Shown piece after piece: positions 1 through 50,541 of a stretch of DNA of 50,541 nt. The notes below the pieces were generated by a model that saw only the letters and a program-made list of their open reading frames with translations, was not told the origin of the DNA and did no database searches. The stretch comes from an uncultured Candidatus Peregrinibacteria bacterium. Its GTDB lineage: Bacteria; Patescibacteriota; Gracilibacteria; UBA1369. Within the stretch, counting starts at the first letter, position 1; each line of letters begins with the position of its first letter. The DNA is taken from assembly GCA_937858825.1 (NCBI GenBank), contig CALMAI010000033.1, forward strand, positions 1 through 50,541. Direction: 5' to 3'. The position numbers and the translations under genes were made by a program.

Positions 1-1
1 G

Positions 2-40
2 GACGTACTCTACAAACTTCACAACCTTGGAAAGATCTAA
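2..40 (+). CDS. possible 3' end of an upstream gene (partial)
   Basis: An open frame enters from the left edge and encodes DVLYKLHNLGKI before a TAA stop. It lies about 30 bp ahead of a strong hairpin terminator, which fits the tail of a plus-strand gene. Only 12 codons are visible, so neither the frame nor the product can be confirmed. Confidence 0.25.
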   Translation, partial: DVLYKLHNLGKI

Positions 41-64
41 TCTTTCCCTGGACGACAGACAACA

Positions 65-97
65 AGAAAAGAGGCCCCCATTCGGGGGCCTCTTTTT
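65..97. terminator. bidirectional rho-independent terminator
   Basis: A perfect 9-bp stem (GAGGCCCCC at 71-79, GGGGGCCTC at 84-92) with loop ATTC is followed by T5 (93-97) on the plus strand and preceded by A-rich sequence that becomes a U tract on the minus strand. It can end both the gene entering from the left and dnaB. Confidence 0.9.
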
Positions 98-119
98 GAA
101 ACATAAATAACATTTAGCT

Positions 120-1487
120 CTACTCCATTGGAGAGTACTCTTCCATCCGCCGATGCTTCTCCAAATTCATAAAGCGCATCTGCTCTTTCTTAAATGCCAA
201 TTCAATACGTCCAATCGGCCCATTACGATGTTTCCGCACAAAAATATCGGTAACGCCTTTCCTCTCAGTGTCCTCCTCATAATAATCCTCACGATACATC
301 ATCAACACCGCATCAGCATCCTGCTCAATCGCACCAGAATCACGAAGATCAGCCAGCTGCGGCACCTTGCTCGGACGCATTTCCACAGCACGCGAAAGCT
401 GCGACAGCGCCAAAATCGGAATCCGAAGTTCACGCGCCAGTTGCTTCAATGACCGTGAAATTTCAGAAATTTCCTGTACACGGTTTGAATTATAACCCTG
501 TTTCCCTGCGCTCATCAGCTGGAGGTAATCAATAATCAAAAAGTGGAGACCATGTTCCATTTGCAAACGTCGCGCCTTGGCCCGCAGTTCAGAAATCGAA
601 TTCCCCACCGAATCATCAATAAAAATTTTCATCGAATACAAATCATCCATCACCCCACCAATCCGCATAAAGTCATCCTCTGTTAACTGCCCTGTCCTCA
701 ATTTCCATGAATCAACTTCCAAAAGCGAACAGAACATACGTTCCACCAGCTGTTCTTTGGACATTTCCAAAGAAATTAATCCAATACTATAACCGGCCTT
801 GGCAATATTCTGCGCAATATTCAAAGCAAAAGCCGTTTTACCCATAGAAGGTCGGGCCGCCAGAATAATCAAATCGGCCGGCTGGAATCCGGACAAAATA
901 GTATCCAGATCGCGGAAGCCGGTTGGAATTCCCCGGTATTTATCGCGCGTTTCCGGATCATGCAGCTCGGTCACCTTGTCATACGTTGAATTCAAAACCT
1001 CTTTAATATGAACAAAACGATCCTTCAAAAACGTTTGTGAAACACCAAATAAAGACTTTTCCGCATTTTCCAAAAGATCTTCAATAGGACTCTGTTCATC
1101 ATAACCAAGAGCCGTAATATCGGCACCAGCCCGCAAAAGTCGTCTCAGCGTTGAACGATGTTTCACGATCAATGCATACTGGTACACATGCGATGCCGTC
1201 GGTACTTCATTTGCCAAAGATGCCAAATATGAAGCCCCGCCAATAGAATCCAAAAGCTTCTTCTCCTCCAGTTTATTCGTCAGTGTGAGCAGGTCGATCG
1301 GCGAACGTTTGTCATACAACTCGAACATCGCTTCATAAACAATCGAATGACTCTCATGATAAAAATCGTCGGGCGTCAATAAATCCGCAATCTTATTAAT
1401 CGCTTCTTTGTCGATGAGTAAACTGCCAAGGGTTGAACGTTCGGCCTCCAAACTATGAGGTGGAACGCGAAGTTGCGCCTCTGCCAT
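120..1487 (-). CDS. dnaB: replicative DNA helicase DnaB
   Basis: Hexameric helicase that unwinds DNA ahead of the replication fork and interacts with primase. The N-terminal helical domain (residues about 8-110, starting PPHSLEAERSTLGSLL) and a RecA-like C-terminal ATPase domain are both present. Walker A is ARPSMGKTAF near residue 211-220, the Walker B region is LIIDYLQLM, and the motif LSQLSRAVE is intact. Length of 455 aa is normal for the family and there is no intein. The ATG at 1487 gives the standard N-terminus; no Shine-Dalgarno sequence lies at the usual spacing. It is transcribed away from the yraN gene group and ends just before a bidirectional terminator. Confidence 0.97.
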   Translation of the reverse strand: MAEAQLRVPPHSLEAERSTLGSLLIDKEAINKIADLLTPDDFYHESHSIVYEAMFELYDKRSPIDLLTLTNKLEEKKLLDSIGGASYLASLANEVPTASHVYQYALIVKHRSTLRRLLRAGADITALGYDEQSPIEDLLENAEKSLFGVSQTFLKDRFVHIKEVLNSTYDKVTELHDPETRDKYRGIPTGFRDLDTILSGFQPADLIILAARPSMGKTAFALNIAQNIAKAGYSIGLISLEMSKEQLVERMFCSLLEVDSWKLRTGQLTEDDFMRIGGVMDDLYSMKIFIDDSVGNSISELRAKARRLQMEHGLHFLIIDYLQLMSAGKQGYNSNRVQEISEISRSLKQLARELRIPILALSQLSRAVEMRPSKVPQLADLRDSGAIEQDADAVLMMYREDYYEEDTERKGVTDIFVRKHRNGPIGRIELAFKKEQMRFMNLEKHRRMEEYSPME

Positions 1488-1573
1488 AAAGTGATCAATA
1501 ATTTATCTCCCTTTCATGTTTATGTCATCTCTATCTGTCACCATAAAAGGGATCTAATTTTTGCATACCTCAC

Positions 1574-1930
1574 ATGGCAAGTCAAAGTTACATCACAGGT
1601 ACCCAGGGAGAGCTGCTGGCTCAACAATTCCTGGAACAAAAAGGTTTTATGATTATTCAAAAAAACTATCGAATTCAAGGTGGAGAGATCGATCTGATTA
1701 CCCAAAAAGATGGATACACTGTTTTCTTCGAAGTAAAGACACGAAAAAGTTCAACCTTTGGTTTGGCCGAAGATGCGATCACATACCATAAGCGTCGTAA
1801 TCTGCTCCGTGCTATGTATACCTATTTATGCGATCATCCAGCCCCAAAATGGCGTTTCGATCTACTGGCGCTCGACATAAGAAGCAAGGTCGCTTACATT
1901 AAGCACTACCAGGATATTTTTTGTGTATGA
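1574..1930 (+). CDS. yraN: YraN/UPF0102 family endonuclease-like protein
   Basis: A 118-aa protein of the YraN (UPF0102) family, whose fold resembles restriction-type and Holliday-junction nucleases. Visible family motifs are GELLAQQFLEQKGF (residues about 12-25), KNYRIQGGEIDLI with the Glu and Asp of the nuclease-like core, and VFFEVKTR with Glu and Lys. The exact cellular role of the family is not settled; it is often encoded near DNA-processing genes, and comM lies two genes downstream here. The stop overlaps the next start in an ATGA arrangement, so translation of the two is probably coupled. Confidence 0.9.
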   Translation: MASQSYITGTQGELLAQQFLEQKGFMIIQKNYRIQGGEIDLITQKDGYTVFFEVKTRKSSTFGLAEDAITYHKRRNLLRAMYTYLCDHPAPKWRFDLLALDIRSKVAYIKHYQDIFCV

Positions 1931-3048
1931 ACGAAGAAGCGCGGAAAAAACTCTACATGTGGATCCTTATTACAGCAGCAGTAATAGGATTGCTCTTTGT
2001 GCTATGGGCAATCTTTTTAAATAGAGGAACACTAACCATCCAGGGTGACGCGCCTTTTTCGGTGAACGTTCAGGCCCTCCAGAATGAAAACTGTTTGGAG
2101 TCACCATGTTCAATCGAGCTGGCACCGGGGGACTACAACATCTCAATCCAGAAACCAGGGTTCAGAACTATTGAGCGAACCGTTCAGGTCCCTATTAACG
2201 GAGAACATATTGAAGAGGTAAGCTTCGAATTCATTCCGGTTATCCAAAAAGTTGGAGTCGAAGCCGATGTAAAAGCATTCCCGGAAGTAAGTGTTGTCGT
2301 GCCGGAACTTGGGGATACACCACTTTTTTATGAAGAAAACTATATAACCTATCTTGCCTACGACGACGCTACAAAGCGCCAGACTCTCTACCTTCGCGGC
2401 ATAACCGAAGACAGCCTCACCGAGCCACAGGTCACAACATCGTTCATCCGAACCATCGACGAGTACACTATTATACCCAACATTGAACAAGCCAATTCCA
2501 TTGCGCTCATCGACCAAAGTGGAGACGAAGATGCTGTTTACGTTGTGAACATGACAGAGAAATCAAGAAACAACATCTTCTCGATGGCCTTCATTAAAGA
2601 TCTCAAGTGGATCAATGCTCAAAAAGTGCTGATAGAAGCACAGGCCGAAGGCGACACTGGAACTTCTATTTATTGGTACAATCTTGAATCTGGCGAAAGC
2701 AAAAAACTGAATCTTAAAACTTCACTCAACAATATAGCCGTTTTGGATCAGACCACAGTAATTGCCGCAACGAATCAGGATGTAACCGGAGTAGCAGCAG
2801 TCAGCGGGACAAATGGCGCACTCATTACTCTGGGCGAAGCGCCGGCGACACCAAACATTGCTATTGCCGGATTAACAGAAGGACCACAACTCAGCTTCAT
2901 TCGGTACGACCTTGCCCTCAACGAAGCCAGGCTCATTACCATTGATTCAAATTTTTCATACGCAGACAAAATCAAACTTGGACGGGATCAAAAGTCGGTC
3001 ATGTTCCTGGTCAACGGCGAAGTGTACGAGCTAAAATTTGAAGCATAG
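1927..3048 (+). CDS. membrane-anchored PEGA-domain protein
   Basis: Starts at the ATG overlapping the yraN stop (ATGA); an upstream TTG in the same frame is less likely. Residues about 8-32 form one transmembrane helix (LYMWILITAAVIGLLFVLWAIFL). They are followed by a PEGA-like beta domain (about residues 34-100) with the features GTLTIQGDAPFSV, a pair of cysteines (NCLESPCS) and PGDYNISIQKPGF. The remainder is beta-rich with repeated short strand-turn units and could be a beta-propeller-like module outside the membrane. PEGA domains occur in surface proteins; no enzymatic residues are recognised. It is probably an exported, membrane-tethered surface or wall-associated protein of unknown function. 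Confidence 0.8.
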   Translation: MNEEARKKLYMWILITAAVIGLLFVLWAIFLNRGTLTIQGDAPFSVNVQALQNENCLESPCSIELAPGDYNISIQKPGFRTIERTVQVPINGEHIEEVSFEFIPVIQKVGVEADVKAFPEVSVVVPELGDTPLFYEENYITYLAYDDATKRQTLYLRGITEDSLTEPQVTTSFIRTIDEYTIIPNIEQANSIALIDQSGDEDAVYVVNMTEKSRNNIFSMAFIKDLKWINAQKVLIEAQAEGDTGTSIYWYNLESGESKKLNLKTSLNNIAVLDQTTVIAATNQDVTGVAAVSGTNGALITLGEAPATPNIAIAGLTEGPQLSFIRYDLALNEARLITIDSNFSYADKIKLGRDQKSVMFLVNGEVYELKFEA

Positions 3049-3113
3049 GGTTCAGCTCAAAACACAAAACGCAAATTTATCTTCCGATAATATTGTTGTT
3101 GTAGCCTTGAGGT

Positions 3114-4640
3114 ATGGCAACAACAGTTCACTCGCTTCAGGTACAGGGACTCCACGCTTTTCCTGTAGAGGTCGAAGTCGATATTTTACAAGGGATGTCG
3201 CATTTTTCGATCGTTGGCCTGGGGGATACAGCCGTACAGGAGGCGAAAGAGCGTGTGCGATCCGCGATCAAAAATTCTGGATTTGACTACCCAAGACAAA
3301 AGAAAATAATCAACTTGGCACCGGCAGACCTGAATAAACATGGACCACACTTTGATGTACCAATAGCGATTGGGCTGTTGACTGCCTCAAAGCAGCTGCC
3401 GAAAGAGGCAGTTAAGGGGAAGCTTTTTATTGGTGAGCTGGCACTCAATGGGAGCATTCGTCCGGTGACAGGAGTGCTGACTATGACCATAAGTGCCAGA
3501 AAGAATGGGGTGGAAACTATTATTCTACCGGCAGAAAATGTGGATGAAGCATCAATAATTGAAGGAATAGATATTATTGGAGTTGAAAATTTGGGAGAGT
3601 TAGTGACCTATATAAGAACGGGGAAGATTCAAGAAAAAAGAACGAACACGCCAAAGAGAATACAGAAGAGCCAGGATCTAAATTTTGACGACATTCAGGG
3701 GAATGCGCTCGCGAAGCGAGCGCTGGAAATCGCGGCGGCCGGAGGCCACCACATCCTCCTCACCGGCCCACCCGGCGTCGGCAAAACCATTCTCGCCAAA
3801 GCAACCCCTTCCATCCTGCCGCCGCTCAGCTCTTCAGAAAAAATAGAAGTCATCCAAATTCACTCAGCGGCAGGAACATTCCATCACCTTACGCCCGGCA
3901 GCACAACATCGCTCAACTCAATCCAACGGCCCTTTCGTCAGATCCACCCGGGCTGTACCAAGACCGCTCTCCTTGGCGGAGGCTCTCTCTTCAAGCCCGG
4001 CGAAATATCGCTCGCTCATCGTGGGGTCCTTTTCATCGATGAACTGCCAGAACTCCCTCGTGATCACCTCGAGAGCCTCCGCCAACCTCTGGAAGAAAAA
4101 CAAATTCACCTTTCCCGCGCACGTGGTACCGTCACGTATCCATCACAGTTCATCCTCATTGCCAGTATGAACCCCTGCCCTTGCGGCCACTTTGGCTCCG
4201 TCCATAAACAGTGCACCTGCAAACCTTATCGCGTCATCCAATATCAAAAGAAACTTTCCGGACCTCTCCTCGATCGCATAGACATTGTGGTTGAAGTGGA
4301 GCGCCAATCAACAGTTACACTTCAGCAGCAACAAAAGCCACAACTCAAAAGTATCCGCAGTCGCATCAAATTAGCCCGGGAAATTCAGTCCAAACGTTTT
4401 CACAAAACCTCTATCACCACCAACGGTGAAATGAACGTTCGACAAATAAAAACCTTTTGTCAGCTCAATCAAGAAGCTACAAAATTTCTCCAGACTGCTA
4501 GCGAAAAACTTGTCCTTTCCGGAAGACAGTACTATCAAACCATCCGCCTTGCCCAAACAATCGCGGATCTGGAAAAATCATCAACTATAGAAAAACAGCA
4601 CATCGCCGAAGCGCTTCAGTATCGAAAATCAGAAACATAA
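3114..4640 (+). CDS. comM: ComM/YifB-type Mg-chelatase-like AAA+ ATPase
   Basis: A 508-aa protein with the complete ComM/YifB layout. The N-terminal ribosomal-S5/Lon-protease-like domain covers residues about 1-170 (VHSLQVQGLHAFPVEVEVDI). The AAA+ Mg-chelatase domain has Walker A GPPGVGKT near residue 218 and Walker B GVLFIDELPEL, plus a cysteine cluster (NPCPCGHFG, QCTC). A C-terminal helical domain is present. ComM is a hexameric branch-migration helicase that promotes integration of transforming DNA in naturally competent bacteria. The ATG is 3 nt after GAGG, a weak and very close Shine-Dalgarno. Base composition flips within the gene: the first 190 codons are G-rich on the coding strand and the rest C-rich. 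Confidence 0.95.
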   Translation: MATTVHSLQVQGLHAFPVEVEVDILQGMSHFSIVGLGDTAVQEAKERVRSAIKNSGFDYPRQKKIINLAPADLNKHGPHFDVPIAIGLLTASKQLPKEAVKGKLFIGELALNGSIRPVTGVLTMTISARKNGVETIILPAENVDEASIIEGIDIIGVENLGELVTYIRTGKIQEKRTNTPKRIQKSQDLNFDDIQGNALAKRALEIAAAGGHHILLTGPPGVGKTILAKATPSILPPLSSSEKIEVIQIHSAAGTFHHLTPGSTTSLNSIQRPFRQIHPGCTKTALLGGGSLFKPGEISLAHRGVLFIDELPELPRDHLESLRQPLEEKQIHLSRARGTVTYPSQFILIASMNPCPCGHFGSVHKQCTCKPYRVIQYQKKLSGPLLDRIDIVVEVERQSTVTLQQQQKPQLKSIRSRIKLAREIQSKRFHKTSITTNGEMNVRQIKTFCQLNQEATKFLQTASEKLVLSGRQYYQTIRLAQTIADLEKSSTIEKQHIAEALQYRKSET

Positions 4641-4643
4641 AAT

Positions 4644-5312
4644 CTAAATCGGATCCCCAATCACACTTACGGCAGGTCCCCACATTGGAAACCGCGCATC
4701 AGTAGGCAACACTTCAGAAACAATACTCTTCACAGAAAAGTCCTCTGTTTGAGAAAACCCCACCTTCACCCGATGCCCCGGCATAACATCATCACTCAAT
4801 GTTCCGGTCACAGCAAATGCAACAGGATTTCCTGGATGCAACCGCACATGAATACCATTAAAAACAGCCTTACCATCAACAAAGGCCCGTTCGGCAAAAA
4901 ACTCTCCATCAATAGAGAGTTGAACATTCGCGACATCATTATCACTTGCTGTCCCCCCAAGAGACAAAACCAGCCGATCAATCTTCGCGGCCTTCCGGGA
5001 ATCAACTTCAAACGATAAAAACGAAACATTCTCCTCGCCCGGTCGTGCAGCACCACTTCCATAATACTCACTTTCCATAGTCACATGCACAAGCGGATCC
5101 TCTTCTGGAATATAGGCAACGGCCTCGGCGGAAACTCCATGTAGACTTGAACTTTCAGACCCTGGAACACTAATCATACCGGCAAATTTCAAACTCTGTA
5201 AAAGAACAAATAACGCCAGAACCACAAACAAAACTATAAGCAAAACCGCACGCCCCTGCTTTTTGGCAGGATCTCTTTCAAGAAATCGGAATGAATGGAT
5301 GCGTTGCGCCAT
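4644..5312 (-). CDS. single-pass membrane protein with extracellular beta-sandwich domain, unknown function
   Basis: The frame is open further upstream, but the ATG at 5312 (MAQRIHSFRF) is chosen because the longer version would run through murA. The resulting 222-aa protein has a basic N-terminus and one transmembrane helix at about residues 21-42 (AVLLIVLFVVLALFVLLQSL). About 160 residues of beta-rich sequence follow, with alternating hydrophobic strands and no cysteines. A perfect TATAAT on the minus strand at 5345-5340 lies 27 nt before the start. Convergent with comM, with only 3 bp between the stops. No named family recognised; topology suggests an exported domain. Confidence 0.7.
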   Translation of the reverse strand: MAQRIHSFRFLERDPAKKQGRAVLLIVLFVVLALFVLLQSLKFAGMISVPGSESSSLHGVSAEAVAYIPEEDPLVHVTMESEYYGSGAARPGEENVSFLSFEVDSRKAAKIDRLVLSLGGTASDNDVANVQLSIDGEFFAERAFVDGKAVFNGIHVRLHPGNPVAFAVTGTLSDDVMPGHRVKVGFSQTEDFSVKSIVSEVLPTDARFPMWGPAVSVIGDPI

Positions 5313-5339
5313 CTCAAAATCAGGAAAAGGTATCTCTGT

Positions 5340-5378
5340 ATTATAGCACTTTTCATCAAGATCTTTAAGGGCTATACT
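5340..5378. promoter_or_regulatory. divergent promoter region between a membrane-protein gene and murA
   Basis: TATAAT on the minus strand (5345-5340) serves the leftward gene. On the plus strand TATACT (5373-5378) ends 9 nt before the murA ATG, so the murA transcript would start at or within a few bases of the start codon. The -35 boxes are weak on both sides (TTTTCA at 5350-5355 for murA). Confidence 0.5.
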
Positions 5379-5387
5379 GCTTTCGCT

Positions 5388-6659
5388 ATGCCAAACACAA
5401 CCCAAAAATTTTTGGTCCAGGGGGGCAAAACCCTCAATGGAACAGTTACCGTGAGCGGGTCCAAAAACGCGGCACTCCCGATTCTTTGCGCTGCACTGCT
5501 CACAGGTGAAGCATGTGAAATCACAAACGTCCCGGACATCAACGACATTCACAATCTACTCAAAATCTTTTCACATCTGAACGTCAAAACAGCCTTTCAG
5601 GATGGTACAGTCCACATCGATGCCTCTGAGCTACAAATGGGTGACGTTCCCAAAGAACTTGCCTGCCTTATGCGAGCATCTATCCTTATGGCCGGACCAC
5701 TCATCGGACGGCTTGGAGAGGTAAAAATGCCCTTCCCAGGAGGATGCGTACTTGGGAAACGCCCAATCCATGCACATACACACGCACTCAAAGAGTTAGG
5801 TGCGGAGGTAATTGATCAGACAAAACTTCTCCACATAAAAAGAGATAAACCTCGCAATGCCCGCATTATTATGCCCGAAGTCAGTGTAACCGGAACAGAA
5901 AACGCGCTAATGCTTGCTGCTGTCACACCAGGAAAAACAGAAATCCGCCTGGCAGCGGCAGAACCTCATGTGCAGGATCTCTGCCATTTTCTCAACAAAA
6001 TGGGGGCGAAAATAGAAGGGATCGGAACCCACTTTCTTACCATTGAAGGTGTTTCCGAACTCCACGGTACCAAGCACGCTATTACTGGGGACTACCTTGA
6101 GGCCGGAACCTTTGCCATCGCGGGACTTGTTACACGTGGAGACATTAAAATTCAAGGAATTCAAACCAGTCAGCTCGACAGTTTTTGGGAAAAACTGGAA
6201 GAGGCCAACGCCAGTTACGAACTAAAATCTGATGAAATTCACATCAAGCCAAACGGTAAACTCAACGCGATTCAGAACCTTCGCACATCTGTGTATCCAA
6301 GCTTTGCAACCGATCTACAAGCGCCATTCGCTGTTTTGCTTACCCAGGCAGAAGGTGAAAGCAACATTTTCGAAACACTCTTTGATGGCCGCCTCCAATA
6401 CCTCTACGAACTCGAAAAAATGGGAGCCAAAGTAGAAGTCCATAACCCACACCAGGCGACCATAACAGGACCAACCAAACTGATGGGAGTACCAATCTCC
6501 AGTCTAGACCTCCGTGCCGGAGCAGCCATGGTTCTTGCTGCTCTCTGTGCCGAAGGAACAACCGAAATTTCCAACATCAACTATATCGACCGTGGATACG
6601 AAAATCTGGAAGGCAAGCTCACGGCTCTCGGCGCCAGTATTGAACGCATAGAAAGTTAG
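5388..6659 (+). CDS. murA: UDP-N-acetylglucosamine 1-carboxyvinyltransferase MurA
   Basis: First committed step of peptidoglycan synthesis: transfers enolpyruvate from phosphoenolpyruvate to UDP-GlcNAc in the cytoplasm. The N-terminus FLVQGGKTLNGTVTVSGSKNAALPIL is diagnostic of the family, with the catalytic-site Lys and Asn of SGSKNAA. The loop PFPGGCVLGKRPIHAH carries the PEP-binding active-site Cys. DLRAGAAMVLAAL and IDRGYENLEGKL near the C-terminus are also standard. Length of 423 aa is normal when ATG 5388 is used; the longer frame from 5295 would overlap the divergent gene. The start lies 9 nt after a TATACT box, so the mRNA may be leaderless. Shows that this organism makes peptidoglycan, relevant to the SLH and LPETG proteins nearby. 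Confidence 0.96.
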   Translation: MPNTTQKFLVQGGKTLNGTVTVSGSKNAALPILCAALLTGEACEITNVPDINDIHNLLKIFSHLNVKTAFQDGTVHIDASELQMGDVPKELACLMRASILMAGPLIGRLGEVKMPFPGGCVLGKRPIHAHTHALKELGAEVIDQTKLLHIKRDKPRNARIIMPEVSVTGTENALMLAAVTPGKTEIRLAAAEPHVQDLCHFLNKMGAKIEGIGTHFLTIEGVSELHGTKHAITGDYLEAGTFAIAGLVTRGDIKIQGIQTSQLDSFWEKLEEANASYELKSDEIHIKPNGKLNAIQNLRTSVYPSFATDLQAPFAVLLTQAEGESNIFETLFDGRLQYLYELEKMGAKVEVHNPHQATITGPTKLMGVPISSLDLRAGAAMVLAALCAEGTTEISNINYIDRGYENLEGKLTALGASIERIES

Positions 6660-7504
6660 TTCTCGAAAAATATTTCGCTACCATCACTCCAAAGTCTCAC
6701 CCGCCCGTCTAAATCGGTACGGTAAATCGTCATGTTCCGCTTTTGAAAATGAGCAATCGTTTCAGGATGAGGATGCAAAAACTGATTGTCTACACCACAG
6801 GAAATCACTGCCCACTGGGGCTGAACAAGATCCAAAAATGGTTCACTACTACTAGTTCTGCTACCATGATGTCCGGCTTTCAAAACATCACTCCGTAGAT
6901 CCAAAGGTGAGGCGACCAACTCTTCTTCACCTTCAATTTCCAGATCCCCAGAAAAATAAAAAATTCGTTCACCATAAAGAAGTCGAAATGAAATAGAACT
7001 ATTATTCACATTTTCAAACTCCCTCCCAGCCAAAGATTCAAGGGGATAAACAATATCCAAAACCACATCATCAAGGGCATAGTCAGTATCTCCATTCACA
7101 AAAACCACATTCACTCCCCGCTCCTCAATCAACTCTAAAAACCTCTCATACCCTTTATAGCCATACGAAACTCCAGATACCATAACCGTTCCAACATCGT
7201 ATCGCTCCAGCACTTCAATCAAACCATCCAAATGATCCGCATGTGGATGACTGAGCATCACAACATCAATCCGCCGGGCAAAAAACGGCATCACCCCAGC
7301 CAGTTCACCCAAAACCGCATCACCAGGCCCCCCATCAATCAAAATGTACTGCCGGCCCGGCGTCCGCACCAGCGTCGCATCCCCCTGACCAATGTTCAAA
7401 TAATAAATATGCAAAAACCCATCACCCAGTGACTGAAAACAGATCACCAGCATGATTACTCCACAAATAGCTCCCCCAATAAGAATCTGTATCCATCGAC
7501 GCAT
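6656..7504 (-). CDS. ComEC-type metallo-beta-lactamase-fold protein, membrane anchored
   Basis: A 282-aa protein with an N-terminal membrane segment (residues about 5-24, IQILIGGAICGVIMLVICF) and a metallo-beta-lactamase fold like the C-terminal domain of the DNA-uptake protein ComEC. Metal-ligand motifs are complete: LSHPHADHLDG, IDGGPGDA, FSGDLE and AGHHGSRTSS. The start YLNIGQGDATLVRTPG is typical of the ComEC/Rec2 group. The ComEC channel domain is absent, so this is a stand-alone version, perhaps a nuclease that degrades the non-transported strand; that role is inference. A GTG 18 nt upstream is an alternative start. The stop overlaps the convergent murA stop by 4 bp. Confidence 0.87.
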   Translation of the reverse strand: MRRWIQILIGGAICGVIMLVICFQSLGDGFLHIYYLNIGQGDATLVRTPGRQYILIDGGPGDAVLGELAGVMPFFARRIDVVMLSHPHADHLDGLIEVLERYDVGTVMVSGVSYGYKGYERFLELIEERGVNVVFVNGDTDYALDDVVLDIVYPLESLAGREFENVNNSSISFRLLYGERIFYFSGDLEIEGEEELVASPLDLRSDVLKAGHHGSRTSSSEPFLDLVQPQWAVISCGVDNQFLHPHPETIAHFQKRNMTIYRTDLDGRVRLWSDGSEIFFEN

Positions 7505-7562
7505 ACACCAACCATACGGCACAACCCTTATGAAAAACTAAAATTTGCATAAATGCTCAAAG

Positions 7563-7591
7563 TTGACAAAGATAGAAGAGGAAACTACTAT
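7563..7591 (+). promoter_or_regulatory. sigma-70 promoter of the sigma-factor gene
   Basis: Perfect TTGACA (7563-7568), 17-bp spacer, TACTAT (7586-7591). The predicted start of transcription leaves a 5' leader of only about 14 nt and no Shine-Dalgarno before the ATG at 7612. One of the best promoter matches in the window. Confidence 0.8.
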
Positions 7592-7611
7592 GCCAGCCTT
7601 TTCAAAAACCC

Positions 7612-8598
7612 ATGAAGAAAGGTCCAAACAGCAGAAATAGTGAAAAGCCAGAGAATGAACATGGCAATGAAGCTGTGGGTGCATTCTTTAAGGATCTGGG
7701 AAAATGTCCTCCAATGACGCGTAAGGAGGAACAAGAGTACATTAAAGAAATGGTGCGTATTAGAGATGAAAAAGATCTTCTGCTAGAAGCAATCAACCAG
7801 AAAAATCCAGAGGATATCAGTGAAGATGAGCGCAACGAACTCCAAAAAGCTCAGCGCGCTTACGAGAAGATTCGCAACATTTTTATCAGCAGGAACCTTC
7901 GACTGGTAGCAAAAATAGCCAAACGGTATATCAAGGTATCAGGTATAGAAATTACCGATCTCGTTAATGAGGGAAGTATTGGAATTATGCGTGCAGTGGA
8001 TAAGTTCGACCCAGAAGTAGGTGTTCGCTTCGCAACCTATGCCGGACACTGGATCCGCCAGGCAATGAATCGGACCATACAAAACCACGCACGCACGGTG
8101 CGTTGTCCAATTCATATCCATCAGCTCGCCAACAAAGTAAAAAAAATACAGAGAGAAGCTCTTAGCCGGGGAGAAGCAGAACCAACAGTGGAGGAAATCG
8201 CAGCACAGGTGGGAAAGAGTGTAGAGGTGCTCAAAAGAGTTATTGCCTTTCAGCAGGCCTCAATCTCTTCATTGGACGCACCCATTAATAGTGGCGATTC
8301 CAGCAGTGAATCCTATATCGATTGGGTATCGGATGAAGACATGGATCTGCAGGACGAAGCTCTAGATAGAAAACGTGACATTGAACAAGTCCATAAACTG
8401 GTGGAAAGTCTAGATCCACGGGATAAAAGAATTATAGAGCTGCGTTACGGACTTGATGATGAGGATGCTCAAACCCTTCAGGCAATCGGTCATCAATTTG
8501 GAGTTTCACGTGAACGTATCCGGCAGATTGACAATGAGATCCGAAGAAGACTAAGGAAAAAATTAATGCAGGCAATAGAAGCTCCAGAAGTGGTATAG
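7612..8598 (+). CDS. rpoD: RNA polymerase sigma-70 family factor (RpoD-like)
   Basis: A 328-aa sigma factor that directs RNA polymerase to -10/-35 promoters. Region 1.2 (AVGAFFKDLGKCPPMTRKEEQEYI) is near the N-terminus; the long acidic region 1.1 of many primary sigmas is missing. Region 2 has NLRLVAKIAKRY, DLVNEGSIGIMRAVDKFDP and FATYAGHWIRQAMNR. Region 3 follows, and region 4.2 ends with FGVSRERIRQID. Some normally near-invariant positions differ (HWIRQAMNR instead of the usual WWIRQAI.R). It is the only sigma gene here and is likely the housekeeping factor, consistent with the TTGACA/TATAAT promoters found throughout; that assignment is inference. Confidence 0.9.
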   Translation: MKKGPNSRNSEKPENEHGNEAVGAFFKDLGKCPPMTRKEEQEYIKEMVRIRDEKDLLLEAINQKNPEDISEDERNELQKAQRAYEKIRNIFISRNLRLVAKIAKRYIKVSGIEITDLVNEGSIGIMRAVDKFDPEVGVRFATYAGHWIRQAMNRTIQNHARTVRCPIHIHQLANKVKKIQREALSRGEAEPTVEEIAAQVGKSVEVLKRVIAFQQASISSLDAPINSGDSSSESYIDWVSDEDMDLQDEALDRKRDIEQVHKLVESLDPRDKRIIELRYGLDDEDAQTLQAIGHQFGVSRERIRQIDNEIRRRLRKKLMQAIEAPEVV

Positions 8599-8601
8599 TG
8601 G

Positions 8602-8961
8602 ATGTATAAATCCATGACCACAAACACCATGAAAAAACTCACATACAAAGACCAACAAGGCAACATTATTGCCGAAGCAACAGGCAAACAGATTCATGAA
8701 GCCGAAGGCAACTACTACCTGGATCCGGACACCGTCAAGCTCGACCAGCTCGCCATGGTTCCCAACTCCTACCACTGCCCAATCAAAAACAGCGACGCGG
8801 ATTACTACTACCTCAAGGACGAAAATGGCGAACCAGTCGGACAGGAAGCCTGCTGGCTCTACAAATCCATCCCAGCCGAAGAATTCAAACACATCGAAGG
8901 AAAAGTCGGCTTCTACCCGCGTAGCACCGCAACGCTCACCCTTGAAGAGTCAGAGGTTTAA
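8602..8961 (+). CDS. DUF427 domain protein
   Basis: A 119-aa protein matching the small beta-rich DUF427 fold, whose signature here is HCPIKNSDADYYYL, then ACWLYKSIP and IEGKVGFYP. The first visible ATG (8602) lies 3 nt after the sigma-factor stop. In-frame ATGs at 8614 and 8629 are equally possible; 8629 (MKKLTYKD) begins directly at the domain. A TATAGT box at 8594-8599 overlaps the sigma stop codon. Biochemical role of DUF427 is unknown. A hairpin terminator follows 19 nt after the stop. Confidence 0.82.
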   Translation: MYKSMTTNTMKKLTYKDQQGNIIAEATGKQIHEAEGNYYLDPDTVKLDQLAMVPNSYHCPIKNSDADYYYLKDENGEPVGQEACWLYKSIPAEEFKHIEGKVGFYPRSTATLTLEESEV

Positions 8962-8973
8962 TTGCCAATAAAA

Positions 8974-9000
8974 GAAAAACTCCCCTTTCAGGGAGCTTTT
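8974..9000. terminator. rho-independent terminator between convergent genes
   Basis: A-rich left flank, stem CTCCC (8980-8984) / GGGAG (8991-8995), then CTTTT on the plus strand; the minus strand reads into T-rich sequence. It can stop both the DUF427 gene and the convergent LPETG gene, though for the latter it lies about 50 bp downstream of the stop. Confidence 0.7.
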
Positions 9001-9051
9001 CCGGTGTCATTTTGGTCTTGATTTTTGTTTGTGCGCTAGCCGCGCCAGGCC

Positions 9052-10641
9052 TTACGCTTTACGCGCAAGCTTTTTCTTCTTTTTGCGGGTGAAAAATCGT
9101 CCGAGTCCAAGTGAACCTCCAAAGAGGAACGCAAGTTCAGGTCCGGTTTCAGGAAGCATGAATGATGCAGTAATACCTTCACTTTCATTACCAGCTTCAT
9201 CACGTGCAGCCAATTTATAGTAGTACTTCACGCCTGAAGAAAGACCAGAAAGATCATAGGTCGATGCATCTGCGCCCAACTGAACACCCTCTCCATAGGC
9301 AATACCATCGGTACTCTTATAAAGAACATAGTTCGCAAGATCTCCGGCAGTATTAAGACTTGGAGTCCAGGCAAGTTGAACGACCATTGAAGAGAGAAGT
9401 TTTGCAACAAAGTTTGTCGCATCTTCAGGAGCTGTTGTGTCAGTAGGAGTTTCTTCAACCGGTTGTTCTTCGGTTGGCTGTTCCTCAACAGGAGTCTCCT
9501 CAGTTGTTGGTTGCTCTTCACTCATTCCAAATCCGGTGAATGCAGCAGCATTATTCGCAACATCCATCAAGTTTCCACTTGCATCAGCAACATCTAAAAC
9601 TACAAGGAAGTAGTTCATTCCTTCCTGCTCCGCAGTCGTAAGAGTCACCATAGTTTTGTCAGCGCTCAAAGCAGCCGCAGAAATAGCCAAAGTTGCAGTA
9701 GAGTCAGACTCCTCAGTAATCACAAAGTTTTGTGTTGGGTCTGGAGAAAGAACAACTGGCTCATTGAAGGTAACAACAACAGTAGTCGCGTCTGGAGTTT
9801 GAATGTTCACCAGTTCCGGACCAGTTGTATCATCAAGAGTTTCCTCTTCAGTAGGAGCTTCTTGATCTGTTCCGGTAAAGATAGCAGTATCAGAAGTTCC
9901 ACTTTCAATAGGATTTCCATCAAGATCAGTCACCTGAATTCCAGCGGTAACAATATAAGTTTGTCCAGGAACCTGGGTTTCAGTCGTTAAAACAACAGTT
10001 TTATTGGTCGGATCATTCAAATCCATAGAAGCAGACAAAACTTGAAGTGCAGTTCCACTTCCATCTTCAGCAATAGAGAAGGCTGAAGTAGGAGAGGCAG
10101 GCAAGTTCACTGCTTCAGAGAAAGTTACCAAAACAGTACCTTTATCCTGAACATTCGCAGAAACAACCTTTGGTGCTTCATCGCCGGCAGCTCCATGAAC
10201 AGGAGTCGCACTCGCTTCCACACTATAATTAGGACTCTCATTACCAGAAGAGTCATACGCTGTAATAGCAAAGTAATAGGTTGTACCATTTTCAAGACCA
10301 GTCATTTCATAAGTGATCTTGTTTCCAACATCAACCGGTTCAAACTCATACTCATCACCTGGTTCAGTTACAGGAGTCGTACCGTAGTACACCTTATAAC
10401 CAGCAACCAGTTCATTGTCGGTCGCTACATCCCATGTAAGAGTAATCATGCCATTTCCAGGAGTAGCCTTCACGTTTTCAACATCAGAAGGAGCCTGGGT
10501 ATCGGCTTGTGCAACATTCTCACTTTCTGGAATAATGTTCGATTGTGCCCTTACAATTGGAAGCGCCAAAATAAGCGCAAGCGCGGTAACAGCCAGAAGG
10601 GCAATGTGCTGCATGACCTGCTTTTTTGCATGTTTGCTCAT
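9052..10641 (-). CDS. LPETG-type surface protein with fibronectin III and Ig-like domains
   Basis: A secreted wall protein. From the ATG at 10641 the signal peptide reads MSKHAKKQVMQHIALLAVTA and continues to cleavage near VRAQS. An in-frame ATG 39 nt upstream is rejected because it overlaps a TATAAT box. Domains in order: a fibronectin type III domain (starts DTQAPSDVENVKATPG); two Ig-like SbsA/Big_5-type domains (VLVTFSEAVNLP and VVVTFNEPVVL); a Thr/Pro/Glu-rich stalk (EEQPTTEETPVEEQP); a second fibronectin domain; and a C-terminal sorting signal with LPETG, a short hydrophobic stretch and a tail of five lysines. LPETG marks it as a sortase substrate. A sortase-like domain is encoded about 10 kb away. 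Probable adhesin or surface scaffold. Confidence 0.88.
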   Translation of the reverse strand: MSKHAKKQVMQHIALLAVTALALILALPIVRAQSNIIPESENVAQADTQAPSDVENVKATPGNGMITLTWDVATDNELVAGYKVYYGTTPVTEPGDEYEFEPVDVGNKITYEMTGLENGTTYYFAITAYDSSGNESPNYSVEASATPVHGAAGDEAPKVVSANVQDKGTVLVTFSEAVNLPASPTSAFSIAEDGSGTALQVLSASMDLNDPTNKTVVLTTETQVPGQTYIVTAGIQVTDLDGNPIESGTSDTAIFTGTDQEAPTEEETLDDTTGPELVNIQTPDATTVVVTFNEPVVLSPDPTQNFVITEESDSTATLAISAAALSADKTMVTLTTAEQEGMNYFLVVLDVADASGNLMDVANNAAAFTGFGMSEEQPTTEETPVEEQPTEEQPVEETPTDTTAPEDATNFVAKLLSSMVVQLAWTPSLNTAGDLANYVLYKSTDGIAYGEGVQLGADASTYDLSGLSSGVKYYYKLAARDEAGNESEGITASFMLPETGPELAFLFGGSLGLGRFFTRKKKKKLARKA

Positions 10642-10678
10642 AGGTTTGTTTTTAGTTTTTATTTTTTTAAATCTAAAC

Positions 10679-10684
10679 ATTATA
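10679..10684 (-). promoter_or_regulatory. -10 box of the LPETG protein gene
   Basis: Perfect TATAAT on the minus strand that overlaps the upstream in-frame ATG (10680-10678). This argues that translation begins at the second ATG (10641), leaving a leader of about 30 nt. No convincing -35 box is seen. Confidence 0.55.
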
Positions 10685-10787
10685 GCAAAAAATGACTTCC
10701 TTTAGAACCGTCCAGGCCCCAAAACAAGCCACTTTACATTGACATCAATCAAAAAATATAGGATAAAAATATCTTCTGAGCCTTTCA

Positions 10788-10825
10788 GAGGCACATTTGC
10801 CTCCATGGGACCTCTCACCTATACT
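10788..10825 (+). promoter_or_regulatory. argS promoter with an inverted repeat over the -35 box
   Basis: TTGCCT (10797-10802), 17-bp spacer and TATACT (10820-10825) precede argS by 26 nt. A perfect 6-bp inverted repeat, GAGGCA (10788-10793) and TGCCTC (10798-10803) with a 4-nt gap, covers the -35 box and could be an operator. A further TTGACA at 10738-10743 may mark a second upstream promoter. Confidence 0.5.
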
Positions 10826-10851
10826 AAAACGAGCAAATTTCCCAAAAAACT

Positions 10852-13398
10852 ATGAAAATCCGCTTATCTAAGGCCGTTTGCGACAAATTACCCGGTATCC
10901 AAGTAGCGGTTATCTTCCTTCAGGACGTCGCGAACATGAAAAAAGTTTCAACCCCTCACCAGCTTCTGGCTGGTCTCTGCGCGCAGCGCAAGAGCGAATG
11001 GAGTGATGACAGTAAATACAAAGCTATTACTGCTCTTATAGATGCAACCAAAGTCGACGATCAAATCCTCCCGGAAGCGCAACTTTTAGAAAACAACATT
11101 CGCAAAATCAAGCGAGGCAAAGCGCCGGTAGGGGAAAACAATGTCCAGGCAATCCTTACATACCTGAGCATTCGCTACATGGTGCCAATCTATGGTCAGG
11201 ATCTGGATAAAATCGATCAGGACATTGAAATCGATTTCATTACAGCCAAAAAAGGGAAAAAAATACAAGAGATCGACGCGGAAAGAGAGACCAAAGTTCT
11301 CGCTATTTGGTTTGCCAATGTTGGGAATCAGCAAAAAGAGGAGTTTCTTCAGTTCCCGCAAGAGTTTGCCGGGCACGTACAAAAATATTGTGGAGGATCA
11401 GAACCTCAACTTCACATTCTCACATGCGAAAATCCAGAAGTGGATTTCGGCTATGAATCAGAGAAGGAAAAAGAACTGAAAACATCTACCCCACAGCCAG
11501 AACCAGAAACAGTGCCAATGGAGCCAATTGAAGCGAAGCCAACACAACCTCAGGAAATTTCAGCGGTACCACCAACATCAATAAAACAACCAATAAAAGA
11601 AGATCAATCTCTTAAAGAGGAGATAGTAGCTGCAATCGCAAAAGCCGTTCAAACGCTTTCGCTTCCAAGTCAGGATATCGAAATCGAAACTCCGGCAGAC
11701 CTTTCGCACGGCGATTATTCAAGCAACATTGCCCTTAAATTAAGCAAAGAGGTAGGAAAATCACCGCAAGAGGTGGCAAAAAGCATTATCGATGCACTTC
11801 CAAAGCTTTCGTCTATTGAGAAGACTGATATAGCCGGACCAGGTTTCATCAACTTTCATCTTTCACAGGAACATCTCCAAAAAGAACTCCAGACAATTCT
11901 TGATCAAAAAGAAAACTACGGCCAATTAAGCTTGGGCCAGGGCCAAAAAGTCCTGGTTGAATACTCACAGCCAAACATTGCAAAACCACTCGGAGTGCAC
12001 CACGTTCTTTCAACCATCCTGGGACAAGCAATTTCCGATCTTCATCGAAAATCAGGATACGACACCGTCTCACTCAACTATCTGGGTGATTGGGGAACCC
12101 AATACGGAAAACTCCTTTACGCCTATAAAAACTGGGGCGACGAAAAGGTGGTAAAAGAAGATCCACTCAACGAGCTCCTTAAACTGTATGTAAAATTCCA
12201 TCAGGAGGTAGAAACTGACCCTTCTCTTGAAGACAAAGGGAGGGAAGAGTTTAAAAAACTGGAAGAAGGGGATGAAGAGAATACAAAACTTTGGGAGTGG
12301 ATGCGCGAAGAAAGTATCAAAGCCATAAAAATCATCTACGAAAAACTGGATGTTGATTTCGATGAGTATTTGGGAGAAGCCATGTACCGGGATTCAGCAC
12401 AAAAAATCCTTCAGGAAGGAAAGGAAAAAGGAATCTTCACCGAAGGTGAAAAAGGAGCTTACATTGTCCAGTTTGAAGACGAAAAAATGCCTCCTTACAT
12501 GGTGCAAAAAGCTGACGGAACCACACTCTATTCAACACGAGACATCGCCAGCATCGAAGATCGTCTGGAAAGATACCATCCAAATAAAATTGTTTATGTC
12601 GTGGATGTTGCGCAAAAACTGCATTTTGAACAACTCTTCGAAACCGCCAAAAAGTTTGGATTCGATTCAGCAGAGCTCGTGCATGTTCATTTTGGACGGA
12701 TGCAGTTCCCGGAAGGAAAAATGAGTACCCGGAAAGGGGATGTAGTGCTTTTGGATGAGGTTATTCGTGAAGCCATTGCCCGAACGGAGAAAATTGTAGA
12801 AGAAAAAAGCAGGGATTTATTGCCGGAAGAAAAAGCCAAAGTTGCCGAAGGAATGGCCATTGGAGCTATCAAATACAACATTTTCTCACAAAACCGGGAG
12901 TCCAACATCACCTTTGATTGGGATCGGATGCTTTCATTGGAAGGGAACAGTGCGCCATACCTCCAATACGCCTATGCCCGCGCCGAAAGCATTTTGCGCA
13001 AAGCAAAAGAAGCAGAAGAAACCAACCAGCCGGTACACGATCAGGATCCTGATCCGGAAAACCAAACATCGCTGTTCACCATGGAGAACGAGAAGAAAAC
13101 CAAGCAGGAGGAAGAGCTAAAACCATTTGGACATGCCACAGAACAGGCACTGCTCAAAATTCTCATGCGCTTTCCCGAAAAAATTGAGCTCGCGACCAAA
13201 GAGTACAAGCCAAATGTCATCACTGGCTATCTCTACGATGTAGCCCGGGCATTTAGCAGCTTCTACAACGAAGTTCATGTCCTCTCTGCCAGCAAACCGG
13301 AACTGAAAGAAGCGCGATTAAAGCTTGTTCAGGCAGTATCACAAGTACTCAAAAACGGTCTTAACCTGCTAAAAATTCAGGTGTTCAATAAAATGTAG
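10852..13398 (+). CDS. argS: arginyl-tRNA synthetase with an N-terminal B3/B4-like domain
   Basis: Charges tRNA-Arg with arginine. The catalytic part has the class I signature in the variant form PLGVHHVLST (near residue 379) and KMSTRKG near residue 623, with FGRMQFPEG before it. A C-terminal DALR-type helical anticodon-binding domain follows. Length of 848 aa exceeds a usual ArgS (about 550-600) because of about 250 extra N-terminal residues. The first about 190 resemble the B3/B4 tRNA-binding/editing domain family (PGIQVAVIFLQD near the start, and ...VPIYGQDLDKID). A Pro/Glu-rich linker (residues about 205-250) leads into the normal ArgS N-terminal domain (SHGDYSSNIALKLSKEVG). The B3/B4 match is by eye and moderate. 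No Shine-Dalgarno. Confidence 0.94.
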   Translation: MKIRLSKAVCDKLPGIQVAVIFLQDVANMKKVSTPHQLLAGLCAQRKSEWSDDSKYKAITALIDATKVDDQILPEAQLLENNIRKIKRGKAPVGENNVQAILTYLSIRYMVPIYGQDLDKIDQDIEIDFITAKKGKKIQEIDAERETKVLAIWFANVGNQQKEEFLQFPQEFAGHVQKYCGGSEPQLHILTCENPEVDFGYESEKEKELKTSTPQPEPETVPMEPIEAKPTQPQEISAVPPTSIKQPIKEDQSLKEEIVAAIAKAVQTLSLPSQDIEIETPADLSHGDYSSNIALKLSKEVGKSPQEVAKSIIDALPKLSSIEKTDIAGPGFINFHLSQEHLQKELQTILDQKENYGQLSLGQGQKVLVEYSQPNIAKPLGVHHVLSTILGQAISDLHRKSGYDTVSLNYLGDWGTQYGKLLYAYKNWGDEKVVKEDPLNELLKLYVKFHQEVETDPSLEDKGREEFKKLEEGDEENTKLWEWMREESIKAIKIIYEKLDVDFDEYLGEAMYRDSAQKILQEGKEKGIFTEGEKGAYIVQFEDEKMPPYMVQKADGTTLYSTRDIASIEDRLERYHPNKIVYVVDVAQKLHFEQLFETAKKFGFDSAELVHVHFGRMQFPEGKMSTRKGDVVLLDEVIREAIARTEKIVEEKSRDLLPEEKAKVAEGMAIGAIKYNIFSQNRESNITFDWDRMLSLEGNSAPYLQYAYARAESILRKAKEAEETNQPVHDQDPDPENQTSLFTMENEKKTKQEEELKPFGHATEQALLKILMRFPEKIELATKEYKPNVITGYLYDVARAFSSFYNEVHVLSASKPELKEARLKLVQAVSQVLKNGLNLLKIQVFNKM

Positions 13399-13401
13399 AG
13401 T

Positions 13402-13947
13402 ATGACTCTCGCACTTTCACCAGAATTGCAGCCCAGAAAATTTGATCGGAACAAATACAAGGCGCGTTTTTCGATCGTCCCGAATGAATATGAGCTCAGA
13501 AAATTGATCATCTGCGTTTTGGCGGAGTGCGGGCTCGGAAACGATGACGACGAAGAGTACGCCTATGAAATATGGGCAGGTGAGGATCCATTCATTTCAT
13601 TCGCGGCTTCAAAAAGCGGAGAATATCTACATGAAGAAGCAACCGGAAAAGAGTGGAGTGATCCGAGAGACATCTATTTTATGGGAAAATTAGCAGTGAC
13701 AGAAAAATTTATCAGGACTCCCAAAGAGGGCATGAAAAAAGTTGCAACAGTACATAGGGATGGATTGATACAGGGGATAGAGCTTTTTTTCCAGGCAATC
13801 GAAAAAGAACTTGGTGTGGAAAATCCAGATAGTGAACGGTTCGCCTTTGTAGCAGAAACCCCCAAAATATCCGAAGAGAAAGGAATTCTTTCCGATATTT
13901 ATGATCGTATAAGTAAAGTGGGGAAAGCAATAAAGAGACAAATATAA
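13402..13947 (+). CDS. hypothetical protein, in operon with argS
   Basis: A 181-aa soluble, acidic protein with no signal peptide or membrane segment. The start ATG is 3 nt after the argS stop, so it is surely co-transcribed. Residues about 45-60 are rich in Asp and Glu (GNDDDEEYAYE). The rest is mixed alpha/beta, ending in a basic tail (KVGKAIKRQI). I do not recognise the family. Tight linkage to argS suggests a translation-related or housekeeping role, but nothing in the sequence proves it. Confidence 0.7.
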   Translation: MTLALSPELQPRKFDRNKYKARFSIVPNEYELRKLIICVLAECGLGNDDDEEYAYEIWAGEDPFISFAASKSGEYLHEEATGKEWSDPRDIYFMGKLAVTEKFIRTPKEGMKKVATVHRDGLIQGIELFFQAIEKELGVENPDSERFAFVAETPKISEEKGILSDIYDRISKVGKAIKRQI

Positions 13948-13953
13948 AGGAGC

Positions 13954-14007
13954 TTGACAAAATAGTAAAAATAATGCAATATACATATCCTCATCACTAA
14001 CGAGGTG
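13954..14007 (+). promoter_or_regulatory. promoter and rare Shine-Dalgarno of the putative lipoprotein gene
   Basis: Perfect TTGACA at 13954-13959 with an AT-rich -10 region (AATATA at 13978-13983, 18-bp spacer, is the best fit). GAGGTG at 14002-14007 lies 10 nt before the ATG and is the only convincing Shine-Dalgarno seen in the window. Confidence 0.6.
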
Positions 14008-14017
14008 GATAAAGCCT

Positions 14018-14557
14018 ATGAACACTCTTGCAAAGAAATTCGTTGAGCCTATCACCCTTGGCCTGGCGCTCAGCACAGCATCTTGTACTCCAGTCCAGCA
14101 ACCGAAAGCACCAGAACCAATTGTGGTAGAAATTGAAGGCCCACAAAGAGATCTGGTGGAAATTCCACATACTTCTCCATTGGATAAGCGTCCACCAAAG
14201 CCAAAGCCGGAAGAGTGGACCCGGGAAGAGAAAATCAGTTATATCTTAAAGAACGTCACAAGCGAAACCCGAGAGGAGCTTGAGTCAGAGATTGGACAAT
14301 TCAAACTTATCATCCCACCACAATATGCGGCGTGTCGAATGAGTCAGAAAGTCCAGGATGTACAAGCTTTTGCCCGCGCAGAAGAACGAAAATTTGAAAA
14401 AGAAAACCCGGAAAAACTCTACCTTTGTACAACTCAACGCAGCGCTGTACTGGAATGGAGCAAGTGTCGGGATGAGGTTTTTGACCAGGATCCGACTCTT
14501 GGCCCGATCCTCAGATACACACATCAGGTTCTCCTTGAGTGTATGGAGGGTCGATAA
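14018..14557 (+). CDS. putative secreted protein or lipoprotein, unknown function
   Basis: A 179-aa protein. The N-terminus (MNTLAKKFVEPITLGLALSTASC) is a short export signal ending in a cysteine that could be lipid-modified; the lipobox TASC is imperfect because -3 is Thr. A Pro/Glu-rich stretch follows (residues about 27-70, KAPEPIVVEIEGP, PPKPKPEEW), then a mostly helical domain with four further cysteines (AACRM, LCTTQ, KCRDE, LECME) that could form disulfides outside the membrane. It has its own TTGACA promoter, a true Shine-Dalgarno and its own terminator. Family not recognised. Confidence 0.7.
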   Translation: MNTLAKKFVEPITLGLALSTASCTPVQQPKAPEPIVVEIEGPQRDLVEIPHTSPLDKRPPKPKPEEWTREEKISYILKNVTSETREELESEIGQFKLIIPPQYAACRMSQKVQDVQAFARAEERKFEKENPEKLYLCTTQRSAVLEWSKCRDEVFDQDPTLGPILRYTHQVLLECMEGR

Positions 14558-14578
14558 AAATCAGTAAAAAGCCAAAAG

Positions 14579-14606
14579 CCTCGCACAAATTATGCGAGGT
14601 TTTTTG
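14579..14606. terminator. rho-independent terminator shared with the tRNA operon
   Basis: Stem CCTCGCA (14579-14585) / TGCGAGG (14593-14599) followed by T7-like tract (14600-14605) on the plus strand. The minus strand after the stem is also T-rich (CTTTTGGCTTTTT), so it can end the tRNA transcript as well. Confidence 0.88.
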
Positions 14607-14607
14607 T

Positions 14608-14682
14608 TGGAGGCGCCACCCGGATTCGAACCGGGGAATAAAGGTTTTGCAAACCTCTGCCTTACCACTTGGCCATGGCGCC
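14608..14682 (-). tRNA. trnC: tRNA-Cys (GCA)
   Basis: Folds as a full cloverleaf: 7-bp acceptor GGCGCCA / TGGCGCC, D arm, anticodon stem GAGGT / ACCTT with loop TTGCAAA giving anticodon GCA, and T loop GGTTCGAATCC. Discriminator is T, as usual for Cys, and CCA is encoded. It lies 30 bp downstream of tRNA-Ser(GCT) in the same transcript. Confidence 0.96.
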
Positions 14683-14710
14683 TTATGATTGAATGGCGGA
14701 GCCTCAGCTC

Positions 14711-14805
<95 letters not shown>

Positions 14806-14926
14806 TTAATAGTTGAGCTCGCCTGTACGGTCGCGCCGTACGCTCCCGGATGTGAGCTTGGCTCACAAAAGTCGCTCTTTCAAAAGATCGCCTCCGAATC
14901 ATAATCAAAGCACTCCCAAAAATCAA
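14806..14926 (-). promoter_or_regulatory. promoter and structured leader of the tRNA-Ser/tRNA-Cys operon
   Basis: On the minus strand TTGATT (14926-14921), 17-bp spacer and TATGAT (14903-14898) form a good promoter just after the stop of the upstream gene. The roughly 85-nt leader between it and the tRNA contains two clear hairpins: TGTGAGC-CAA-GCTCACA (14867-14851) and GTACGG-CGCGA-CCGTAC (14841-14825). No ORF is seen. The leader may guide RNase processing or be a small RNA. Confidence 0.6.
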
Positions 14927-14937
14927 TCACATCCCTC

Positions 14938-15930
14938 CTACATTTCAATTTTTGATATATCGAGACGTTGAAGCAAAGCCGCCCTTTCTTCAGAGCTTCC
15001 ATCAGGATGACAGTTTTCTGTAGCCAGAATATCGTAGATACTCTCACCTTCAGGAATTTGCGACTCCATCCATTGAGCCAGAATATAACCGCAACTGGTA
15101 GCCACAATATCTTCATGTTCCTGGGTAAGAGGATAGTAAATCTCCCCGATTTTTTGTGAAACATGAACAAAATCACCAAGATTCACACTAAAGCTCACCA
15201 TCGCCGGAGCCTTAATAATCACTCCATACCGATCCTCCAGAAAATACTGCTTGTCTGGCAACATAATACTCCCGGACAACATCTTTTTCGCGCGCAAAAA
15301 GTTCCGGACACCATGCTTGGCCACTTTCAAATATTCAGGGAAAATCCGTTGAGCTCCACCCATTTCAACTGTCAAAACCGGCATATCAAACTGCCGATGC
15401 AGCGCAACAGCCATCATTCCTTCATGCCCCTGCCGCTCAATAATAATATCCGTCCCAAACAGCTGGGCCAGCTCCCGCGTACAGCCGGACTTTTCCCCTT
15501 TATGCATACGGCTATGCGGTACAAACGCCTTCCGACTACCCGAATCATGAAAATCGATCCCAAACTCACACTCCTTCAGAATCTTATGCGTCAAATCATA
15601 AGCAATCTGTTCAGCAAACGTTTTTGGCTCATCCACACCAAAACTCCGGTTCAGATCATTGTTGTCTTCATAAACCTGCCTTTGCATATGAGCAAAACCA
15701 CTTGGATTCAGCACCGGAAGCATTGTAATCCGTCCAGCCAGAACTTTCTCAATATCATCCTTCAAAAACCATTCCCGCAAATAGTTGATCGCCGCAACAC
15801 CGTTCACCTCATCTCCATGCATTCCTCCACTCAAAAAGATATGCGGTCCATCCTGCTCACCCTCAAACTCAAGGTAAGGAACATTCACCTTATACTTACC
15901 CGACTCAACTGTTAGAACGCGCTTTTTCAT
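14938..15930 (-). CDS. succinylglutamate desuccinylase/aspartoacylase family zinc hydrolase
   Basis: A 330-aa member of the AstE/AspA branch of M14-type zinc hydrolases, which remove acyl groups or cleave amide bonds. Zinc and catalytic motifs are visible: GGMHGDEVNG (His and Glu ligands) near residue 36, NPSGF and DLNRSFG (substrate Arg), DFHDSG (His ligand), and VEMGG. It has no signal peptide. A perfect TATAAT lies 8 nt before the ATG, so its mRNA is probably leaderless. Substrate cannot be told from sequence; arginine catabolism partners are not seen nearby, so a peptide- or wall-related amide is an alternative. Confidence 0.87.
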   Translation of the reverse strand: MKKRVLTVESGKYKVNVPYLEFEGEQDGPHIFLSGGMHGDEVNGVAAINYLREWFLKDDIEKVLAGRITMLPVLNPSGFAHMQRQVYEDNNDLNRSFGVDEPKTFAEQIAYDLTHKILKECEFGIDFHDSGSRKAFVPHSRMHKGEKSGCTRELAQLFGTDIIIERQGHEGMMAVALHRQFDMPVLTVEMGGAQRIFPEYLKVAKHGVRNFLRAKKMLSGSIMLPDKQYFLEDRYGVIIKAPAMVSFSVNLGDFVHVSQKIGEIYYPLTQEHEDIVATSCGYILAQWMESQIPEGESIYDILATENCHPDGSSEERAALLQRLDISKIEM

Positions 15931-15938
15931 TACTGATA

Positions 15939-15966
15939 ATTATAAACTCAGAAAAAAATATGGCAA
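15939..15966 (-). promoter_or_regulatory. promoter of the AstE/AspA-like gene, leaderless spacing
   Basis: TTGCCA (15966-15961), 16-bp spacer, TATAAT (15944-15939) on the minus strand; only 8 nt separate the -10 box from the ATG. On the plus strand TATACT (16000-16005) is a candidate -10 for the divergent SLH gene, 32 nt before its ATG. Confidence 0.7.
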
Positions 15967-16037
15967 TTACTAAAATGTAATATCATCCCATACATGCGTT
16001 ATACTTCAACAGAAAACGTATTTCTTAACGGCCACCT

Positions 16038-18707
16038 ATGAAACGTTTATCCATTTTTACCCTCTTTGCCCTGCTCTTGGGAATTATCCCTACAGCAAGC
16101 GCGCAAACACAAACATTTCCCGACGTCTGGTCATCACACGTCAACTATGATGCCATCGACTACCTCAAAGACGAAGGCATTATTGAAGGTTACCCGGATG
16201 GTGAATATAAGCCATCCATCAACATTAACCGCGCCGAATTTACCAAAATTATTGTCGGAGCAATTGTTGACGATCCACAAGGATCAAACTGTTTCACCGA
16301 TGTACAGGATCAATGGTTTGCCAAATACGTCTGTCAGGCAAGTGAAATGGGAATTGTTGATGGATACCCGGACGGATCGTTCAAGCCAGCCGACAACATT
16401 AACTTTTCAGAGGCGGCAAAGATCATTTCAAATGCGTATGAAAAAGATGCACAGGACGAATTAGGAGAACGATGGTTTAAAGAGTATGTTGATGCGCTCG
16501 CAGAAGAAAAAGCCATTCCATTTTCAGTAAACTTTTTTGACGAAAAAGTCACTCGTGATGAAATGGCAGAAATGATTTATCGCCTCAAGGCCGATGTAGA
16601 AAACAAAGCCAGCCGTACGTATGAAGAAATCAATGCCGATAAATTTGTGACCGTTGATTCATGTGAAGCGATTGTAGAAAGAATCCAGGCCAACAATGTC
16701 TATTATAATTACGGTCTTGGTGGTGGGCTTGGAGCAGTAGAAGAAGATGCCGTTATGATGGACTCTGCTGAAGGAGAGGCCGGAGCAACACCAGCGCCGG
16801 CTACAGCGCCAACAGATGGCGTAGCCAACCAGTCTTCAGAAACAAAAGCTGCCGACGACTACTCAAGCACCAATGTTCAGGTTGCCGGCGTTGACGAAGC
16901 TGACATTGTAAAGAACGACGGAAAATATATCTATCTCATCAAGAACGGAACAATCCGGATTATAGATGCTTATCCAGCCGACCAGATGGAAGAGCTTGTT
17001 TCATTGACTCTTGGTGACGAGGGAGAAGATTTCTGGCCATCAGAAATGTATGTGGATGGAGACACATTGGTCGTTATTGGATCAACCTGGCGTTATGAAG
17101 AGCCGACCATGACTGAAGAGACTCCAGAAACAGCAAAGATGATCGCGCCTTATTACTACCAAAATAGAACCCGTGTATACGTTTTGGATATAACAGACCG
17201 AAACGCTCCAAAAGTGAGCCGAAAAGTTGATTTTGACGGAAGCTATTCAACATCACGAAAAGTTGGAGACACCCTTTACACCGTCATGAACCAATATGCG
17301 TATTACCCATACGATTTCTATGAAAATCCGGGTCAGTACGACTCAGACATGATCATTCCTCACATGATCGACTCAACGCAGGGCGTGGAAGAACTGGTTG
17401 CACCATGTGGAGACATAAAGATATTCCCAAAAGATCAGCGCAATAACTTCCTTATTACAGCGGCAATTCCACTCAACGACACCGACACAAAAATTGCCCG
17501 AAACGTTCTTATTGGAAGCGCCGACAACGTTTACGCATCCCGAAAAAACATGTACGTCACGGCAACCGATTGGAGTGGAGGATGGGAGCGTCCAGTAAAT
17601 GAAACAACAACTGCCATCTACCGTTTCGCTCTTGGCATCAACAATATTGAATACGCGAATAGAGGAAACGTTCCAGGGCATGTACTCAACCAGTTCAGCA
17701 TGGATGAGTATGCAAATAATTTCCGCATTGCAACCACTACAGACAACTGGGAGGAGGGGGCAAGTAACAATCTCTATGTTCTAGATCAAAACATGAATCT
17801 GGTAGGATCACTGGAAAACATTGCCAAAGGAGAAAGCATTTTCTCTGTTCGATTTGCTGGAAACCGTGCCTACATGGTCACTTTCCTACGTGTCGATCCG
17901 CTCTTTGTCATCGGACTTGAAGATCCATCTAATCCAAAAATCCTTGGAGAACTCAAAATTCCAGGATTCAGCAACTACCTTCACCCATTCGATGAAAACC
18001 ATTTAATCGGATTCGGAAAAGATGTAGATCCTGGAGATTCAGAAGTCGATGATGACGATTTTGTCCTCTGGAATCAGGTTCAGGGACTCAAAATAGGACT
18101 CTTCGATGTTACTGACGTGAATAATCCAAAAGAGCTCTACAGCGAAGTAATTGGAGATCAGGGCACCGATAGTCAACTCCTCTACAATCACAAAGCCCTT
18201 CTCTTTGACAAAGAAAAAGAGCTGCTGGCATTCCCAATTTCAGTCTATGAATACCAGGACGAAAGCAGCTGTCAGGATTACACCTATTCAAGCTGTCCAA
18301 GTGACTGCCGCCGGATCTGTGAGCCGTCAGTCTGTAACTTTGATAACGGCATCCTCGTTTGTACAGCCGACTGTGACGGGCCAAGCAGTTGTGTTCCACA
18401 AGAGTTGAAGTACGGACAAAAAACTTTTGAAGGAGCCTACGTCTACAACCTCAACCTGGAAGACGGATTCACCTTAAAAGGAAAGATCAATCATCACGAT
18501 GAAGATGACCTTTCAAACCTCTCTGAAACCGGATGGGTAGATTACCAAAAGGCTATTGATCGACTGGTCTATATTGGAGAAAATCTCTACTCTATTTCAC
18601 AATGGGGTATTAAGGCCAACCTCCTGGACAACCTGACAGAATTGAACTTCATTGAACTCGCCGGCAACTACGACGGCGGATACTTTGATCAGCCAATTCC
18701 ATTATAG
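16038..18707 (+). CDS. SLH-domain protein with secreted beta-propeller domain
   Basis: An 889-aa secreted protein. Signal peptide MKRLSIFTLFALLLGIIPTASAQ. Three SLH motifs follow at about residues 27-75, 85-135 and 145-195 (FPDVWSSHVNYDAIDYL, GIIEGYPDGEYKP, INRAEFTKII; then MGIVDGYPDGSFKP). These bind secondary wall polymers. An Ala/Pro/Thr linker leads into a beta-propeller domain of the archaeal/bacterial secreted family (VQVAGVDEADIVKNDGKYIYLI near residue 280) extending to the C-terminus. A cysteine-rich insertion at about residues 743-786 has eight Cys in about 43 residues. Likely an S-layer or surface-display protein held by SLH motifs. Has its own terminator. Confidence 0.9.
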   Translation: MKRLSIFTLFALLLGIIPTASAQTQTFPDVWSSHVNYDAIDYLKDEGIIEGYPDGEYKPSININRAEFTKIIVGAIVDDPQGSNCFTDVQDQWFAKYVCQASEMGIVDGYPDGSFKPADNINFSEAAKIISNAYEKDAQDELGERWFKEYVDALAEEKAIPFSVNFFDEKVTRDEMAEMIYRLKADVENKASRTYEEINADKFVTVDSCEAIVERIQANNVYYNYGLGGGLGAVEEDAVMMDSAEGEAGATPAPATAPTDGVANQSSETKAADDYSSTNVQVAGVDEADIVKNDGKYIYLIKNGTIRIIDAYPADQMEELVSLTLGDEGEDFWPSEMYVDGDTLVVIGSTWRYEEPTMTEETPETAKMIAPYYYQNRTRVYVLDITDRNAPKVSRKVDFDGSYSTSRKVGDTLYTVMNQYAYYPYDFYENPGQYDSDMIIPHMIDSTQGVEELVAPCGDIKIFPKDQRNNFLITAAIPLNDTDTKIARNVLIGSADNVYASRKNMYVTATDWSGGWERPVNETTTAIYRFALGINNIEYANRGNVPGHVLNQFSMDEYANNFRIATTTDNWEEGASNNLYVLDQNMNLVGSLENIAKGESIFSVRFAGNRAYMVTFLRVDPLFVIGLEDPSNPKILGELKIPGFSNYLHPFDENHLIGFGKDVDPGDSEVDDDDFVLWNQVQGLKIGLFDVTDVNNPKELYSEVIGDQGTDSQLLYNHKALLFDKEKELLAFPISVYEYQDESSCQDYTYSSCPSDCRRICEPSVCNFDNGILVCTADCDGPSSCVPQELKYGQKTFEGAYVYNLNLEDGFTLKGKINHHDEDDLSNLSETGWVDYQKAIDRLVYIGENLYSISQWGIKANLLDNLTELNFIELAGNYDGGYFDQPIPL

Positions 18708-18717
18708 GAACAAAGCA

Positions 18718-18756
18718 AAAAGCCCCGCCCTTCTTATGAGGTGGCGGGGCTTTTTT
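18718..18756. terminator. strong bidirectional terminator
   Basis: Stem AGCCCCGCC (18721-18729) / GGCGGGGCT (18743-18751), extended by A and T runs, with T6 on the plus strand and a matching T-rich exit on the minus strand. It lies between the convergent SLH/propeller gene and the minus-strand hypothetical, overlapping the stop of the latter. Confidence 0.92.
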
Positions 18757-19228
18757 ATTCTCCATCAGTTCCAGTGGCCGAAAGCGGTTCACAGCCGGTC
18801 GCTGCGTACTTCGCCCTATAAAAATCGGTTACACCATCCAGTTCAAAAAGCGCACGACGCGCCTCTTTCACATTCGGTATATCCAATATCATATTCACAT
18901 CATCTTCAGTAATAATTTGAGCGCCAAGGAGCTCACGAATCTTCCGTCCAATACCCTCACAAATAAAAAGTTCATACATGGCGCTGATCGGCTCAGACCC
19001 CATAAGCTTATCGCCCATTTTTTCTGCGATCTCCTGTCTCTCCAGGAGCTCTTCAACCCGCCGATTAATATAAAAGGTCAAATCCAAGGCCTGCTGTGCT
19101 TCAAGAAGTGAAAGCCGGGCCAGCCGGGCCAAACGCTCACTCTGATCAATCGTTATTTTATCGTTTGTCCCCAATTCAACGAGTTCCTCAATAAACTGTT
19201 GATACTGATCGTTATGCAGAGAGTTCAT
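18755..19228 (-). CDS. hypothetical helical protein
   Basis: A 157-aa protein, predicted mostly alpha-helical and soluble, with heptad-like stretches (SERLARLARLSLLEAQQALDL, RRVEELLERQEIAEKM). No signal peptide or transmembrane segment and no family recognised. A perfect TATAAT (19242-19237, minus strand) is 8 nt before the ATG, so the transcript is probably leaderless, which supports the start and that the gene is real. The stop sits in the T run of the bidirectional terminator. Confidence 0.72.
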   Translation of the reverse strand: MNSLHNDQYQQFIEELVELGTNDKITIDQSERLARLARLSLLEAQQALDLTFYINRRVEELLERQEIAEKMGDKLMGSEPISAMYELFICEGIGRKIRELLGAQIITEDDVNMILDIPNVKEARRALFELDGVTDFYRAKYAATGCEPLSATGTDGE

Positions 19229-19312
19229 ACAGGCGCATTATATTGAGAAGCCAACATAGCGCAGCCACACGCCAGCGTCAATAAACTCATCTGGATACTG
19301 GAAACTTCTCTA

Positions 19313-19588
19313 TCAACATTCATCAAGCCTTTTTTTGAATCGTTCAAGCATCTGATTCGAAATCTGCAAAGCTTCAACCAAAGCAGCTTCATTCATTGGT
19401 AGAAATCGAGAAGGTTTTTCATCTTTTGTCAGACCCAATGAACGAATGACATATTTATCACCAGCCTTTAATCCATCCAGTTTCATGCGGATGCTTTCTA
19501 TTCTATCTTCAATAGCGGCAATATGTTTCTCGATCCGCTGCGATCTTTTCTCTGGTAAAGAATCTGGGTTTTTTGGTAAAAATTCCAT
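19313..19588 (-). CDS. small hypothetical coiled-coil protein
   Basis: A 91-aa protein if started at the ATG at 19588 (MEFLPKNPDSLPEK); the frame stays open to 19633 but the extra 15 residues run through an AT-rich promoter-like segment. Residues about 20-45 form a likely coiled coil (RIEKHIAAIEDRIESIRMKL). No signal peptide. Family not recognised. Isolated, with an AT-rich spacer on either side. Confidence 0.55.
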   Translation of the reverse strand: MEFLPKNPDSLPEKRSQRIEKHIAAIEDRIESIRMKLDGLKAGDKYVIRSLGLTKDEKPSRFLPMNEAALVEALQISNQMLERFKKRLDEC

Positions 19589-19749
19589 TTTAAATTCGGT
19601 AAAAGTCTCTGTTAAAGAAATGTATAAATACATTAAAAGAGTCCTTTTGTAAAGAATGTATAAAAATTGTCATCAATAAATGAGTATAACTTTACAGTAG
19701 GAAGTTTTCATATTAAAGTACTAGAAGGCTTACACATTAGAAGCAAAGA

Positions 19750-22700
19750 ATGAAACAATTACGCATTCTTCAACTCCTGATCGTTTCACTCGGTGCGGTT
19801 TTAAGTCTGTCTATAGCTCCACCAGCATCAGCGGCAACACTCACCGTTAATGAGTACACAGATGGAGCAGAATCAGGAAATACATCTGGAACATGTAATC
19901 TTCGTGAGGCTATTCAGGCTATAAACAATGGAGCAGACATTGCAGGGGATTGCACAGCAACCGGAACATATGGGACTGCCGACGAGATCCAGTTTACAGG
20001 AACCTTTCCGCAGACCTACACGCTCACATGGGATGCAGGAGGAGGGACTGCGCACCCACTTATCGTTGATAACGACGTTACGATTACCGGTCCAGGCTCT
20101 GGAAGCCTCACTATTGATGGAAATGAGGAGGCTCAGGTCTTTTTCCTAGGGAAAGAATATACCGGGACAGGAGTCACATTCGACCTTTCAGGAATCACTC
20201 TGGCCAATGGAGACGCAACGGTGGCATTTGGATCATATGGGTACAATGCCGGAGAAGGAGGTTTAATCTACAGCCAGGATGGTGGAGATATAACCCTGGA
20301 TGACGTCATTTTAAATAGCGGTAACTCCGCAGGCGGAGGAAATATCTATATTGGAGCAAACTCCACAGCGACAATCAATGATACACAAATCATAGATGGA
20401 CAGTCGTTATTTGGTGGAAGAGGGGGAGGAATTTATATAGGAACCGGATCAGAGGTAACCATCACAAATTCCATCATTAATGGGAATACAACGGCAAGCC
20501 AGAACGGAGGGGGAATTTATTCTGATGCAGTACTCCTGGAAATACGAAATAGTACAATAAGCAACAATCTAACAGATACGAATAACTCTGATTTCGCCCA
20601 AGGAGGAGGGATCTTTTCTGATACGCAGGCAGGTAGCGAATTTATACTGGTGGATAGTCGGGTTTTCAACAATTTTGCCCCAACCGATGGAGGAGGAGTT
20701 CTTACAGATGCAGATTCAATTTTCATAGATGGAACAGAAGTGAGTGGTAATACAGCGGATGCCAGCGGAGGTGGAGTAAAAATCGGCGGGAGTAATGCAG
20801 TAATCATCAATTCAACACTCAGTGGGAACCATGCTGGGTCGGAAGGTGGAGCCTTTAATCTCGTCGGAACAGGGTTTGTCTATTTCATCCACAGTACAAT
20901 CACTGCCAACACCATTACAAATCAGACCCGGGGAGCAGGGCTTCATTTTGCGAATAGCGGTAATATGCACCTTATTGGGACAATTTTGGCAGAAAACAAT
21001 ACAACAGGAGACAACGACGACTGCTTTACTTTTGACACCCCGACCATTACGTCAGGAGGATACAACCTTATTGGTGTGAATAACGGATGTTCAGCATTTT
21101 TTACACCGGATGGATCAGACATCGTTGGAACATCAGCTTCACCGGAAGCAGCAAATCTTCAGGCTCTGGCGGACAATGATGGACCTGATTCACCGACAAC
21201 AACCCCCCAAACACATGAGGTCACAGTAGCATCAACCAATGTATGGGAAGCAATTCCAGCTGCAACATGCACGAACACATTTACCGCCGCCAACTACGGC
21301 CCGGGAGGGAGTGTAGTCGATACCACAGCACATCCATTTGGGACAAACGTCCTTGCCGAGTTCGCGGCTATCACTCTCCAGGACCAAAGAGACTATCCCC
21401 GCCCTGGAATGACCGATTGTGAAATTGGGGCATTCGAAAATGCAACATTGGCAGTCTACGATTATGGTGACGCCCCAGATTCATACGCAACACTCACTGC
21501 ATCAACAGGTGCATTCCACACGATCGATGCAGATCTTCTTATGGGAACAGCTGTCGATGATGAACTGGATGGACAACCAACAGCATCAGCAGATGGAGAT
21601 GACCTCAACGGAACAACCCCGGACGATGAAGATGGGGTAACCTTTTCAACTCTCGCTGAGTCAAATAGCGGGACTGCGGATGTTCAAATCATAAATAACA
21701 CAGGAGGAAACGCCTACCTTCAGGCATGGATCGACTACGACAGCAATGGAGCATTCGACGCTGGAGAGCAGGTTGCTACCGACGTTGCAGCCAACGCATC
21801 TGGAACAATAAGCATTAATATATCCCCTCCACCAGGCTCAGCAGGAACCACATATGCCCGTTTCCGGCTGACTCCAACAATGGGACTTGGATCAAGTGGT
21901 GATGGAGGAATAGGAGAAGTGGAAGACTATCAAATTACTATCAACAATAGTGATTCAACAGTATCATCAGGTGGTGGAGGTGGTGGAGGTCGATCCACCC
22001 CGCTGCAGATCCCGCAACCATCAGAAGATCCACCGGAAGAGTCCCCGGAAACCCCACAAGACCCGGAAGAATTAATCGAAGCCGCGATTGAAAAAGTTGC
22101 GGAAGCGCCACCACGACAACTTGTCCGCGTAAAGGACGACCTGGTTCATACTCAGGTCTGGCCACGAACCGGCGTCGACGCCACTATCTCATCCGCTTTG
22201 GCACGAGTGTACGGAGCAACATCTCCATTCAGTGATTTGGACATAAACCATCTCTATTTTGAACCAACAGTGGTTCTCTATCTGCAAGGAGTTGTTGAGG
22301 GATATCAGGATGGAACTGTTCAGTTGGAGCGTCACATATCGCGTGTCGAAGCATTGAAGCTCATCCTCTACACCACAGAATCCACTATTTTCGAAGATAA
22401 CCGCGCAATTTTCCCAGATACAGAAGAAGGAGCCTGGTATCAGCCATACCTCAATACAGCCCTGTATTTTGAGCTCATTGGAGGTTATGAAAACGGCAAT
22501 TTTGGACCAAATGATGATGTTACCTTTGGTCAGGCTTTCAAAATGATAAGTCAAATACTGAAATTTACCGTTTCAGAACAGGAGCAAACCGAACAACATT
22601 GGGCAGAAAAATACGCTCACGAGCTCCGCAAAAGAAATATCATCCCTCCAGAACTGAACAGCAATGAGCTCTACGATCAGCCAGTAACACGCGGCCAACT

Positions 22701-23178
22701 CTTTGCACTTATTTATCGTGCAATCATGTTTGTCGATCACGATCACGAAGCCTTCCTCGATACCATCGAATTAAGTATTCCAAAATTGAATATCAATAAC
22801 ATCCCAGTCCAGAGAACAGTGCTCAGCACAACCGCTATCTGGCTCAGAGATATTATTGATAGCACCGGCTTTTACGAAAATCCCCTTCCGGAAAAGAACG
22901 GACAATTGGTTATCTTTGGACATTCATCAAAATATATTTGGGATCCAAACACTTTTGGAACAATTTTCCGCCCATTTATCAACGATCTTAATGTTGGGGA
23001 CACGGTAGAATTGAGCATAGCCCGAACCGTCCACACATACGAAATTACGAACAAGGAAAAAGTACCGGAAGAAAATATCGACAATCTCAAAAATAATACC
23101 AGCGACCTCATTCTGTTTACCTGCGATCTAAACATCACGCAGCGATGGGTCTTTTCAGCAAAGGAGATCACACAATAA
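19750..23178 (+). CDS. beta-helix/GEVED/SLH surface protein with C-terminal sortase-like domain
   Basis: An 1142-aa secreted multidomain protein. Signal peptide at 1-28 (ending PPASAA). A CSLREA-type start (TCNLREAIQAINNG) leads a right-handed beta-helix rich in GGGIY-type turns to about residue 560. A GEVED module follows (about 570-735: DYGDAPDSY, WIDYDSNGAFDAGEQ, GEVEDYQITI). A glycine run and Pro/Glu linker (740-790) come next, then three SLH motifs (about 824, 886, 950: FSDLDINHLYFEP, GVVEGYQDG, PVTRGQLFALIYRA). The last 140 residues resemble a sortase: IELSIPKLNI, VIFGHSS (His1058), LNVGDTV, LILFTC (Cys1125) and QRWVFSA (Arg1132), the complete His-Cys-Arg triad. No transmembrane anchor is present. 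Probably a wall-bound adhesin that carries its own transpeptidase. Confidence 0.88.
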   Translation: MKQLRILQLLIVSLGAVLSLSIAPPASAATLTVNEYTDGAESGNTSGTCNLREAIQAINNGADIAGDCTATGTYGTADEIQFTGTFPQTYTLTWDAGGGTAHPLIVDNDVTITGPGSGSLTIDGNEEAQVFFLGKEYTGTGVTFDLSGITLANGDATVAFGSYGYNAGEGGLIYSQDGGDITLDDVILNSGNSAGGGNIYIGANSTATINDTQIIDGQSLFGGRGGGIYIGTGSEVTITNSIINGNTTASQNGGGIYSDAVLLEIRNSTISNNLTDTNNSDFAQGGGIFSDTQAGSEFILVDSRVFNNFAPTDGGGVLTDADSIFIDGTEVSGNTADASGGGVKIGGSNAVIINSTLSGNHAGSEGGAFNLVGTGFVYFIHSTITANTITNQTRGAGLHFANSGNMHLIGTILAENNTTGDNDDCFTFDTPTITSGGYNLIGVNNGCSAFFTPDGSDIVGTSASPEAANLQALADNDGPDSPTTTPQTHEVTVASTNVWEAIPAATCTNTFTAANYGPGGSVVDTTAHPFGTNVLAEFAAITLQDQRDYPRPGMTDCEIGAFENATLAVYDYGDAPDSYATLTASTGAFHTIDADLLMGTAVDDELDGQPTASADGDDLNGTTPDDEDGVTFSTLAESNSGTADVQIINNTGGNAYLQAWIDYDSNGAFDAGEQVATDVAANASGTISINISPPPGSAGTTYARFRLTPTMGLGSSGDGGIGEVEDYQITINNSDSTVSSGGGGGGGRSTPLQIPQPSEDPPEESPETPQDPEELIEAAIEKVAEAPPRQLVRVKDDLVHTQVWPRTGVDATISSALARVYGATSPFSDLDINHLYFEPTVVLYLQGVVEGYQDGTVQLERHISRVEALKLILYTTESTIFEDNRAIFPDTEEGAWYQPYLNTALYFELIGGYENGNFGPNDDVTFGQAFKMISQILKFTVSEQEQTEQHWAEKYAHELRKRNIIPPELNSNELYDQPVTRGQLFALIYRAIMFVDHDHEAFLDTIELSIPKLNINNIPVQRTVLSTTAIWLRDIIDSTGFYENPLPEKNGQLVIFGHSSKYIWDPNTFGTIFRPFINDLNVGDTVELSIARTVHTYEITNKEKVPEENIDNLKNNTSDLILFTCDLNITQRWVFSAKEITQ

Positions 23179-23196
23179 AAGCTCACGTGTGTGAGC
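23175..23196 (-). terminator. terminator of tRNA-Ser(TGA)
   Basis: Stem GCTCAC (23181-23186) / GTGAGC (23191-23196) with a 4-nt loop. Read on the minus strand it is followed by TTTTATT, which overlaps the stop codon of the convergent sortase-domain gene. On the plus strand no T run follows. Confidence 0.7.
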
Positions 23197-23215
23197 CTTC
23201 AGTATAATCCTATAA

Positions 23216-23305
23216 TGGCGGAGAGAGAGGGATTCGAACCCCCGAGGAGCTTGCACCCCTAACGGTTTTCAAGACCGCCGCTTTCGACCACTCAGCCATC
23301 TCTCC
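23216..23305 (-). tRNA. trnS: tRNA-Ser (TGA)
   Basis: Class II tRNA with long variable arm, acceptor GGAGAGA / TCTCTCC, anticodon stem-loop CGGTCTTGAAAACCG giving TGA, T loop GGTTCGAATCC, discriminator G and encoded CCA. Reads UCN serine codons. Monocistronic, with its own promoter and terminator. Confidence 0.96.
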
Positions 23306-23341
23306 ATATTTGGTTCCTGCTCACAGTTCATGAGCTTCCGT

Positions 23342-23370
23342 ACTATACAAAATTTCACTCCAGGCCACAA
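23342..23370 (-). promoter_or_regulatory. promoter of tRNA-Ser(TGA)
   Basis: TTGTGG (23370-23365), 17-bp spacer, TATAGT (23347-23342) on the minus strand. The roughly 30-nt leader contains an imperfect hairpin GCTCA...TGAGC (plus strand 23320-23335). Confidence 0.65.
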
Positions 23371-23493
23371 GACCACCTTTTTATATTACAAAGTATTATG
23401 TTTGTGGCTTCTATAAGCCGTAAATTTAGAATCAGTTAAAGAAATCTTCATTGGAGTTCCTCTATAACATCGTCGAAACATAACTCCTAAAAC

Positions 23494-23841
23494 ATGAAGA
23501 ACAAACATCAACTCACGCTTGAGTTTGCAAATCTCAAGATTAATACCAACACGCGAGAGGTCACCAGAAATGGACAACCCATCGATCTTCGCAAAAAAGA
23601 GTACGAGCTTTTGGAATTCCTGGCCAGAAATAAAGATAGAGTGCTCAACCGACTGACCATTCTGGAATATGTCTGGGATTACACCACCAGCATCGAAACA
23701 AACACCTTGGAAGTTCACATCGCCGCACTCCGCAAGAAAATCGACACCGAAAATTCACGGCGAATCTTCCAAACCATTCGGGGATATGGTTATAAACTCT
23801 GCGACGCCGCAGAGCCATCTTTATCAGAAACCGAAGCTTAA
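23494..23841 (+). CDS. orphan OmpR/PhoB-type winged-helix DNA-binding protein
   Basis: A 115-aa protein that is essentially only the effector domain of an OmpR-family response regulator. It has the beta-sheet start (FANLKINTNTREVTRNGQPIDL), the recognition region KKEYELLEFLARNKDRVLNRLTILEYVWD, and the winged end VHIAALRKKIDTENSRRIFQTIRGYGYKL. The receiver domain and phosphorylatable Asp are absent and no kinase is nearby. It binds DNA by family; its target and signal are unknown. GGAGTT / AACTCC inverted arms (23453-23458 and 23484-23489) flank the leader. The 3' end overlaps convergent ctpA by 4 bp. Confidence 0.88.
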   Translation: MKNKHQLTLEFANLKINTNTREVTRNGQPIDLRKKEYELLEFLARNKDRVLNRLTILEYVWDYTTSIETNTLEVHIAALRKKIDTENSRRIFQTIRGYGYKLCDAAEPSLSETEA

Positions 23842-25076
23842 AGATTCTTCAGATATTCAATAGCTGCATCAAGTTGAGGATCGCGATCCTGTTCATAATC
23901 CTCATCGGTCATGTCTACTTCAATATCGGGAGTAATACCAACATCGTCGATATTTGTTCCGTTTGGAGTAAACCATCGCGCAATCGTCAGGCGAATACTC
24001 GACCCATCGCTCAACTGGTCAACCTCCTGAACACTTCCTTTTCCAAAAGATGTTTGGCCAAGCACAATACCACGCTCATAATCCTGGATAGCACCAGCCA
24101 CAATTTCTGAAGCAGAAGCGGATCCATCATTAATCAAAACCACCATCGGAACATGCGGCAACCGCGGAGCTCCATCAACATAAAGCGTTTCATCATCGCC
24201 AGAATCACGCCGCTTAATCGTTACAGCCTCTATTTCACCCTCCAAGAAGTCAGACAAAATATCGACAGCAATCTCCAGATATCCACCACCATTATTTCGA
24301 AGATCAAGAATCACTCCTTTTGGTTCTTTCAAAAGGATTTCGTTCATCTTTTCCTCAAATTCAGGTGTGGTGTTGTCGTTAAACTGATAGACACTCAGCC
24401 AGAAAATACCCTCTTCCGGCTCCTCCAGATACACACTTTCAATATTAATAGTGTCACGGATAATTCCAAGATCAAACGGTTCATCACGACCATCGCGAAG
24501 AATAGTCAGAACAACCTTGGTTCCACGTTCCCCGCGAATATTCATAATCGCGTCAAAGAGCGTCATTTCACCAGTAAGATTTCCATCAATCTTATACACA
24601 ATATCTCCAGGAAGAAGCCCGGCGCTTTCAGCTGGCGACCCTTTCAAAGGAGTAACCACAACCAGTGCCTGCTCCCGGACCGTTAATTCAGCACCGATTC
24701 CTTCAAGTCGGCCATCCAGACTCTGAGTAAACTCAACAGTCTCATCCGGATTCATATAAACCGTATAAGGATCTTCAAGCGCGGCAACCATTCCCCGAAT
24801 AGCCCCATAAACCATCCGTTGCTTATCCAAAGAATGGTCATCAATATAGTTTTCCTCAAGTAGATTCCACACATCCCAAAAGACCTTCAAATCTGCTTTG
24901 GTTCCATCAGTCGGAGCAATCAAAGAAGAAAACGCCGCGACAGGCGAAACCTCTTCCTGCTCAATTCCTGACTCCGCAGAGCTTTTCAAAATATAATAAC
25001 TGGCACTCTCCCATCCAAATAAAAAAATGATGGCAAAAACCAAGAGATATTTTCCAAACTTTTGAAACTTCTTCAT
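23838..25076 (-). CDS. ctpA: C-terminal processing serine protease (CtpA/Prc, S41)
   Basis: A 412-aa membrane-anchored protease acting outside the cytoplasm on exported proteins. N-terminal transmembrane anchor at about residues 8-28 (YLLVFAIIFLFGWESASYYIL). An S41 N-terminal helical region follows, then a PDZ domain (GRLEGIGAELTVREQALVVV, SPAESAGLLPGDIVYKIDG). The catalytic domain has LDLRNNGGGYLE, the serine motif NDGSASASEIVAGA (near residue 318) and the catalytic Lys in FGKGSVQ (near 343). Complete Ser-Lys dyad. 27 bp downstream of ymdB on the same strand, so likely an operon. A candidate for processing the surface proteins in this window; that link is inference. Confidence 0.94.
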   Translation of the reverse strand: MKKFQKFGKYLLVFAIIFLFGWESASYYILKSSAESGIEQEEVSPVAAFSSLIAPTDGTKADLKVFWDVWNLLEENYIDDHSLDKQRMVYGAIRGMVAALEDPYTVYMNPDETVEFTQSLDGRLEGIGAELTVREQALVVVTPLKGSPAESAGLLPGDIVYKIDGNLTGEMTLFDAIMNIRGERGTKVVLTILRDGRDEPFDLGIIRDTINIESVYLEEPEEGIFWLSVYQFNDNTTPEFEEKMNEILLKEPKGVILDLRNNGGGYLEIAVDILSDFLEGEIEAVTIKRRDSGDDETLYVDGAPRLPHVPMVVLINDGSASASEIVAGAIQDYERGIVLGQTSFGKGSVQEVDQLSDGSSIRLTIARWFTPNGTNIDDVGITPDIEVDMTDEDYEQDRDPQLDAAIEYLKNL

Positions 25077-25103
25077 AACTATATTATGACATAAAAATAG
25101 CTA

Positions 25104-25895
25104 TCAATCGATAGTCTTCTGGATGAATTCCAACCCCACGGCCTTCCGCGAATCATCATCAATCTCAATCTCCAGGGCCTGAAAAACTTTCGGACCACCA
25201 GCTACCTCAATCTTTAGAGGCATCTGGGTAAGAAAATGCTCAATCACAAGTTTTTTATCAGCACCAATAACAGAATCCAGCGGCCCGGTCATCCCAACAT
25301 CACTCTGAAAAGCTGTTCCACCATTCAAAATCCGTTGATCCGCTGTTGGAATATGAGAATGAGTTCCTACAACGGCACTCACCCGTCCATCCAGATAATG
25401 ACCAAGCGCACACTTTTCAGAACTGGCCTCTGCATGAAAATCGACAAAAATTCCATGCAACTCTTCATCTTCAAAATCTTTTAAAATTTTATCCACTTCC
25501 CGAAACGGACAATCCAGATCACCAGGCATAAAGACCCGCCCCATCACATTAATCACCAGCAACTTTTTCCCATCCGGACTCTCAATCACCCGGTGCCCAT
25601 TCCCCGGAACCTCATCCGGATAGTTCGCCGGCCGCAAAAGTGGATAGTCAGAATCGGCCAGATGATCCAGAATCGTGGCATCTTTAAAGATATGATTCCC
25701 GGACGTGAAGAAATCCACACCAGCTTCCTGCATTTCCGTAATATTGGAATGGTTCACTCCCTTTCCGTGACGCATATTTTCAGCATTGGCGATCACCAGG
25801 TCGATAGATCGATCTTTCTTCAGATCCGGAAGGATTGCTGAGACAGCATTTCGCCCCGGACGGCCATAAATATCTCCAATAAAAAGAATTTTCAT
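25104..25895 (-). CDS. ymdB: YmdB-family metallophosphoesterase
   Basis: A 263-aa member of the TIGR00282/YmdB family of dimetal phosphodiesterases; the Bacillus protein acts on 2',3'-cyclic nucleotides and influences RNA turnover and cell fate. All family motifs are intact: MKILFIGDIYGRPGR, ANAENMRHGKG, SGNHIF, FVDFHAEASSEK, GTHSHIPTAD and SDVGMTGPLDSVIG. Normal length. First gene of a likely operon with ctpA. Confidence 0.94.
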   Translation of the reverse strand: MKILFIGDIYGRPGRNAVSAILPDLKKDRSIDLVIANAENMRHGKGVNHSNITEMQEAGVDFFTSGNHIFKDATILDHLADSDYPLLRPANYPDEVPGNGHRVIESPDGKKLLVINVMGRVFMPGDLDCPFREVDKILKDFEDEELHGIFVDFHAEASSEKCALGHYLDGRVSAVVGTHSHIPTADQRILNGGTAFQSDVGMTGPLDSVIGADKKLVIEHFLTQMPLKIEVAGGPKVFQALEIEIDDDSRKAVGLEFIQKTID

Positions 25896-25945
25896 AAGTA
25901 GAATTTTGAAGCAGAGACCACCGTAACATAAAAGAATCTCGACGA

Positions 25946-26350
25946 CTACTCTTTTAAGGCTTCCTGCTGTTCCTCAACCTTGTCAGCAGCAAACGATCCC
26001 AAAGCTCCACCAAGTCCGGCTGCAAGCGCTACACCACTGGTAGCTTGGAAAAACTGACGTCTCGTCATGTGTTGAACCGAATCAACACGGCGAAAAGCCG
26101 AAACAAGCATAACAGCCGTACAGGCGGAAAACATGGCAAACCCAAGCTCCTTACTAACAGGAACATGGATTTTTGAATGCTCTTTAATATCTTCATAAAC
26201 AGTTCGACGAATACTAAAAGCAACAGCAGCGCTTATTATTGCTGTTCCACTTGACCATGCCGCCATCTTTTTCACATCAACAGTAACCTCCTGTTCAGGA
26301 TCACAAGCTACAGGAGGAACGCTATCGGGATGGGCACTCCGTTTATTCAT
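25946..26350 (-). CDS. small membrane protein with an internal Tat-like segment
   Basis: A 134-aa protein with an acidic, Pro-rich N-terminus and three hydrophobic segments (about residues 34-48, 69-87 and 103-122). The third is preceded by MTRRQFFQATSG (from Met95), which matches a twin-arginine signal peptide including the h-region GVALAAGLGGALGSFAA. The protein ends 16 residues later, so no cargo follows. It may be an unusual membrane protein, or a shortened gene. No family recognised. An imperfect inverted repeat (26365-26386, GAGAACATT / AATGTTTCTC) lies just upstream. Confidence 0.65.
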   Translation of the reverse strand: MNKRSAHPDSVPPVACDPEQEVTVDVKKMAAWSSGTAIISAAVAFSIRRTVYEDIKEHSKIHVPVSKELGFAMFSACTAVMLVSAFRRVDSVQHMTRRQFFQATSGVALAAGLGGALGSFAADKVEEQQEALKE

Positions 26351-26364
26351 AAAAGTGGATTAAG

Positions 26365-26386
26365 GAGAACATTTTTAATGTTTCTC
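26365..26386. repeat. imperfect inverted repeat upstream of the small membrane-protein gene
   Basis: GAGAACATT, three T, AATGTTTCTC: nine pairs with one bulged base. It sits 15 bp before the leftward start codon. It could be an operator or a leader hairpin; neither is shown by sequence alone. Confidence 0.45.
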
Positions 26387-26501
26387 TTCAAAAATGCCAG
26401 GGATTTTTAGCAAAAATTTATCAGGCAATCATTTTTTGGCAATGTCGATGATGTAGAGTATGGCTGAAAAAAGGGATAAAAGAGGCCTCAAAAAATTACC
26501 C

Positions 26502-26531
26502 TTGACGGGTGAGCGTACGCTCACCTATCAT
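26502..26531 (+). promoter_or_regulatory. recA promoter with an 18-bp perfect palindrome in the spacer
   Basis: TTGACG (26502-26507), then the perfect palindrome GGTGAGCGTACGCTCACC (26508-26525), then TATCAT (26526-26531). The palindrome fills the whole 18-bp spacer, so any protein bound to it would exclude RNA polymerase. By analogy with SOS control of recA this is a candidate LexA-type operator with an unfamiliar sequence. Confidence 0.8.
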
Positions 26532-26556
26532 ACAAACATACTCTTAAATTTTAAAC

Positions 26557-27660
26557 ATGTCAGATTCAAACGAAAAGAAGAAAGCTGTTGCTCTTGCCCT
26601 GGAGCAAATTGAACGAAGCTTTGGGAAGGGCGCCATTATGAAGCTTGGTGAAGCACAAAAAGTACAAGTCGAGACAATTCCTACAGGATCCATCTCTTTA
26701 GACATGGCTCTTGGAGGAGGAATTCCACGAGGCCGTGTTGTAGAGATTTTTGGACCGGAAAGTTCAGGAAAAACAACACTTACCCTCCATGCTATTGCAG
26801 AAGTTCAAAAAAAGGGAGGTCAGGCAGCTTTTATCGATGCAGAACATGCACTCGACCCAGAATATGCCAAAAAGATTGGTGTAAATATTGATGAGCTCCT
26901 TGTTTCTCAGCCAGATAGCGGTGAACAGGCATTGGAAATCGTGGACAGCCTGGTTCGAACCAACGCTATCGACCTTATTATTGTCGACTCAGTAGCAGCG
27001 CTCACTCCACGTGCAGAAATTGATGGAGAGATGGGAGATTCACACATGGGTCTTCAGGCACGGTTGATGAGTCAGGCACTTCGCAAGCTTACAAGTACCA
27101 TTAGTAAAACCAAAACAACTGTCATCTTCATTAACCAGCTTCGCATGAAAATTGGTGTAATGTTCGGAAACCCTGAAACCACAACAGGTGGAAATGCGCT
27201 AAAGTTTTACTCTTCAGTTAGAATGGATATCCGCAGCATTGGAAAGATTGAAAGTGGAGCAGGTGCTGACAAAGTGGTAAACGGAAATCGTGTGAGGGTA
27301 AAGGTGGTAAAGAACAAGATTGCTCCACCATTCCGAATCGCAGAATTCGATGTTATGTATAACAAAGGAATTTCCTTTACCGGAGACCTTGTCGACCTGG
27401 CAACCAAGTACGAAATTACCAGAAAAAGTGGTGCATTCTACTCTTATAAAGAGCTGAAACTTGGGCAGGGACGGGAAAATGTTAAAGACTTCTTGGATCA
27501 GAACGAAAAGGTATTGAAAGAGATTGAGAAAGAGGTACGAACACACATCTCTTCACTTCGGGAAGATGGGACCGCCGCTCCAAAGGCCGCAGAGGAGGTA
27601 TCTACTGGAAAAGCAGAAACAAAAGAAGCAAAGAAGTCAGTTGCTTCAAAAGATAAATAA
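26557..27660 (+). CDS. recA: recombinase RecA
   Basis: Strand-exchange ATPase for homologous recombination and repair, 367 aa. N-terminus [15 protein letters not shown]-like ([17 protein letters not shown]). Walker [10 protein letters not shown] near residue 66, [21 protein letters not shown] (Walker B), the L1-adjacent [15 protein letters not shown], and the L2 segment [15 protein letters not shown]. The C-terminal tail is Lys/Glu-rich. Followed 14 bp later by recX, as in many bacteria. The promoter contains a palindromic candidate operator, pointing to damage-inducible control. Confidence 0.98.
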
Positions 27661-27674
27661 TCCAAGCTGAAAGA

Positions 27675-28151
27675 TTGAAAAATACACCAGCAAAAAAGTT
27701 ACTTGATTACGCCGTGCGACTTCTCGCGCGGCGTAATTATCATTCGGTACAACTGCGAAAAAAACTGAACCAAAAGGGAATTGGATCAGAAGAGGAAGTT
27801 GAACAGACAATATCAAAACTAAAAGAGTACAAATACATCAATGACGAAGCTTTCATTGAATATTACATCAAAGATCAGCTGACACTGCGTCCCCAGGGTA
27901 CCCGAAAGATTCGTACAAAGCTTTTTGAAAAAGGCATTCATGGAGACATAGTCGAAAAAGAACTCGCCAAATATGAATCAACAGAGTTGGAGAGGGCAAA
28001 GCAGGCCTTAAAGAAAAAAGAAGCCCTTATCCAGGAAGAGTCACCATTCAAACGAAAAGAAAAACTATTCCGCTTTCTTATAAGCAGAGGGTTTACTATC
28101 TCAATAACGCAAGAGGCAATTACGAATTCTTCTTACTCGCATGATGAATAG
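27675..28151 (+). CDS. recX: RecA regulator RecX
   Basis: A 158-aa RecX-type protein made of three-helix repeats that bind along the RecA filament groove and modulate its activity. Motifs: LDYAVRLLARRNYHSVQLRKKLNQKG (repeat 1), YINDEAFIEYYIKDQ (repeat 2), RTKLFEKGI, and a C-terminal LFRFLISRGFTI. The start is TTG at 27675: the frame is closed upstream by a stop at 27654 and there is no ATG or GTG before the family region. The 3' end overlaps the convergent gene by 32 bp. Confidence 0.92.
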   Translation: MKNTPAKKLLDYAVRLLARRNYHSVQLRKKLNQKGIGSEEEVEQTISKLKEYKYINDEAFIEYYIKDQLTLRPQGTRKIRTKLFEKGIHGDIVEKELAKYESTELERAKQALKKKEALIQEESPFKRKEKLFRFLISRGFTISITQEAITNSSYSHDE

Positions 28152-28875
28152 GATCATGCACCTCCTGAACCTCTTTCATATATTTATGGATTCGTCCTTC
28201 AAGAAGCTGAAAGGTCGATTCATCAATCTTCCCGGATTTCAATTTGTCTTCAATAACATCCTGTAGACGATATAGCTCTGCTTCACAACGCTTTGACTTT
28301 GATTTAAATGAATCAAAAGTCTCATCAATCTCATTCATAAGGTGTGAAAGAGATTTCTTTTTCTTACGGCCAGCAAGTGAAAAGCCAGATACTGCCAAAA
28401 ACACACTCAACAAACCGGCAACCAGTGCCCAGAACTGAACCCAATATTCAGAAAGCCAGCCCTCCGCAGTAGTTTGATCCATCTCTTGTTCTGCTGCCGC
28501 TGCCGCGGCCTCTGCTTCACGAAGTTCCCGCTCCAGAGCCAGCTGTTCACGACGCTTCAAAAGCTCCTTAATCTCTTCCAAAACCTCGTCCTGTTGCCCT
28601 GGTGGAACAGATTCCATAGCATCCTCAATCTCCTCTTCAGTTGGCTCCTCACCTTCAGAAAGCGTTGCCTGCATAGCTTCAATGACAGAAGGATCAATCT
28701 TTTGAAGGGTAGGAAACTCTTCTTTTTCTTCTTCAGTTACCGGCTCAAGTCGAAGATTCGAAGTCGATATAGTAGCCATTTCTATCTGAGCCAAAGCAAT
28801 ATGCGAAAAGAGTAACGAGCTGATAGCCAGAGAGAAGAATCCGACTGTACGAATTGTAAAAAGAGATTTTTGCAT
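28120..28875 (-). CDS. exported coiled-coil protein with one internal membrane helix, unknown function
   Basis: Start set at the ATG at 28875 (MQKSLFTIRT), because an in-frame ATG 12 nt upstream lies within the TATGAT promoter box. The 251-aa protein has a signal peptide (to about residue 30, SHIALAQ). An acidic helical region follows with a coiled coil (EIKELLKRREQLALERELRE) and an alanine run. A transmembrane helix (about residues 148-168, FWALVAGLLSVFLAVSGFSL) is followed by a basic stretch (GRKKKKS) and a cytoplasmic helical tail of about 75 residues. Topology: outside coiled coil, one span, inside helical domain. Family not recognised. Its promoter is interlocked with that of nusA. Confidence 0.75.
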   Translation of the reverse strand: MQKSLFTIRTVGFFSLAISSLLFSHIALAQIEMATISTSNLRLEPVTEEEKEEFPTLQKIDPSVIEAMQATLSEGEEPTEEEIEDAMESVPPGQQDEVLEEIKELLKRREQLALERELREAEAAAAAAEQEMDQTTAEGWLSEYWVQFWALVAGLLSVFLAVSGFSLAGRKKKKSLSHLMNEIDETFDSFKSKSKRCEAELYRLQDVIEDKLKSGKIDESTFQLLEGRIHKYMKEVQEVHDPIHHASKKNS

Positions 28876-28882
28876 CGGCGCC

Positions 28883-28919
28883 ATCATACCTTTACAATTT
28901 TTTTACATCAAGGTATAGT
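28883..28919. promoter_or_regulatory. interlocked divergent promoters (coiled-coil gene and nusA)
   Basis: Minus strand: TTGATG (28911-28906), 17 bp, TATGAT (28888-28883), with the ATG 7 nt beyond the -10. Plus strand: TTTACA (28891-28896), 17 bp, TATAGT (28914-28919). Each -35 box lies inside the other promoter's spacer, so two polymerases cannot occupy both at once. Confidence 0.75.
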
Positions 28920-28976
28920 AACATCGAAGCTGGATTCGGATAGGATCCGGCCATTTTTAAACAGTAAGATCCATAT

Positions 28977-30233
28977 ATGCAATCACAGTTTTTAGCAGCA
29001 ATTAACCAATTATGCGACGAAAAAGGAATTCCAAAAGACCGTGTTCTGGAAACCATCAAAGCCGCATTAAGGGCTGCATACCGAAAAGATTACGGTAATC
29101 GGGATCAGAATATTGAAGTCGAACTCAACGATAGTGCTGAAGGAACAGTAGTTTATCTTTTGAAAGAGGTCGTTAAAAAAGTTGAAAATCCGGAACAGGA
29201 GATGACTGTTGCAGAGGCAAAAAAGTATAAAAAAACGCCAAAAGTAGGTGACACTATTAAGATTGATGTTACTCCTTTGGAGTATGGGCGAATTGCGGCA
29301 CAGTCAGCAAAGCAGGTTATCATTCAACGAATCCAGGAAGCAGAAAGAGACATCATGTACGATACTTTTAAAGATCGTGAAAATGAGTTGATCAACGCAC
29401 TCGTACACCGTGTTGAGGGGAACAATGTGTATGTAAACCTGGATAACAAGATCACAACCATGTTGACCCGGGATCAACAAATCCCACGAGAACGATACTA
29501 CGGAGGACAACGACTTAAACTCTACCTTGATAAGGTAATCAAAACGACCAAAGGACCACAGCTTCTCATCTCCCGAACCCACGAAAATCTTGTGCGAAAA
29601 TTGATGGAGCTGGAAATTCCGGAAATCAAACAGGAGCTGGTTGAAATTAAGGGAATCGCCCGCGAACCAGGAGTCCGGTCAAAAGTTTCCGTGAGCTCCA
29701 ACGATCCAAAAATTGATCCAATTGGATCATGTGTTGGACAGAAGGGTGTTCGTGTAACCAACGTTATGGACGAATTGAACGGAGAACGTATCGATATTAT
29801 TCAATGGAGCGAAAACGTTGAAGAGTATATTAAGGCGGCGCTCGCCCCGGCAAAGGTAGCCCACCTGGACATCGACGAAGAAAAAAAGCGTGTAAGTGTT
29901 TACGTTCAGCCAGATCAACGACCACTCGCAATTGGTAAAGAAGGACAAAATGTCCGCCTGGCATCACGCCTCACCGGCTACGAACTCGACATCATGGATA
30001 TTGGCGAACTCAGTGAAGAAGATGCAGCCAAACTCAAGCCAGAAGTCGAAAACGTCGCTGAACTCGCCGAAACCACAGGGCTCGCGCCGGAAATCATCGA
30101 AAAACTTGAAGCAGCCAGCCTTACACAGGTGGCTCAGCTCAAAGGACTTTCTGCCAAAGACCTCACGGGTCTGGAAGACCTCACTGAAGAAGAGGCCGAA
30201 GCCATTGTGGAAGCTGTCAAAGGCGTCGCTTAA
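28977..30233 (+). CDS. nusA: transcription termination/antitermination factor NusA
   Basis: A 418-aa RNA-polymerase-binding elongation factor. N-terminal domain (residues 1-about 130, ...RVLETIKAALRAAYRKDYG, VGDTIKIDVTPLEYGRIAAQSAKQVI). S1 domain (NELINALVHRVEGNNVYVNLDN). Two KH domains (DPIGSCVGQKGVRVTNVMDELNGERIDI... and IGKEGQNVRLASRLTGYELDI). A C-terminal helix-hairpin-helix-like acidic segment (LEAASLTQVAQLKGLSAKDL). Family length normal. Predicted transcript has a leader of about 50 nt. Base skew changes from G-rich to C-rich in the last third. Confidence 0.97.
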   Translation: MQSQFLAAINQLCDEKGIPKDRVLETIKAALRAAYRKDYGNRDQNIEVELNDSAEGTVVYLLKEVVKKVENPEQEMTVAEAKKYKKTPKVGDTIKIDVTPLEYGRIAAQSAKQVIIQRIQEAERDIMYDTFKDRENELINALVHRVEGNNVYVNLDNKITTMLTRDQQIPRERYYGGQRLKLYLDKVIKTTKGPQLLISRTHENLVRKLMELEIPEIKQELVEIKGIAREPGVRSKVSVSSNDPKIDPIGSCVGQKGVRVTNVMDELNGERIDIIQWSENVEEYIKAALAPAKVAHLDIDEEKKRVSVYVQPDQRPLAIGKEGQNVRLASRLTGYELDIMDIGELSEEDAAKLKPEVENVAELAETTGLAPEIIEKLEAASLTQVAQLKGLSAKDLTGLEDLTEEEAEAIVEAVKGVA

Positions 30234-30266
30234 ATAGCGCGCCTAGGCGAAGAAGCGATCCAGACA

Positions 30267-30806
30267 CTATTCAGCTGCATCGTGACGCTGTGAGTCAAAG
30301 TACTCACGGTATTCACGATAAATACTATTAAGCTTTTGAGCCAAGGAGTTGTCTCCATGGCAAAGCTCCTCGACCTTCTCTTCAAAAGTAAAACTACCGG
30401 AGAGCGTTGTTTGAGCCTTTGCATCAAGGAGAGCAAAAACAAATCGATCCACTTCTACCTCGGTTGGACAGTCATATTTGTTCCGGGCCACCTCCTTTTG
30501 ATCTTCAAGCGAAAGCGCATCAAAATCATCTGGATGAGTGTCAATATAGAGAGCTTTAACCTTCTGTAAAAACCGCTCATATGCGACATAAGAAGGCATA
30601 CCATTACGCACCTCCATATCAAGGAGTTGAATAATTGGATCAAGTTTTTGAAAATCATCGAACGTCAGATCATCGACAGATTCAGGAATAAACCTGTCAT
30701 GTTTTGCAACCTCCTGGAGAAAGCTTTGACGCGCATCTTCATTCATATCCTGCCAGTGAGCAACAAAACCTTGCCAGTCCATTGATGAGTGTGAGAGTGA
30801 TTCCAT
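30267..30806 (-). CDS. hypothetical helical protein next to the giant gene
   Basis: A 179-aa acidic, mainly helical cytoplasmic protein (WQDMNEDARQSFLQEVAKHDRF, DDFQKLDPIIQLLDMEV, YVAYERFLQKVKALYI). No signal peptide, membrane segment or known motif. It has its own promoter, TTGATC-17-TATAAT, whose -35 box overlaps the end of the 1894-aa gene. Same strand as the giant gene and immediately downstream, so it may work with it; that is only proximity. Confidence 0.7.
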   Translation of the reverse strand: MESLSHSSMDWQGFVAHWQDMNEDARQSFLQEVAKHDRFIPESVDDLTFDDFQKLDPIIQLLDMEVRNGMPSYVAYERFLQKVKALYIDTHPDDFDALSLEDQKEVARNKYDCPTEVEVDRFVFALLDAKAQTTLSGSFTFEEKVEELCHGDNSLAQKLNSIYREYREYFDSQRHDAAE

Positions 30807-30826
30807 AAGTAGTAGAATGATTTTAT

Positions 30827-30855
30827 ATTATAAATGTAAATGGGGGATAGATCAA
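30827..30855 (-). promoter_or_regulatory. promoter of the 179-aa hypothetical
   Basis: TTGATC (30855-30850), 17-bp spacer, TATAAT (30832-30827) on the minus strand. The -35 overlaps the TGA stop of the giant gene. Confidence 0.72.
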
Positions 30856-33800
30856 GCTGCCTCCTTTTTCTCCGGTTTTTGACTTCCTTCGGATGGTTTT
30901 CCTCCATTTCCTTCTTGTCCACGGTACTCACGAACTTTAAAGAGAGATGCTGGTGGTTCAGATGCCTTCAAACCATCCCTGAATTCGTTGTGTTTTACTT
31001 CAGCCTGCCCTGTGAGTTTCACTTCACCAACTGGTGCCGAACCTTCAGATGGTTTTGAACGCAATTGTGAAGTAGCATCTCGAACAATACCATCTACAGA
31101 AGTTTTACCATTCGGTGAAATTGCATCCCGAACCGTTGTACTCAAAGATCCAAGTTGCCCCTCCATATAAGTCTGATGTTGGGCAAAAGTCATTGGTTGA
31201 CCATCAATTTTTGGGATCGCAGCTGAGTCAAAATAATAAACACGTAGTTGACCACCACCAGATCGGACGACAGCACTGGCGCCAGGGAATTTCGATTTCA
31301 GTTGAAGGGCAAGGGCTGACATAGCGCCATCGGTAACCGCATATCCACGTTGGGCATTAATTGCTCCAGTATTGTGAATATCAAATACAAACTCACGCAT
31401 CATTTGTCGTTCTGGAGGGATTTTTTCTCCCTTTTGATTACGCAACCAGAAATCAGCATCTTCAGCAAACTTCGCCGGCCGGTCTACGCCAGTCTCTGGA
31501 TCACTAAACTTGCGCTGGTTCATAAGAGCAATTGTCTTATCATACTGAGCTTTCAGCTTCAGCAGTTTATCAACCTCCGCACGAGACGGTTTCTCTTGAG
31601 AAGACATCTTATCAATCTGGGCCTTGATCTGAGCAAGCTTTGCCGCTGCTGTCTCTTTCAGCTTAAGAAACTCATTAACTTGTGTAGGTTTTTCATCTTC
31701 AGCAGCTTTCGCATGTTCAGCAGCATCTTCAGGATTAGGTAAATTTCCACTCTCATCAAATGGACTTTTCACCATTTCAATATCAGGAGAACCCTTATTC
31801 TCCTTCGCTTTATGCAGCGCATCTTCCAGAACCTTATCCAGGAAGAACTTCATATCAGTATGATCGAAGTTTCGACCCTTAAAAGATGGTACTTCAACAC
31901 CAGCCATCTGGAAATCCATAAGTGTTACATCCCCAGGATTTTGGCGAATAGCCATAAAGCGTTTCCCAATACTGGATCCATCCACACCAGAAATCGGAGG
32001 AATATCATGAGCATTAACACGACGCAGTGCAAAATAAAGAATGAGCTGTTCCTCAGCTGTTCTATTCTTTTTCTTTAAAATTTTTGCCAACCCATCCTTG
32101 GTCAAAACATCAGCATTACTTCCACGAAGACCTTCTGGAAGAAGATCTTTAAGAGCACCACTCTCGGTAAAAGCATCAAGATTATCACGCAAAACATTGG
32201 TTAACGGCGGAGACCCTTTATCCAAAGCATCAATTTTTTTACTTACAAAATCGGCAAAATTTTTATTGTCACGGAGAGGATCAGCAGAATTATTCGCCTC
32301 TGGATATTCTTTTAAAAACTCAGCCTGCAAACCACGGGCATCACTTCGAAAACCAGCCAAAATTTTGGCATTCCCCATATTTCTCTGATAATCCTGCCAT
32401 GTTCCTTCCAGATTATACTCTTTCTTAAGGGCATTGAATGCCGCCTCTGTTTCAATACCAAAAAATTTCTTCGCCAGTTGATTCTTAATTCGATCCAAAA
32501 CTTGAGGTCCATTCACATCTTTGCCTGGGACAAATTCAGATTTAATAACAGCAGCAAGATCACGAAGATACAGGTCAACAAGATTGGCATCTCCACCCTT
32601 CACTCGAAGCGAGAACTCATTTGAAGGACCCATATTTCCTACATCGCCAAAGTACATTTCAACCTTTCCATCCGCGCCGGCATGGAGAATAACAATCTCA
32701 TCGCCACCATGCTTTACAATAATCGGACCATCTGATTGCAGTTTGGCGTGATCATTTAAATAAGTCGTCATCTCCGGTGAGTAGGCAAAATTCTTTGTCT
32801 TATAATCAGAATGAAGATCCACTTCTTTCATCTGGCCAGGATGATCAGGGTCAGGAATAAGAATCTTACGACTTTCATTAAAAGATGCATGAACAGCAGC
32901 ATCCAACTCTTTGGCATTTATCTCGGCCTTCTCATACTTTGCAACGAGCTGTTCAACCTGTTGCCGCTTCTCCTTTGGCAAATCCATGTCCTCCAATTTT
33001 TTCTTGAATCCATCAATATCAGCTGATGGCTTTGAAGTTTGTGTAGACTTGCTCTTCCTAGTAAGGACTTCAATCCTTTGACGAGTTTTCTGCGGCAATG
33101 CAGCCAGAACCTCGGCCGTAAAACCTTTTACAACCTTGCCATTAATAACCATATTGCCATCTGGAGTAACATGGGCGGAGCGAATAGAATCAGGATCATT
33201 AAATTTGATTCCAAGCTCACTTTCCACTTCTGCAGCAACTTTTTTGTTATAGGCCTCTTCAATCTTATTCCGGCCTTTCCTTGCACCACCCTCAAATTTG
33301 CCATGCGCCCAATGCATACCAGTAGAGGTAATGGCATTTTCAAGCAAAGAACGAAGAACAAAACCTGTATCTACAAAATCTCCGTGTCCCTTCGCATAGA
33401 GACTCGCCGCCTCAATTCCAGTACCAGCAAGACCCGACATAGATTCCATTGCAATCAATGCCTTCATTCCACGGCTTCCGCCCGCCTTAAGAGCGTTTCC
33501 AAAAATCTTGTTTCCAGCTGTTCCAATTCCCCGGAACGCAAGTGCTTTAAAAATACTCTCCACCAAATTCGCCGAAGTAATTGGTGTTGATTGGCCGGTA
33601 ATAATCCCTTCGGCAACAGTACTTCCTCCCAAAAGAAGCGTTCCTTCTACCGTGACACTTAAGGCTCCAGCTCCGACTCGTGACAGAATAATAGCGCGCT
33701 GCATTTGCGGGGTAAGAGCCTTCCAGGCCTGAGATCCAAAGCGGATTGCCTGCACACCACCCTCCTCAATAGCAAGAATTGCTGCTTCAGCTCCCGCAGC

Positions 33801-36536
33801 ACCTGTTCGCACCAACAAACGTGTCGCCAACGAACGAAAAGCCACTTTCCCAAACTGTGCGCCAACCGCACCCGCACCAAATCCAATAGGGAGGGTCGCA
33901 ATCGTCAACGCCAGATTCTCTTTGGCAGCATCTTTAAATTGATCATACTCTTCGGCACTCATGTACTCATAATTCCACGGTTTATACCATGAAGTATCCT
34001 TATCCTCTTCATACGGCGACCAATTATTATAAAGACTCAAAGCTTCAGTAGAATCAGCAAGTCCCTGCCCGGTCATATGGTGCCGCAATTCACGGGAATA
34101 ACGCTTTTGGAGCCACATATTAAAAACAATCTGTTCCGCCTGCTTCCTCAGCTGATCCTCCGGAATATCAGGATTATCTTTTTTAAATTCAGTCAGGTAG
34201 GCAGATGCCGCTTTCCGTACATTATCCATAATCATCTTATCGCCAAGCATTTCCCGCATAATTTTCTCCTGACTCACATCTTTGGCAGCCTTGCGGTACT
34301 CATCTGCAAGAGCTTTGTCCAGATACTCACGGGCTTTGTCATACCCCCGGAGATCACGAAGTTCTTTGGCAAATTTAATGCATGTTTTTTTCCGGACCTC
34401 TGGATCCGTCGAATTCATCCCTTCATAAAGTTCCGAAAATTTATCAATTACATTGTTTTTCGGATCAAAAGCATTCTTCTGCAAATACAAATGAACGCTG
34501 GCTTTCAACTTGGCAAACTCTTCATCATAATCAATCAATTCACCTTTTTGAACCTTGGATTTCAACCCACGAATACCATCAACAATCACATCCACTTCCG
34601 GCCCTGTAATCCTGAAATCGATTTTTTCACCATTCTTACCATATTGATCCTGAAGATCCTTTTTCTTCCAGTACTTCACGTCTTCAAGCAAATCATCCAG
34701 CTGTTTCACCTTGGTTAAACCAATCAAATGAAGCACTTCACGGGCCTGACTGATCTGTTCTTTGTGGAGTTCTTTGTCTCCGCTCCCTTCCGCCCACTTA
34801 ACATAGGCAGCAAGACTTTTCGAAGCTGCATTAATGTCCCCAGCTCCATACTGTTTTAATCCTTCATAAAAATCTCCAGAATATTTTACAAGTCCGATTT
34901 TTTCCTGCGCATCAGCAAGAGCGGCAGAGTTCAGTTCACGTTCTTCAGCAGAGAAGGTTTGACCAACATAAGCTTCGAAAGCTGCCACTGCCTCTGCATG
35001 TTTTCCAACTGCCAAAAGCCGTAAACCTTCAGCATACTTTTTGGATTTCTCTCCCAAAACTTCAGAAATTTGATCAAAATTACCGGTGGATTTTGAAAGT
35101 TCCACCATAGCTTTTTGAGTTTGAGCCTTCACCTCAGCCTGGTCTCTCGCAATAATACTCTCAACAGCCATACGCACCTCCTGTTTTTTATCATCTGAAA
35201 GAGCATCATAGGCTGCGTTGAAAGCATAAATCTTGCCATCCTTTTCCTCCCCCAGAAAAGTGACGTAACTAAAAATATTAGGCCCAACCTCACCAAGTGA
35301 AGCCATGCTCTTTCGTGTCTGACGATTCACCTCAATCTGACGGACCCGATCATCAATCTCTTTAATCTTGGCCTGAACTTTTCCATAAATATCTCCCTGA
35401 AGCTTGTACTGTGTCTCCTTATTTACAAAAGGGGAAACAGTCATCTTAAGCGTTAAATAAGCTGAAAGAAGCGCCTTTTCATTTTTCTCATAATCCTCCA
35501 GCTCCTTATCATTCAAATCAGTACGCCTTGATAAAGGTTCATACTTATCCCACAAAGGGCCGATAGTCTCTTTTTCTGCAGAGGCAATGTCGGCGATCAT
35601 CTTTTCCGCGGCCTTGGTCAAAGCCTCTTTTTCTGCCTCTTCAAAACTCTTTTTCAAATCTTCATAGCTGGATTTGGATTTTTCAAATTCAGTCTCAAGG
35701 TGTTTATACATGTTATTGATGTAGGCGTACGAACCTTCTTCCTTTTCATCAAAAATCTCAGCGTGAGCTTTTACAGGATCAATTTTCTCCGCCTGTGCTT
35801 CAGCCGCCCGGAGAGTTTCCATTGAAGGATTACTTTCAACAGCTTTTACAAGCGTTTCATAGGTACTGACAGACTTAAAAAAATCATTGGCAATAATATG
35901 CCGGGCTGTAGGGCCGAGTGCCAATTCATCTTTTTCCTCACCAATTTTTTTGGCCAGATCCTGATATTTTTTAACAACCTTCTTCGAATATTCACGCGAA
36001 CCAGCGGTACTTATAAACTTTGGACTTAAACGATTCAGATCACCCAACAATTTCTCTTTTGCAGAAAAAATCGTGAGCGGATCTTTTGACCCCTCACTGC
36101 TATTCAATTTCCCATTTGCCTTTTCAACCTTTGGAAGATCATCATTCTCAATCTCCTCCAAAACTTTAAATGCATCGATAGATTTTTTGAGCTGCCCCAG
36201 CTTTTTACTCAGATCACCACTCAATTGTTCCATACTCGGAACCTTTTCAGGTTTTCCCTCCTTGGCATCTTCATGAGCTTTGATAATCTCCCGTCCCCGA
36301 TCCGCCATAGACCCAAGCTGGCCGGCAATCTCTCCAGAAGCTTTTTTCAAATAAGCCTTGGCTTCAGGGGATTTCAATTTTCCCGCAGCCGTTAACATCT
36401 CTGTTTGGCCTGAATCAACAGCATTAACATAGGTACTCCGATACCTTGAAATTTCAGTCTTCGCCACTGCAGGGCCCTTAAGACTTTCAATCTCTTGTTG
36501 CTTCACATCTATTTGTCCGCCAAGTTTTTCGGTCAT
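30852..36536 (-). CDS. giant (1894 aa) helical protein with hydrophobic core block and GGDEF-like segments
   Basis: No signal peptide. Residues 1-about 800 are charged and helical with coiled coils; TPR-like units occur near residues 505-640 (LLAVGKHAEAVAAFEAYVG, YEGLKQYGAGDINAASKSLAAYV). Residues about 870-1100 are a Gly/Ala-rich hydrophobic block (TIATLPIGFGAGAVGAQFG, ILSRVGAGALSVTVEGTLLLGG) that may insert in a membrane. The C-terminal 750 residues include two diguanylate-cyclase-like segments. The first has HGGDEIVIL near residue 1276 and FGDVGNMG near 1297. The second has FVFDIHNTGAINAQRGY near 1717 and RSGGGQLRVYYF near 1758, where GGDEF is replaced by GGGQL, so it is probably inactive. 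The start overlaps the stop of the upstream partner gene (ATGA). Function unknown. Confidence 0.8.
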   Translation of the reverse strand: MTEKLGGQIDVKQQEIESLKGPAVAKTEISRYRSTYVNAVDSGQTEMLTAAGKLKSPEAKAYLKKASGEIAGQLGSMADRGREIIKAHEDAKEGKPEKVPSMEQLSGDLSKKLGQLKKSIDAFKVLEEIENDDLPKVEKANGKLNSSEGSKDPLTIFSAKEKLLGDLNRLSPKFISTAGSREYSKKVVKKYQDLAKKIGEEKDELALGPTARHIIANDFFKSVSTYETLVKAVESNPSMETLRAAEAQAEKIDPVKAHAEIFDEKEEGSYAYINNMYKHLETEFEKSKSSYEDLKKSFEEAEKEALTKAAEKMIADIASAEKETIGPLWDKYEPLSRRTDLNDKELEDYEKNEKALLSAYLTLKMTVSPFVNKETQYKLQGDIYGKVQAKIKEIDDRVRQIEVNRQTRKSMASLGEVGPNIFSYVTFLGEEKDGKIYAFNAAYDALSDDKKQEVRMAVESIIARDQAEVKAQTQKAMVELSKSTGNFDQISEVLGEKSKKYAEGLRLLAVGKHAEAVAAFEAYVGQTFSAEERELNSAALADAQEKIGLVKYSGDFYEGLKQYGAGDINAASKSLAAYVKWAEGSGDKELHKEQISQAREVLHLIGLTKVKQLDDLLEDVKYWKKKDLQDQYGKNGEKIDFRITGPEVDVIVDGIRGLKSKVQKGELIDYDEEFAKLKASVHLYLQKNAFDPKNNVIDKFSELYEGMNSTDPEVRKKTCIKFAKELRDLRGYDKAREYLDKALADEYRKAAKDVSQEKIMREMLGDKMIMDNVRKAASAYLTEFKKDNPDIPEDQLRKQAEQIVFNMWLQKRYSRELRHHMTGQGLADSTEALSLYNNWSPYEEDKDTSWYKPWNYEYMSAEEYDQFKDAAKENLALTIATLPIGFGAGAVGAQFGKVAFRSLATRLLVRTGAAGAEAAILAIEEGGVQAIRFGSQAWKALTPQMQRAIILSRVGAGALSVTVEGTLLLGGSTVAEGIITGQSTPITSANLVESIFKALAFRGIGTAGNKIFGNALKAGGSRGMKALIAMESMSGLAGTGIEAASLYAKGHGDFVDTGFVLRSLLENAITSTGMHWAHGKFEGGARKGRNKIEEAYNKKVAAEVESELGIKFNDPDSIRSAHVTPDGNMVINGKVVKGFTAEVLAALPQKTRQRIEVLTRKSKSTQTSKPSADIDGFKKKLEDMDLPKEKRQQVEQLVAKYEKAEINAKELDAAVHASFNESRKILIPDPDHPGQMKEVDLHSDYKTKNFAYSPEMTTYLNDHAKLQSDGPIIVKHGGDEIVILHAGADGKVEMYFGDVGNMGPSNEFSLRVKGGDANLVDLYLRDLAAVIKSEFVPGKDVNGPQVLDRIKNQLAKKFFGIETEAAFNALKKEYNLEGTWQDYQRNMGNAKILAGFRSDARGLQAEFLKEYPEANNSADPLRDNKNFADFVSKKIDALDKGSPPLTNVLRDNLDAFTESGALKDLLPEGLRGSNADVLTKDGLAKILKKKNRTAEEQLILYFALRRVNAHDIPPISGVDGSSIGKRFMAIRQNPGDVTLMDFQMAGVEVPSFKGRNFDHTDMKFFLDKVLEDALHKAKENKGSPDIEMVKSPFDESGNLPNPEDAAEHAKAAEDEKPTQVNEFLKLKETAAAKLAQIKAQIDKMSSQEKPSRAEVDKLLKLKAQYDKTIALMNQRKFSDPETGVDRPAKFAEDADFWLRNQKGEKIPPERQMMREFVFDIHNTGAINAQRGYAVTDGAMSALALQLKSKFPGASAVVRSGGGQLRVYYFDSAAIPKIDGQPMTFAQHQTYMEGQLGSLSTTVRDAISPNGKTSVDGIVRDATSQLRSKPSEGSAPVGEVKLTGQAEVKHNEFRDGLKASEPPASLFKVREYRGQEGNGGKPSEGSQKPEKKEAA

Positions 36537-36865
36537 GAAAGATCTTCAAGTTGTTGTTCCAGCGCTTCTTCAACACCTTCCTCTTCACTTTTTTCCTCCA
36601 TCGCAAAAGCTTCTGTTTTCATTTTTTTAATCTTGGCTTTCAGTTCCAAGAGATATTTTCGATCTTTATCCTCGGCAAGCGCCGCTTCAATGTATCGATC
36701 CACCGTTTCATTTTTTTCTTGAACAATACGAAACACTTCATCCAACATTGCATTTGGTAAAATTGCAGCATTTTCAATCCAGAATTTTTTTTCATCAGGA
36801 GGGAGCAAAATGCATCGCTTCATCTCATCACGGAGCAGCTGTTCTTTTTTTTCGCGTTGAGACAT
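36533..36865 (-). CDS. small helical protein translationally coupled to the giant gene
   Basis: A 110-aa charged helical protein (MSQREKKEQLLRDEMKRC...; a long helix near IVQEKNETVDRYIEAALAEDKDRKYLLELKAKIKKMK; acidic tail). Its TGA overlaps the ATG of the 1894-aa gene, so the two are almost certainly translated together and may form a complex. No known family. Promoter with TATAAT at 36899-36894 and TGGAAA at 36922-36917, 17-bp spacer. Confidence 0.72.
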   Translation of the reverse strand: MSQREKKEQLLRDEMKRCILLPPDEKKFWIENAAILPNAMLDEVFRIVQEKNETVDRYIEAALAEDKDRKYLLELKAKIKKMKTEAFAMEEKSEEEGVEEALEQQLEDLS

Positions 36866-36893
36866 CAAAATTTAAATTCAATGATATCCAGAA

Positions 36894-36922
36894 ATTATAC
36901 CATTTTTGAGCCATTTTTTCCA
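36894..36922 (-). promoter_or_regulatory. promoter of the giant-protein operon
   Basis: TGGAAA (36922-36917), 17-bp spacer, TATAAT (36899-36894) on the minus strand, giving a leader of about 25 nt before the ATG at 36865. Confidence 0.55.
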
Positions 36923-37013
36923 GATTGAGTATCCAGAAAGATCTTCACAGAAAGCCTTAAAAAAAAGACGATTTTATGGTAAAATAAAGGGATATAGTTC
37001 TCTTTCTGCGTCT

Positions 37014-38762
37014 ATGGACGACAACACACAAAACAATCAGGAACCGCAGCAGGTAGCTCAACAGGGGCAGGCAGTAGCAGCTCCATCAGCATCAGCCGAA
37101 CCGGTTCATCAGACACAGCCAACGGTCTCTCCAGAAGAAAAACTGGGAAAAATTAACCGTGAAGCCAAAGAAAAAGCAGCAGCTCAGCGGGCACGGGAAC
37201 TTGGAATGTCGTACATCAACATTGGAACAACGCCAATCAACCCGGATCTGCTTCATATGATCGATCCGCAAGTCGCGCAAAGCGCACTCATTCTTCCATT
37301 CTACAAACTTGGAAAGAAAGTACGTGTTGCGGTTGCCGATCCGCAAAATCCAGAAACGCTTAAAGTAATTGAAGAGCTAAAGCAGCAGGGATACGCCATT
37401 AACGTAAATCTTGCATCAGATGATGGTCTGCGTGAAGCCATGAAACTCTATGAATCCGAGCAATATGTAGTCAAAAAAGAGATCGAAACCAAGCTCGATG
37501 AAGAGAAAATTAAAGCGTACGAAAAAGAGATCCAGGACCTTCAGTCACTCGAAACAAAACTTCCAACACTCACCTCCGAAGAAGCTGTATACCTCATTAA
37601 CATTGGCGCGCTCAAGACCGGAGCATCAGATATCCACTTTGAACCAGAAGAAGAAGATGTTGAAATGCGCTTTCGTATTGATGGATTACTCCACAGTATT
37701 TTCCGTATCGACAAAACCACTTTCACGAATATTGCCAACCAGATCAAGTACCAGTGTAAAATGAAGCTCAACATTACCAATGAGCCACAAGATGGGCGGT
37801 ATAGCTTTTTGGTCAACGAGCGAAAAGTGGACCTTCGTGTATCCGTTTTGCCAACCCAGTTTGGAGAAACATTTGTCTGTCGACTTTTGGATAGCCAACG
37901 TCATGTGGCCAGCTTTGAAGACATGGGATTCACCGGAAAAGCGCTGGCTCACACCAGACAGATGCTCAATATTAAACATGGAATGATCCTTATTACCGGT
38001 CCAACCGGATCCGGTAAAACCACCACGCTCTACCAACTTCTTGAAAAATTCAGCAACGAAAGCAACAAAACCATCACCCTTGAAGATCCAATTGAATACC
38101 ATCTAAAAGGGATTTCCCAAAGTCAGATCAATGAAAAGCGAGGCTACGATTTTGCAAATGGACTACGCGCCATTCTCCGTCAGGATCCGGACGTCGTAAT
38201 GATTGGAGAAATTCGTGACCTGGAAACAGCCGAAACCGCTGCTCAGGCAGCCCTTACCGGACATGTCCTTCTGAGCACTCTCCACACTAACAGCGCAATC
38301 GAAGCTATTCCCCGACTCATCAATATTGGCCTTCCACCATTCATGGTGGCACCGGCACTCGACACAATCATCGCTCAGCGCCTCGTCCGAAAATTCTGTC
38401 CGGCATGTTCGTATTCAGAAAAAATTTCGGCCGCCAAAAAAGAGGAGCTCCAAAAGAAGCTGGATCTCATTAAAAATATGCAGCCAAGCCTTGAGCTGGA
38501 AATACCGGATGAGCTTCCAACAGCTCCCGGATGTTCGGTTTGCAGCCACACAGGATATAAAGGACGTATTGCCGTAGTAGAGGTTCTGGATGTCGACAAC
38601 GAAATTAAACGGCTTATTCTCGAAAAAGCCAGTTCCACAAAGCTCATTGAAGCAGCCCGAAAGAAGGGGATGATGACCATGTACGAAGACGGAGTTATCA
38701 AAGTAATCCAGGGTCTCACCAGTCTGGCAGAAGTCCACCGCGTCACAGCAATTTCTGTGTAG
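37014..38762 (+). CDS. pilB: type IV pilus assembly / type II secretion ATPase PilB (GspE)
   Basis: A 582-aa hexameric ATPase that powers extension of type IV pili. Start at ATG 37014; the open frame upstream begins at a TTG inside promoter-like sequence (TATAGT at 36993-36998). Gln/Ala/Pro-rich N-terminus, a GspE N-terminal domain (REKAAAQRARELGMSYINI...), then the catalytic domain. Walker A GPTGSGKTT is near residue 329, the Asp box is EDPIEYHL, Walker B is RQDPDVVMIGEIRD, the His box is LSTLHTNSA. A zinc site has two CxxC pairs (CPAC near 461, CSVC near 506). Overlaps dprA by 20 bp at the 3' end. No other pilus genes are visible nearby. Confidence 0.95.
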   Translation: MDDNTQNNQEPQQVAQQGQAVAAPSASAEPVHQTQPTVSPEEKLGKINREAKEKAAAQRARELGMSYINIGTTPINPDLLHMIDPQVAQSALILPFYKLGKKVRVAVADPQNPETLKVIEELKQQGYAINVNLASDDGLREAMKLYESEQYVVKKEIETKLDEEKIKAYEKEIQDLQSLETKLPTLTSEEAVYLINIGALKTGASDIHFEPEEEDVEMRFRIDGLLHSIFRIDKTTFTNIANQIKYQCKMKLNITNEPQDGRYSFLVNERKVDLRVSVLPTQFGETFVCRLLDSQRHVASFEDMGFTGKALAHTRQMLNIKHGMILITGPTGSGKTTTLYQLLEKFSNESNKTITLEDPIEYHLKGISQSQINEKRGYDFANGLRAILRQDPDVVMIGEIRDLETAETAAQAALTGHVLLSTLHTNSAIEAIPRLINIGLPPFMVAPALDTIIAQRLVRKFCPACSYSEKISAAKKEELQKKLDLIKNMQPSLELEIPDELPTAPGCSVCSHTGYKGRIAVVEVLDVDNEIKRLILEKASSTKLIEAARKKGMMTMYEDGVIKVIQGLTSLAEVHRVTAISV

Positions 38763-39585
38763 TCATTTTCATCCATTTGCCCTGATGACGGACAATAGCG
38801 CCAGCTATTTCAAGCTGCATAAGAGTACTGGCAACCTCTGCCGATGACATCTTCAAAACGGCACACAAATCATTCATACCCATAAGTTTTTTCTCCAGAG
38901 TTGCCAAAATGGCACAACTCAGATCATCCTGTGGAAGATTTTTTCGCAATCTTAAATCTCGTAAAAGTTGATCAAGGGAAGTAATTGGCTGAGCCATATC
39001 CCGTTCAATCAAATCCAGGCAGCCACGAGACTGCGCCCGATCAACATCTCCCACCAAAGCATACACCTCCCGATCCTGCTCAAATGCATGCCGGGCCGTG
39101 ATCAAAGCCCCAGATTTTGCCTTGGCCTCAACAACAATCGTTGCACGACAAAGCCCCGAAATAAGACGATTTCTTTCCAAAAAACGATACTTGTGAGCGC
39201 TATCAAAGTTTTCATATTCAGAAAGAATCGAACCTCCAGATTCAACAATTTCCTTTGCAAACGCCGCATGACTGGATGGTGTTACCCGATCAACTCCAGA
39301 AGCCAAAAAGGCGACAGTCGGTTTGCCCAAGTCTACAGCCGCTTTATGCGCCAAAAAATCAACACCAAAAGCCAATCCACTCACAACAATAACACCACAT
39401 TCCACCAAACTCTTTGCAATTTCATAAGTCATCCGCCTTCCATATGGAGAGGGGACACGTGTTCCCACAATAGCTATATAGTCAGCATCATACTGCAGCG
39501 GCGCACCCCGTAAAAATATTCTTTCAGGAATTTGAGTGATCTGTTGCAAAAACAATGGAAAATCCTTTTTTTGAAGCGTATCCAT
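38743..39585 (-). CDS. dprA: DNA processing protein DprA
   Basis: A 280-aa Rossmann-like protein that binds incoming single-stranded DNA and loads RecA during transformation. Motifs: IAIVGTRVPSPYGRRMTYEIAKSLVECGVIVVSGLAFGVD, FLASGVDRVTP, GGSILSEYE, FLERNRLISGLCRATIVVEAKAKSGALITA and REVYALVGDV. A C-terminal winged-helix-like segment is present (LCAVLKMSSAEVASTLMQLEIAGAI). The ATG at 39585 is used; a longer GTG start at 39627 would place a terminator hairpin in the coding region. The start is only 4 nt after the U tract of that hairpin, which suggests attenuation. Confidence 0.94.
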   Translation of the reverse strand: MDTLQKKDFPLFLQQITQIPERIFLRGAPLQYDADYIAIVGTRVPSPYGRRMTYEIAKSLVECGVIVVSGLAFGVDFLAHKAAVDLGKPTVAFLASGVDRVTPSSHAAFAKEIVESGGSILSEYENFDSAHKYRFLERNRLISGLCRATIVVEAKAKSGALITARHAFEQDREVYALVGDVDRAQSRGCLDLIERDMAQPITSLDQLLRDLRLRKNLPQDDLSCAILATLEKKLMGMNDLCAVLKMSSAEVASTLMQLEIAGAIVRHQGKWMKMTTQKLL

Positions 39586-39589
39586 AATC

Positions 39590-39624
39590 AAAAAAGAGCT
39601 ACTACGAAACAATCGTAGCAGCTC
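39590..39624 (-). terminator. strong terminator or attenuator directly before dprA
   Basis: On the minus strand a 12-bp stem with one G-U pair (arms 39624-39613 and 39607-39596) and a 5-nt loop is followed by U6 (39595-39590) and, after four bases, the dprA ATG. It would end transcripts of the upstream small ORF before dprA unless antitermination or read-through occurs. Confidence 0.85.
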
Positions 39625-39645
39625 CACATGATCAGAACATAAACT

Positions 39646-39756
39646 CTATAATTCTGCATCACTAACCCGGGCATTCGCCAAAATCTTCAAAAGCCGGTCA
39701 CCAATTTCAGCAGTTATTCTTTTGTATTCAATCCGGTTAGTAGTCCGAATTCGCAA
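39646..39756 (-). pseudogene. second-frame continuation of a small gene (possible frameshift)
   Basis: After the TAG of the 64-aa ORF, another frame stays open to a stop at 39648-39646, just before the terminator. It reads EELRIRTTNRIEYKRITAEI and continues to ARVSDAEL, with protein-like codon choice. It has no ATG or GTG; only a TTG at 39756. It could be the frameshifted 3' half of the 64-aa ORF. Confidence 0.35.
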
Positions 39757-39772
39757 CTCTTCAACTTCTGCA

Positions 39773-39967
39773 CTAACTCATCTTTCCACTCATAGCAAAC
39801 TCCTCAAATGCAGCAATTTTATCTTCAAGCGGAATCGAATCTGGAACCTGGCACCCTTCATTAGCCCAATCATCCTTCAATTGGGTAAGAAAACCCTGCG
39901 GCATACGCGGAGCCGTATTAACCGGTCGCTCATCAGGGGATGTAATTTCCAAACGTTCAGCAGCCAT
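39773..39967 (-). CDS. small hypothetical protein (64 aa)
   Basis: A hydrophilic 64-aa protein (MAAERLEITSPDERPVNTAP...). It begins 26 nt after a good promoter (TTGCAT-16-TATAAT), so the gene is likely real. It ends in TAG at 39773-39775, but a protein-like frame continues after it up to the terminator at 39624, so this may be the front half of a gene of about 107 codons broken by a one-base shift. No family recognised. Confidence 0.55.
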   Translation of the reverse strand: MAAERLEITSPDERPVNTAPRMPQGFLTQLKDDWANEGCQVPDSIPLEDKIAAFEEFAMSGKMS

Positions 39968-39993
39968 AAAAAGGAAGGTTAAAAAAGGGAGGC

Positions 39994-40021
39994 ATTATAA
40001 TCCTGACTACCCAAAATGCAA
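39994..40021 (-). promoter_or_regulatory. promoter inside the purM 3' end driving the small ORF
   Basis: TTGCAT (40021-40016), 16-bp spacer, TATAAT (39999-39994) on the minus strand; the -35 lies within the last codons of purM. Confidence 0.68.
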
Positions 40022-41071
40022 CATCTTCCCACCTTCAAAATGTCCTTTGCTCTTGAGTCGGATACCGGACTCCTTTGTGACTTCACCAATAACCCGCATT
40101 GGAATTTTATGCTTCTTCATGGCCTTCTCAAACACGGCAACATCGTTAGAAATAACCAGCATTCCCATACCCATATTCCACGTTTTGTATGCCTCGGCAT
40201 CTTTCACTTTTCCCATCTCCTGCAACTCCATCATAAAAGGATGAGGATCCATTAAGTTATCCAAAGTTGCTCCATACTTCCCAAGAACTCTCTTCAAGTT
40301 CCCCGGAATGCCACCACCAGTCACGTGGGCAAGAGCTTTCACTTTCACCTGACGTGGTTTTTTGTATCGACCAAGAACATCAAGCAAAGCATTCGAATAA
40401 ATCAGCGAAGGCGTTAAAACCACTTCGCCCCATGTTTTTGCTCCCCGCTTCTTCTTTTCCCACCCTGCACCAAACTTTTTCTTTAAAATATATCGCACCA
40501 GGCTAAACCCATTCGACCGAAACCCTCTACTCTTGAGAGCAATGATTTTGTCACCAGGCTTCACATCTTTTCCGGTAATAAACTTCTTTTTCTCAACAAT
40601 TCCCACCGCGGTCGAGTTCCACGAATTCCCTTTCATCAAATCCGGCAATTCAGCAATCTCACCTCCAGGAATAACCACTTTTTGTTCCTTACACGCCTTC
40701 AAAAGCCCTTTCATCATCGGCTCAATCGCGGCCGCAGTCACCTTATTAGTATCAACAGTATTCGTCACAGAAACGGTCTCCGCCCCAACACACACCGCAT
40801 CATCAACCACCATCGCCAGCAAATCATAGCCAAGCGTATCATACTTCTTCAAAGCATCCGCCACAGCAATCTTTGACCCAACACCATCACAATTCTGAAT
40901 CAAATAAAAATCCCCAAAATCCAAAGCGCCACTAAAACCACCATCCTGAATAACCGGCTTACCAAAAAGCCCCTTCCGCGCATCAAACGCCTTTTTGGCG
41001 GCAGCATACGCCAACGCACTGCACTTATCACCCTCGGCAATATCCACACCAGACTGTTTGTACGTAGCCAT
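40007..41071 (-). CDS. purM: phosphoribosylformylglycinamidine cyclo-ligase PurM
   Basis: A 354-aa AIR synthase: closes the imidazole ring of FGAM to AIR with ATP in purine synthesis. ATG 41071 (MATYKQSGVDIAEGDKCS) is preferred over the in-frame TTG 6 nt upstream. Motifs: SGVDI..GD, FGGFSGALDFGD-like N-terminal region, CDGVGSKIAVA, DDAVCVGAE, IPGGEIAELPDLM and HVTGGGIPGNLKRVLG. Complete length for the family. No other purine genes are visible here, so it may act in a partial or scattered pathway. It is 9 bp downstream of ftsE and probably co-transcribed. Confidence 0.93.
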   Translation of the reverse strand: MATYKQSGVDIAEGDKCSALAYAAAKKAFDARKGLFGKPVIQDGGFSGALDFGDFYLIQNCDGVGSKIAVADALKKYDTLGYDLLAMVVDDAVCVGAETVSVTNTVDTNKVTAAAIEPMMKGLLKACKEQKVVIPGGEIAELPDLMKGNSWNSTAVGIVEKKKFITGKDVKPGDKIIALKSRGFRSNGFSLVRYILKKKFGAGWEKKKRGAKTWGEVVLTPSLIYSNALLDVLGRYKKPRQVKVKALAHVTGGGIPGNLKRVLGKYGATLDNLMDPHPFMMELQEMGKVKDAEAYKTWNMGMGMLVISNDVAVFEKAMKKHKIPMRVIGEVTKESGIRLKSKGHFEGGKMLHFG

Positions 41072-41080
41072 TTCCAATCG

Positions 41081-41758
41081 TTAAGAACGGTATCCAGCAG
41101 ATTTTTTATCACTCACAATCTTTCCATCATCCAGTTTCACCACTCTCTTCTGAATCGAATCCACAAGCTGCGTATTGTGCGTGGTTAAAAGGATCGTTGT
41201 CCCGCTATCATTAATCTTCATCAAGAGATCAACAATATCCTGAGCCGTATCCGGATCCAAATTCCCGGTCGGCTCATCTGCCACAATCAAACTTGGATAG
41301 TGCACCAGTGCACGCGCAATTGCTGTTCGCTGCTTTTCCCCTCCAGAAAGCTGATGAGGAAACTGTTTCTGTTTCTTCGAAAGTCCCACAATCTCCAACA
41401 CCTCTTTCACTCTTTGTTTAATGTCTGATCGATCAAACCCGCAAACTTCCAGCGCAAAAGCCACATTTTCATACACATTCTTCTGCGCCAGCAATTTATA
41501 ATCCTGAAAAACTACACCAATTCTTCGCCGAAAATACTGAAGCGGACGTCCTTGCAGCCGATTCACCTCATATCCATCAATCTTAATACTCCCACTCGCA
41601 ATCGGTTCCGCCCCAATCAATGAATAAACCAGAGTCGATTTTCCCGCTCCGGAAGGACCAATAAAAGTTACAAATTCCCCCTTTTTAATCGTAAGACTGA
41701 TCTTATCCAGGACTTTCGCCCGGCCATATTTTTTCGAAACGTGTGAAAACTCAATCAT
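41081..41758 (-). CDS. ftsE: cell-division ABC transporter ATPase FtsE
   Basis: A 225-aa ABC ATPase closest to FtsE, which with FtsX controls peptidoglycan hydrolases at the septum. Walker A GPSGAGKST near residue 36, Q loop VVFQDYKLL, signature LSGGEKQR, Walker B LIVADEPTGNLDP, H loop TTHN. The start MIEFSHVSKKYG (41758) is typical; six residues of upstream frame have no good start. No ftsX follows: purM comes next. Promoter TTGCAC-16-TATAGT upstream. A related LolD/MacB-type ATPase cannot be excluded, but RRRIGVVFQDYKLL strongly suggests FtsE. Confidence 0.88.
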   Translation of the reverse strand: MIEFSHVSKKYGRAKVLDKISLTIKKGEFVTFIGPSGAGKSTLVYSLIGAEPIASGSIKIDGYEVNRLQGRPLQYFRRRIGVVFQDYKLLAQKNVYENVAFALEVCGFDRSDIKQRVKEVLEIVGLSKKQKQFPHQLSGGEKQRTAIARALVHYPSLIVADEPTGNLDPDTAQDIVDLLMKINDSGTTILLTTHNTQLVDSIQKRVVKLDDGKIVSDKKSAGYRS

Positions 41759-41780
41759 GCGGCAAAATAATGACAATCAA

Positions 41781-41808
41781 ACTATAGTCCAAAAATCCGT
41801 TCGTGCAA
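41781..41808 (-). promoter_or_regulatory. promoter of ftsE-purM
   Basis: TTGCAC (41808-41803), 16-bp spacer, TATAGT (41786-41781) on the minus strand, 22 nt before the ftsE ATG. Confidence 0.65.
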
Positions 41809-41818
41809 AGCAACAATC

Positions 41819-42723
41819 CTATTGATGAAATTTCTCATGAACTTCCTTTAAGCGCTTATTCGTAAGATGCGTATAAATTTGAGTAGTCGTAATCGATGCA
41901 TGTCCCAGCATCTCCTGAACACTCCGAATGTCCGCACCATTAATCAGGAGTTCAGTCGCGAAGGAATGGCGCAAAACGTGCGGCGTCACTTTCTTAATAA
42001 TCCCGGCCTTTCGAGCATAGTTTCGAACCAGATACTGCACCATCACCGTGCTCAGCCGTCTCTTTTCCCCCATCGTAATATTTTCGCTCTGTTTTCCGCG
42101 CCGATAATTCAAAAAAAGAGGATCAAAATTGTCATCCCGAATCGCCAAATAGGACTCAATCGCTTCCGCAGCCCGATCGGACAAAAACACAATCCCTGCT
42201 TTTCTCGGACCATAAACTCCCGTCGTTCCAGATCCACCTGATCACAATTTAAACTCACCAACTCACTTACACGCAAACCGGTTGAATAGAGCGTTTCCAG
42301 AATCGCCCGATCCCGCCGTCCCCGAACAGACTCCGCATCCACAGCATCAAAAAGCCGCTCCAGTTCCTCCCGGCTCAAATACTCAACGGTCCTGTCCTCC
42401 ACTTTTCCCAAATCAATCTTTTCCGGTGACAAGGTATCAATATCGTTCTTCATGCACCACTTCAGGAAAGCCCGCAGCGCAATAACATGATAATTCTGCG
42501 TCTTCATCATCAGCAGTTTTTTTCCTTTTTCATCCTTCAAACGATTCAAATACAGCCGATACTCCTGAACTTTTTTTAAAGAGATCGATCCAACAGAAAT
42601 GTCTCCAGTCCAAGCCAAAAATCTGCCCAAATAATGGCCATAATTTTCGATAGTTTTTTCCGATTGGTTGCGACCGATTTCTGCATGCTGCAAAAACTGG
42701 CCGATAGCATCTTCAAGTTTCAT
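41819..42723 (-). pseudogene. xerC: frameshifted XerC/XerD-type tyrosine recombinase
   Basis: Together the two frames make one complete site-specific recombinase of about 300 aa. The N-terminal core-binding domain and the first part of the catalytic domain are in one frame (MKLEDAIGQFLQHAEIGRNQSEKTI..., STGLRVSELVSL with the first catalytic Arg, ending near ERREFMV). The rest is in another frame ([16 protein letters not shown]..., [26 protein letters not shown] with His, Arg, His and the nucleophilic Tyr). The break lies at about 42200-42212, in the beta-hairpin that carries the catalytic Lys. All other catalytic residues are intact. Leaderless-type promoter: TATAAT 6 nt before the ATG. Could be a recent pseudogene, a sequencing error or recoding. 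Confidence 0.85.
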
Positions 42724-42758
42724 GACACCATTATAGATCCGACCACCTAAAGGAGTAA

Positions 42759-42786
42759 TTGAAAAAATCTCAAAATATGTTATAAT
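42759..42786 (+). promoter_or_regulatory. promoter of the SLH protein / giant protein operon
   Basis: TTGAAA (42759-42764), 16-bp spacer with an extended -10 TG, TATAAT (42781-42786), 32 nt before the ATG at 42819. One of the strongest promoters here, in front of a two-gene surface/giant operon. Confidence 0.78.
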
Positions 42787-42818
42787 TAATAGATATTTTT
42801 GGGTTCACAAAAACAAAA

Positions 42819-44867
42819 ATGAATATATTCGATTTCATCAAAACCAACCGCACAATCGCACTCTACGTTGTACTTGGAATCATAGGGACAGTAGTCGCGA
42901 TTGCAGCTATCTATCTGGGAGGAAATTTGTACCAGGGAAGTTTGATCAGTTCAACACAGTTGAATCAATCACTTCAAAACGTAACGACCAATCAGCCAAG
43001 CCAGATTCAGGTCCAGACAACACCAGCCACAGGTGGACCAATAACGTGTTCCGGTACACCAAATCCGGCAGATCCAAACCAATCTGTCACATGGACAATG
43101 GTCGTGAATGAAGCCATGCTGCAGGAGGAGGATCCATACATTGATATAGAATCATATTTCTGGAGCGGGGATACATCGGGAGGAACAGCAAATTCAGAAA
43201 AAACATTCACTGTTTCATATCCAAACGGTAAAACGACAGCAACAGTAACACCAATTGTAAGCGTTCTTACTGGTCCGGACAATTATGAAGATATAGCCGG
43301 AACACCATGCTCAATCACCATCAATTCAACAACACCATCCAACACCGAAAACCAGACACAAACAGAAAATCCGGCATCACAGGCCACAATCTCTTGTACA
43401 GGATCTCCAAATCCTGGAACCACGGGACAAATTGTTACCTGGACCATCTTCGTCGATGAAGCCAAGCTTATGGAAGAGCAGCCACATAATGGCATAACCA
43501 GTTACTTCTTTTTGGATGAAGATGGCAAAGCCCCTGGGCAGGAATCAGAAAACGGAAAAGTTTTAAAAACTGTCTACCCGGCAGGCACAACATCGGCCAC
43601 GCTCACTCCAGTTGTGAACATTCTGACAGGACAAAATTTCGACACTGGAATTGAAGGAGAGGATTGCTCAATCACACTTGAAGATCCAGCTCCAGAAAAC
43701 GAAAACCAGGAAGAGGAAAACGAAACACAAACAACAGAAGAAACAGAAACCACCACCGAACTTGTCGACACGGAAGAACAGACAACAGAAACGCAAACCG
43801 GAACACTCCCGGCAAAAGACATTCTCACCTGCGCTTTTACACCAAAACCAATCATTCAGGAAAAGAACGAAAGCGCATTGGCAATTTGTGGATTGAACGA
43901 AAGCGCTCTTGTGGAAGCTTACATTATGCCGGCATCATTCACGCCGAGCGAAACAATCGACACTTCAGCAGCAATCACAACCATCCTGCCAAAAACATCA
44001 AAACAGGCAGCACCATTTAATCTGTCCTGGAATGCCCAAAAAGATAAATTCAATCAGCCGGTTGCGGAGGGAACATACACATTCGTTGTCGCAGCCAGGC
44101 CAAACAATCAATACTTACCAGATCTATCAATTCGTGAGTTTACTGTCCTGGCAAAGGAGCCGGAAGTAGAGCCAGAGCCAACTCCACAGCAAGAGCAGAC
44201 TCCGACAGAAACAACACAAACAGAAACCACAGAGCAAGATCAGCAGCCATCACCAACAACGCAAACAAGCGCATGTGAAGGAGTTGACTACCCAAGTGAC
44301 ATTGCCGGACACTGGGCTGAATCAATCATCAAATCAGCCTACGACGCCTGCCTCATCCAGGGTTACGAAGATGGAACCTTCCATCCGGATCAGGCAATTT
44401 CCAGAGCAGAAGCTGTAAAACTTGTCCTTTCACTGGCGGGAATCAGTCCACACCAGGGTTGCTACAGCGCTAACTGTGGAGCCGGTTATCCAAATAACTT
44501 TTTCAACGATATTACCGCAACATGGCAGGGACCATGGGTTCGCGCGGCATGGGATGAAGGAATTGTCGAAGGATACGGGGCAAACGAATTTGGTCCGCAA
44601 TTCGCTATAACACGTGCAGAAGCAACTGCTCTCACTGCACGAACATTCAAGGTCCCGGCACACCAGGGTTGCTACACAACCAACTGTGGAGCCGGACATC
44701 CTGACAATCTTTTTAACGACATCACAGACGCATGGCAGGGACCATGGGTTCGCACAGCCTGGGATAACGGATGGATCAGCGGCACATCAGCCAATCGGTT
44801 CGAACCAAACCGACCAATCACCCGAGCCGAACTCTTAAAAATGGCAAAACTTGCCGCAACCAACTAA
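42819..44867 (+). CDS. SLH-domain surface protein with two tandem Cys-paired beta domains
   Basis: A 682-aa protein with an N-terminal transmembrane/signal-anchor helix (about residues 13-35, IALYVVLGIIGTVVAIAAIYLG). Two homologous beta domains follow (about 75-170 and 190-285). Each starts with a Cys in CSG/CTG-x-PNP and ends with CSIT, and shares TVSYPNGKTTATVTPIVSVLTG / TVYPAGTTSATLTPVVNILTG. A Thr/Glu-rich stalk comes next, a third beta domain, and a second Thr/Gln-rich stalk. Three C-terminal SLH motifs start near residue 490 (AGHWAESIIKSAYDACLIQGY). Between them a Cys-containing insert, HQGCY..NCGAG, occurs twice. The stop is 1 bp before the next gene, the second giant protein, so the two form an operon. 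Confidence 0.88.
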   Translation: MNIFDFIKTNRTIALYVVLGIIGTVVAIAAIYLGGNLYQGSLISSTQLNQSLQNVTTNQPSQIQVQTTPATGGPITCSGTPNPADPNQSVTWTMVVNEAMLQEEDPYIDIESYFWSGDTSGGTANSEKTFTVSYPNGKTTATVTPIVSVLTGPDNYEDIAGTPCSITINSTTPSNTENQTQTENPASQATISCTGSPNPGTTGQIVTWTIFVDEAKLMEEQPHNGITSYFFLDEDGKAPGQESENGKVLKTVYPAGTTSATLTPVVNILTGQNFDTGIEGEDCSITLEDPAPENENQEEENETQTTEETETTTELVDTEEQTTETQTGTLPAKDILTCAFTPKPIIQEKNESALAICGLNESALVEAYIMPASFTPSETIDTSAAITTILPKTSKQAAPFNLSWNAQKDKFNQPVAEGTYTFVVAARPNNQYLPDLSIREFTVLAKEPEVEPEPTPQQEQTPTETTQTETTEQDQQPSPTTQTSACEGVDYPSDIAGHWAESIIKSAYDACLIQGYEDGTFHPDQAISRAEAVKLVLSLAGISPHQGCYSANCGAGYPNNFFNDITATWQGPWVRAAWDEGIVEGYGANEFGPQFAITRAEATALTARTFKVPAHQGCYTTNCGAGHPDNLFNDITDAWQGPWVRTAWDNGWISGTSANRFEPNRPITRAELLKMAKLAATN

Positions 44868-44868
44868 C

Positions 44869-47800
44869 ATGGGAGAAACAGAAAAACACAATCCAAACCA
44901 GGAGCGTCGGCCCCACAATGAGACAGCAATCGAAAAAGCCGAACGTCTTCAAAGAGAGGCTGAAGAGGTTGGCAAAAAGAAAATCATCAGTAAATCCAAG
45001 CGTGAACGGCTCAAGCAACAGGTTGAAAACGTGGACATTCGCGAAGATCACCACTACGAATTGGGCGAATATGATGGCGCAAAACTAGAAAAAAAATTCA
45101 ACGTGGTTGAGGGAAGTGTGGATGCCACTCCATATGGGGCACGCGCAATCACCGAAAAAGTCTATAAAGACAAGTCCGAAGCGGCAGCACTCCTGGTCAA
45201 AATTTATGAAAAAGAGCAGGGAAAGGATCGTTTCACGTCCGCCACGCAGAAACTGATCGAGCAGCATCTGGACATGCTTAAAAAACTAGGGAGTCAAAAA
45301 AAATCTGTTTTTGAAAAAGGAAAAACATCAGAACAACTCTTTAGCTCCGGCGGAATCTATAACTTTGTTCTCGCATTTCAGCGTGCCATGGACGCTTTCC
45401 CTTCTACAGAGAGCTTGGAAAAAAGCGAGTGCATTTTCCATTTAAGTATTGGAGAAACGGTCACAAACAAAGATGAACGATACGTTCGCACTTTTTCCCG
45501 CAAAGAAAAAAAGCCAGAGCCAGGAGAAAAGCCCGACAAGCCAGAAGTACAGCCAGGGAAAAAAGCTGAAACACCAGATGAAGACTACCCGGACGTGAAA
45601 ATCGTCAACGGGGATTACATGATTGCCCACACCGTCTCTTCAAACATCCTTCCAACCACAAACAAGTTAGGTGAAACCATTAATATCGACCTCGACAAAG
45701 AGTCTACAAACGTCATCGACAGCTATACCAGACTTGGCATCATCGCTATGGTTGAAGGACTCAATCGTCTGCCCGAGCAGGCGCGTGGTCCGGTTCTTGA
45801 AAGAGTTTTTCAAAGCATTGGAGAAAAAGATCCAGAAAAAGGATTCCAGTTGATGCAGGAGATCATCAAGAATCAAAAAGCCACTCAGGAAGAGCAGCTT
45901 TTAGAAGGATTAAAAAACAAGATCGAAAACTCACCGGAAAACGAGAAAAAATACTGGCAGGCACAGCTGGCCCTTTACGAAATGAGTCAACTCGACGAAA
46001 ACGGCTATCCAAAACTGGAAGCGTATGAGTCACAACAAAAAATGCGGGAAGCACTGTCTCTACTCGCTGATATCAATGTCGACTCACTCCCGGAAAGCCT
46101 GCAGGAAATGGCAAAAGAGCAGAAGAAATACCTGGAACTTTCTATACGCCACAGCATCGCCACAGACATGATTGCCAGCATGAACATGTCTATCGACATG
46201 ATGATGAAAGAGATGGAAGACTTTGTTGAACTCAAAGCAGAGCGTCGTGCAGACATCAAAGACGACCTGGACAATATGTGGGACAGCGACGAAGAGGTCT
46301 ACATGGCAGCAAAACATGTCATGGAAGGACTCCGTCTCCTTATTAGATACCAATATCCAATCGACGCAGAAACACAGAGCATCACCAATCCGGTGAAGTA
46401 CTACTACGACAAACTCATGAAGGGAGAGATCACGTCTATCGACATCCCGGAAGGCCAAACAGCAGTCATGACAGACGTTTTGAAAGATCATCCCACAACC
46501 ATCAAAGGTCCGGGAAAAATTGATCTCAACGAACTCTTTGTCGATAGACAGGAAGAAGCGCGCCTTTTTGAAGAGTATCAGAGCGGAAAAGAGCGCCTTG
46601 GGGAAAAAGGCATTTGGGCTTTGGCAAAAGACACTCGGGACAGTGTCTACGATACCATTGTTCCAGAAAGTATTCGTGAATATTCAAACTGGATTATTGG
46701 TGGAGTCGCAGGCGCATCAATGCCATGGATGATTCCAAGCGTTATTGCCGGAGGAGCTTTGCCGGAATACTTCGGTGGAGAACGCAGCAGCTTTATGGAA
46801 AAGCAGTCCAAAGGAGGAATCCTGCAAAGATCATCAGAAATTTTCCCAGAAAACGGTGACCTTGCCGCATTCCTTAATGAAAATCCAGGTGGAAACGCAA
46901 AAGATATTGAAAATCTTGGCGCCGTCGAAAAAATGCAGATCGAAAAAATACGACACATGTTTATAAGCGGACAGTTCTACGAAGCCCGCGCACTTTGCAT
47001 CCAGATTCTCCAAAAAAGGTTGGATGAGAAAAAGAAATTCCGCATGGAAAAAGTGGATACCACAACGCCGGAATTCCGTGAACTTATAGAAGATCATGGT
47101 GAACAAATTAAGGCACAGGCCAAGCTCCAGCTATTAGAACAGGGAATCGACGAGTCCAACTTTGCCGAACAGAACATTCCAAAACCAGGCGGCGGATCGT
47201 ACGCAAATCTGGACGAATTCATTGAAGAAAAAATGATGGATGCTCTGAAAGGGCGAGCTTACATCGACGAACAAGGTATTAACGCAAGCCACTTCACCGA
47301 TGAAGAAGTTTCAAATTTCAGCGGTTATGAAAAAAAAGCACTCGAACTTCTCAACGATTTGAATGGGGAAGGAGCCTTTGATCTAGCCGAGGAAAATGCG
47401 ATCATCGCCAAAGAGATTACGCAGCTGGTGGTTGAAATCGCTATCATCGAACTCGCGACCTGGGGTGCCGGTACGTATGCCGCGGCCGCCCTTGCCGCTG
47501 CCCGCCTTGGACAAATGGGTGTACGCGCTATGGAAGTTGCCAACATGGTTGCCAGAGCATCAGAAGTCGCGGCAAAAGTCCCACGTCTTGCATCAGCCGG
47601 AAAAACCATTGCTCACGCAACACTTTTTGTACAGGCACAAGCCACCATGCACGGCAATGCGGGAATTTTGGGAACATCAGAAGGATGGAGACAAGTCGGA
47701 TACACTGCCGCAACATTTGGCATGATGAAAGGCGTACAAGGCCTCGCTCGGGGAACAGCAGAAGGAATGGTCCGCACTGTCGAAGAAGGAGCGACTGGAT

Positions 47801-49449
47801 TTCAACGACTCCGTCACCCACTTCAACAATTGCAATACCTTAACCGTACTGCCCGCGCGAGCGGAAAATTAGGAACTGCCGGAGCAGAAGTAGCAGAAGG
47901 ATTTGTCGAAATCGGAGCTCTCCAGGGAATGTCTCAGTTGGAACAGGAGCTCGCTATCATCTACAACGAATGGACCGGTGACAAAAAAGGAGAACTGGCT
48001 GCCCGCGCCCGCGATACCAAATTCTGGGACTGGAAAGAACTTGCTCATACTGCAGCCGTCGTAATATCTCTTCGTGGTGGACGCCTGGCTGGTGAATTGA
48101 GTGGAACCAAACTAGCATCACAGAAATTTAACGGAGTAGAAAATCCAAACCAAATGGTCTCCATTGGAAAAAAACATTTCTTCCAGGGAGAGGTTATTGA
48201 TCTCAAACCAACAACCAGTGCCCAGGTTATTGGTATAGAAAAAGTTGAACTCGCACCGGATAGGATCGGAACTCGTTTACGAGTCCGTCTCTCTGATGGA
48301 ACCGAAAAAGTCGTAAAATCTGGTGATGTTGTAACCGAAAGCACAACTGGAGATATCAAATTTGGAAAACGTGCTTTCAATGCCAACGACATAGTTGAAA
48401 TTAAGAGCAACCTACCAGCGCAGGGAAAAGTGGTGGGAGTGGAAACAATCGAAACTTCCCCAAGTACATGGTTAACACGTTTCAAAGTAGAGCTTCCAGG
48501 CGGAGAAGTAGTCACAGTAAAATACGCCGACGTCATCGCACCTCCCAAAAAAGGGCCAGGAAAAATTCGCCAGTACTTATCGGAAAGAGCTGATAGATTA
48601 GGGCAAAAAATTAGCAGTGCAAAAGAGACAATTGGAGAAAAATCCAAAAGTGCCAAGCAAAGAGTAGTCGAACAATACGGAAAATTTAAAGAAATAGTCC
48701 AAAAACGATCCTTCCTCAAAAACGTGAAGGAACAACTGAAAATATCAGAAAAGGCGCAAAAAGGAGCAGAGAAAGAGTTGCAAGAGCTCAAAGATGCTAT
48801 TCAAAATGAGCAAAAAATTGATGTGGCCAAACAGGTAGAATCAATTCGCCAAAAAGCTGAAGATGCAAAGATGTCAGCGGATGCAGCAAAAGTTATGTCA
48901 GATTTAGCGCTTGCAAAAGGTGTTGCTGAGTTTAAAGGTGTTGAACTCACCGAAGCATTCCAGCCATCAATGAGCGATGCAAAAGCGGCACTTAAAGCAG
49001 AAAAAGCTGGAGAACTAAAAGGAGTGCACATGAAAGAAACATCGGATCGATATAAACAAGCCAGAAAAGCTGCAGAAAAAGCAGAAAAAGCTGCGCAGGA
49101 AGCAGAGCAAATCGGCTTAAGGTCAGTTGTGTCCGAAGTTGGTGATGCCGCTCTCAAAAAAGCTGACAGGGTTGGAAAAATCCGCACAGAAATCGAGGAG
49201 GCTATAAAAGAAAAAGATTTAGAAACAGCGAAATCAAAGCTCGAAGAAATGAAAGAAATTCATGATCAGGTCAAAGAAGATACTCTCGATGTCATGTATG
49301 CGGCTGACCAGGTGCCAACATCAGATGCTTTCAAAAAGATAAAAAAACAGGTTGTGAATGCCCGGGCTCAGGCAACCTTAGACGTGGAAGCTGCGGAAAA
49401 AGCCATAAATGGCAATCAGCCAAGTCGGTTAAGAATTGCAACCGACTAA
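44869..49449 (+). CDS. second giant (1526 aa) helical protein with hydrophobic block and repeated beta modules
   Basis: Starts at ATG 44869, one base after the SLH gene stop; a TTG start 18 nt upstream is possible. No signal peptide. Residues 1-about 600 are charged and helical. A hydrophobic stretch (WIIGGVAGASMPWMIPSVIAGGALP) lies near residue 608. Residues about 855-1090 form a Gly/Ala-rich hydrophobic block (IELATWGAGTYAAAALAAARLG, GLARGTAEGMVRTVEEGA). Two copies of a roughly 60-residue beta module follow at about 1095-1225 (HFFQGEVIDLKPTTSAQVIG and AFNANDIVEIKSNLPAQGKV). The C-terminal 300 residues are Lys/Glu/Ala-rich coiled coil. The overall plan resembles the other giant protein. No enzyme motif recognised; function unknown. 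Confidence 0.78.
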   Translation: MGETEKHNPNQERRPHNETAIEKAERLQREAEEVGKKKIISKSKRERLKQQVENVDIREDHHYELGEYDGAKLEKKFNVVEGSVDATPYGARAITEKVYKDKSEAAALLVKIYEKEQGKDRFTSATQKLIEQHLDMLKKLGSQKKSVFEKGKTSEQLFSSGGIYNFVLAFQRAMDAFPSTESLEKSECIFHLSIGETVTNKDERYVRTFSRKEKKPEPGEKPDKPEVQPGKKAETPDEDYPDVKIVNGDYMIAHTVSSNILPTTNKLGETINIDLDKESTNVIDSYTRLGIIAMVEGLNRLPEQARGPVLERVFQSIGEKDPEKGFQLMQEIIKNQKATQEEQLLEGLKNKIENSPENEKKYWQAQLALYEMSQLDENGYPKLEAYESQQKMREALSLLADINVDSLPESLQEMAKEQKKYLELSIRHSIATDMIASMNMSIDMMMKEMEDFVELKAERRADIKDDLDNMWDSDEEVYMAAKHVMEGLRLLIRYQYPIDAETQSITNPVKYYYDKLMKGEITSIDIPEGQTAVMTDVLKDHPTTIKGPGKIDLNELFVDRQEEARLFEEYQSGKERLGEKGIWALAKDTRDSVYDTIVPESIREYSNWIIGGVAGASMPWMIPSVIAGGALPEYFGGERSSFMEKQSKGGILQRSSEIFPENGDLAAFLNENPGGNAKDIENLGAVEKMQIEKIRHMFISGQFYEARALCIQILQKRLDEKKKFRMEKVDTTTPEFRELIEDHGEQIKAQAKLQLLEQGIDESNFAEQNIPKPGGGSYANLDEFIEEKMMDALKGRAYIDEQGINASHFTDEEVSNFSGYEKKALELLNDLNGEGAFDLAEENAIIAKEITQLVVEIAIIELATWGAGTYAAAALAAARLGQMGVRAMEVANMVARASEVAAKVPRLASAGKTIAHATLFVQAQATMHGNAGILGTSEGWRQVGYTAATFGMMKGVQGLARGTAEGMVRTVEEGATGFQRLRHPLQQLQYLNRTARASGKLGTAGAEVAEGFVEIGALQGMSQLEQELAIIYNEWTGDKKGELAARARDTKFWDWKELAHTAAVVISLRGGRLAGELSGTKLASQKFNGVENPNQMVSIGKKHFFQGEVIDLKPTTSAQVIGIEKVELAPDRIGTRLRVRLSDGTEKVVKSGDVVTESTTGDIKFGKRAFNANDIVEIKSNLPAQGKVVGVETIETSPSTWLTRFKVELPGGEVVTVKYADVIAPPKKGPGKIRQYLSERADRLGQKISSAKETIGEKSKSAKQRVVEQYGKFKEIVQKRSFLKNVKEQLKISEKAQKGAEKELQELKDAIQNEQKIDVAKQVESIRQKAEDAKMSADAAKVMSDLALAKGVAEFKGVELTEAFQPSMSDAKAALKAEKAGELKGVHMKETSDRYKQARKAAEKAEKAAQEAEQIGLRSVVSEVGDAALKKADRVGKIRTEIEEAIKEKDLETAKSKLEEMKEIHDQVKEDTLDVMYAADQVPTSDAFKKIKKQVVNARAQATLDVEAAEKAINGNQPSRLRIATD

Positions 49450-49477
49450 GTTCTTTCAATCACACGAACAAACACGC

Positions 49478-49503
49478 TATAATCAGTGCACTTTACCGTG
49501 CAC
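49478..49503 (+). promoter_or_regulatory. dgt -10 box and leader inverted repeat
   Basis: TATAAT (49478-49483), then GTGCAC (49486-49491), six bases, GTGCAC (49498-49503) directly abutting the ATG at 49504. The two arms can pair as a hairpin at the very 5' end of the mRNA or bind a regulator over the start site. The -35 is weak (TTCAAT at 49455-49460). Confidence 0.6.
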
Positions 49504-50541
49504 ATGCTCAAAACCCGAGAACAACTCCTGGCAGAAGAGGATCAAAAACTGGCGCCCTACGCCATGCACAGCAAAGATTCCCAGGGCCGCATTCATCCAG
49601 AACAGCACGACGACTATCGCCTTCCTTTTCAAAGGGATCGTGATCGGATTATCCATTCACGGGCTTTTCGCCGGCTCCAGGCTAAAACACAAGTGTTCGT
49701 CAGTTACTACGGCGACCACTATCGTGATCGCCTCACTCACTCAATCGAAGTCGCACAAATCGCCCGCGACATCGCCCGCCGTCTCGGCCTCAACGAAGAC
49801 CTGGCCGAATGCATCGCCCTCGCACACGATTTAGGACATCCACCCTTTGGTCATGGAGGTGAAGAAGCCCTTGATGAAGCCCTGAGAGAACATGGACTTT
49901 CTTTTGAGCACAATGAGCAAAGTCGCCGTATCGTTCAAACACTTGAGCACATTTACCCCACGTTCAACGGGCTGAACCTTTCTGTTGAAGTGGTCGATGG
50001 ACTCATTAAGCACAGTCCTGAAAAGTATAAAACCTCAATCCAGTTTCAAACCTACGCTCATTTGGAAACCCAGGTGGCTGACCATGCCGACGAAATCGCG
50101 TACACCAATCACGACATCGATGACGCCCTCCGCAGTGAAACCATTTCCGCAGACCAACTCGACCAGTTTAAACTCTGGACAGAAGCAAAAGAGTACGTCC
50201 TCAATGAATACGGATCAGAAAACATAACTCAGGATCCCGAAAGTCAGCGTCGCTTCCACAGCAGAGTGATTAGTCGGATGATCAGTCGAATGATTCAGGA
50301 TCTTCAGGAAACAACCGAGTTACAGCTACAGAAAAACAATATCGATTCAGTTGAAAAAGTGCGCTCTTATAAAGGGAAAATCGTAAATTTCAGCCCTGCT
50401 CTTAATCCTCACATTCAGGAGCTCCGTCAATTTCTTCGTGAAAAGTTTTACTTCCATCCAAAAGTCCATAAACAAATAGAAAACGGCCAAAACATTGTCA
50501 AAAAACTTTTTCAGTACTATCGTGGCTATCCACAAGAGCTC
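49504..50541 (+). CDS. dgt: deoxyguanosinetriphosphate triphosphohydrolase-like HD protein (partial)
   Basis: Open from ATG 49504 to the window edge (346 codons, no stop), so the C-terminus is missing. An HD-domain hydrolase of the dGTPase family, which splits dNTPs to nucleoside and triphosphate and tunes dNTP pools. Motifs: RDRDRIIHSRAFRRLQAKTQVF, THSIEVAQIARDIA (first metal His), ALAHDLGHPPFGHGGE (HD pair), FEHNEQSRRIV, and HADEIAYTNHDIDDAL (metal Asp). Frame start MLKTREQLLAEEDQKLAPYA is typical. Substrate preference cannot be told from sequence. Confidence 0.93.
   Translation, partial: MLKTREQLLAEEDQKLAPYAMHSKDSQGRIHPEQHDDYRLPFQRDRDRIIHSRAFRRLQAKTQVFVSYYGDHYRDRLTHSIEVAQIARDIARRLGLNEDLAECIALAHDLGHPPFGHGGEEALDEALREHGLSFEHNEQSRRIVQTLEHIYPTFNGLNLSVEVVDGLIKHSPEKYKTSIQFQTYAHLETQVADHADEIAYTNHDIDDALRSETISADQLDQFKLWTEAKEYVLNEYGSENITQDPESQRRFHSRVISRMISRMIQDLQETTELQLQKNNIDSVEKVRSYKGKIVNFSPALNPHIQELRQFLREKFYFHPKVHKQIENGQNIVKKLFQYYRGYPQEL

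Follow-up and report, generated by a model that had tools for sequence, protein, structure and literature searches.

The stretch of DNA analysed here (the window, 50,541 nucleotides) derives from an uncultured Peregrinibacterium and encodes a 1142-aa secreted protein (19750..23178, + strand) in which an adhesin, SLH repeats and a C-terminal sortase are fused. A sorting-type pentapeptide, WPRTG (residues 804-808), separates the adhesin passenger from the SLH-sortase unit and had been missed in an earlier note on this DNA. The protein probably joins an enzyme to its own substrate in cis, as a natural 'self-sorting' adhesin whose sortase would cut T807|G808 and transfer its own adhesin while the SLH repeats would hold the enzyme on the wall. 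If so, one chain would unite an enzyme with its substrate, the cleavage site and a wall anchor, a different way to build a bacterial surface. To our knowledge, the surface biology of ultra-small bacteria such as these is almost unknown.

Domain architecture

The open reading frame begins with a signal peptide-like sequence, followed by the passenger, a beta-helix-like adhesin region (residues 29-568, 19834..21453) with weak, below cut-off matches to CSLREA and choice-of-anchor Q. The GEVED module recognized in the earlier note is recovered by Pfam at residues 656-730 (PF20009, E 1.6e-11; 21715..21939), and a low-complexity Gly/Pro/Glu linker follows (residues ~739-784, 21964..22101). The conserved block RVKDDLVHTQVWPRTG (residues 793-808, 22126..22173) ends in WPRTG, with the predicted cut T807|G808 at 22170/22171. 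Three SLH repeats (residues ~827-991, 22228..22722) precede the sortase domain (residues 1005-1142, 22762..23175), all on the + strand. Pfam scores only the middle repeat (residues 888-929, E 1.3e-11); as degenerate copies on either side are recognizable by alignment with relatives, 'three SLH motifs' was a fair description.

The proposal that the adhesin terminates in a sortase-like domain is borne out by a match to Pfam Sortase PF04203 over residues 1008-1139 (E 9.5e-11; 2.6e-12 using the last 162 aa alone), which at 42-47 bits passes the curated cut-off of 26.6. None of the NCBIfam sortase classes (C, D, E and others) matched at cut-off, the best reaching ~20 bits against 140-165. The triad proposed earlier (H1058, C1125 and R1132) occupies the expected register: a profile from eleven relatives aligns all three residues with those of solved sortases, of which 4d70 matched best (E 2.6e-8). 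AlphaFold models made with two input sequences, for the whole unit and for the isolated sortase, reached pLDDT values of just 38 and 35, too low to be informative. From the profile matches, the C-terminal domain is expected to adopt the eight-stranded beta-barrel of sortases, and the triad suggests that the fused sortase may be catalytic. An N-terminal membrane anchor is usual, albeit not universal, among sortases, whose substrates are separate proteins. This anchor is absent from the window protein, as the earlier note held, the signal peptide being the sole strongly hydrophobic stretch upstream of the sortase. The protein can thus be described as an SLH-linked, non-membrane sortase fused to an adhesin.

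The genome of the host contains 71 SLH matches and encodes one CsaB-type pyruvyl-transferase homologue (PS_pyruv_trans, E 7.1e-48), a type of enzyme that modifies the SLH ligand. SLH repeats in the protein and a putative pathway for a pyruvylated-polymer ligand in the genome are therefore found together, which is consistent with wall tethering through the SLH repeats.

Distribution and relatives of SLH-linked sortases

Four SLH-linked examples, represented by their sortase domains only, served as queries against 353 class genomes and retrieved many proteins of ~370-450 aa. Those that were read come mainly from families f19 and f24; they have a signal peptide but no other membrane anchor, end in a sortase that is preceded by an SLH or SLH-like region, and mostly share the active-site strand TCWPPDSxxxRY. 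The search for further SLH-sortase fusions suggested in the earlier note thus shows them to be widespread, and the window protein is not an isolated oddity, as sortases in passenger-less SLH proteins are common across the class. The passenger-bearing form is a distinct clade. In this smaller set, which includes the window protein, passengers are often very long, with total lengths of up to 4811 aa; one genome (G326; L082, L083, L084, L085, L086 and L114) holds six members, including the longest, and five of the six carry both a passenger and an hPxTG motif (h = hydrophobic). The tree places the clade apart from short SLH-sortases and anchored sortases (100/99), with long internal branches. A second profile, built from the sortase domain only, recovered 14 clade members in 7 of the 353 genomes, a count that refers to MAG sequences, a rare clade and unequally sampled families. 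A draw of 380 phylum genomes yielded nothing beyond weak matches in any other genome, the same-genus orthologue was the only match in a scan of genome contigs, and scans of viral contigs gave no matches. The passenger-less SLH-sortases of family f24 (L092, L093, L096, L097 and L100) have a conserved neighbourhood, in which genes resembling a DNA clamp (367 aa) and a nucleotidyltransferase lie beside the SLH-sortase.

A conserved internal hPxTG site

An hPxTG site lies between the passenger and the SLH unit in 10/10 passenger-bearing members that possess the catalytic Cys, nine of them independent. Relatives had been gathered by their sortase domain alone, and the first set was assembled before the motif was sought in it. 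Except for the same-genus orthologue, the nine independent members are only 24-42% identical to the unit of the window protein, and the site occurs as VWPRTG (window protein and orthologue), IIPKTG, ILPRTG, IIPSTG, RIPFTG, VIPQTG, VWPKTG, LYPLTG and VLPRTG. In a nine-sequence alignment of the ~360-aa unit just eleven columns are invariant, and six of these belong to PxTG (P25, T27 and G28) and the triad (H278, C345 and R352). The motif mostly ends an ungapped block, R..D[DN].......PxTG, the exceptions being a 2732-aa copy in G326 without the DD part, a 492-aa copy with Ile for Arg and a G317 member with NN for DD. A conserved Lys ahead of the motif, as in pilins, was not invariant among the members. 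In shuffled 66-aa segments hP.TG arises by chance at 0.003-0.026 per segment; the product over nine proteins is tiny but is no probability, as the proteins share ancestry. Elsewhere in the passengers, hP.TG occurs only twice in 11,559 aa. The motif-bearing proteins form one clade, and shared descent therefore explains part of the conservation. The conserved cis WPRTG fits a sortase that links its own protein.

One member has lost site and catalytic residue together. The 525-aa sequence from G225, truncated at its start where the contig stops, has LFTSAED for LFTC and VFPQLGEY for PxTG; it is a single case. In the 492-aa member from G326, like that from G225 out of sample, motif and Cys are both present. 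Two complete, passenger-less members (392 aa in G326 and 374 aa in G317) start just after the motif position and have no motif, a weak test because an upstream deletion would give the same result. No hPxTG was found ahead of the enzyme in 30 membrane-anchored housekeeping sortases or in ~30 passenger-less SLH-type sortases, and ~35 sortases of another type contained no such site but one chance-like VPGTA. A possible independent case of the passenger-site-sortase arrangement is a protein from G063 (L035 7317-9746, - strand), an 809-aa repeat adhesin without SLH that ends in a sortase of the other type, with LPNTA between passenger and enzyme; it is the one passenger-bearing sortase of that type.

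Proposed mechanism and alternative explanations

In the proposed mechanism, the exported protein would be kept non-covalently on the wall by its SLH repeats, which would replace the usual membrane anchor. The fused sortase would then recognize hPxTG (here WPRTG), either within its own chain or in an adjacent copy of the protein, and C1125 would cut T807|G808 to give an acyl-enzyme with the adhesin. The adhesin passenger would be passed to an amine, which could belong to the wall or to another surface protein, and the SLH-sortase part would remain with an N-terminal Gly. An SLH-sortase with an N-terminal Gly could itself act as acceptor of such an acyl group. We infer cleavage, its cis or trans course and the nucleophile from sequence. 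Engineered fusions of SrtA and LPETG-bearing proteins, for example BISOP, are self-cleaving (PMC2901362), so a cis geometry is feasible in principle. A more elaborate form of the mechanism, which we regard as doubtful, is surface 'sortagging', in which self-cutting would leave SLH-sortase anchors whose N-terminal Gly would make a good acceptor, and paralogous adhesins, such as those of the six gene copies in G326, could be swapped or chained among the wall-held anchors at the outer surface.

The foremost alternative is that the wall-tethered sortase works only in trans on other surface proteins and that R..DD...PxTG is a structural hinge or docking element. This explanation gains some weight from the passenger-less SLH-sortases, which have no cis site, occur widely in the class and, if active, must act in trans. 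However, the pentapeptide that closes the block is a canonical sorting sequence, the block goes along with the presence of a passenger, and G225 has lost both the block's motif and the Cys. That the site might be common to other SLH proteins was also considered and rejected: among 30 SLH stretches checked in the same genome, only the window protein has hPxTG ahead of its SLH repeats. An exclusively trans-acting enzyme appears unlikely on these grounds.

WPRTG could also be cut by an ordinary housekeeping sortase, with the fused sortase serving another role. The genome does encode a membrane-anchored sortase (C9:28211; PF04203, E 1.4e-28), and a sortase match is present in 90/99 relatives. The same window further encodes a 542-aa exported protein (9052-10680, - strand) with the canonical LPETG sorting tail LPETGPELAFLFGGSLGLGRFFTRKKKKKLARKA, missed by the Pfam anchor model, which is likely a substrate of the housekeeping sortase. 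A genome-wide search for LPXTG tails with PF00746 gave sub-threshold matches only, and of four sites retrieved with the pattern [LF]PETG only that of the 9052-10680 protein is a true sorting tail. In a 402-aa frame at L198, LPETG directly precedes a membrane segment (residue 72), an arrangement opposite to that of a normal sorting tail and probably due to chance. Two observations make cleavage of WPRTG by the housekeeping enzyme improbable: WPRTG is not followed by the hydrophobic stop and basic tail needed for membrane retention, and the G225 genome retains an ordinary sortase although motif and fused Cys have both disappeared from its clade member.

Selection was assessed against the orthologue from the same genus, encoded in a MAG labelled Candidatus Peregrinibacteria (isolate HKST-UBA20); the last 162 aa of the two proteins are 98% identical. 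The sortase region has a dS of 0.42 and an omega (dN/dS) of 0.029, the lowest in the protein, compared with 0.053 for the SLH repeats, 0.065 for the passenger and 0.157 for the weakly constrained linker; the sortase is thus the part under the strongest purifying selection. The motif block is no more constrained than its surroundings in this comparison (omega 0.126, from only 7 changes). That the protein is an ordinary S-layer adhesin whose sortase domain has decayed into a non-catalytic structural module is very improbable, as none of the eleven other aligned clade members departs from His, Cys and Arg and omega is this low, even though several clade members escape Pfam at E 0.001 and the Cys has been lost in one member.

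Comparison with known systems

The window protein shares features with several known systems. With the sortase family (PF04203; 4d70 and SrtA structures) it shares the domain match and the His-Cys-Arg triad in register, but it lacks a transmembrane anchor and carries the sortase at the C-terminus of a long adhesin. LPXTG wall-anchored proteins (Gram_pos_anchor) likewise present an adhesin passenger followed by a PxTG pentapeptide; there, motif, hydrophobic stretch and basic tail are C-terminal, whereas in the window protein this tail is absent and the motif is internal, ~335 aa from the end, and followed by SLH repeats and enzyme. SLH repeats, together with a genomic pyruvyl-transferase homologue, are shared with SLH-domain S-layer-associated proteins; the window protein differs in its transpeptidase-like domain and sorting motif. 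The passenger-less SLH-sortases (~370-450 aa) likewise lack a membrane anchor and join a signal peptide, SLH or SLH-like sequence and a C-terminal sortase, but they form a separate clade without passenger or cis motif and mostly with TCWPPDSxxxRY in place of the TCD....RW of the window clade. Engineered self-cleaving fusions also place sortase and LPxTG site in one chain; these are man-made with the enzyme first, whereas the window protein is natural, with the enzyme last and a wall-binding domain between. It would represent a natural counterpart of engineered self-cleaving sortase tags and a directly testable self-ligating module.

In the open-licence literature we found no description of an SLH-sortase or of a natural cis sortase-substrate protein. 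A Peribacteria genome paper lists just 'a sortase A' (PMC4736985), and a CPR-wide survey reports that more than half of CPR possess a sortase family (PMC6744442).

Neighbouring genes

Just upstream of the sortase gene, a gene at 16038-18707 (+ strand) encodes a protein that combines a Beta_propel domain (E 2e-167) with SLH repeats. On its other side, the sortase gene adjoins a gene for a 115-aa stand-alone OmpR-type DNA-binding domain (Trans_reg_C) without a receiver domain (23494-23841, + strand). Further along the window, a gene at 42819-44867 (+ strand) encodes a 682-aa protein that is exported or anchored in the membrane and has three SLH repeats at its C-terminus.

What the first reader, a model, noticed from the sequence alone, without database searches (positions are those of the whole stretch)
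30852..36536. Giant protein with degenerate GGDEF-like segments
The C-terminal third contains HGGDEIVIL near residue 1276 and, about 480 residues later, a segment that follows the diguanylate-cyclase pattern (FVFDIHNTGAINAQRGY then RSGGGQLRVYYF) but with GGGQL in place of GGDEF. In the first copy the GGDE hairpin comes before the DxGNMG segment, the reverse of the normal order. This looks like nucleotide-signalling folds recycled as sensors or scaffolds inside a protein with TPR-like units and a hydrophobic core block.
Basis: partly seen in the sequence, partly recalled or inferred. Interest (0 to 1): 0.75.

Follow-up and report, generated by a model that had tools for sequence, protein, structure and literature searches.

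The report
Giant protein with swappable GGDEF-derived tail
An uncultured Peregrinibacteria cell encodes a 1,894-residue protein ending in two worn-down relatives of the enzyme domain that makes the signal c-di-GMP, and comparison with a sister species shows that this whole tail, with the small gene beside it, is a cassette swapped for a quite different protease-like and kinase-like tail with its own small gene.

Summary
The motifs are real, on the minus strand. Copy 2 (aa 1679-1835) is a true but degenerate GGDEF domain (profile hits to diguanylate cyclases; E to 1e-7 in other Patescibacteria). Residues matching PleD D327, N335 and D344 remain; the metal-binding signature acids are gone. Copy 1 (aa 1240-1345) keeps a GGDE helix-hairpin that matches GGDEF weakly; that its 'reversed' DVGNMGPSN motif is GGDEF strand 1 failed shuffle tests. 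TPRs are not supported. Single-sequence AF2 models are poor (pLDDT 45-48).

The larger result: against a sister species (about 94% DNA identity) the protein is 90-100% identical to aa 1100, then unrelated; identity returns before nusA. A 3.0-kb cassette, the C-terminal part plus next gene X1, replaces a 3.6-kb HExxH/kinase cassette with a different acidic partner, X2. X1 occurs in exactly the three family genomes with the GGDEF pair plus one 53%-complete genome. Most likely: a modular giant with exchangeable C-terminal modules and dedicated partners, here a catalytically dead, probably guanine-nucleotide-binding GGDEF pair. Toxin/immunity versus intracellular signalling is open.

The parts
30852..36536 (-). 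giant ORF, 1,894 aa (P0001)
   Evidence: Uninterrupted ATG-to-stop frame; homologues in relatives of the same family only.
33250..36536 (-). conserved N-terminal chassis, aa 1-1096; helical, no significant Pfam domain
   Evidence: 90-100% aa identity per 50-aa window to the sister species' protein up to aa 1100; 93.9% DNA identity over 5,751 bp; no Pfam hit better than E 0.38.
33312..33929 (-). Gly/Ala-rich, mildly hydrophobic block, about aa 870-1075
   Evidence: Highest 19-aa hydropathy 1.67 at aa 875; G+A 29-31%; conserved in homologues L019, L020, L024.
30238..33249 (-). exchangeable cassette: C-terminal part of the giant plus gene X1
   Evidence: No DNA match to the sister species across this stretch, with 93.9% and 91.9% identical flanks; the sister holds a different 3.6-kb cassette here.
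32967..33236 (-). linker, aa 1101-1190
   Evidence: Aligns with diverged linkers of the sister (42% identity over aa 1101-1150) and of L020; a similar stretch is seen by eye in L019.
32502..32819 (-). copy 1, aa 1240-1345: helix, GGDE hairpin (1277-1280), then DVGNMGPSN (1298-1306)
   Evidence: GGDE and F.D..N.G..N invariant in four genomes; hairpin aligns to GGDEF, 0 of 100 shuffles; only PDB hit of the helix-hairpin profile is a diguanylate cyclase, E 0.21.
31032..31502 (-). copy 2, aa 1679-1835: degenerate GGDEF domain (DPETG ... D1719 ... N1727 ... D1736 ... GGGQL 1760-1764)
   Evidence: hhalign E 2e-8; PDB diguanylate cyclases; canonical GGDEFs of Patescibacteria; TIGR00254.
30267..30806 (-). 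X1, 179-aa acidic partner gene (pI 4.5), 45 nt downstream of the giant's stop
   Evidence: Lies in the swapped cassette; family found only in the 3 genomes with the GGDEF pair plus G012; next to the giant's start, divergent, in G002, G012 and G008.

Best explanation
This is a modular giant protein of one Peregrinibacteria family: a conserved N-terminal chassis (aa 1-1100) to which different C-terminal cassettes are attached, each with its own small acidic partner gene. In this species the cassette is a pair of GGDEF-derived domains plus X1; in the sister species it is an HExxH module and a kinase-like module plus X2. Copy 2 keeps the residues that hold the guanine base in active diguanylate cyclases but has lost the metal-binding and catalytic acids, so it most likely binds a guanine nucleotide without making c-di-GMP and switches the giant's state or its contact with X1. 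Shown: homology of copy 2, residue pattern, cassette exchange, co-occurrence of X1 with the pair. Inferred: nucleotide binding, contact between the pair and X1, regulatory output.
For: Copy 2 homology. Residue mapping: positions equal to PleD D327, N335, D344 are D/E, N, D in all four proteins, while E370 is lost in all four (roles of the residues from PMC7288161). Cassette swap with sharp ends. X1 in exactly G000, G002, G008 (all with the pair) and G012 (53% complete, giant cut by the contig end); Fisher p 0.014, or 0.0045 without G012 (small sample, genomes related). In G008, whose protein has both module types, X1 lies beside the start and X2 behind the end. X2 follows directly behind large ORFs in most of the 18 places found, with gaps of 8-52 nt where measured, others overlapping. 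No EAL or over-threshold GGDEF in this genome and no PilZ in five genomes checked, against a role in making c-di-GMP. Precedent: a degenerate GGDEF that binds GTP and activates its neighbour domain in Caulobacter CC3396.
Against: No nucleotide-binding data; both structure models are below pLDDT 50. Loss of the GGDEF acids and of the K332 position (G in all) may also abolish binding. In two relatives D327 is E. X1 has no informative domain hit. The exchange rests on one pair of sister genomes, both incomplete assemblies.
Confidence: 0.5

Rival explanations
1. A polymorphic-toxin-like effector system: the chassis delivers the C-terminal module to a host, prey or rival cell, and X1 or X2 is the immunity protein, replaced together with the module.
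For: [quoted passage not shown] this is what searches show. A related CPR group is predatory and rich in giant surface proteins (PMC8080830).
Against: No secretion or adhesion domain found; no module here is a known toxin domain; X1 sits upstream and divergent in three relatives; modules recur across genera rather than being open-ended.
Confidence: 0.3
2. Ordinary intracellular signalling scaffold: kinase, phosphatase and GGDEF-derived modules regulate the cell's own physiology; X1 and X2 are chaperones or regulators; the sister difference is differential loss from an ancestor with all modules.
For: G008 carries GGDEF pair, phosphatase, HExxH and kinase modules in one protein, so loss could give both types; the chassis is under strong constraint.
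Against: Plain loss does not explain why the downstream gene also changes from X2 to X1 at the same place, nor the divergence of the linker from aa 1100.
Confidence: 0.3
3. The two copies form one composite, still active nucleotide cyclase or synthase: GGDE from copy 1 and the guanine pocket of copy 2.
For: GGDE and D..N.G..N are invariant in copy 1, N and D in copy 2, in four genomes.
Against: Copy 1 homology beyond the helix-hairpin is not significant; no c-di-GMP receptor or phosphodiesterase found.
Confidence: 0.08
4. The copy-1 resemblance is chance, an unrelated beta-hairpin with GGDE; only copy 2 is GGDEF-derived.
For: No GGDEF hit for window, L018 or L020 copy 1 alone; the long profile has no significant PDB hit.
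Against: 0 of 100 shuffles reach its hairpin score; G059 copy 1 matches TIGR00254 at E 0.0082; the helix-hairpin profile's only PDB hit is a diguanylate cyclase.
Confidence: 0.2

Closest known systems
Degenerate GGDEF domains (Caulobacter CC3396; FimX; B. subtilis YybT)
   Same: GGDEF fold homologue with a lost signature; some bind GTP (PMC7288161; FimX in PMC11656802).
   Different: Here two copies sit in a giant protein without an EAL domain, on an exchangeable cassette, in a genome where no EAL or over-threshold GGDEF was found.
Polymorphic toxin systems
   Same: Constant N-terminal part, variable C-terminal part, adjacent small gene replaced with it (PMC3482391).
   Different: No trafficking domain or known toxin domain recognised; modules resemble signalling domains (GGDEF, kinase, phosphatase).
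Giant proteins of predatory or epibiotic CPR bacteria (Vampirococcus, Strigamonas)
   Same: Very long proteins in related CPR lineages.
   Different: Those are described as surface or membrane proteins; this one has no clear membrane segment (highest hydropathy 1.67) and carries signalling-type modules in its relatives.

Membership tests
GGDEF domain (TIGR00254 / PF00990), copy 2 | significant sequence homology to the family | tested here: met
   hhalign E 2e-8; canonical GGDEFs found by the profile at E to 1e-7. Single-sequence score stays below the curated cut-offs.
active diguanylate cyclase | GG(D/E)EF signature with metal-binding acids | tested here: not met
   GGGQL here, GGGKF in L020; lost in all four homologues.
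active diguanylate cyclase | guanine-contact N335 and D344 and beta-1 D327 | tested here: met
   N and D in all four; D327 position is D here and in G059, E in L018 and L020.
GGDEF domain, copy 1 | homology over the domain | tested here: inconclusive
   Helix plus GGDE hairpin weakly supported; strand-1 motif not significant.
GGDEF domain | palm-like fold | tested here: inconclusive
   Single-sequence AF2 pLDDT 48 and 45; fold search unavailable.
degenerate GTP-binding GGDEF | binds GTP | not testable with these tools
   Needs a binding assay.
polymorphic toxin system | homologues differ only in the C-terminal part, exchanged with the adjacent gene | tested here: met
   one pair of sister species.
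polymorphic toxin system | N-terminal trafficking domain | tested here: not met
   No significant Pfam or NCBIfam hit in aa 1-1100.
polymorphic toxin system | C-terminal toxin activity neutralised by the partner | not testable with these tools
   Needs an expression test.
TPR protein | TPR repeats | tested here: not met
   Best TPR E 0.77.

The most novel reading that the evidence does not exclude
A so far undescribed class of giant effectors in Patescibacteria: one conserved chassis, serially replaceable signalling-type C-terminal modules (GGDEF-derived pair, HExxH, kinase, phosphatase) and cognate partner genes (X1 for the GGDEF pair, X2 mainly for kinase-type modules), used in conflict or host control; with copy 1 a rearranged GGDEF in which strand 1 follows the hairpin.
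Probability: 0.3. Interest if true: 0.8.

Novelty: new variant of a known kind. Interest (0 to 1): 0.55.

Why it matters
Many CPR proteins of this size are unannotated. Here a clean natural experiment, two sister species with the same gene but different tails and partners, defines module boundaries and pairs each module with a partner gene, which makes function testable. It also shows GGDEF-type domains kept as probable non-catalytic modules in a genome without other detected GGDEF, EAL or PilZ domains.

Tried and rejected
Circular permutation of copy 1: attractive by eye (D..N.G..N in both copies; one sub-threshold PDB GGDEF match in swapped order), but the segment alone gives no GGDEF hit and shuffles do as well, so not claimed. 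Active c-di-GMP signalling: no EAL, PilZ or other GGDEF found. Link to the adjacent PilB-type ATPase through its MshEN domain: the neighbour is the same beside the sister's kinase-tailed giant and is not seen beside the giant in G002 (L020), so not specific. Relatives in viral contigs: none. Aligned structure prediction: sequences obtained through the genome search are not on the structure tool's list of permitted inputs, so only single sequences were folded and the models are poor. Defence systems: no PADLOC hit for the giant or X1; the sister's kinase-like tail has weak kinase-type hits only. Assembly chimera: judged unlikely because the frame stays open, the linker is still homologous across the junction, and G010 has a nusA gene next to an X2 and giant.

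Full report
What was checked. The finding is a 1,894-aa open reading frame on the minus strand at 30852-36536. The genome is a 1.3-Mb assembly; its nearest named relative in the public collection is a Candidatus Peregrinibacteria MAG. All quoted motifs are present. No Pfam family reaches even E 0.1; NCBIfam gives TIGR00254 (GGDEF) at E 0.036. The best TPR hit has E 0.77.

Copy 2 is a GGDEF homologue. Relatives with the same C-terminal region were found in G002 (L020) and G008 (L018) and, more distantly, in another family of the class, G059 (L045), where both copies occur in the same order after a helical N-terminus and a hydrophobic stretch. A three-sequence profile of copy 2 retrieves six diguanylate-cyclase sequences among 20 PDB matches (best E 0.027; coiled-coil matches have similar E-values), with the D-x-TG, IN..YG and R.GG positions in register. 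Scanned over Patescibacteria genomes, the profile of the whole region hits ordinary GGDEF proteins at its copy-2 columns, E down to 1e-7. hhalign against nine canonical GGDEFs gives E 2e-8. NCBIfam TIGR00254 or other diguanylate-cyclase models match copy 2 of the window, L020 and L045 singly.

Copy 2 is degenerate. In the alignment with canonical domains the positions of PleD D327, N335 and D344 are D/E, N and D in all four proteins, while the E370 position of the signature is lost in all. In PleD D327 and E370 hold the magnesium ions and N335 and D344 the guanine base (PMC7288161). So catalysis is unlikely and guanine binding is possible but untested.

Copy 1 is less certain. GGDE and, about 18 residues on, F.D..N.G..N are invariant in four genomes. 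The hairpin scores above all 100 column shuffles, the helix-hairpin profile's only PDB hit is a diguanylate cyclase (E 0.21), and G059 copy 1 matches TIGR00254 at E 0.0082. The motif after the hairpin resembles GGDEF strand 1 by eye, and one sub-threshold PDB GGDEF match (E 1.2) aligned the two pieces in swapped order, but the piece alone has no GGDEF hit and shuffles do as well (6 and 10 of 100; 89 of 200). The reversed order is therefore an observation, not a demonstrated rearrangement.

The C-terminal part is an exchangeable cassette. Against the sister species G001 (L001), DNA identity is 93.9% from window 39000 to 33250, absent from 33249 to 30238, and 91.9% from 30237 to 26408. Protein identity is 90-100% in every 50-residue window up to aa 1100, 42% over the next 50 and about 20% after that. 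The sister's tail holds an HExxH motif and a protein-kinase-like module (Pkinase E 9e-6, below the family cut-off). The gene behind it differs too: X1 here, an unrelated X2 there. GC content does not mark the cassette. This genome has no copy of the HExxH/kinase tail, and the sister none of the GGDEF pair.

Partners follow modules. X1 occurs in 4 of 13 family genomes: the three with the GGDEF pair, and G012, which is 53% complete and whose giant is cut by a contig end (Fisher p 0.014, or 0.0045 without G012; few and related genomes). In G002, G012 and G008 it lies divergently at the start of the giant. X2 occurs in 11 of 13 genomes at 18 places, in most of them directly behind a large ORF, several with kinase or phosphatase modules. 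G008, whose protein carries the GGDEF pair, a phosphatase, HExxH and a kinase module, has X1 at one end and X2 at the other; its N-terminal and C-terminal parts lie on two contigs, so that this is one gene is inferred. X1 and X2 members are acidic (pI 4.5-6.2) and have no informative domain.

Interpretation. Exchange of a C-terminal module together with its neighbour gene is the stated hallmark of polymorphic toxins (PMC3482391), but no trafficking or toxin domain was found, so membership is not claimed. Kinase, phosphatase and GGDEF-derived modules fit a signalling machine equally well. I favour a modular giant with module-partner pairs, the GGDEF pair acting as a non-catalytic nucleotide-binding module, as in the GTP-binding degenerate GGDEF of Caulobacter CC3396. 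The chassis itself was found only in this family among 353 genomes of the class, and the copy-1 arrangement was clearly found only in four of them.

Limits. The swap rests on two incomplete assemblies; numbers of genomes are small; nothing was tested biochemically; structure prediction was possible only without an alignment.

Noticed in passing
window 44851-49449 (+): A second giant (1,532 aa, no Pfam domain) is 94-100% identical to the sister species except aa about 1051-1250, just after its own Ala-rich stretch, and its last residues: another local variable segment.
   Followed up: partly
L101 4261-13575; L100 7323-13613 and 1917-6338; L099 1-5493: Further giants of 1,474-3,105 aa with weak kinase-domain matches, each followed by an X2-family gene.
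   Followed up: partly
L020 4606-4959 (+); L107 973-1374 (-): A small protein of about 118-134 aa (SQDQNQEH motif) close to X1 in both G002 and G008: possibly a third component.
   Followed up: no
G000:C27:3658-3936 (-), locus L115: This genome also has an X2-family gene behind another large ORF on a different contig.
   Followed up: no
window 36906-38762 (+): PilB-type ATPase with an MshEN match, divergent from the giant; its N-terminus seems to lack the first c-di-GMP-binding motif (by eye only).
   Followed up: no
window 16038-18707, 19750-23178, 42819-44867: Three surface-type proteins with S-layer homology domains, one ending in a sortase domain.
   Followed up: no

What the first reader, a model, noticed from the sequence alone, without database searches (positions are those of the whole stretch)
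44869..49449. Two giant proteins share an architecture not tied to any known family
The 1526-aa and 1894-aa proteins both lack signal peptides. Both have a long charged helical N-terminal half, a central Gly/Ala-rich hydrophobic block of about 230 residues, and a mixed C-terminal part. Both are in two-gene operons with almost no spacing (1 bp or ATGA). The hydrophobic blocks resemble glycine-zipper membrane-inserting regions seen in some toxins and large secreted effectors. They could form a contact-dependent, host-attachment or membrane-remodelling system in an episymbiont.
Basis: inference. Interest (0 to 1): 0.75.

Follow-up and report, generated by a model that had tools for sequence, protein, structure and literature searches.

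The report
Giant proteins with swappable C-terminal tails
Two very large proteins of a tiny uncultured bacterium share a layout of a constant front part, a glycine/alanine-rich middle and a changeable end, and in a sister species sequence has been exchanged right behind that middle in both, which looks like a modular signalling or effector system.

Summary
A (1526 aa, 44869-49449 +) and B (1894 aa, 30852-36536 -) both have a charged trunk, a Gly/Ala-rich block (A 836-1078, B 846-1092) and a mixed C-terminal part. Direct homology between them is not detectable (blocks 0.8%); a giant of another genus is a weak bridge.

The main result is new. Against a congener (G001), B's DNA is 94% identical up to residue ~1095, the block's end, and then unmatched until the next gene: C-terminus and downstream gene are replaced together. 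A shows an exchanged segment (residues 1082-1219) starting at the same point. B's C-terminus is a pair of degenerate GGDEF-like domains in the window and a protein kinase in G001; other relatives have a metallophosphatase, or all three. A further giant family shows the same junction (GGDEF pair versus kinase). A ~200-aa partner gene lies directly behind a kinase-module gene in 15 of 16 testable cases.

Best reading: accessory giant 'chassis' proteins whose C-terminal module is exchanged by recombination behind the block. Whether they act inside the cell or in a host is open. The layout works like polymorphic toxins, but tested defining features of that family are not met. Both AlphaFold models were unusable.

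The parts
44869..49449 (+). Giant protein A, 1526 aa
   Evidence: congener 93% identical; no Pfam family up to E 10
44869..47373 (+). A trunk (res 1-835), charged and helical, constant
   Evidence: 92% identical ortholog overall; res ~200-835 conserved in relatives
47374..48102 (+). A Gly/Ala-rich block (res 836-1078)
   Evidence: profile A3 found in 10 of 89 genomes of the order
48113..48524 (+). A exchanged segment (res ~1082-1219), two SH3-like repeats (by eye)
   Evidence: no nucleotide match to the congener here, 97% before and after
48525..49446 (+). A C-terminal coiled-coil part, constant within the genus only
   Evidence: not shared with other genera
42819..44867 (+). Operon partner of A: membrane protein with three SLH domains, 682 aa
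   Evidence: PF00395 5e-26; seen upstream of A only in the congener
30852..36536 (-). Giant protein B, 1894 aa
34002..36536 (-). B trunk (res 1-845), constant
   Evidence: 56-60 of 60 residues identical per window in the congener
33261..34001 (-). B Gly/Ala-rich block (res 846-1092)
   Evidence: profile A4 in 6 of 89 genomes of the order
30238..33249 (-). B exchanged segment: C-terminus from res ~1096 plus the downstream gene
   Evidence: no nucleotide match to the congener; 93.9% and 91.9% identity on the two sides
32502..32789 (-). First GGDEF-like element, permuted order (GGDEI hairpin before the DVGNMG strand)
   Evidence: hhalign 91% to a G090 giant
31167..31559 (-). Second GGDEF-like domain, degenerate (GGGQL)
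   Evidence: TIGR00254 0.036, PF00990 0.091, hhalign 94.6% to GGDEF set
36533..36868 (-). Conserved 111-aa gene upstream of B (ATGA overlap)
   Evidence: homologues next to B in G001, G002, G005 (two contigs), G012
30267..30806 (-). 179-aa gene behind B, part of the exchanged segment
   Evidence: weak homologues by B in G002 and G012 (E 2e-5, 5e-5)

Best explanation
A and B are members of a class of accessory giant proteins. Each has a constant helical trunk, then a Gly/Ala-rich block, then a changeable C-terminal part. Recombination just behind the block replaces that part, in B together with the neighbouring gene. In B, in the C and F giants and in E, the modules come from one signalling toolkit: protein kinase (with a dedicated ~200-aa partner), calcineurin-like phosphatase, GGDEF-like domains. 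In A, relatives carry a GT2-like or LRR module. Shown: layout, junctions, replacement, homology of the modules in relatives, the kinase-partner link. Inferred: the trunk is a scaffold or sensor, the block a membrane-associating hinge, the module the output; changing the module changes what the protein signals. I think action inside or at the envelope of the producing cell slightly more likely than delivery into a host.
For: Junction at the block end in both giants in the same species pair. B similarity to relatives with other C-termini stops at 1074-1093. C family: G009 and G010 giants match over residues 16-803 (E 1e-188) and then carry GGDEF x2 or a kinase; their hydrophobic segments end at 819 and 794. 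The ~75 residues behind B's junction are far more diverged than the trunk (20 of 60 identical at 1111-1170, against 56-60 of 60), so a diverged B allele was the likely donor, not just a deletion. G008 carries GGDEF-like, phosphatase and kinase in one protein. Partner gene directly behind a kinase-module gene in 15 of 16 testable of 18 hits. A giant lies between the NusA-like gene and pilB in 4 of 11 testable of 13 genomes, none in the other 7.
Against: A's exchanged piece is a short internal segment, not the whole tail, and is not an enzyme. The GGDEF assignment in the window is weak by single-sequence HMM. Blocks of A, B, C, D and E do not match each other except C-D (95%). For A, similarity to three relatives stops inside the block in pairwise search, and the D pair also stops inside the block. 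No model of the fold. Direction of exchange unknown; only one close species pair in the data.
Confidence: 0.6

Rival explanations
1. Delivered effectors: the giants are exported at host contact, the block helps the C-terminal module cross the host membrane, and the module (kinase, phosphatase, glycosyltransferase-like, LRR) rewires the host; small neighbour genes protect or chaperone.
For: Constant front, variable end and sharp junction, with the neighbouring gene replaced in the same segment. A candidate orphan module in G046: A's GT2-like end is 89.4% identical over 1286 bp to the next gene, which continues into a kinase. Patchy insertion. LRR end in G088.
Against: No secretion signal or known trafficking domain. 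The kinase-partner pair also exists stand-alone (~580-610 aa) in the own genome and five others, which speaks for a cell-internal role and against an immunity gene. Block only marginally hydrophobic.
Confidence: 0.28
2. c-di-GMP or kinase control of the adjacent type IV pilus: B acts on the divergently transcribed PilB.
For: PilB (36906-38762) has an MshEN-type domain (PF05157 1.5e-9) and B has GGDEF-like domains; a GGDEF giant sits at the same place in G009.
Against: None of 6 PilB proteins tested has even the relaxed c-di-GMP motif of PMC5013675. B lies elsewhere in G002 and G005, and no giant lies between the NusA-like gene and pilB in 7 of 11 testable genomes. B's GGDEF motif is degenerate; no other GGDEF was found in the own genome.
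Confidence: 0.07
3. Ordinary differential domain loss from a long ancestor (trunk, GGDEF, phosphatase, kinase), without module exchange.
For: G008 has all three modules.
Against: The spacer behind the junction is far more diverged than the trunk, and the downstream genes are different families.
Confidence: 0.1

Closest known systems
Polymorphic toxins (CdiA, Rhs)
   Same: Constant front, sharp conserved junction, variable C-terminus exchanged together with the next gene, possible orphan modules downstream (passages of PMC3150448 read)
   Different: No trafficking domain, no known toxin domain, modules are signalling enzymes; the kinase partner gene also accompanies stand-alone kinases
GGDEF (diguanylate cyclase) domains, PF00990/TIGR00254
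   Same: Second domain of B aligns in register to canonical GGDEF, starting at the DPxTG element
   Different: GGGQL instead of GG(D/E)EF; first element has the strand order permuted; a long stretch lies between the two
Bacterial protein kinases PF00069
   Same: C-terminus of the congener and of other giants
   Different: Fused behind a giant trunk and tied to a ~200-aa partner without a Pfam family; absent from B of the window
Glycine-zipper membrane-inserting toxins (recalled)
   Same: Gly/Ala-rich block before the C-terminal part
   Different: No zipper enrichment in B, marginal hydropathy

Membership tests
Polymorphic toxin systems | Constant N-terminus with abrupt junction to a variable C-terminus | tested here: met
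   B; A for an internal segment; C family
Polymorphic toxin systems | Variable part exchanged together with an adjacent small gene | tested here: met
   B: window 30238-33249 unmatched as one block; not so for A
Polymorphic toxin systems | Secretion or trafficking domain in the constant part | tested here: not met
   no convincing Pfam or NCBIfam hit in the trunks
Polymorphic toxin systems | C-terminus is a toxin domain | tested here: not met
   kinase, phosphatase, GGDEF-like; no toxin family among convincing hits
Polymorphic toxin systems | Small gene confers immunity | not testable with these tools
   partner also follows stand-alone kinases, which argues against
Diguanylate cyclase (GGDEF) | Homology over the GGDEF fold | tested here: inconclusive
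   E 0.03-0.09 by HMM; 94.6%, E 6.5e-8 by profile comparison; model failed
Diguanylate cyclase (GGDEF) | Intact GG(D/E)EF active-site motif | tested here: not met
   second domain GGGQL; first element GGDEI in permuted order
Glycine-zipper membrane inserter | Enriched GxxxG repeats and membrane-like hydropathy in the block | tested here: not met
   B no enrichment; A GxxxG 7 against 3.1 expected; hydropathy marginal
A and B blocks as one family | Detectable profile homology | tested here: inconclusive
   direct 0.8%; via G010F 67% to A (score above all 100 shuffles) and 27.7% to B; adding G010F to B's profile gives only 1.1%

The most novel reading that the evidence does not exclude
A host-directed polymorphic effector system of Patescibacteria: giant chassis proteins deliver, behind a Gly/Ala-rich block, interchangeable signalling enzymes (kinase, phosphatase, GGDEF-like, glycosyltransferase-like) into the host cell, and species retarget by swapping the module and its partner gene in one recombination step.
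Probability: 0.22. Interest if true: 0.88.

Novelty: new variant of a known kind. Interest (0 to 1): 0.62.

Why it matters
How Patescibacteria act on their hosts at the molecular level is largely open (recalled). A class of giant proteins with a fixed exchange point and enzyme modules gives concrete, testable candidates, and a rule for finding more: look behind the end of the Gly/Ala block. Even if the proteins only act inside the cell, module exchange with a co-moving partner gene in a genome of about 1.3 Mb would be an unusual way to evolve signalling.

Tried and rejected
Direct A-B homology: BLASTP nothing (E 1.0), hhalign blocks 0.8%. Further copies of A or B in the own genome: none (blocks single-copy). 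AlphaFold2 for B 830-1894 (3 rows) and A 400-1526 (single sequence): pLDDT 40.5 and 41.6, not used, no fold search run. PDB profile search of the GGDEF pair: only weak GGDEF hits (E 0.06-0.44) below an unrelated ATP synthase hit at 0.024. Phages (B), plasmids (A), viral contigs (block of B, trunk of A): no relatives. PADLOC: none for 4 proteins. PilB/c-di-GMP link: motif absent. Linking the 179-aa type to GGDEF: rests on three genes (window, G002, G012), and a G012 contig with phosphatase and kinase (L103) probably belongs to that B, so I do not claim it. One exception to the kinase link: G011 L049 has a phosphatase and no kinase-module hit. Literature searches: (listings only), plus passages of PMC5013675, PMC3150448 and PMC9938205. 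Nothing on these giants was in those listings; that is not proof that nothing is in print.

Full report
OBSERVATION. A (44869-49449 +, 1526 aa) and B (30852-36536 -, 1894 aa) are intact ORFs with the described layout. The blocks are A 836-1078 and B 846-1092; an unbiased maximal-hydropathy scan gives A 844-1031 (5 of 200 shuffles as high) and B 875-1074 (0 of 200). They are Gly/Ala-rich but only marginally hydrophobic, and B shows no glycine-zipper enrichment. The window lies in a 1.32-Mb, 46-contig genome, 96% complete.

DISTRIBUTION. A matches in 10 of 58 other genomes searched, B in 8 of 58; some of these are partial or single-domain matches. The A block profile is in 10 of 89 genomes of the order and the B block in 6 of 89, own genome included. 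The A trunk is in 8 of 288 genomes of the class, all in the own order. No paralogue in the own genome. So neither is universal: they are accessory.

EXCHANGE BEHIND THE BLOCK. The congener G001 is collinear with the window over the part compared. B is 93.9% identical in DNA up to window 33250 (residue ~1095, three residues behind the block); then 30238-33249, which is the C-terminus plus the 179-aa gene, has no nucleotide match, and identity (91.9%) resumes at 30237. A is 97% identical up to 48112 (residue 1081, three behind the block), unmatched to 48524 (residue 1219), and 96.7% from 48525. Just behind B's junction about 75 residues are still homologous but much more diverged than the trunk (20 of 60 identical at 1111-1170), so a diverged B allele is the likely donor. 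In more distant relatives B similarity stops at 1074-1093 where C-termini differ; for A it stops at 1057 or 1072 in four relatives and earlier (884-992) in three.

MODULES. B of the window ends in two GGDEF-like elements. The second is supported by TIGR00254 (0.036), PF00990 (0.091; 0.029) and a profile comparison with four GGDEF sequences (94.6%, E 6.5e-8), but its motif is GGGQL. In the first the GGDEI hairpin precedes the DVGNMG strand, as in a giant of G090 (91%). G001 has a kinase-like end (PF00069 9e-6), G008 GGDEF-like plus metallophosphatase (0.003) plus kinase (7e-9), G011 metallophosphatase (2e-7), and G004 a kinase-like module (5.7e-38 to that of a G010 giant; no Pfam hit on its own). 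At the same genomic place, G009 and G010 carry another giant (family C), alike over residues 16-803 and then GGDEF x2 (5.6e-15) or kinase (5e-4). Further giants with a block and such an end: G010 (D, kinase 7e-4), G090 (E, GGDEF 1e-5), G010F (kinase module 4e-13). In A relatives the ends are GT2-like (G046, PF13641 0.011) or LRR (G088, 3.7e-11); the other six of the seven A relatives scanned gave no convincing family. In G046 the GT2-like end is 89.4% identical over 1286 bp to the next gene, which continues into a kinase (4.6e-15): a candidate orphan module.

SMALL GENES. A 111-aa gene precedes B in G000, G001, G002, G005 (two contigs) and G012. A ~200-aa family has 18 hits in 13 genomes of the family. 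Sixteen have a readable upstream neighbour: 15 follow a kinase-module gene directly (one, in G007, only at E 7e-4) and one follows the phosphatase-bearing B of G011; two lie at contig ends. The profile was built from seven of these 18, six of them known kinase neighbours; of the other eleven, nine are testable and all nine follow a kinase-module gene. The kinase-module profile was itself built from seven of the proteins found. From the other side, PF00069 has 12 hits in the 13 genomes; one ends at a contig end, and 9 of the other 11 have the small gene directly downstream; the two without are kinases of 473 aa (G003) and 292 aa (G007). The pair also occurs stand-alone, including in the own genome (G000:C27, 578 and 193 aa), which argues against a pure immunity role.

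INSERTION. The NusA-like gene (named by eye) was found in 13 of 13 family genomes. No giant lies between it and pilB in 7 of 11 testable (G002, G003, G005, G007, G008; G004 and G012 judged from a PilB-like fragment at a contig end); a giant does in G000, G001, G009, G010; the contigs of G006 and G011 end there.

ARE A AND B RELATED? Direct block comparison fails (0.8%); full-length profiles give 35 columns at 37.7% at the block start. The G010F block matches the A block at 67% (score 37.7; best of 100 shuffles 29.5) and the B block at 27.7% over 189 columns, but adding it to B's profile leaves the A match at 1.1%. I treat this as a lead.

MECHANISM AND COMPARISON. Shown: chassis, junction, replacement, module identity in relatives, kinase-partner link. 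Inferred: output function, role of the block, place of action. In layout it works like CdiA and Rhs proteins, whose ends are exchanged with their neighbour gene from a fixed junction (passages of PMC3150448), but no trafficking or toxin domain was found, so it is not filed there. A link to pilus control through c-di-GMP is unlikely: six PilB proteins lack the motif given in PMC5013675.

LIMITS. One close species pair; MAG-like fragmented assemblies; both structure models failed; the SH3-like, NusA, NrdR and recombinase labels are by eye.

Noticed in passing
window 41819-42723: A tyrosine-recombinase-like gene (by eye) is split into two overlapping ORFs (204 and 123 aa) while the congener has one intact 304-aa ORF: frameshift or sequence error.
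   Followed up: partly
window 32502-32789; L110 (G090 giant): GGDEF-like element with the GGDE hairpin before the DxxNxG strand, i.e. apparently circularly permuted; G090 has an intact GGDEF motif in that order.
   Followed up: partly
window 36906-38762: PilB with an MshEN-type domain that lacks the known c-di-GMP-binding motif.
   Followed up: yes
L105:3631-5975 (own genome, contig C27): Stand-alone kinase (578 aa) with its ~200-aa partner gene, a pair also found in five other genomes of the family.
   Followed up: partly
window 19750-23178: 1142-aa surface protein whose end looks (by eye) like a sortase domain fused behind SLH-like repeats; not tested.
   Followed up: no
window 10852-13398: 848-aa protein that looks like arginyl-tRNA synthetase with a long N-terminal extension (by eye); not tested.
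   Followed up: no
L046:6516-14446 (G009): Two adjacent giants (1235 and 1162 aa) share a domain with the N-terminus of A and of the G026 giant: domain shuffling also at the front end.
   Followed up: partly
L141:3-536 (G005:C86): Copy of the ~200-aa partner gene at a contig start; the match reads through one in-frame TAA.
   Followed up: no
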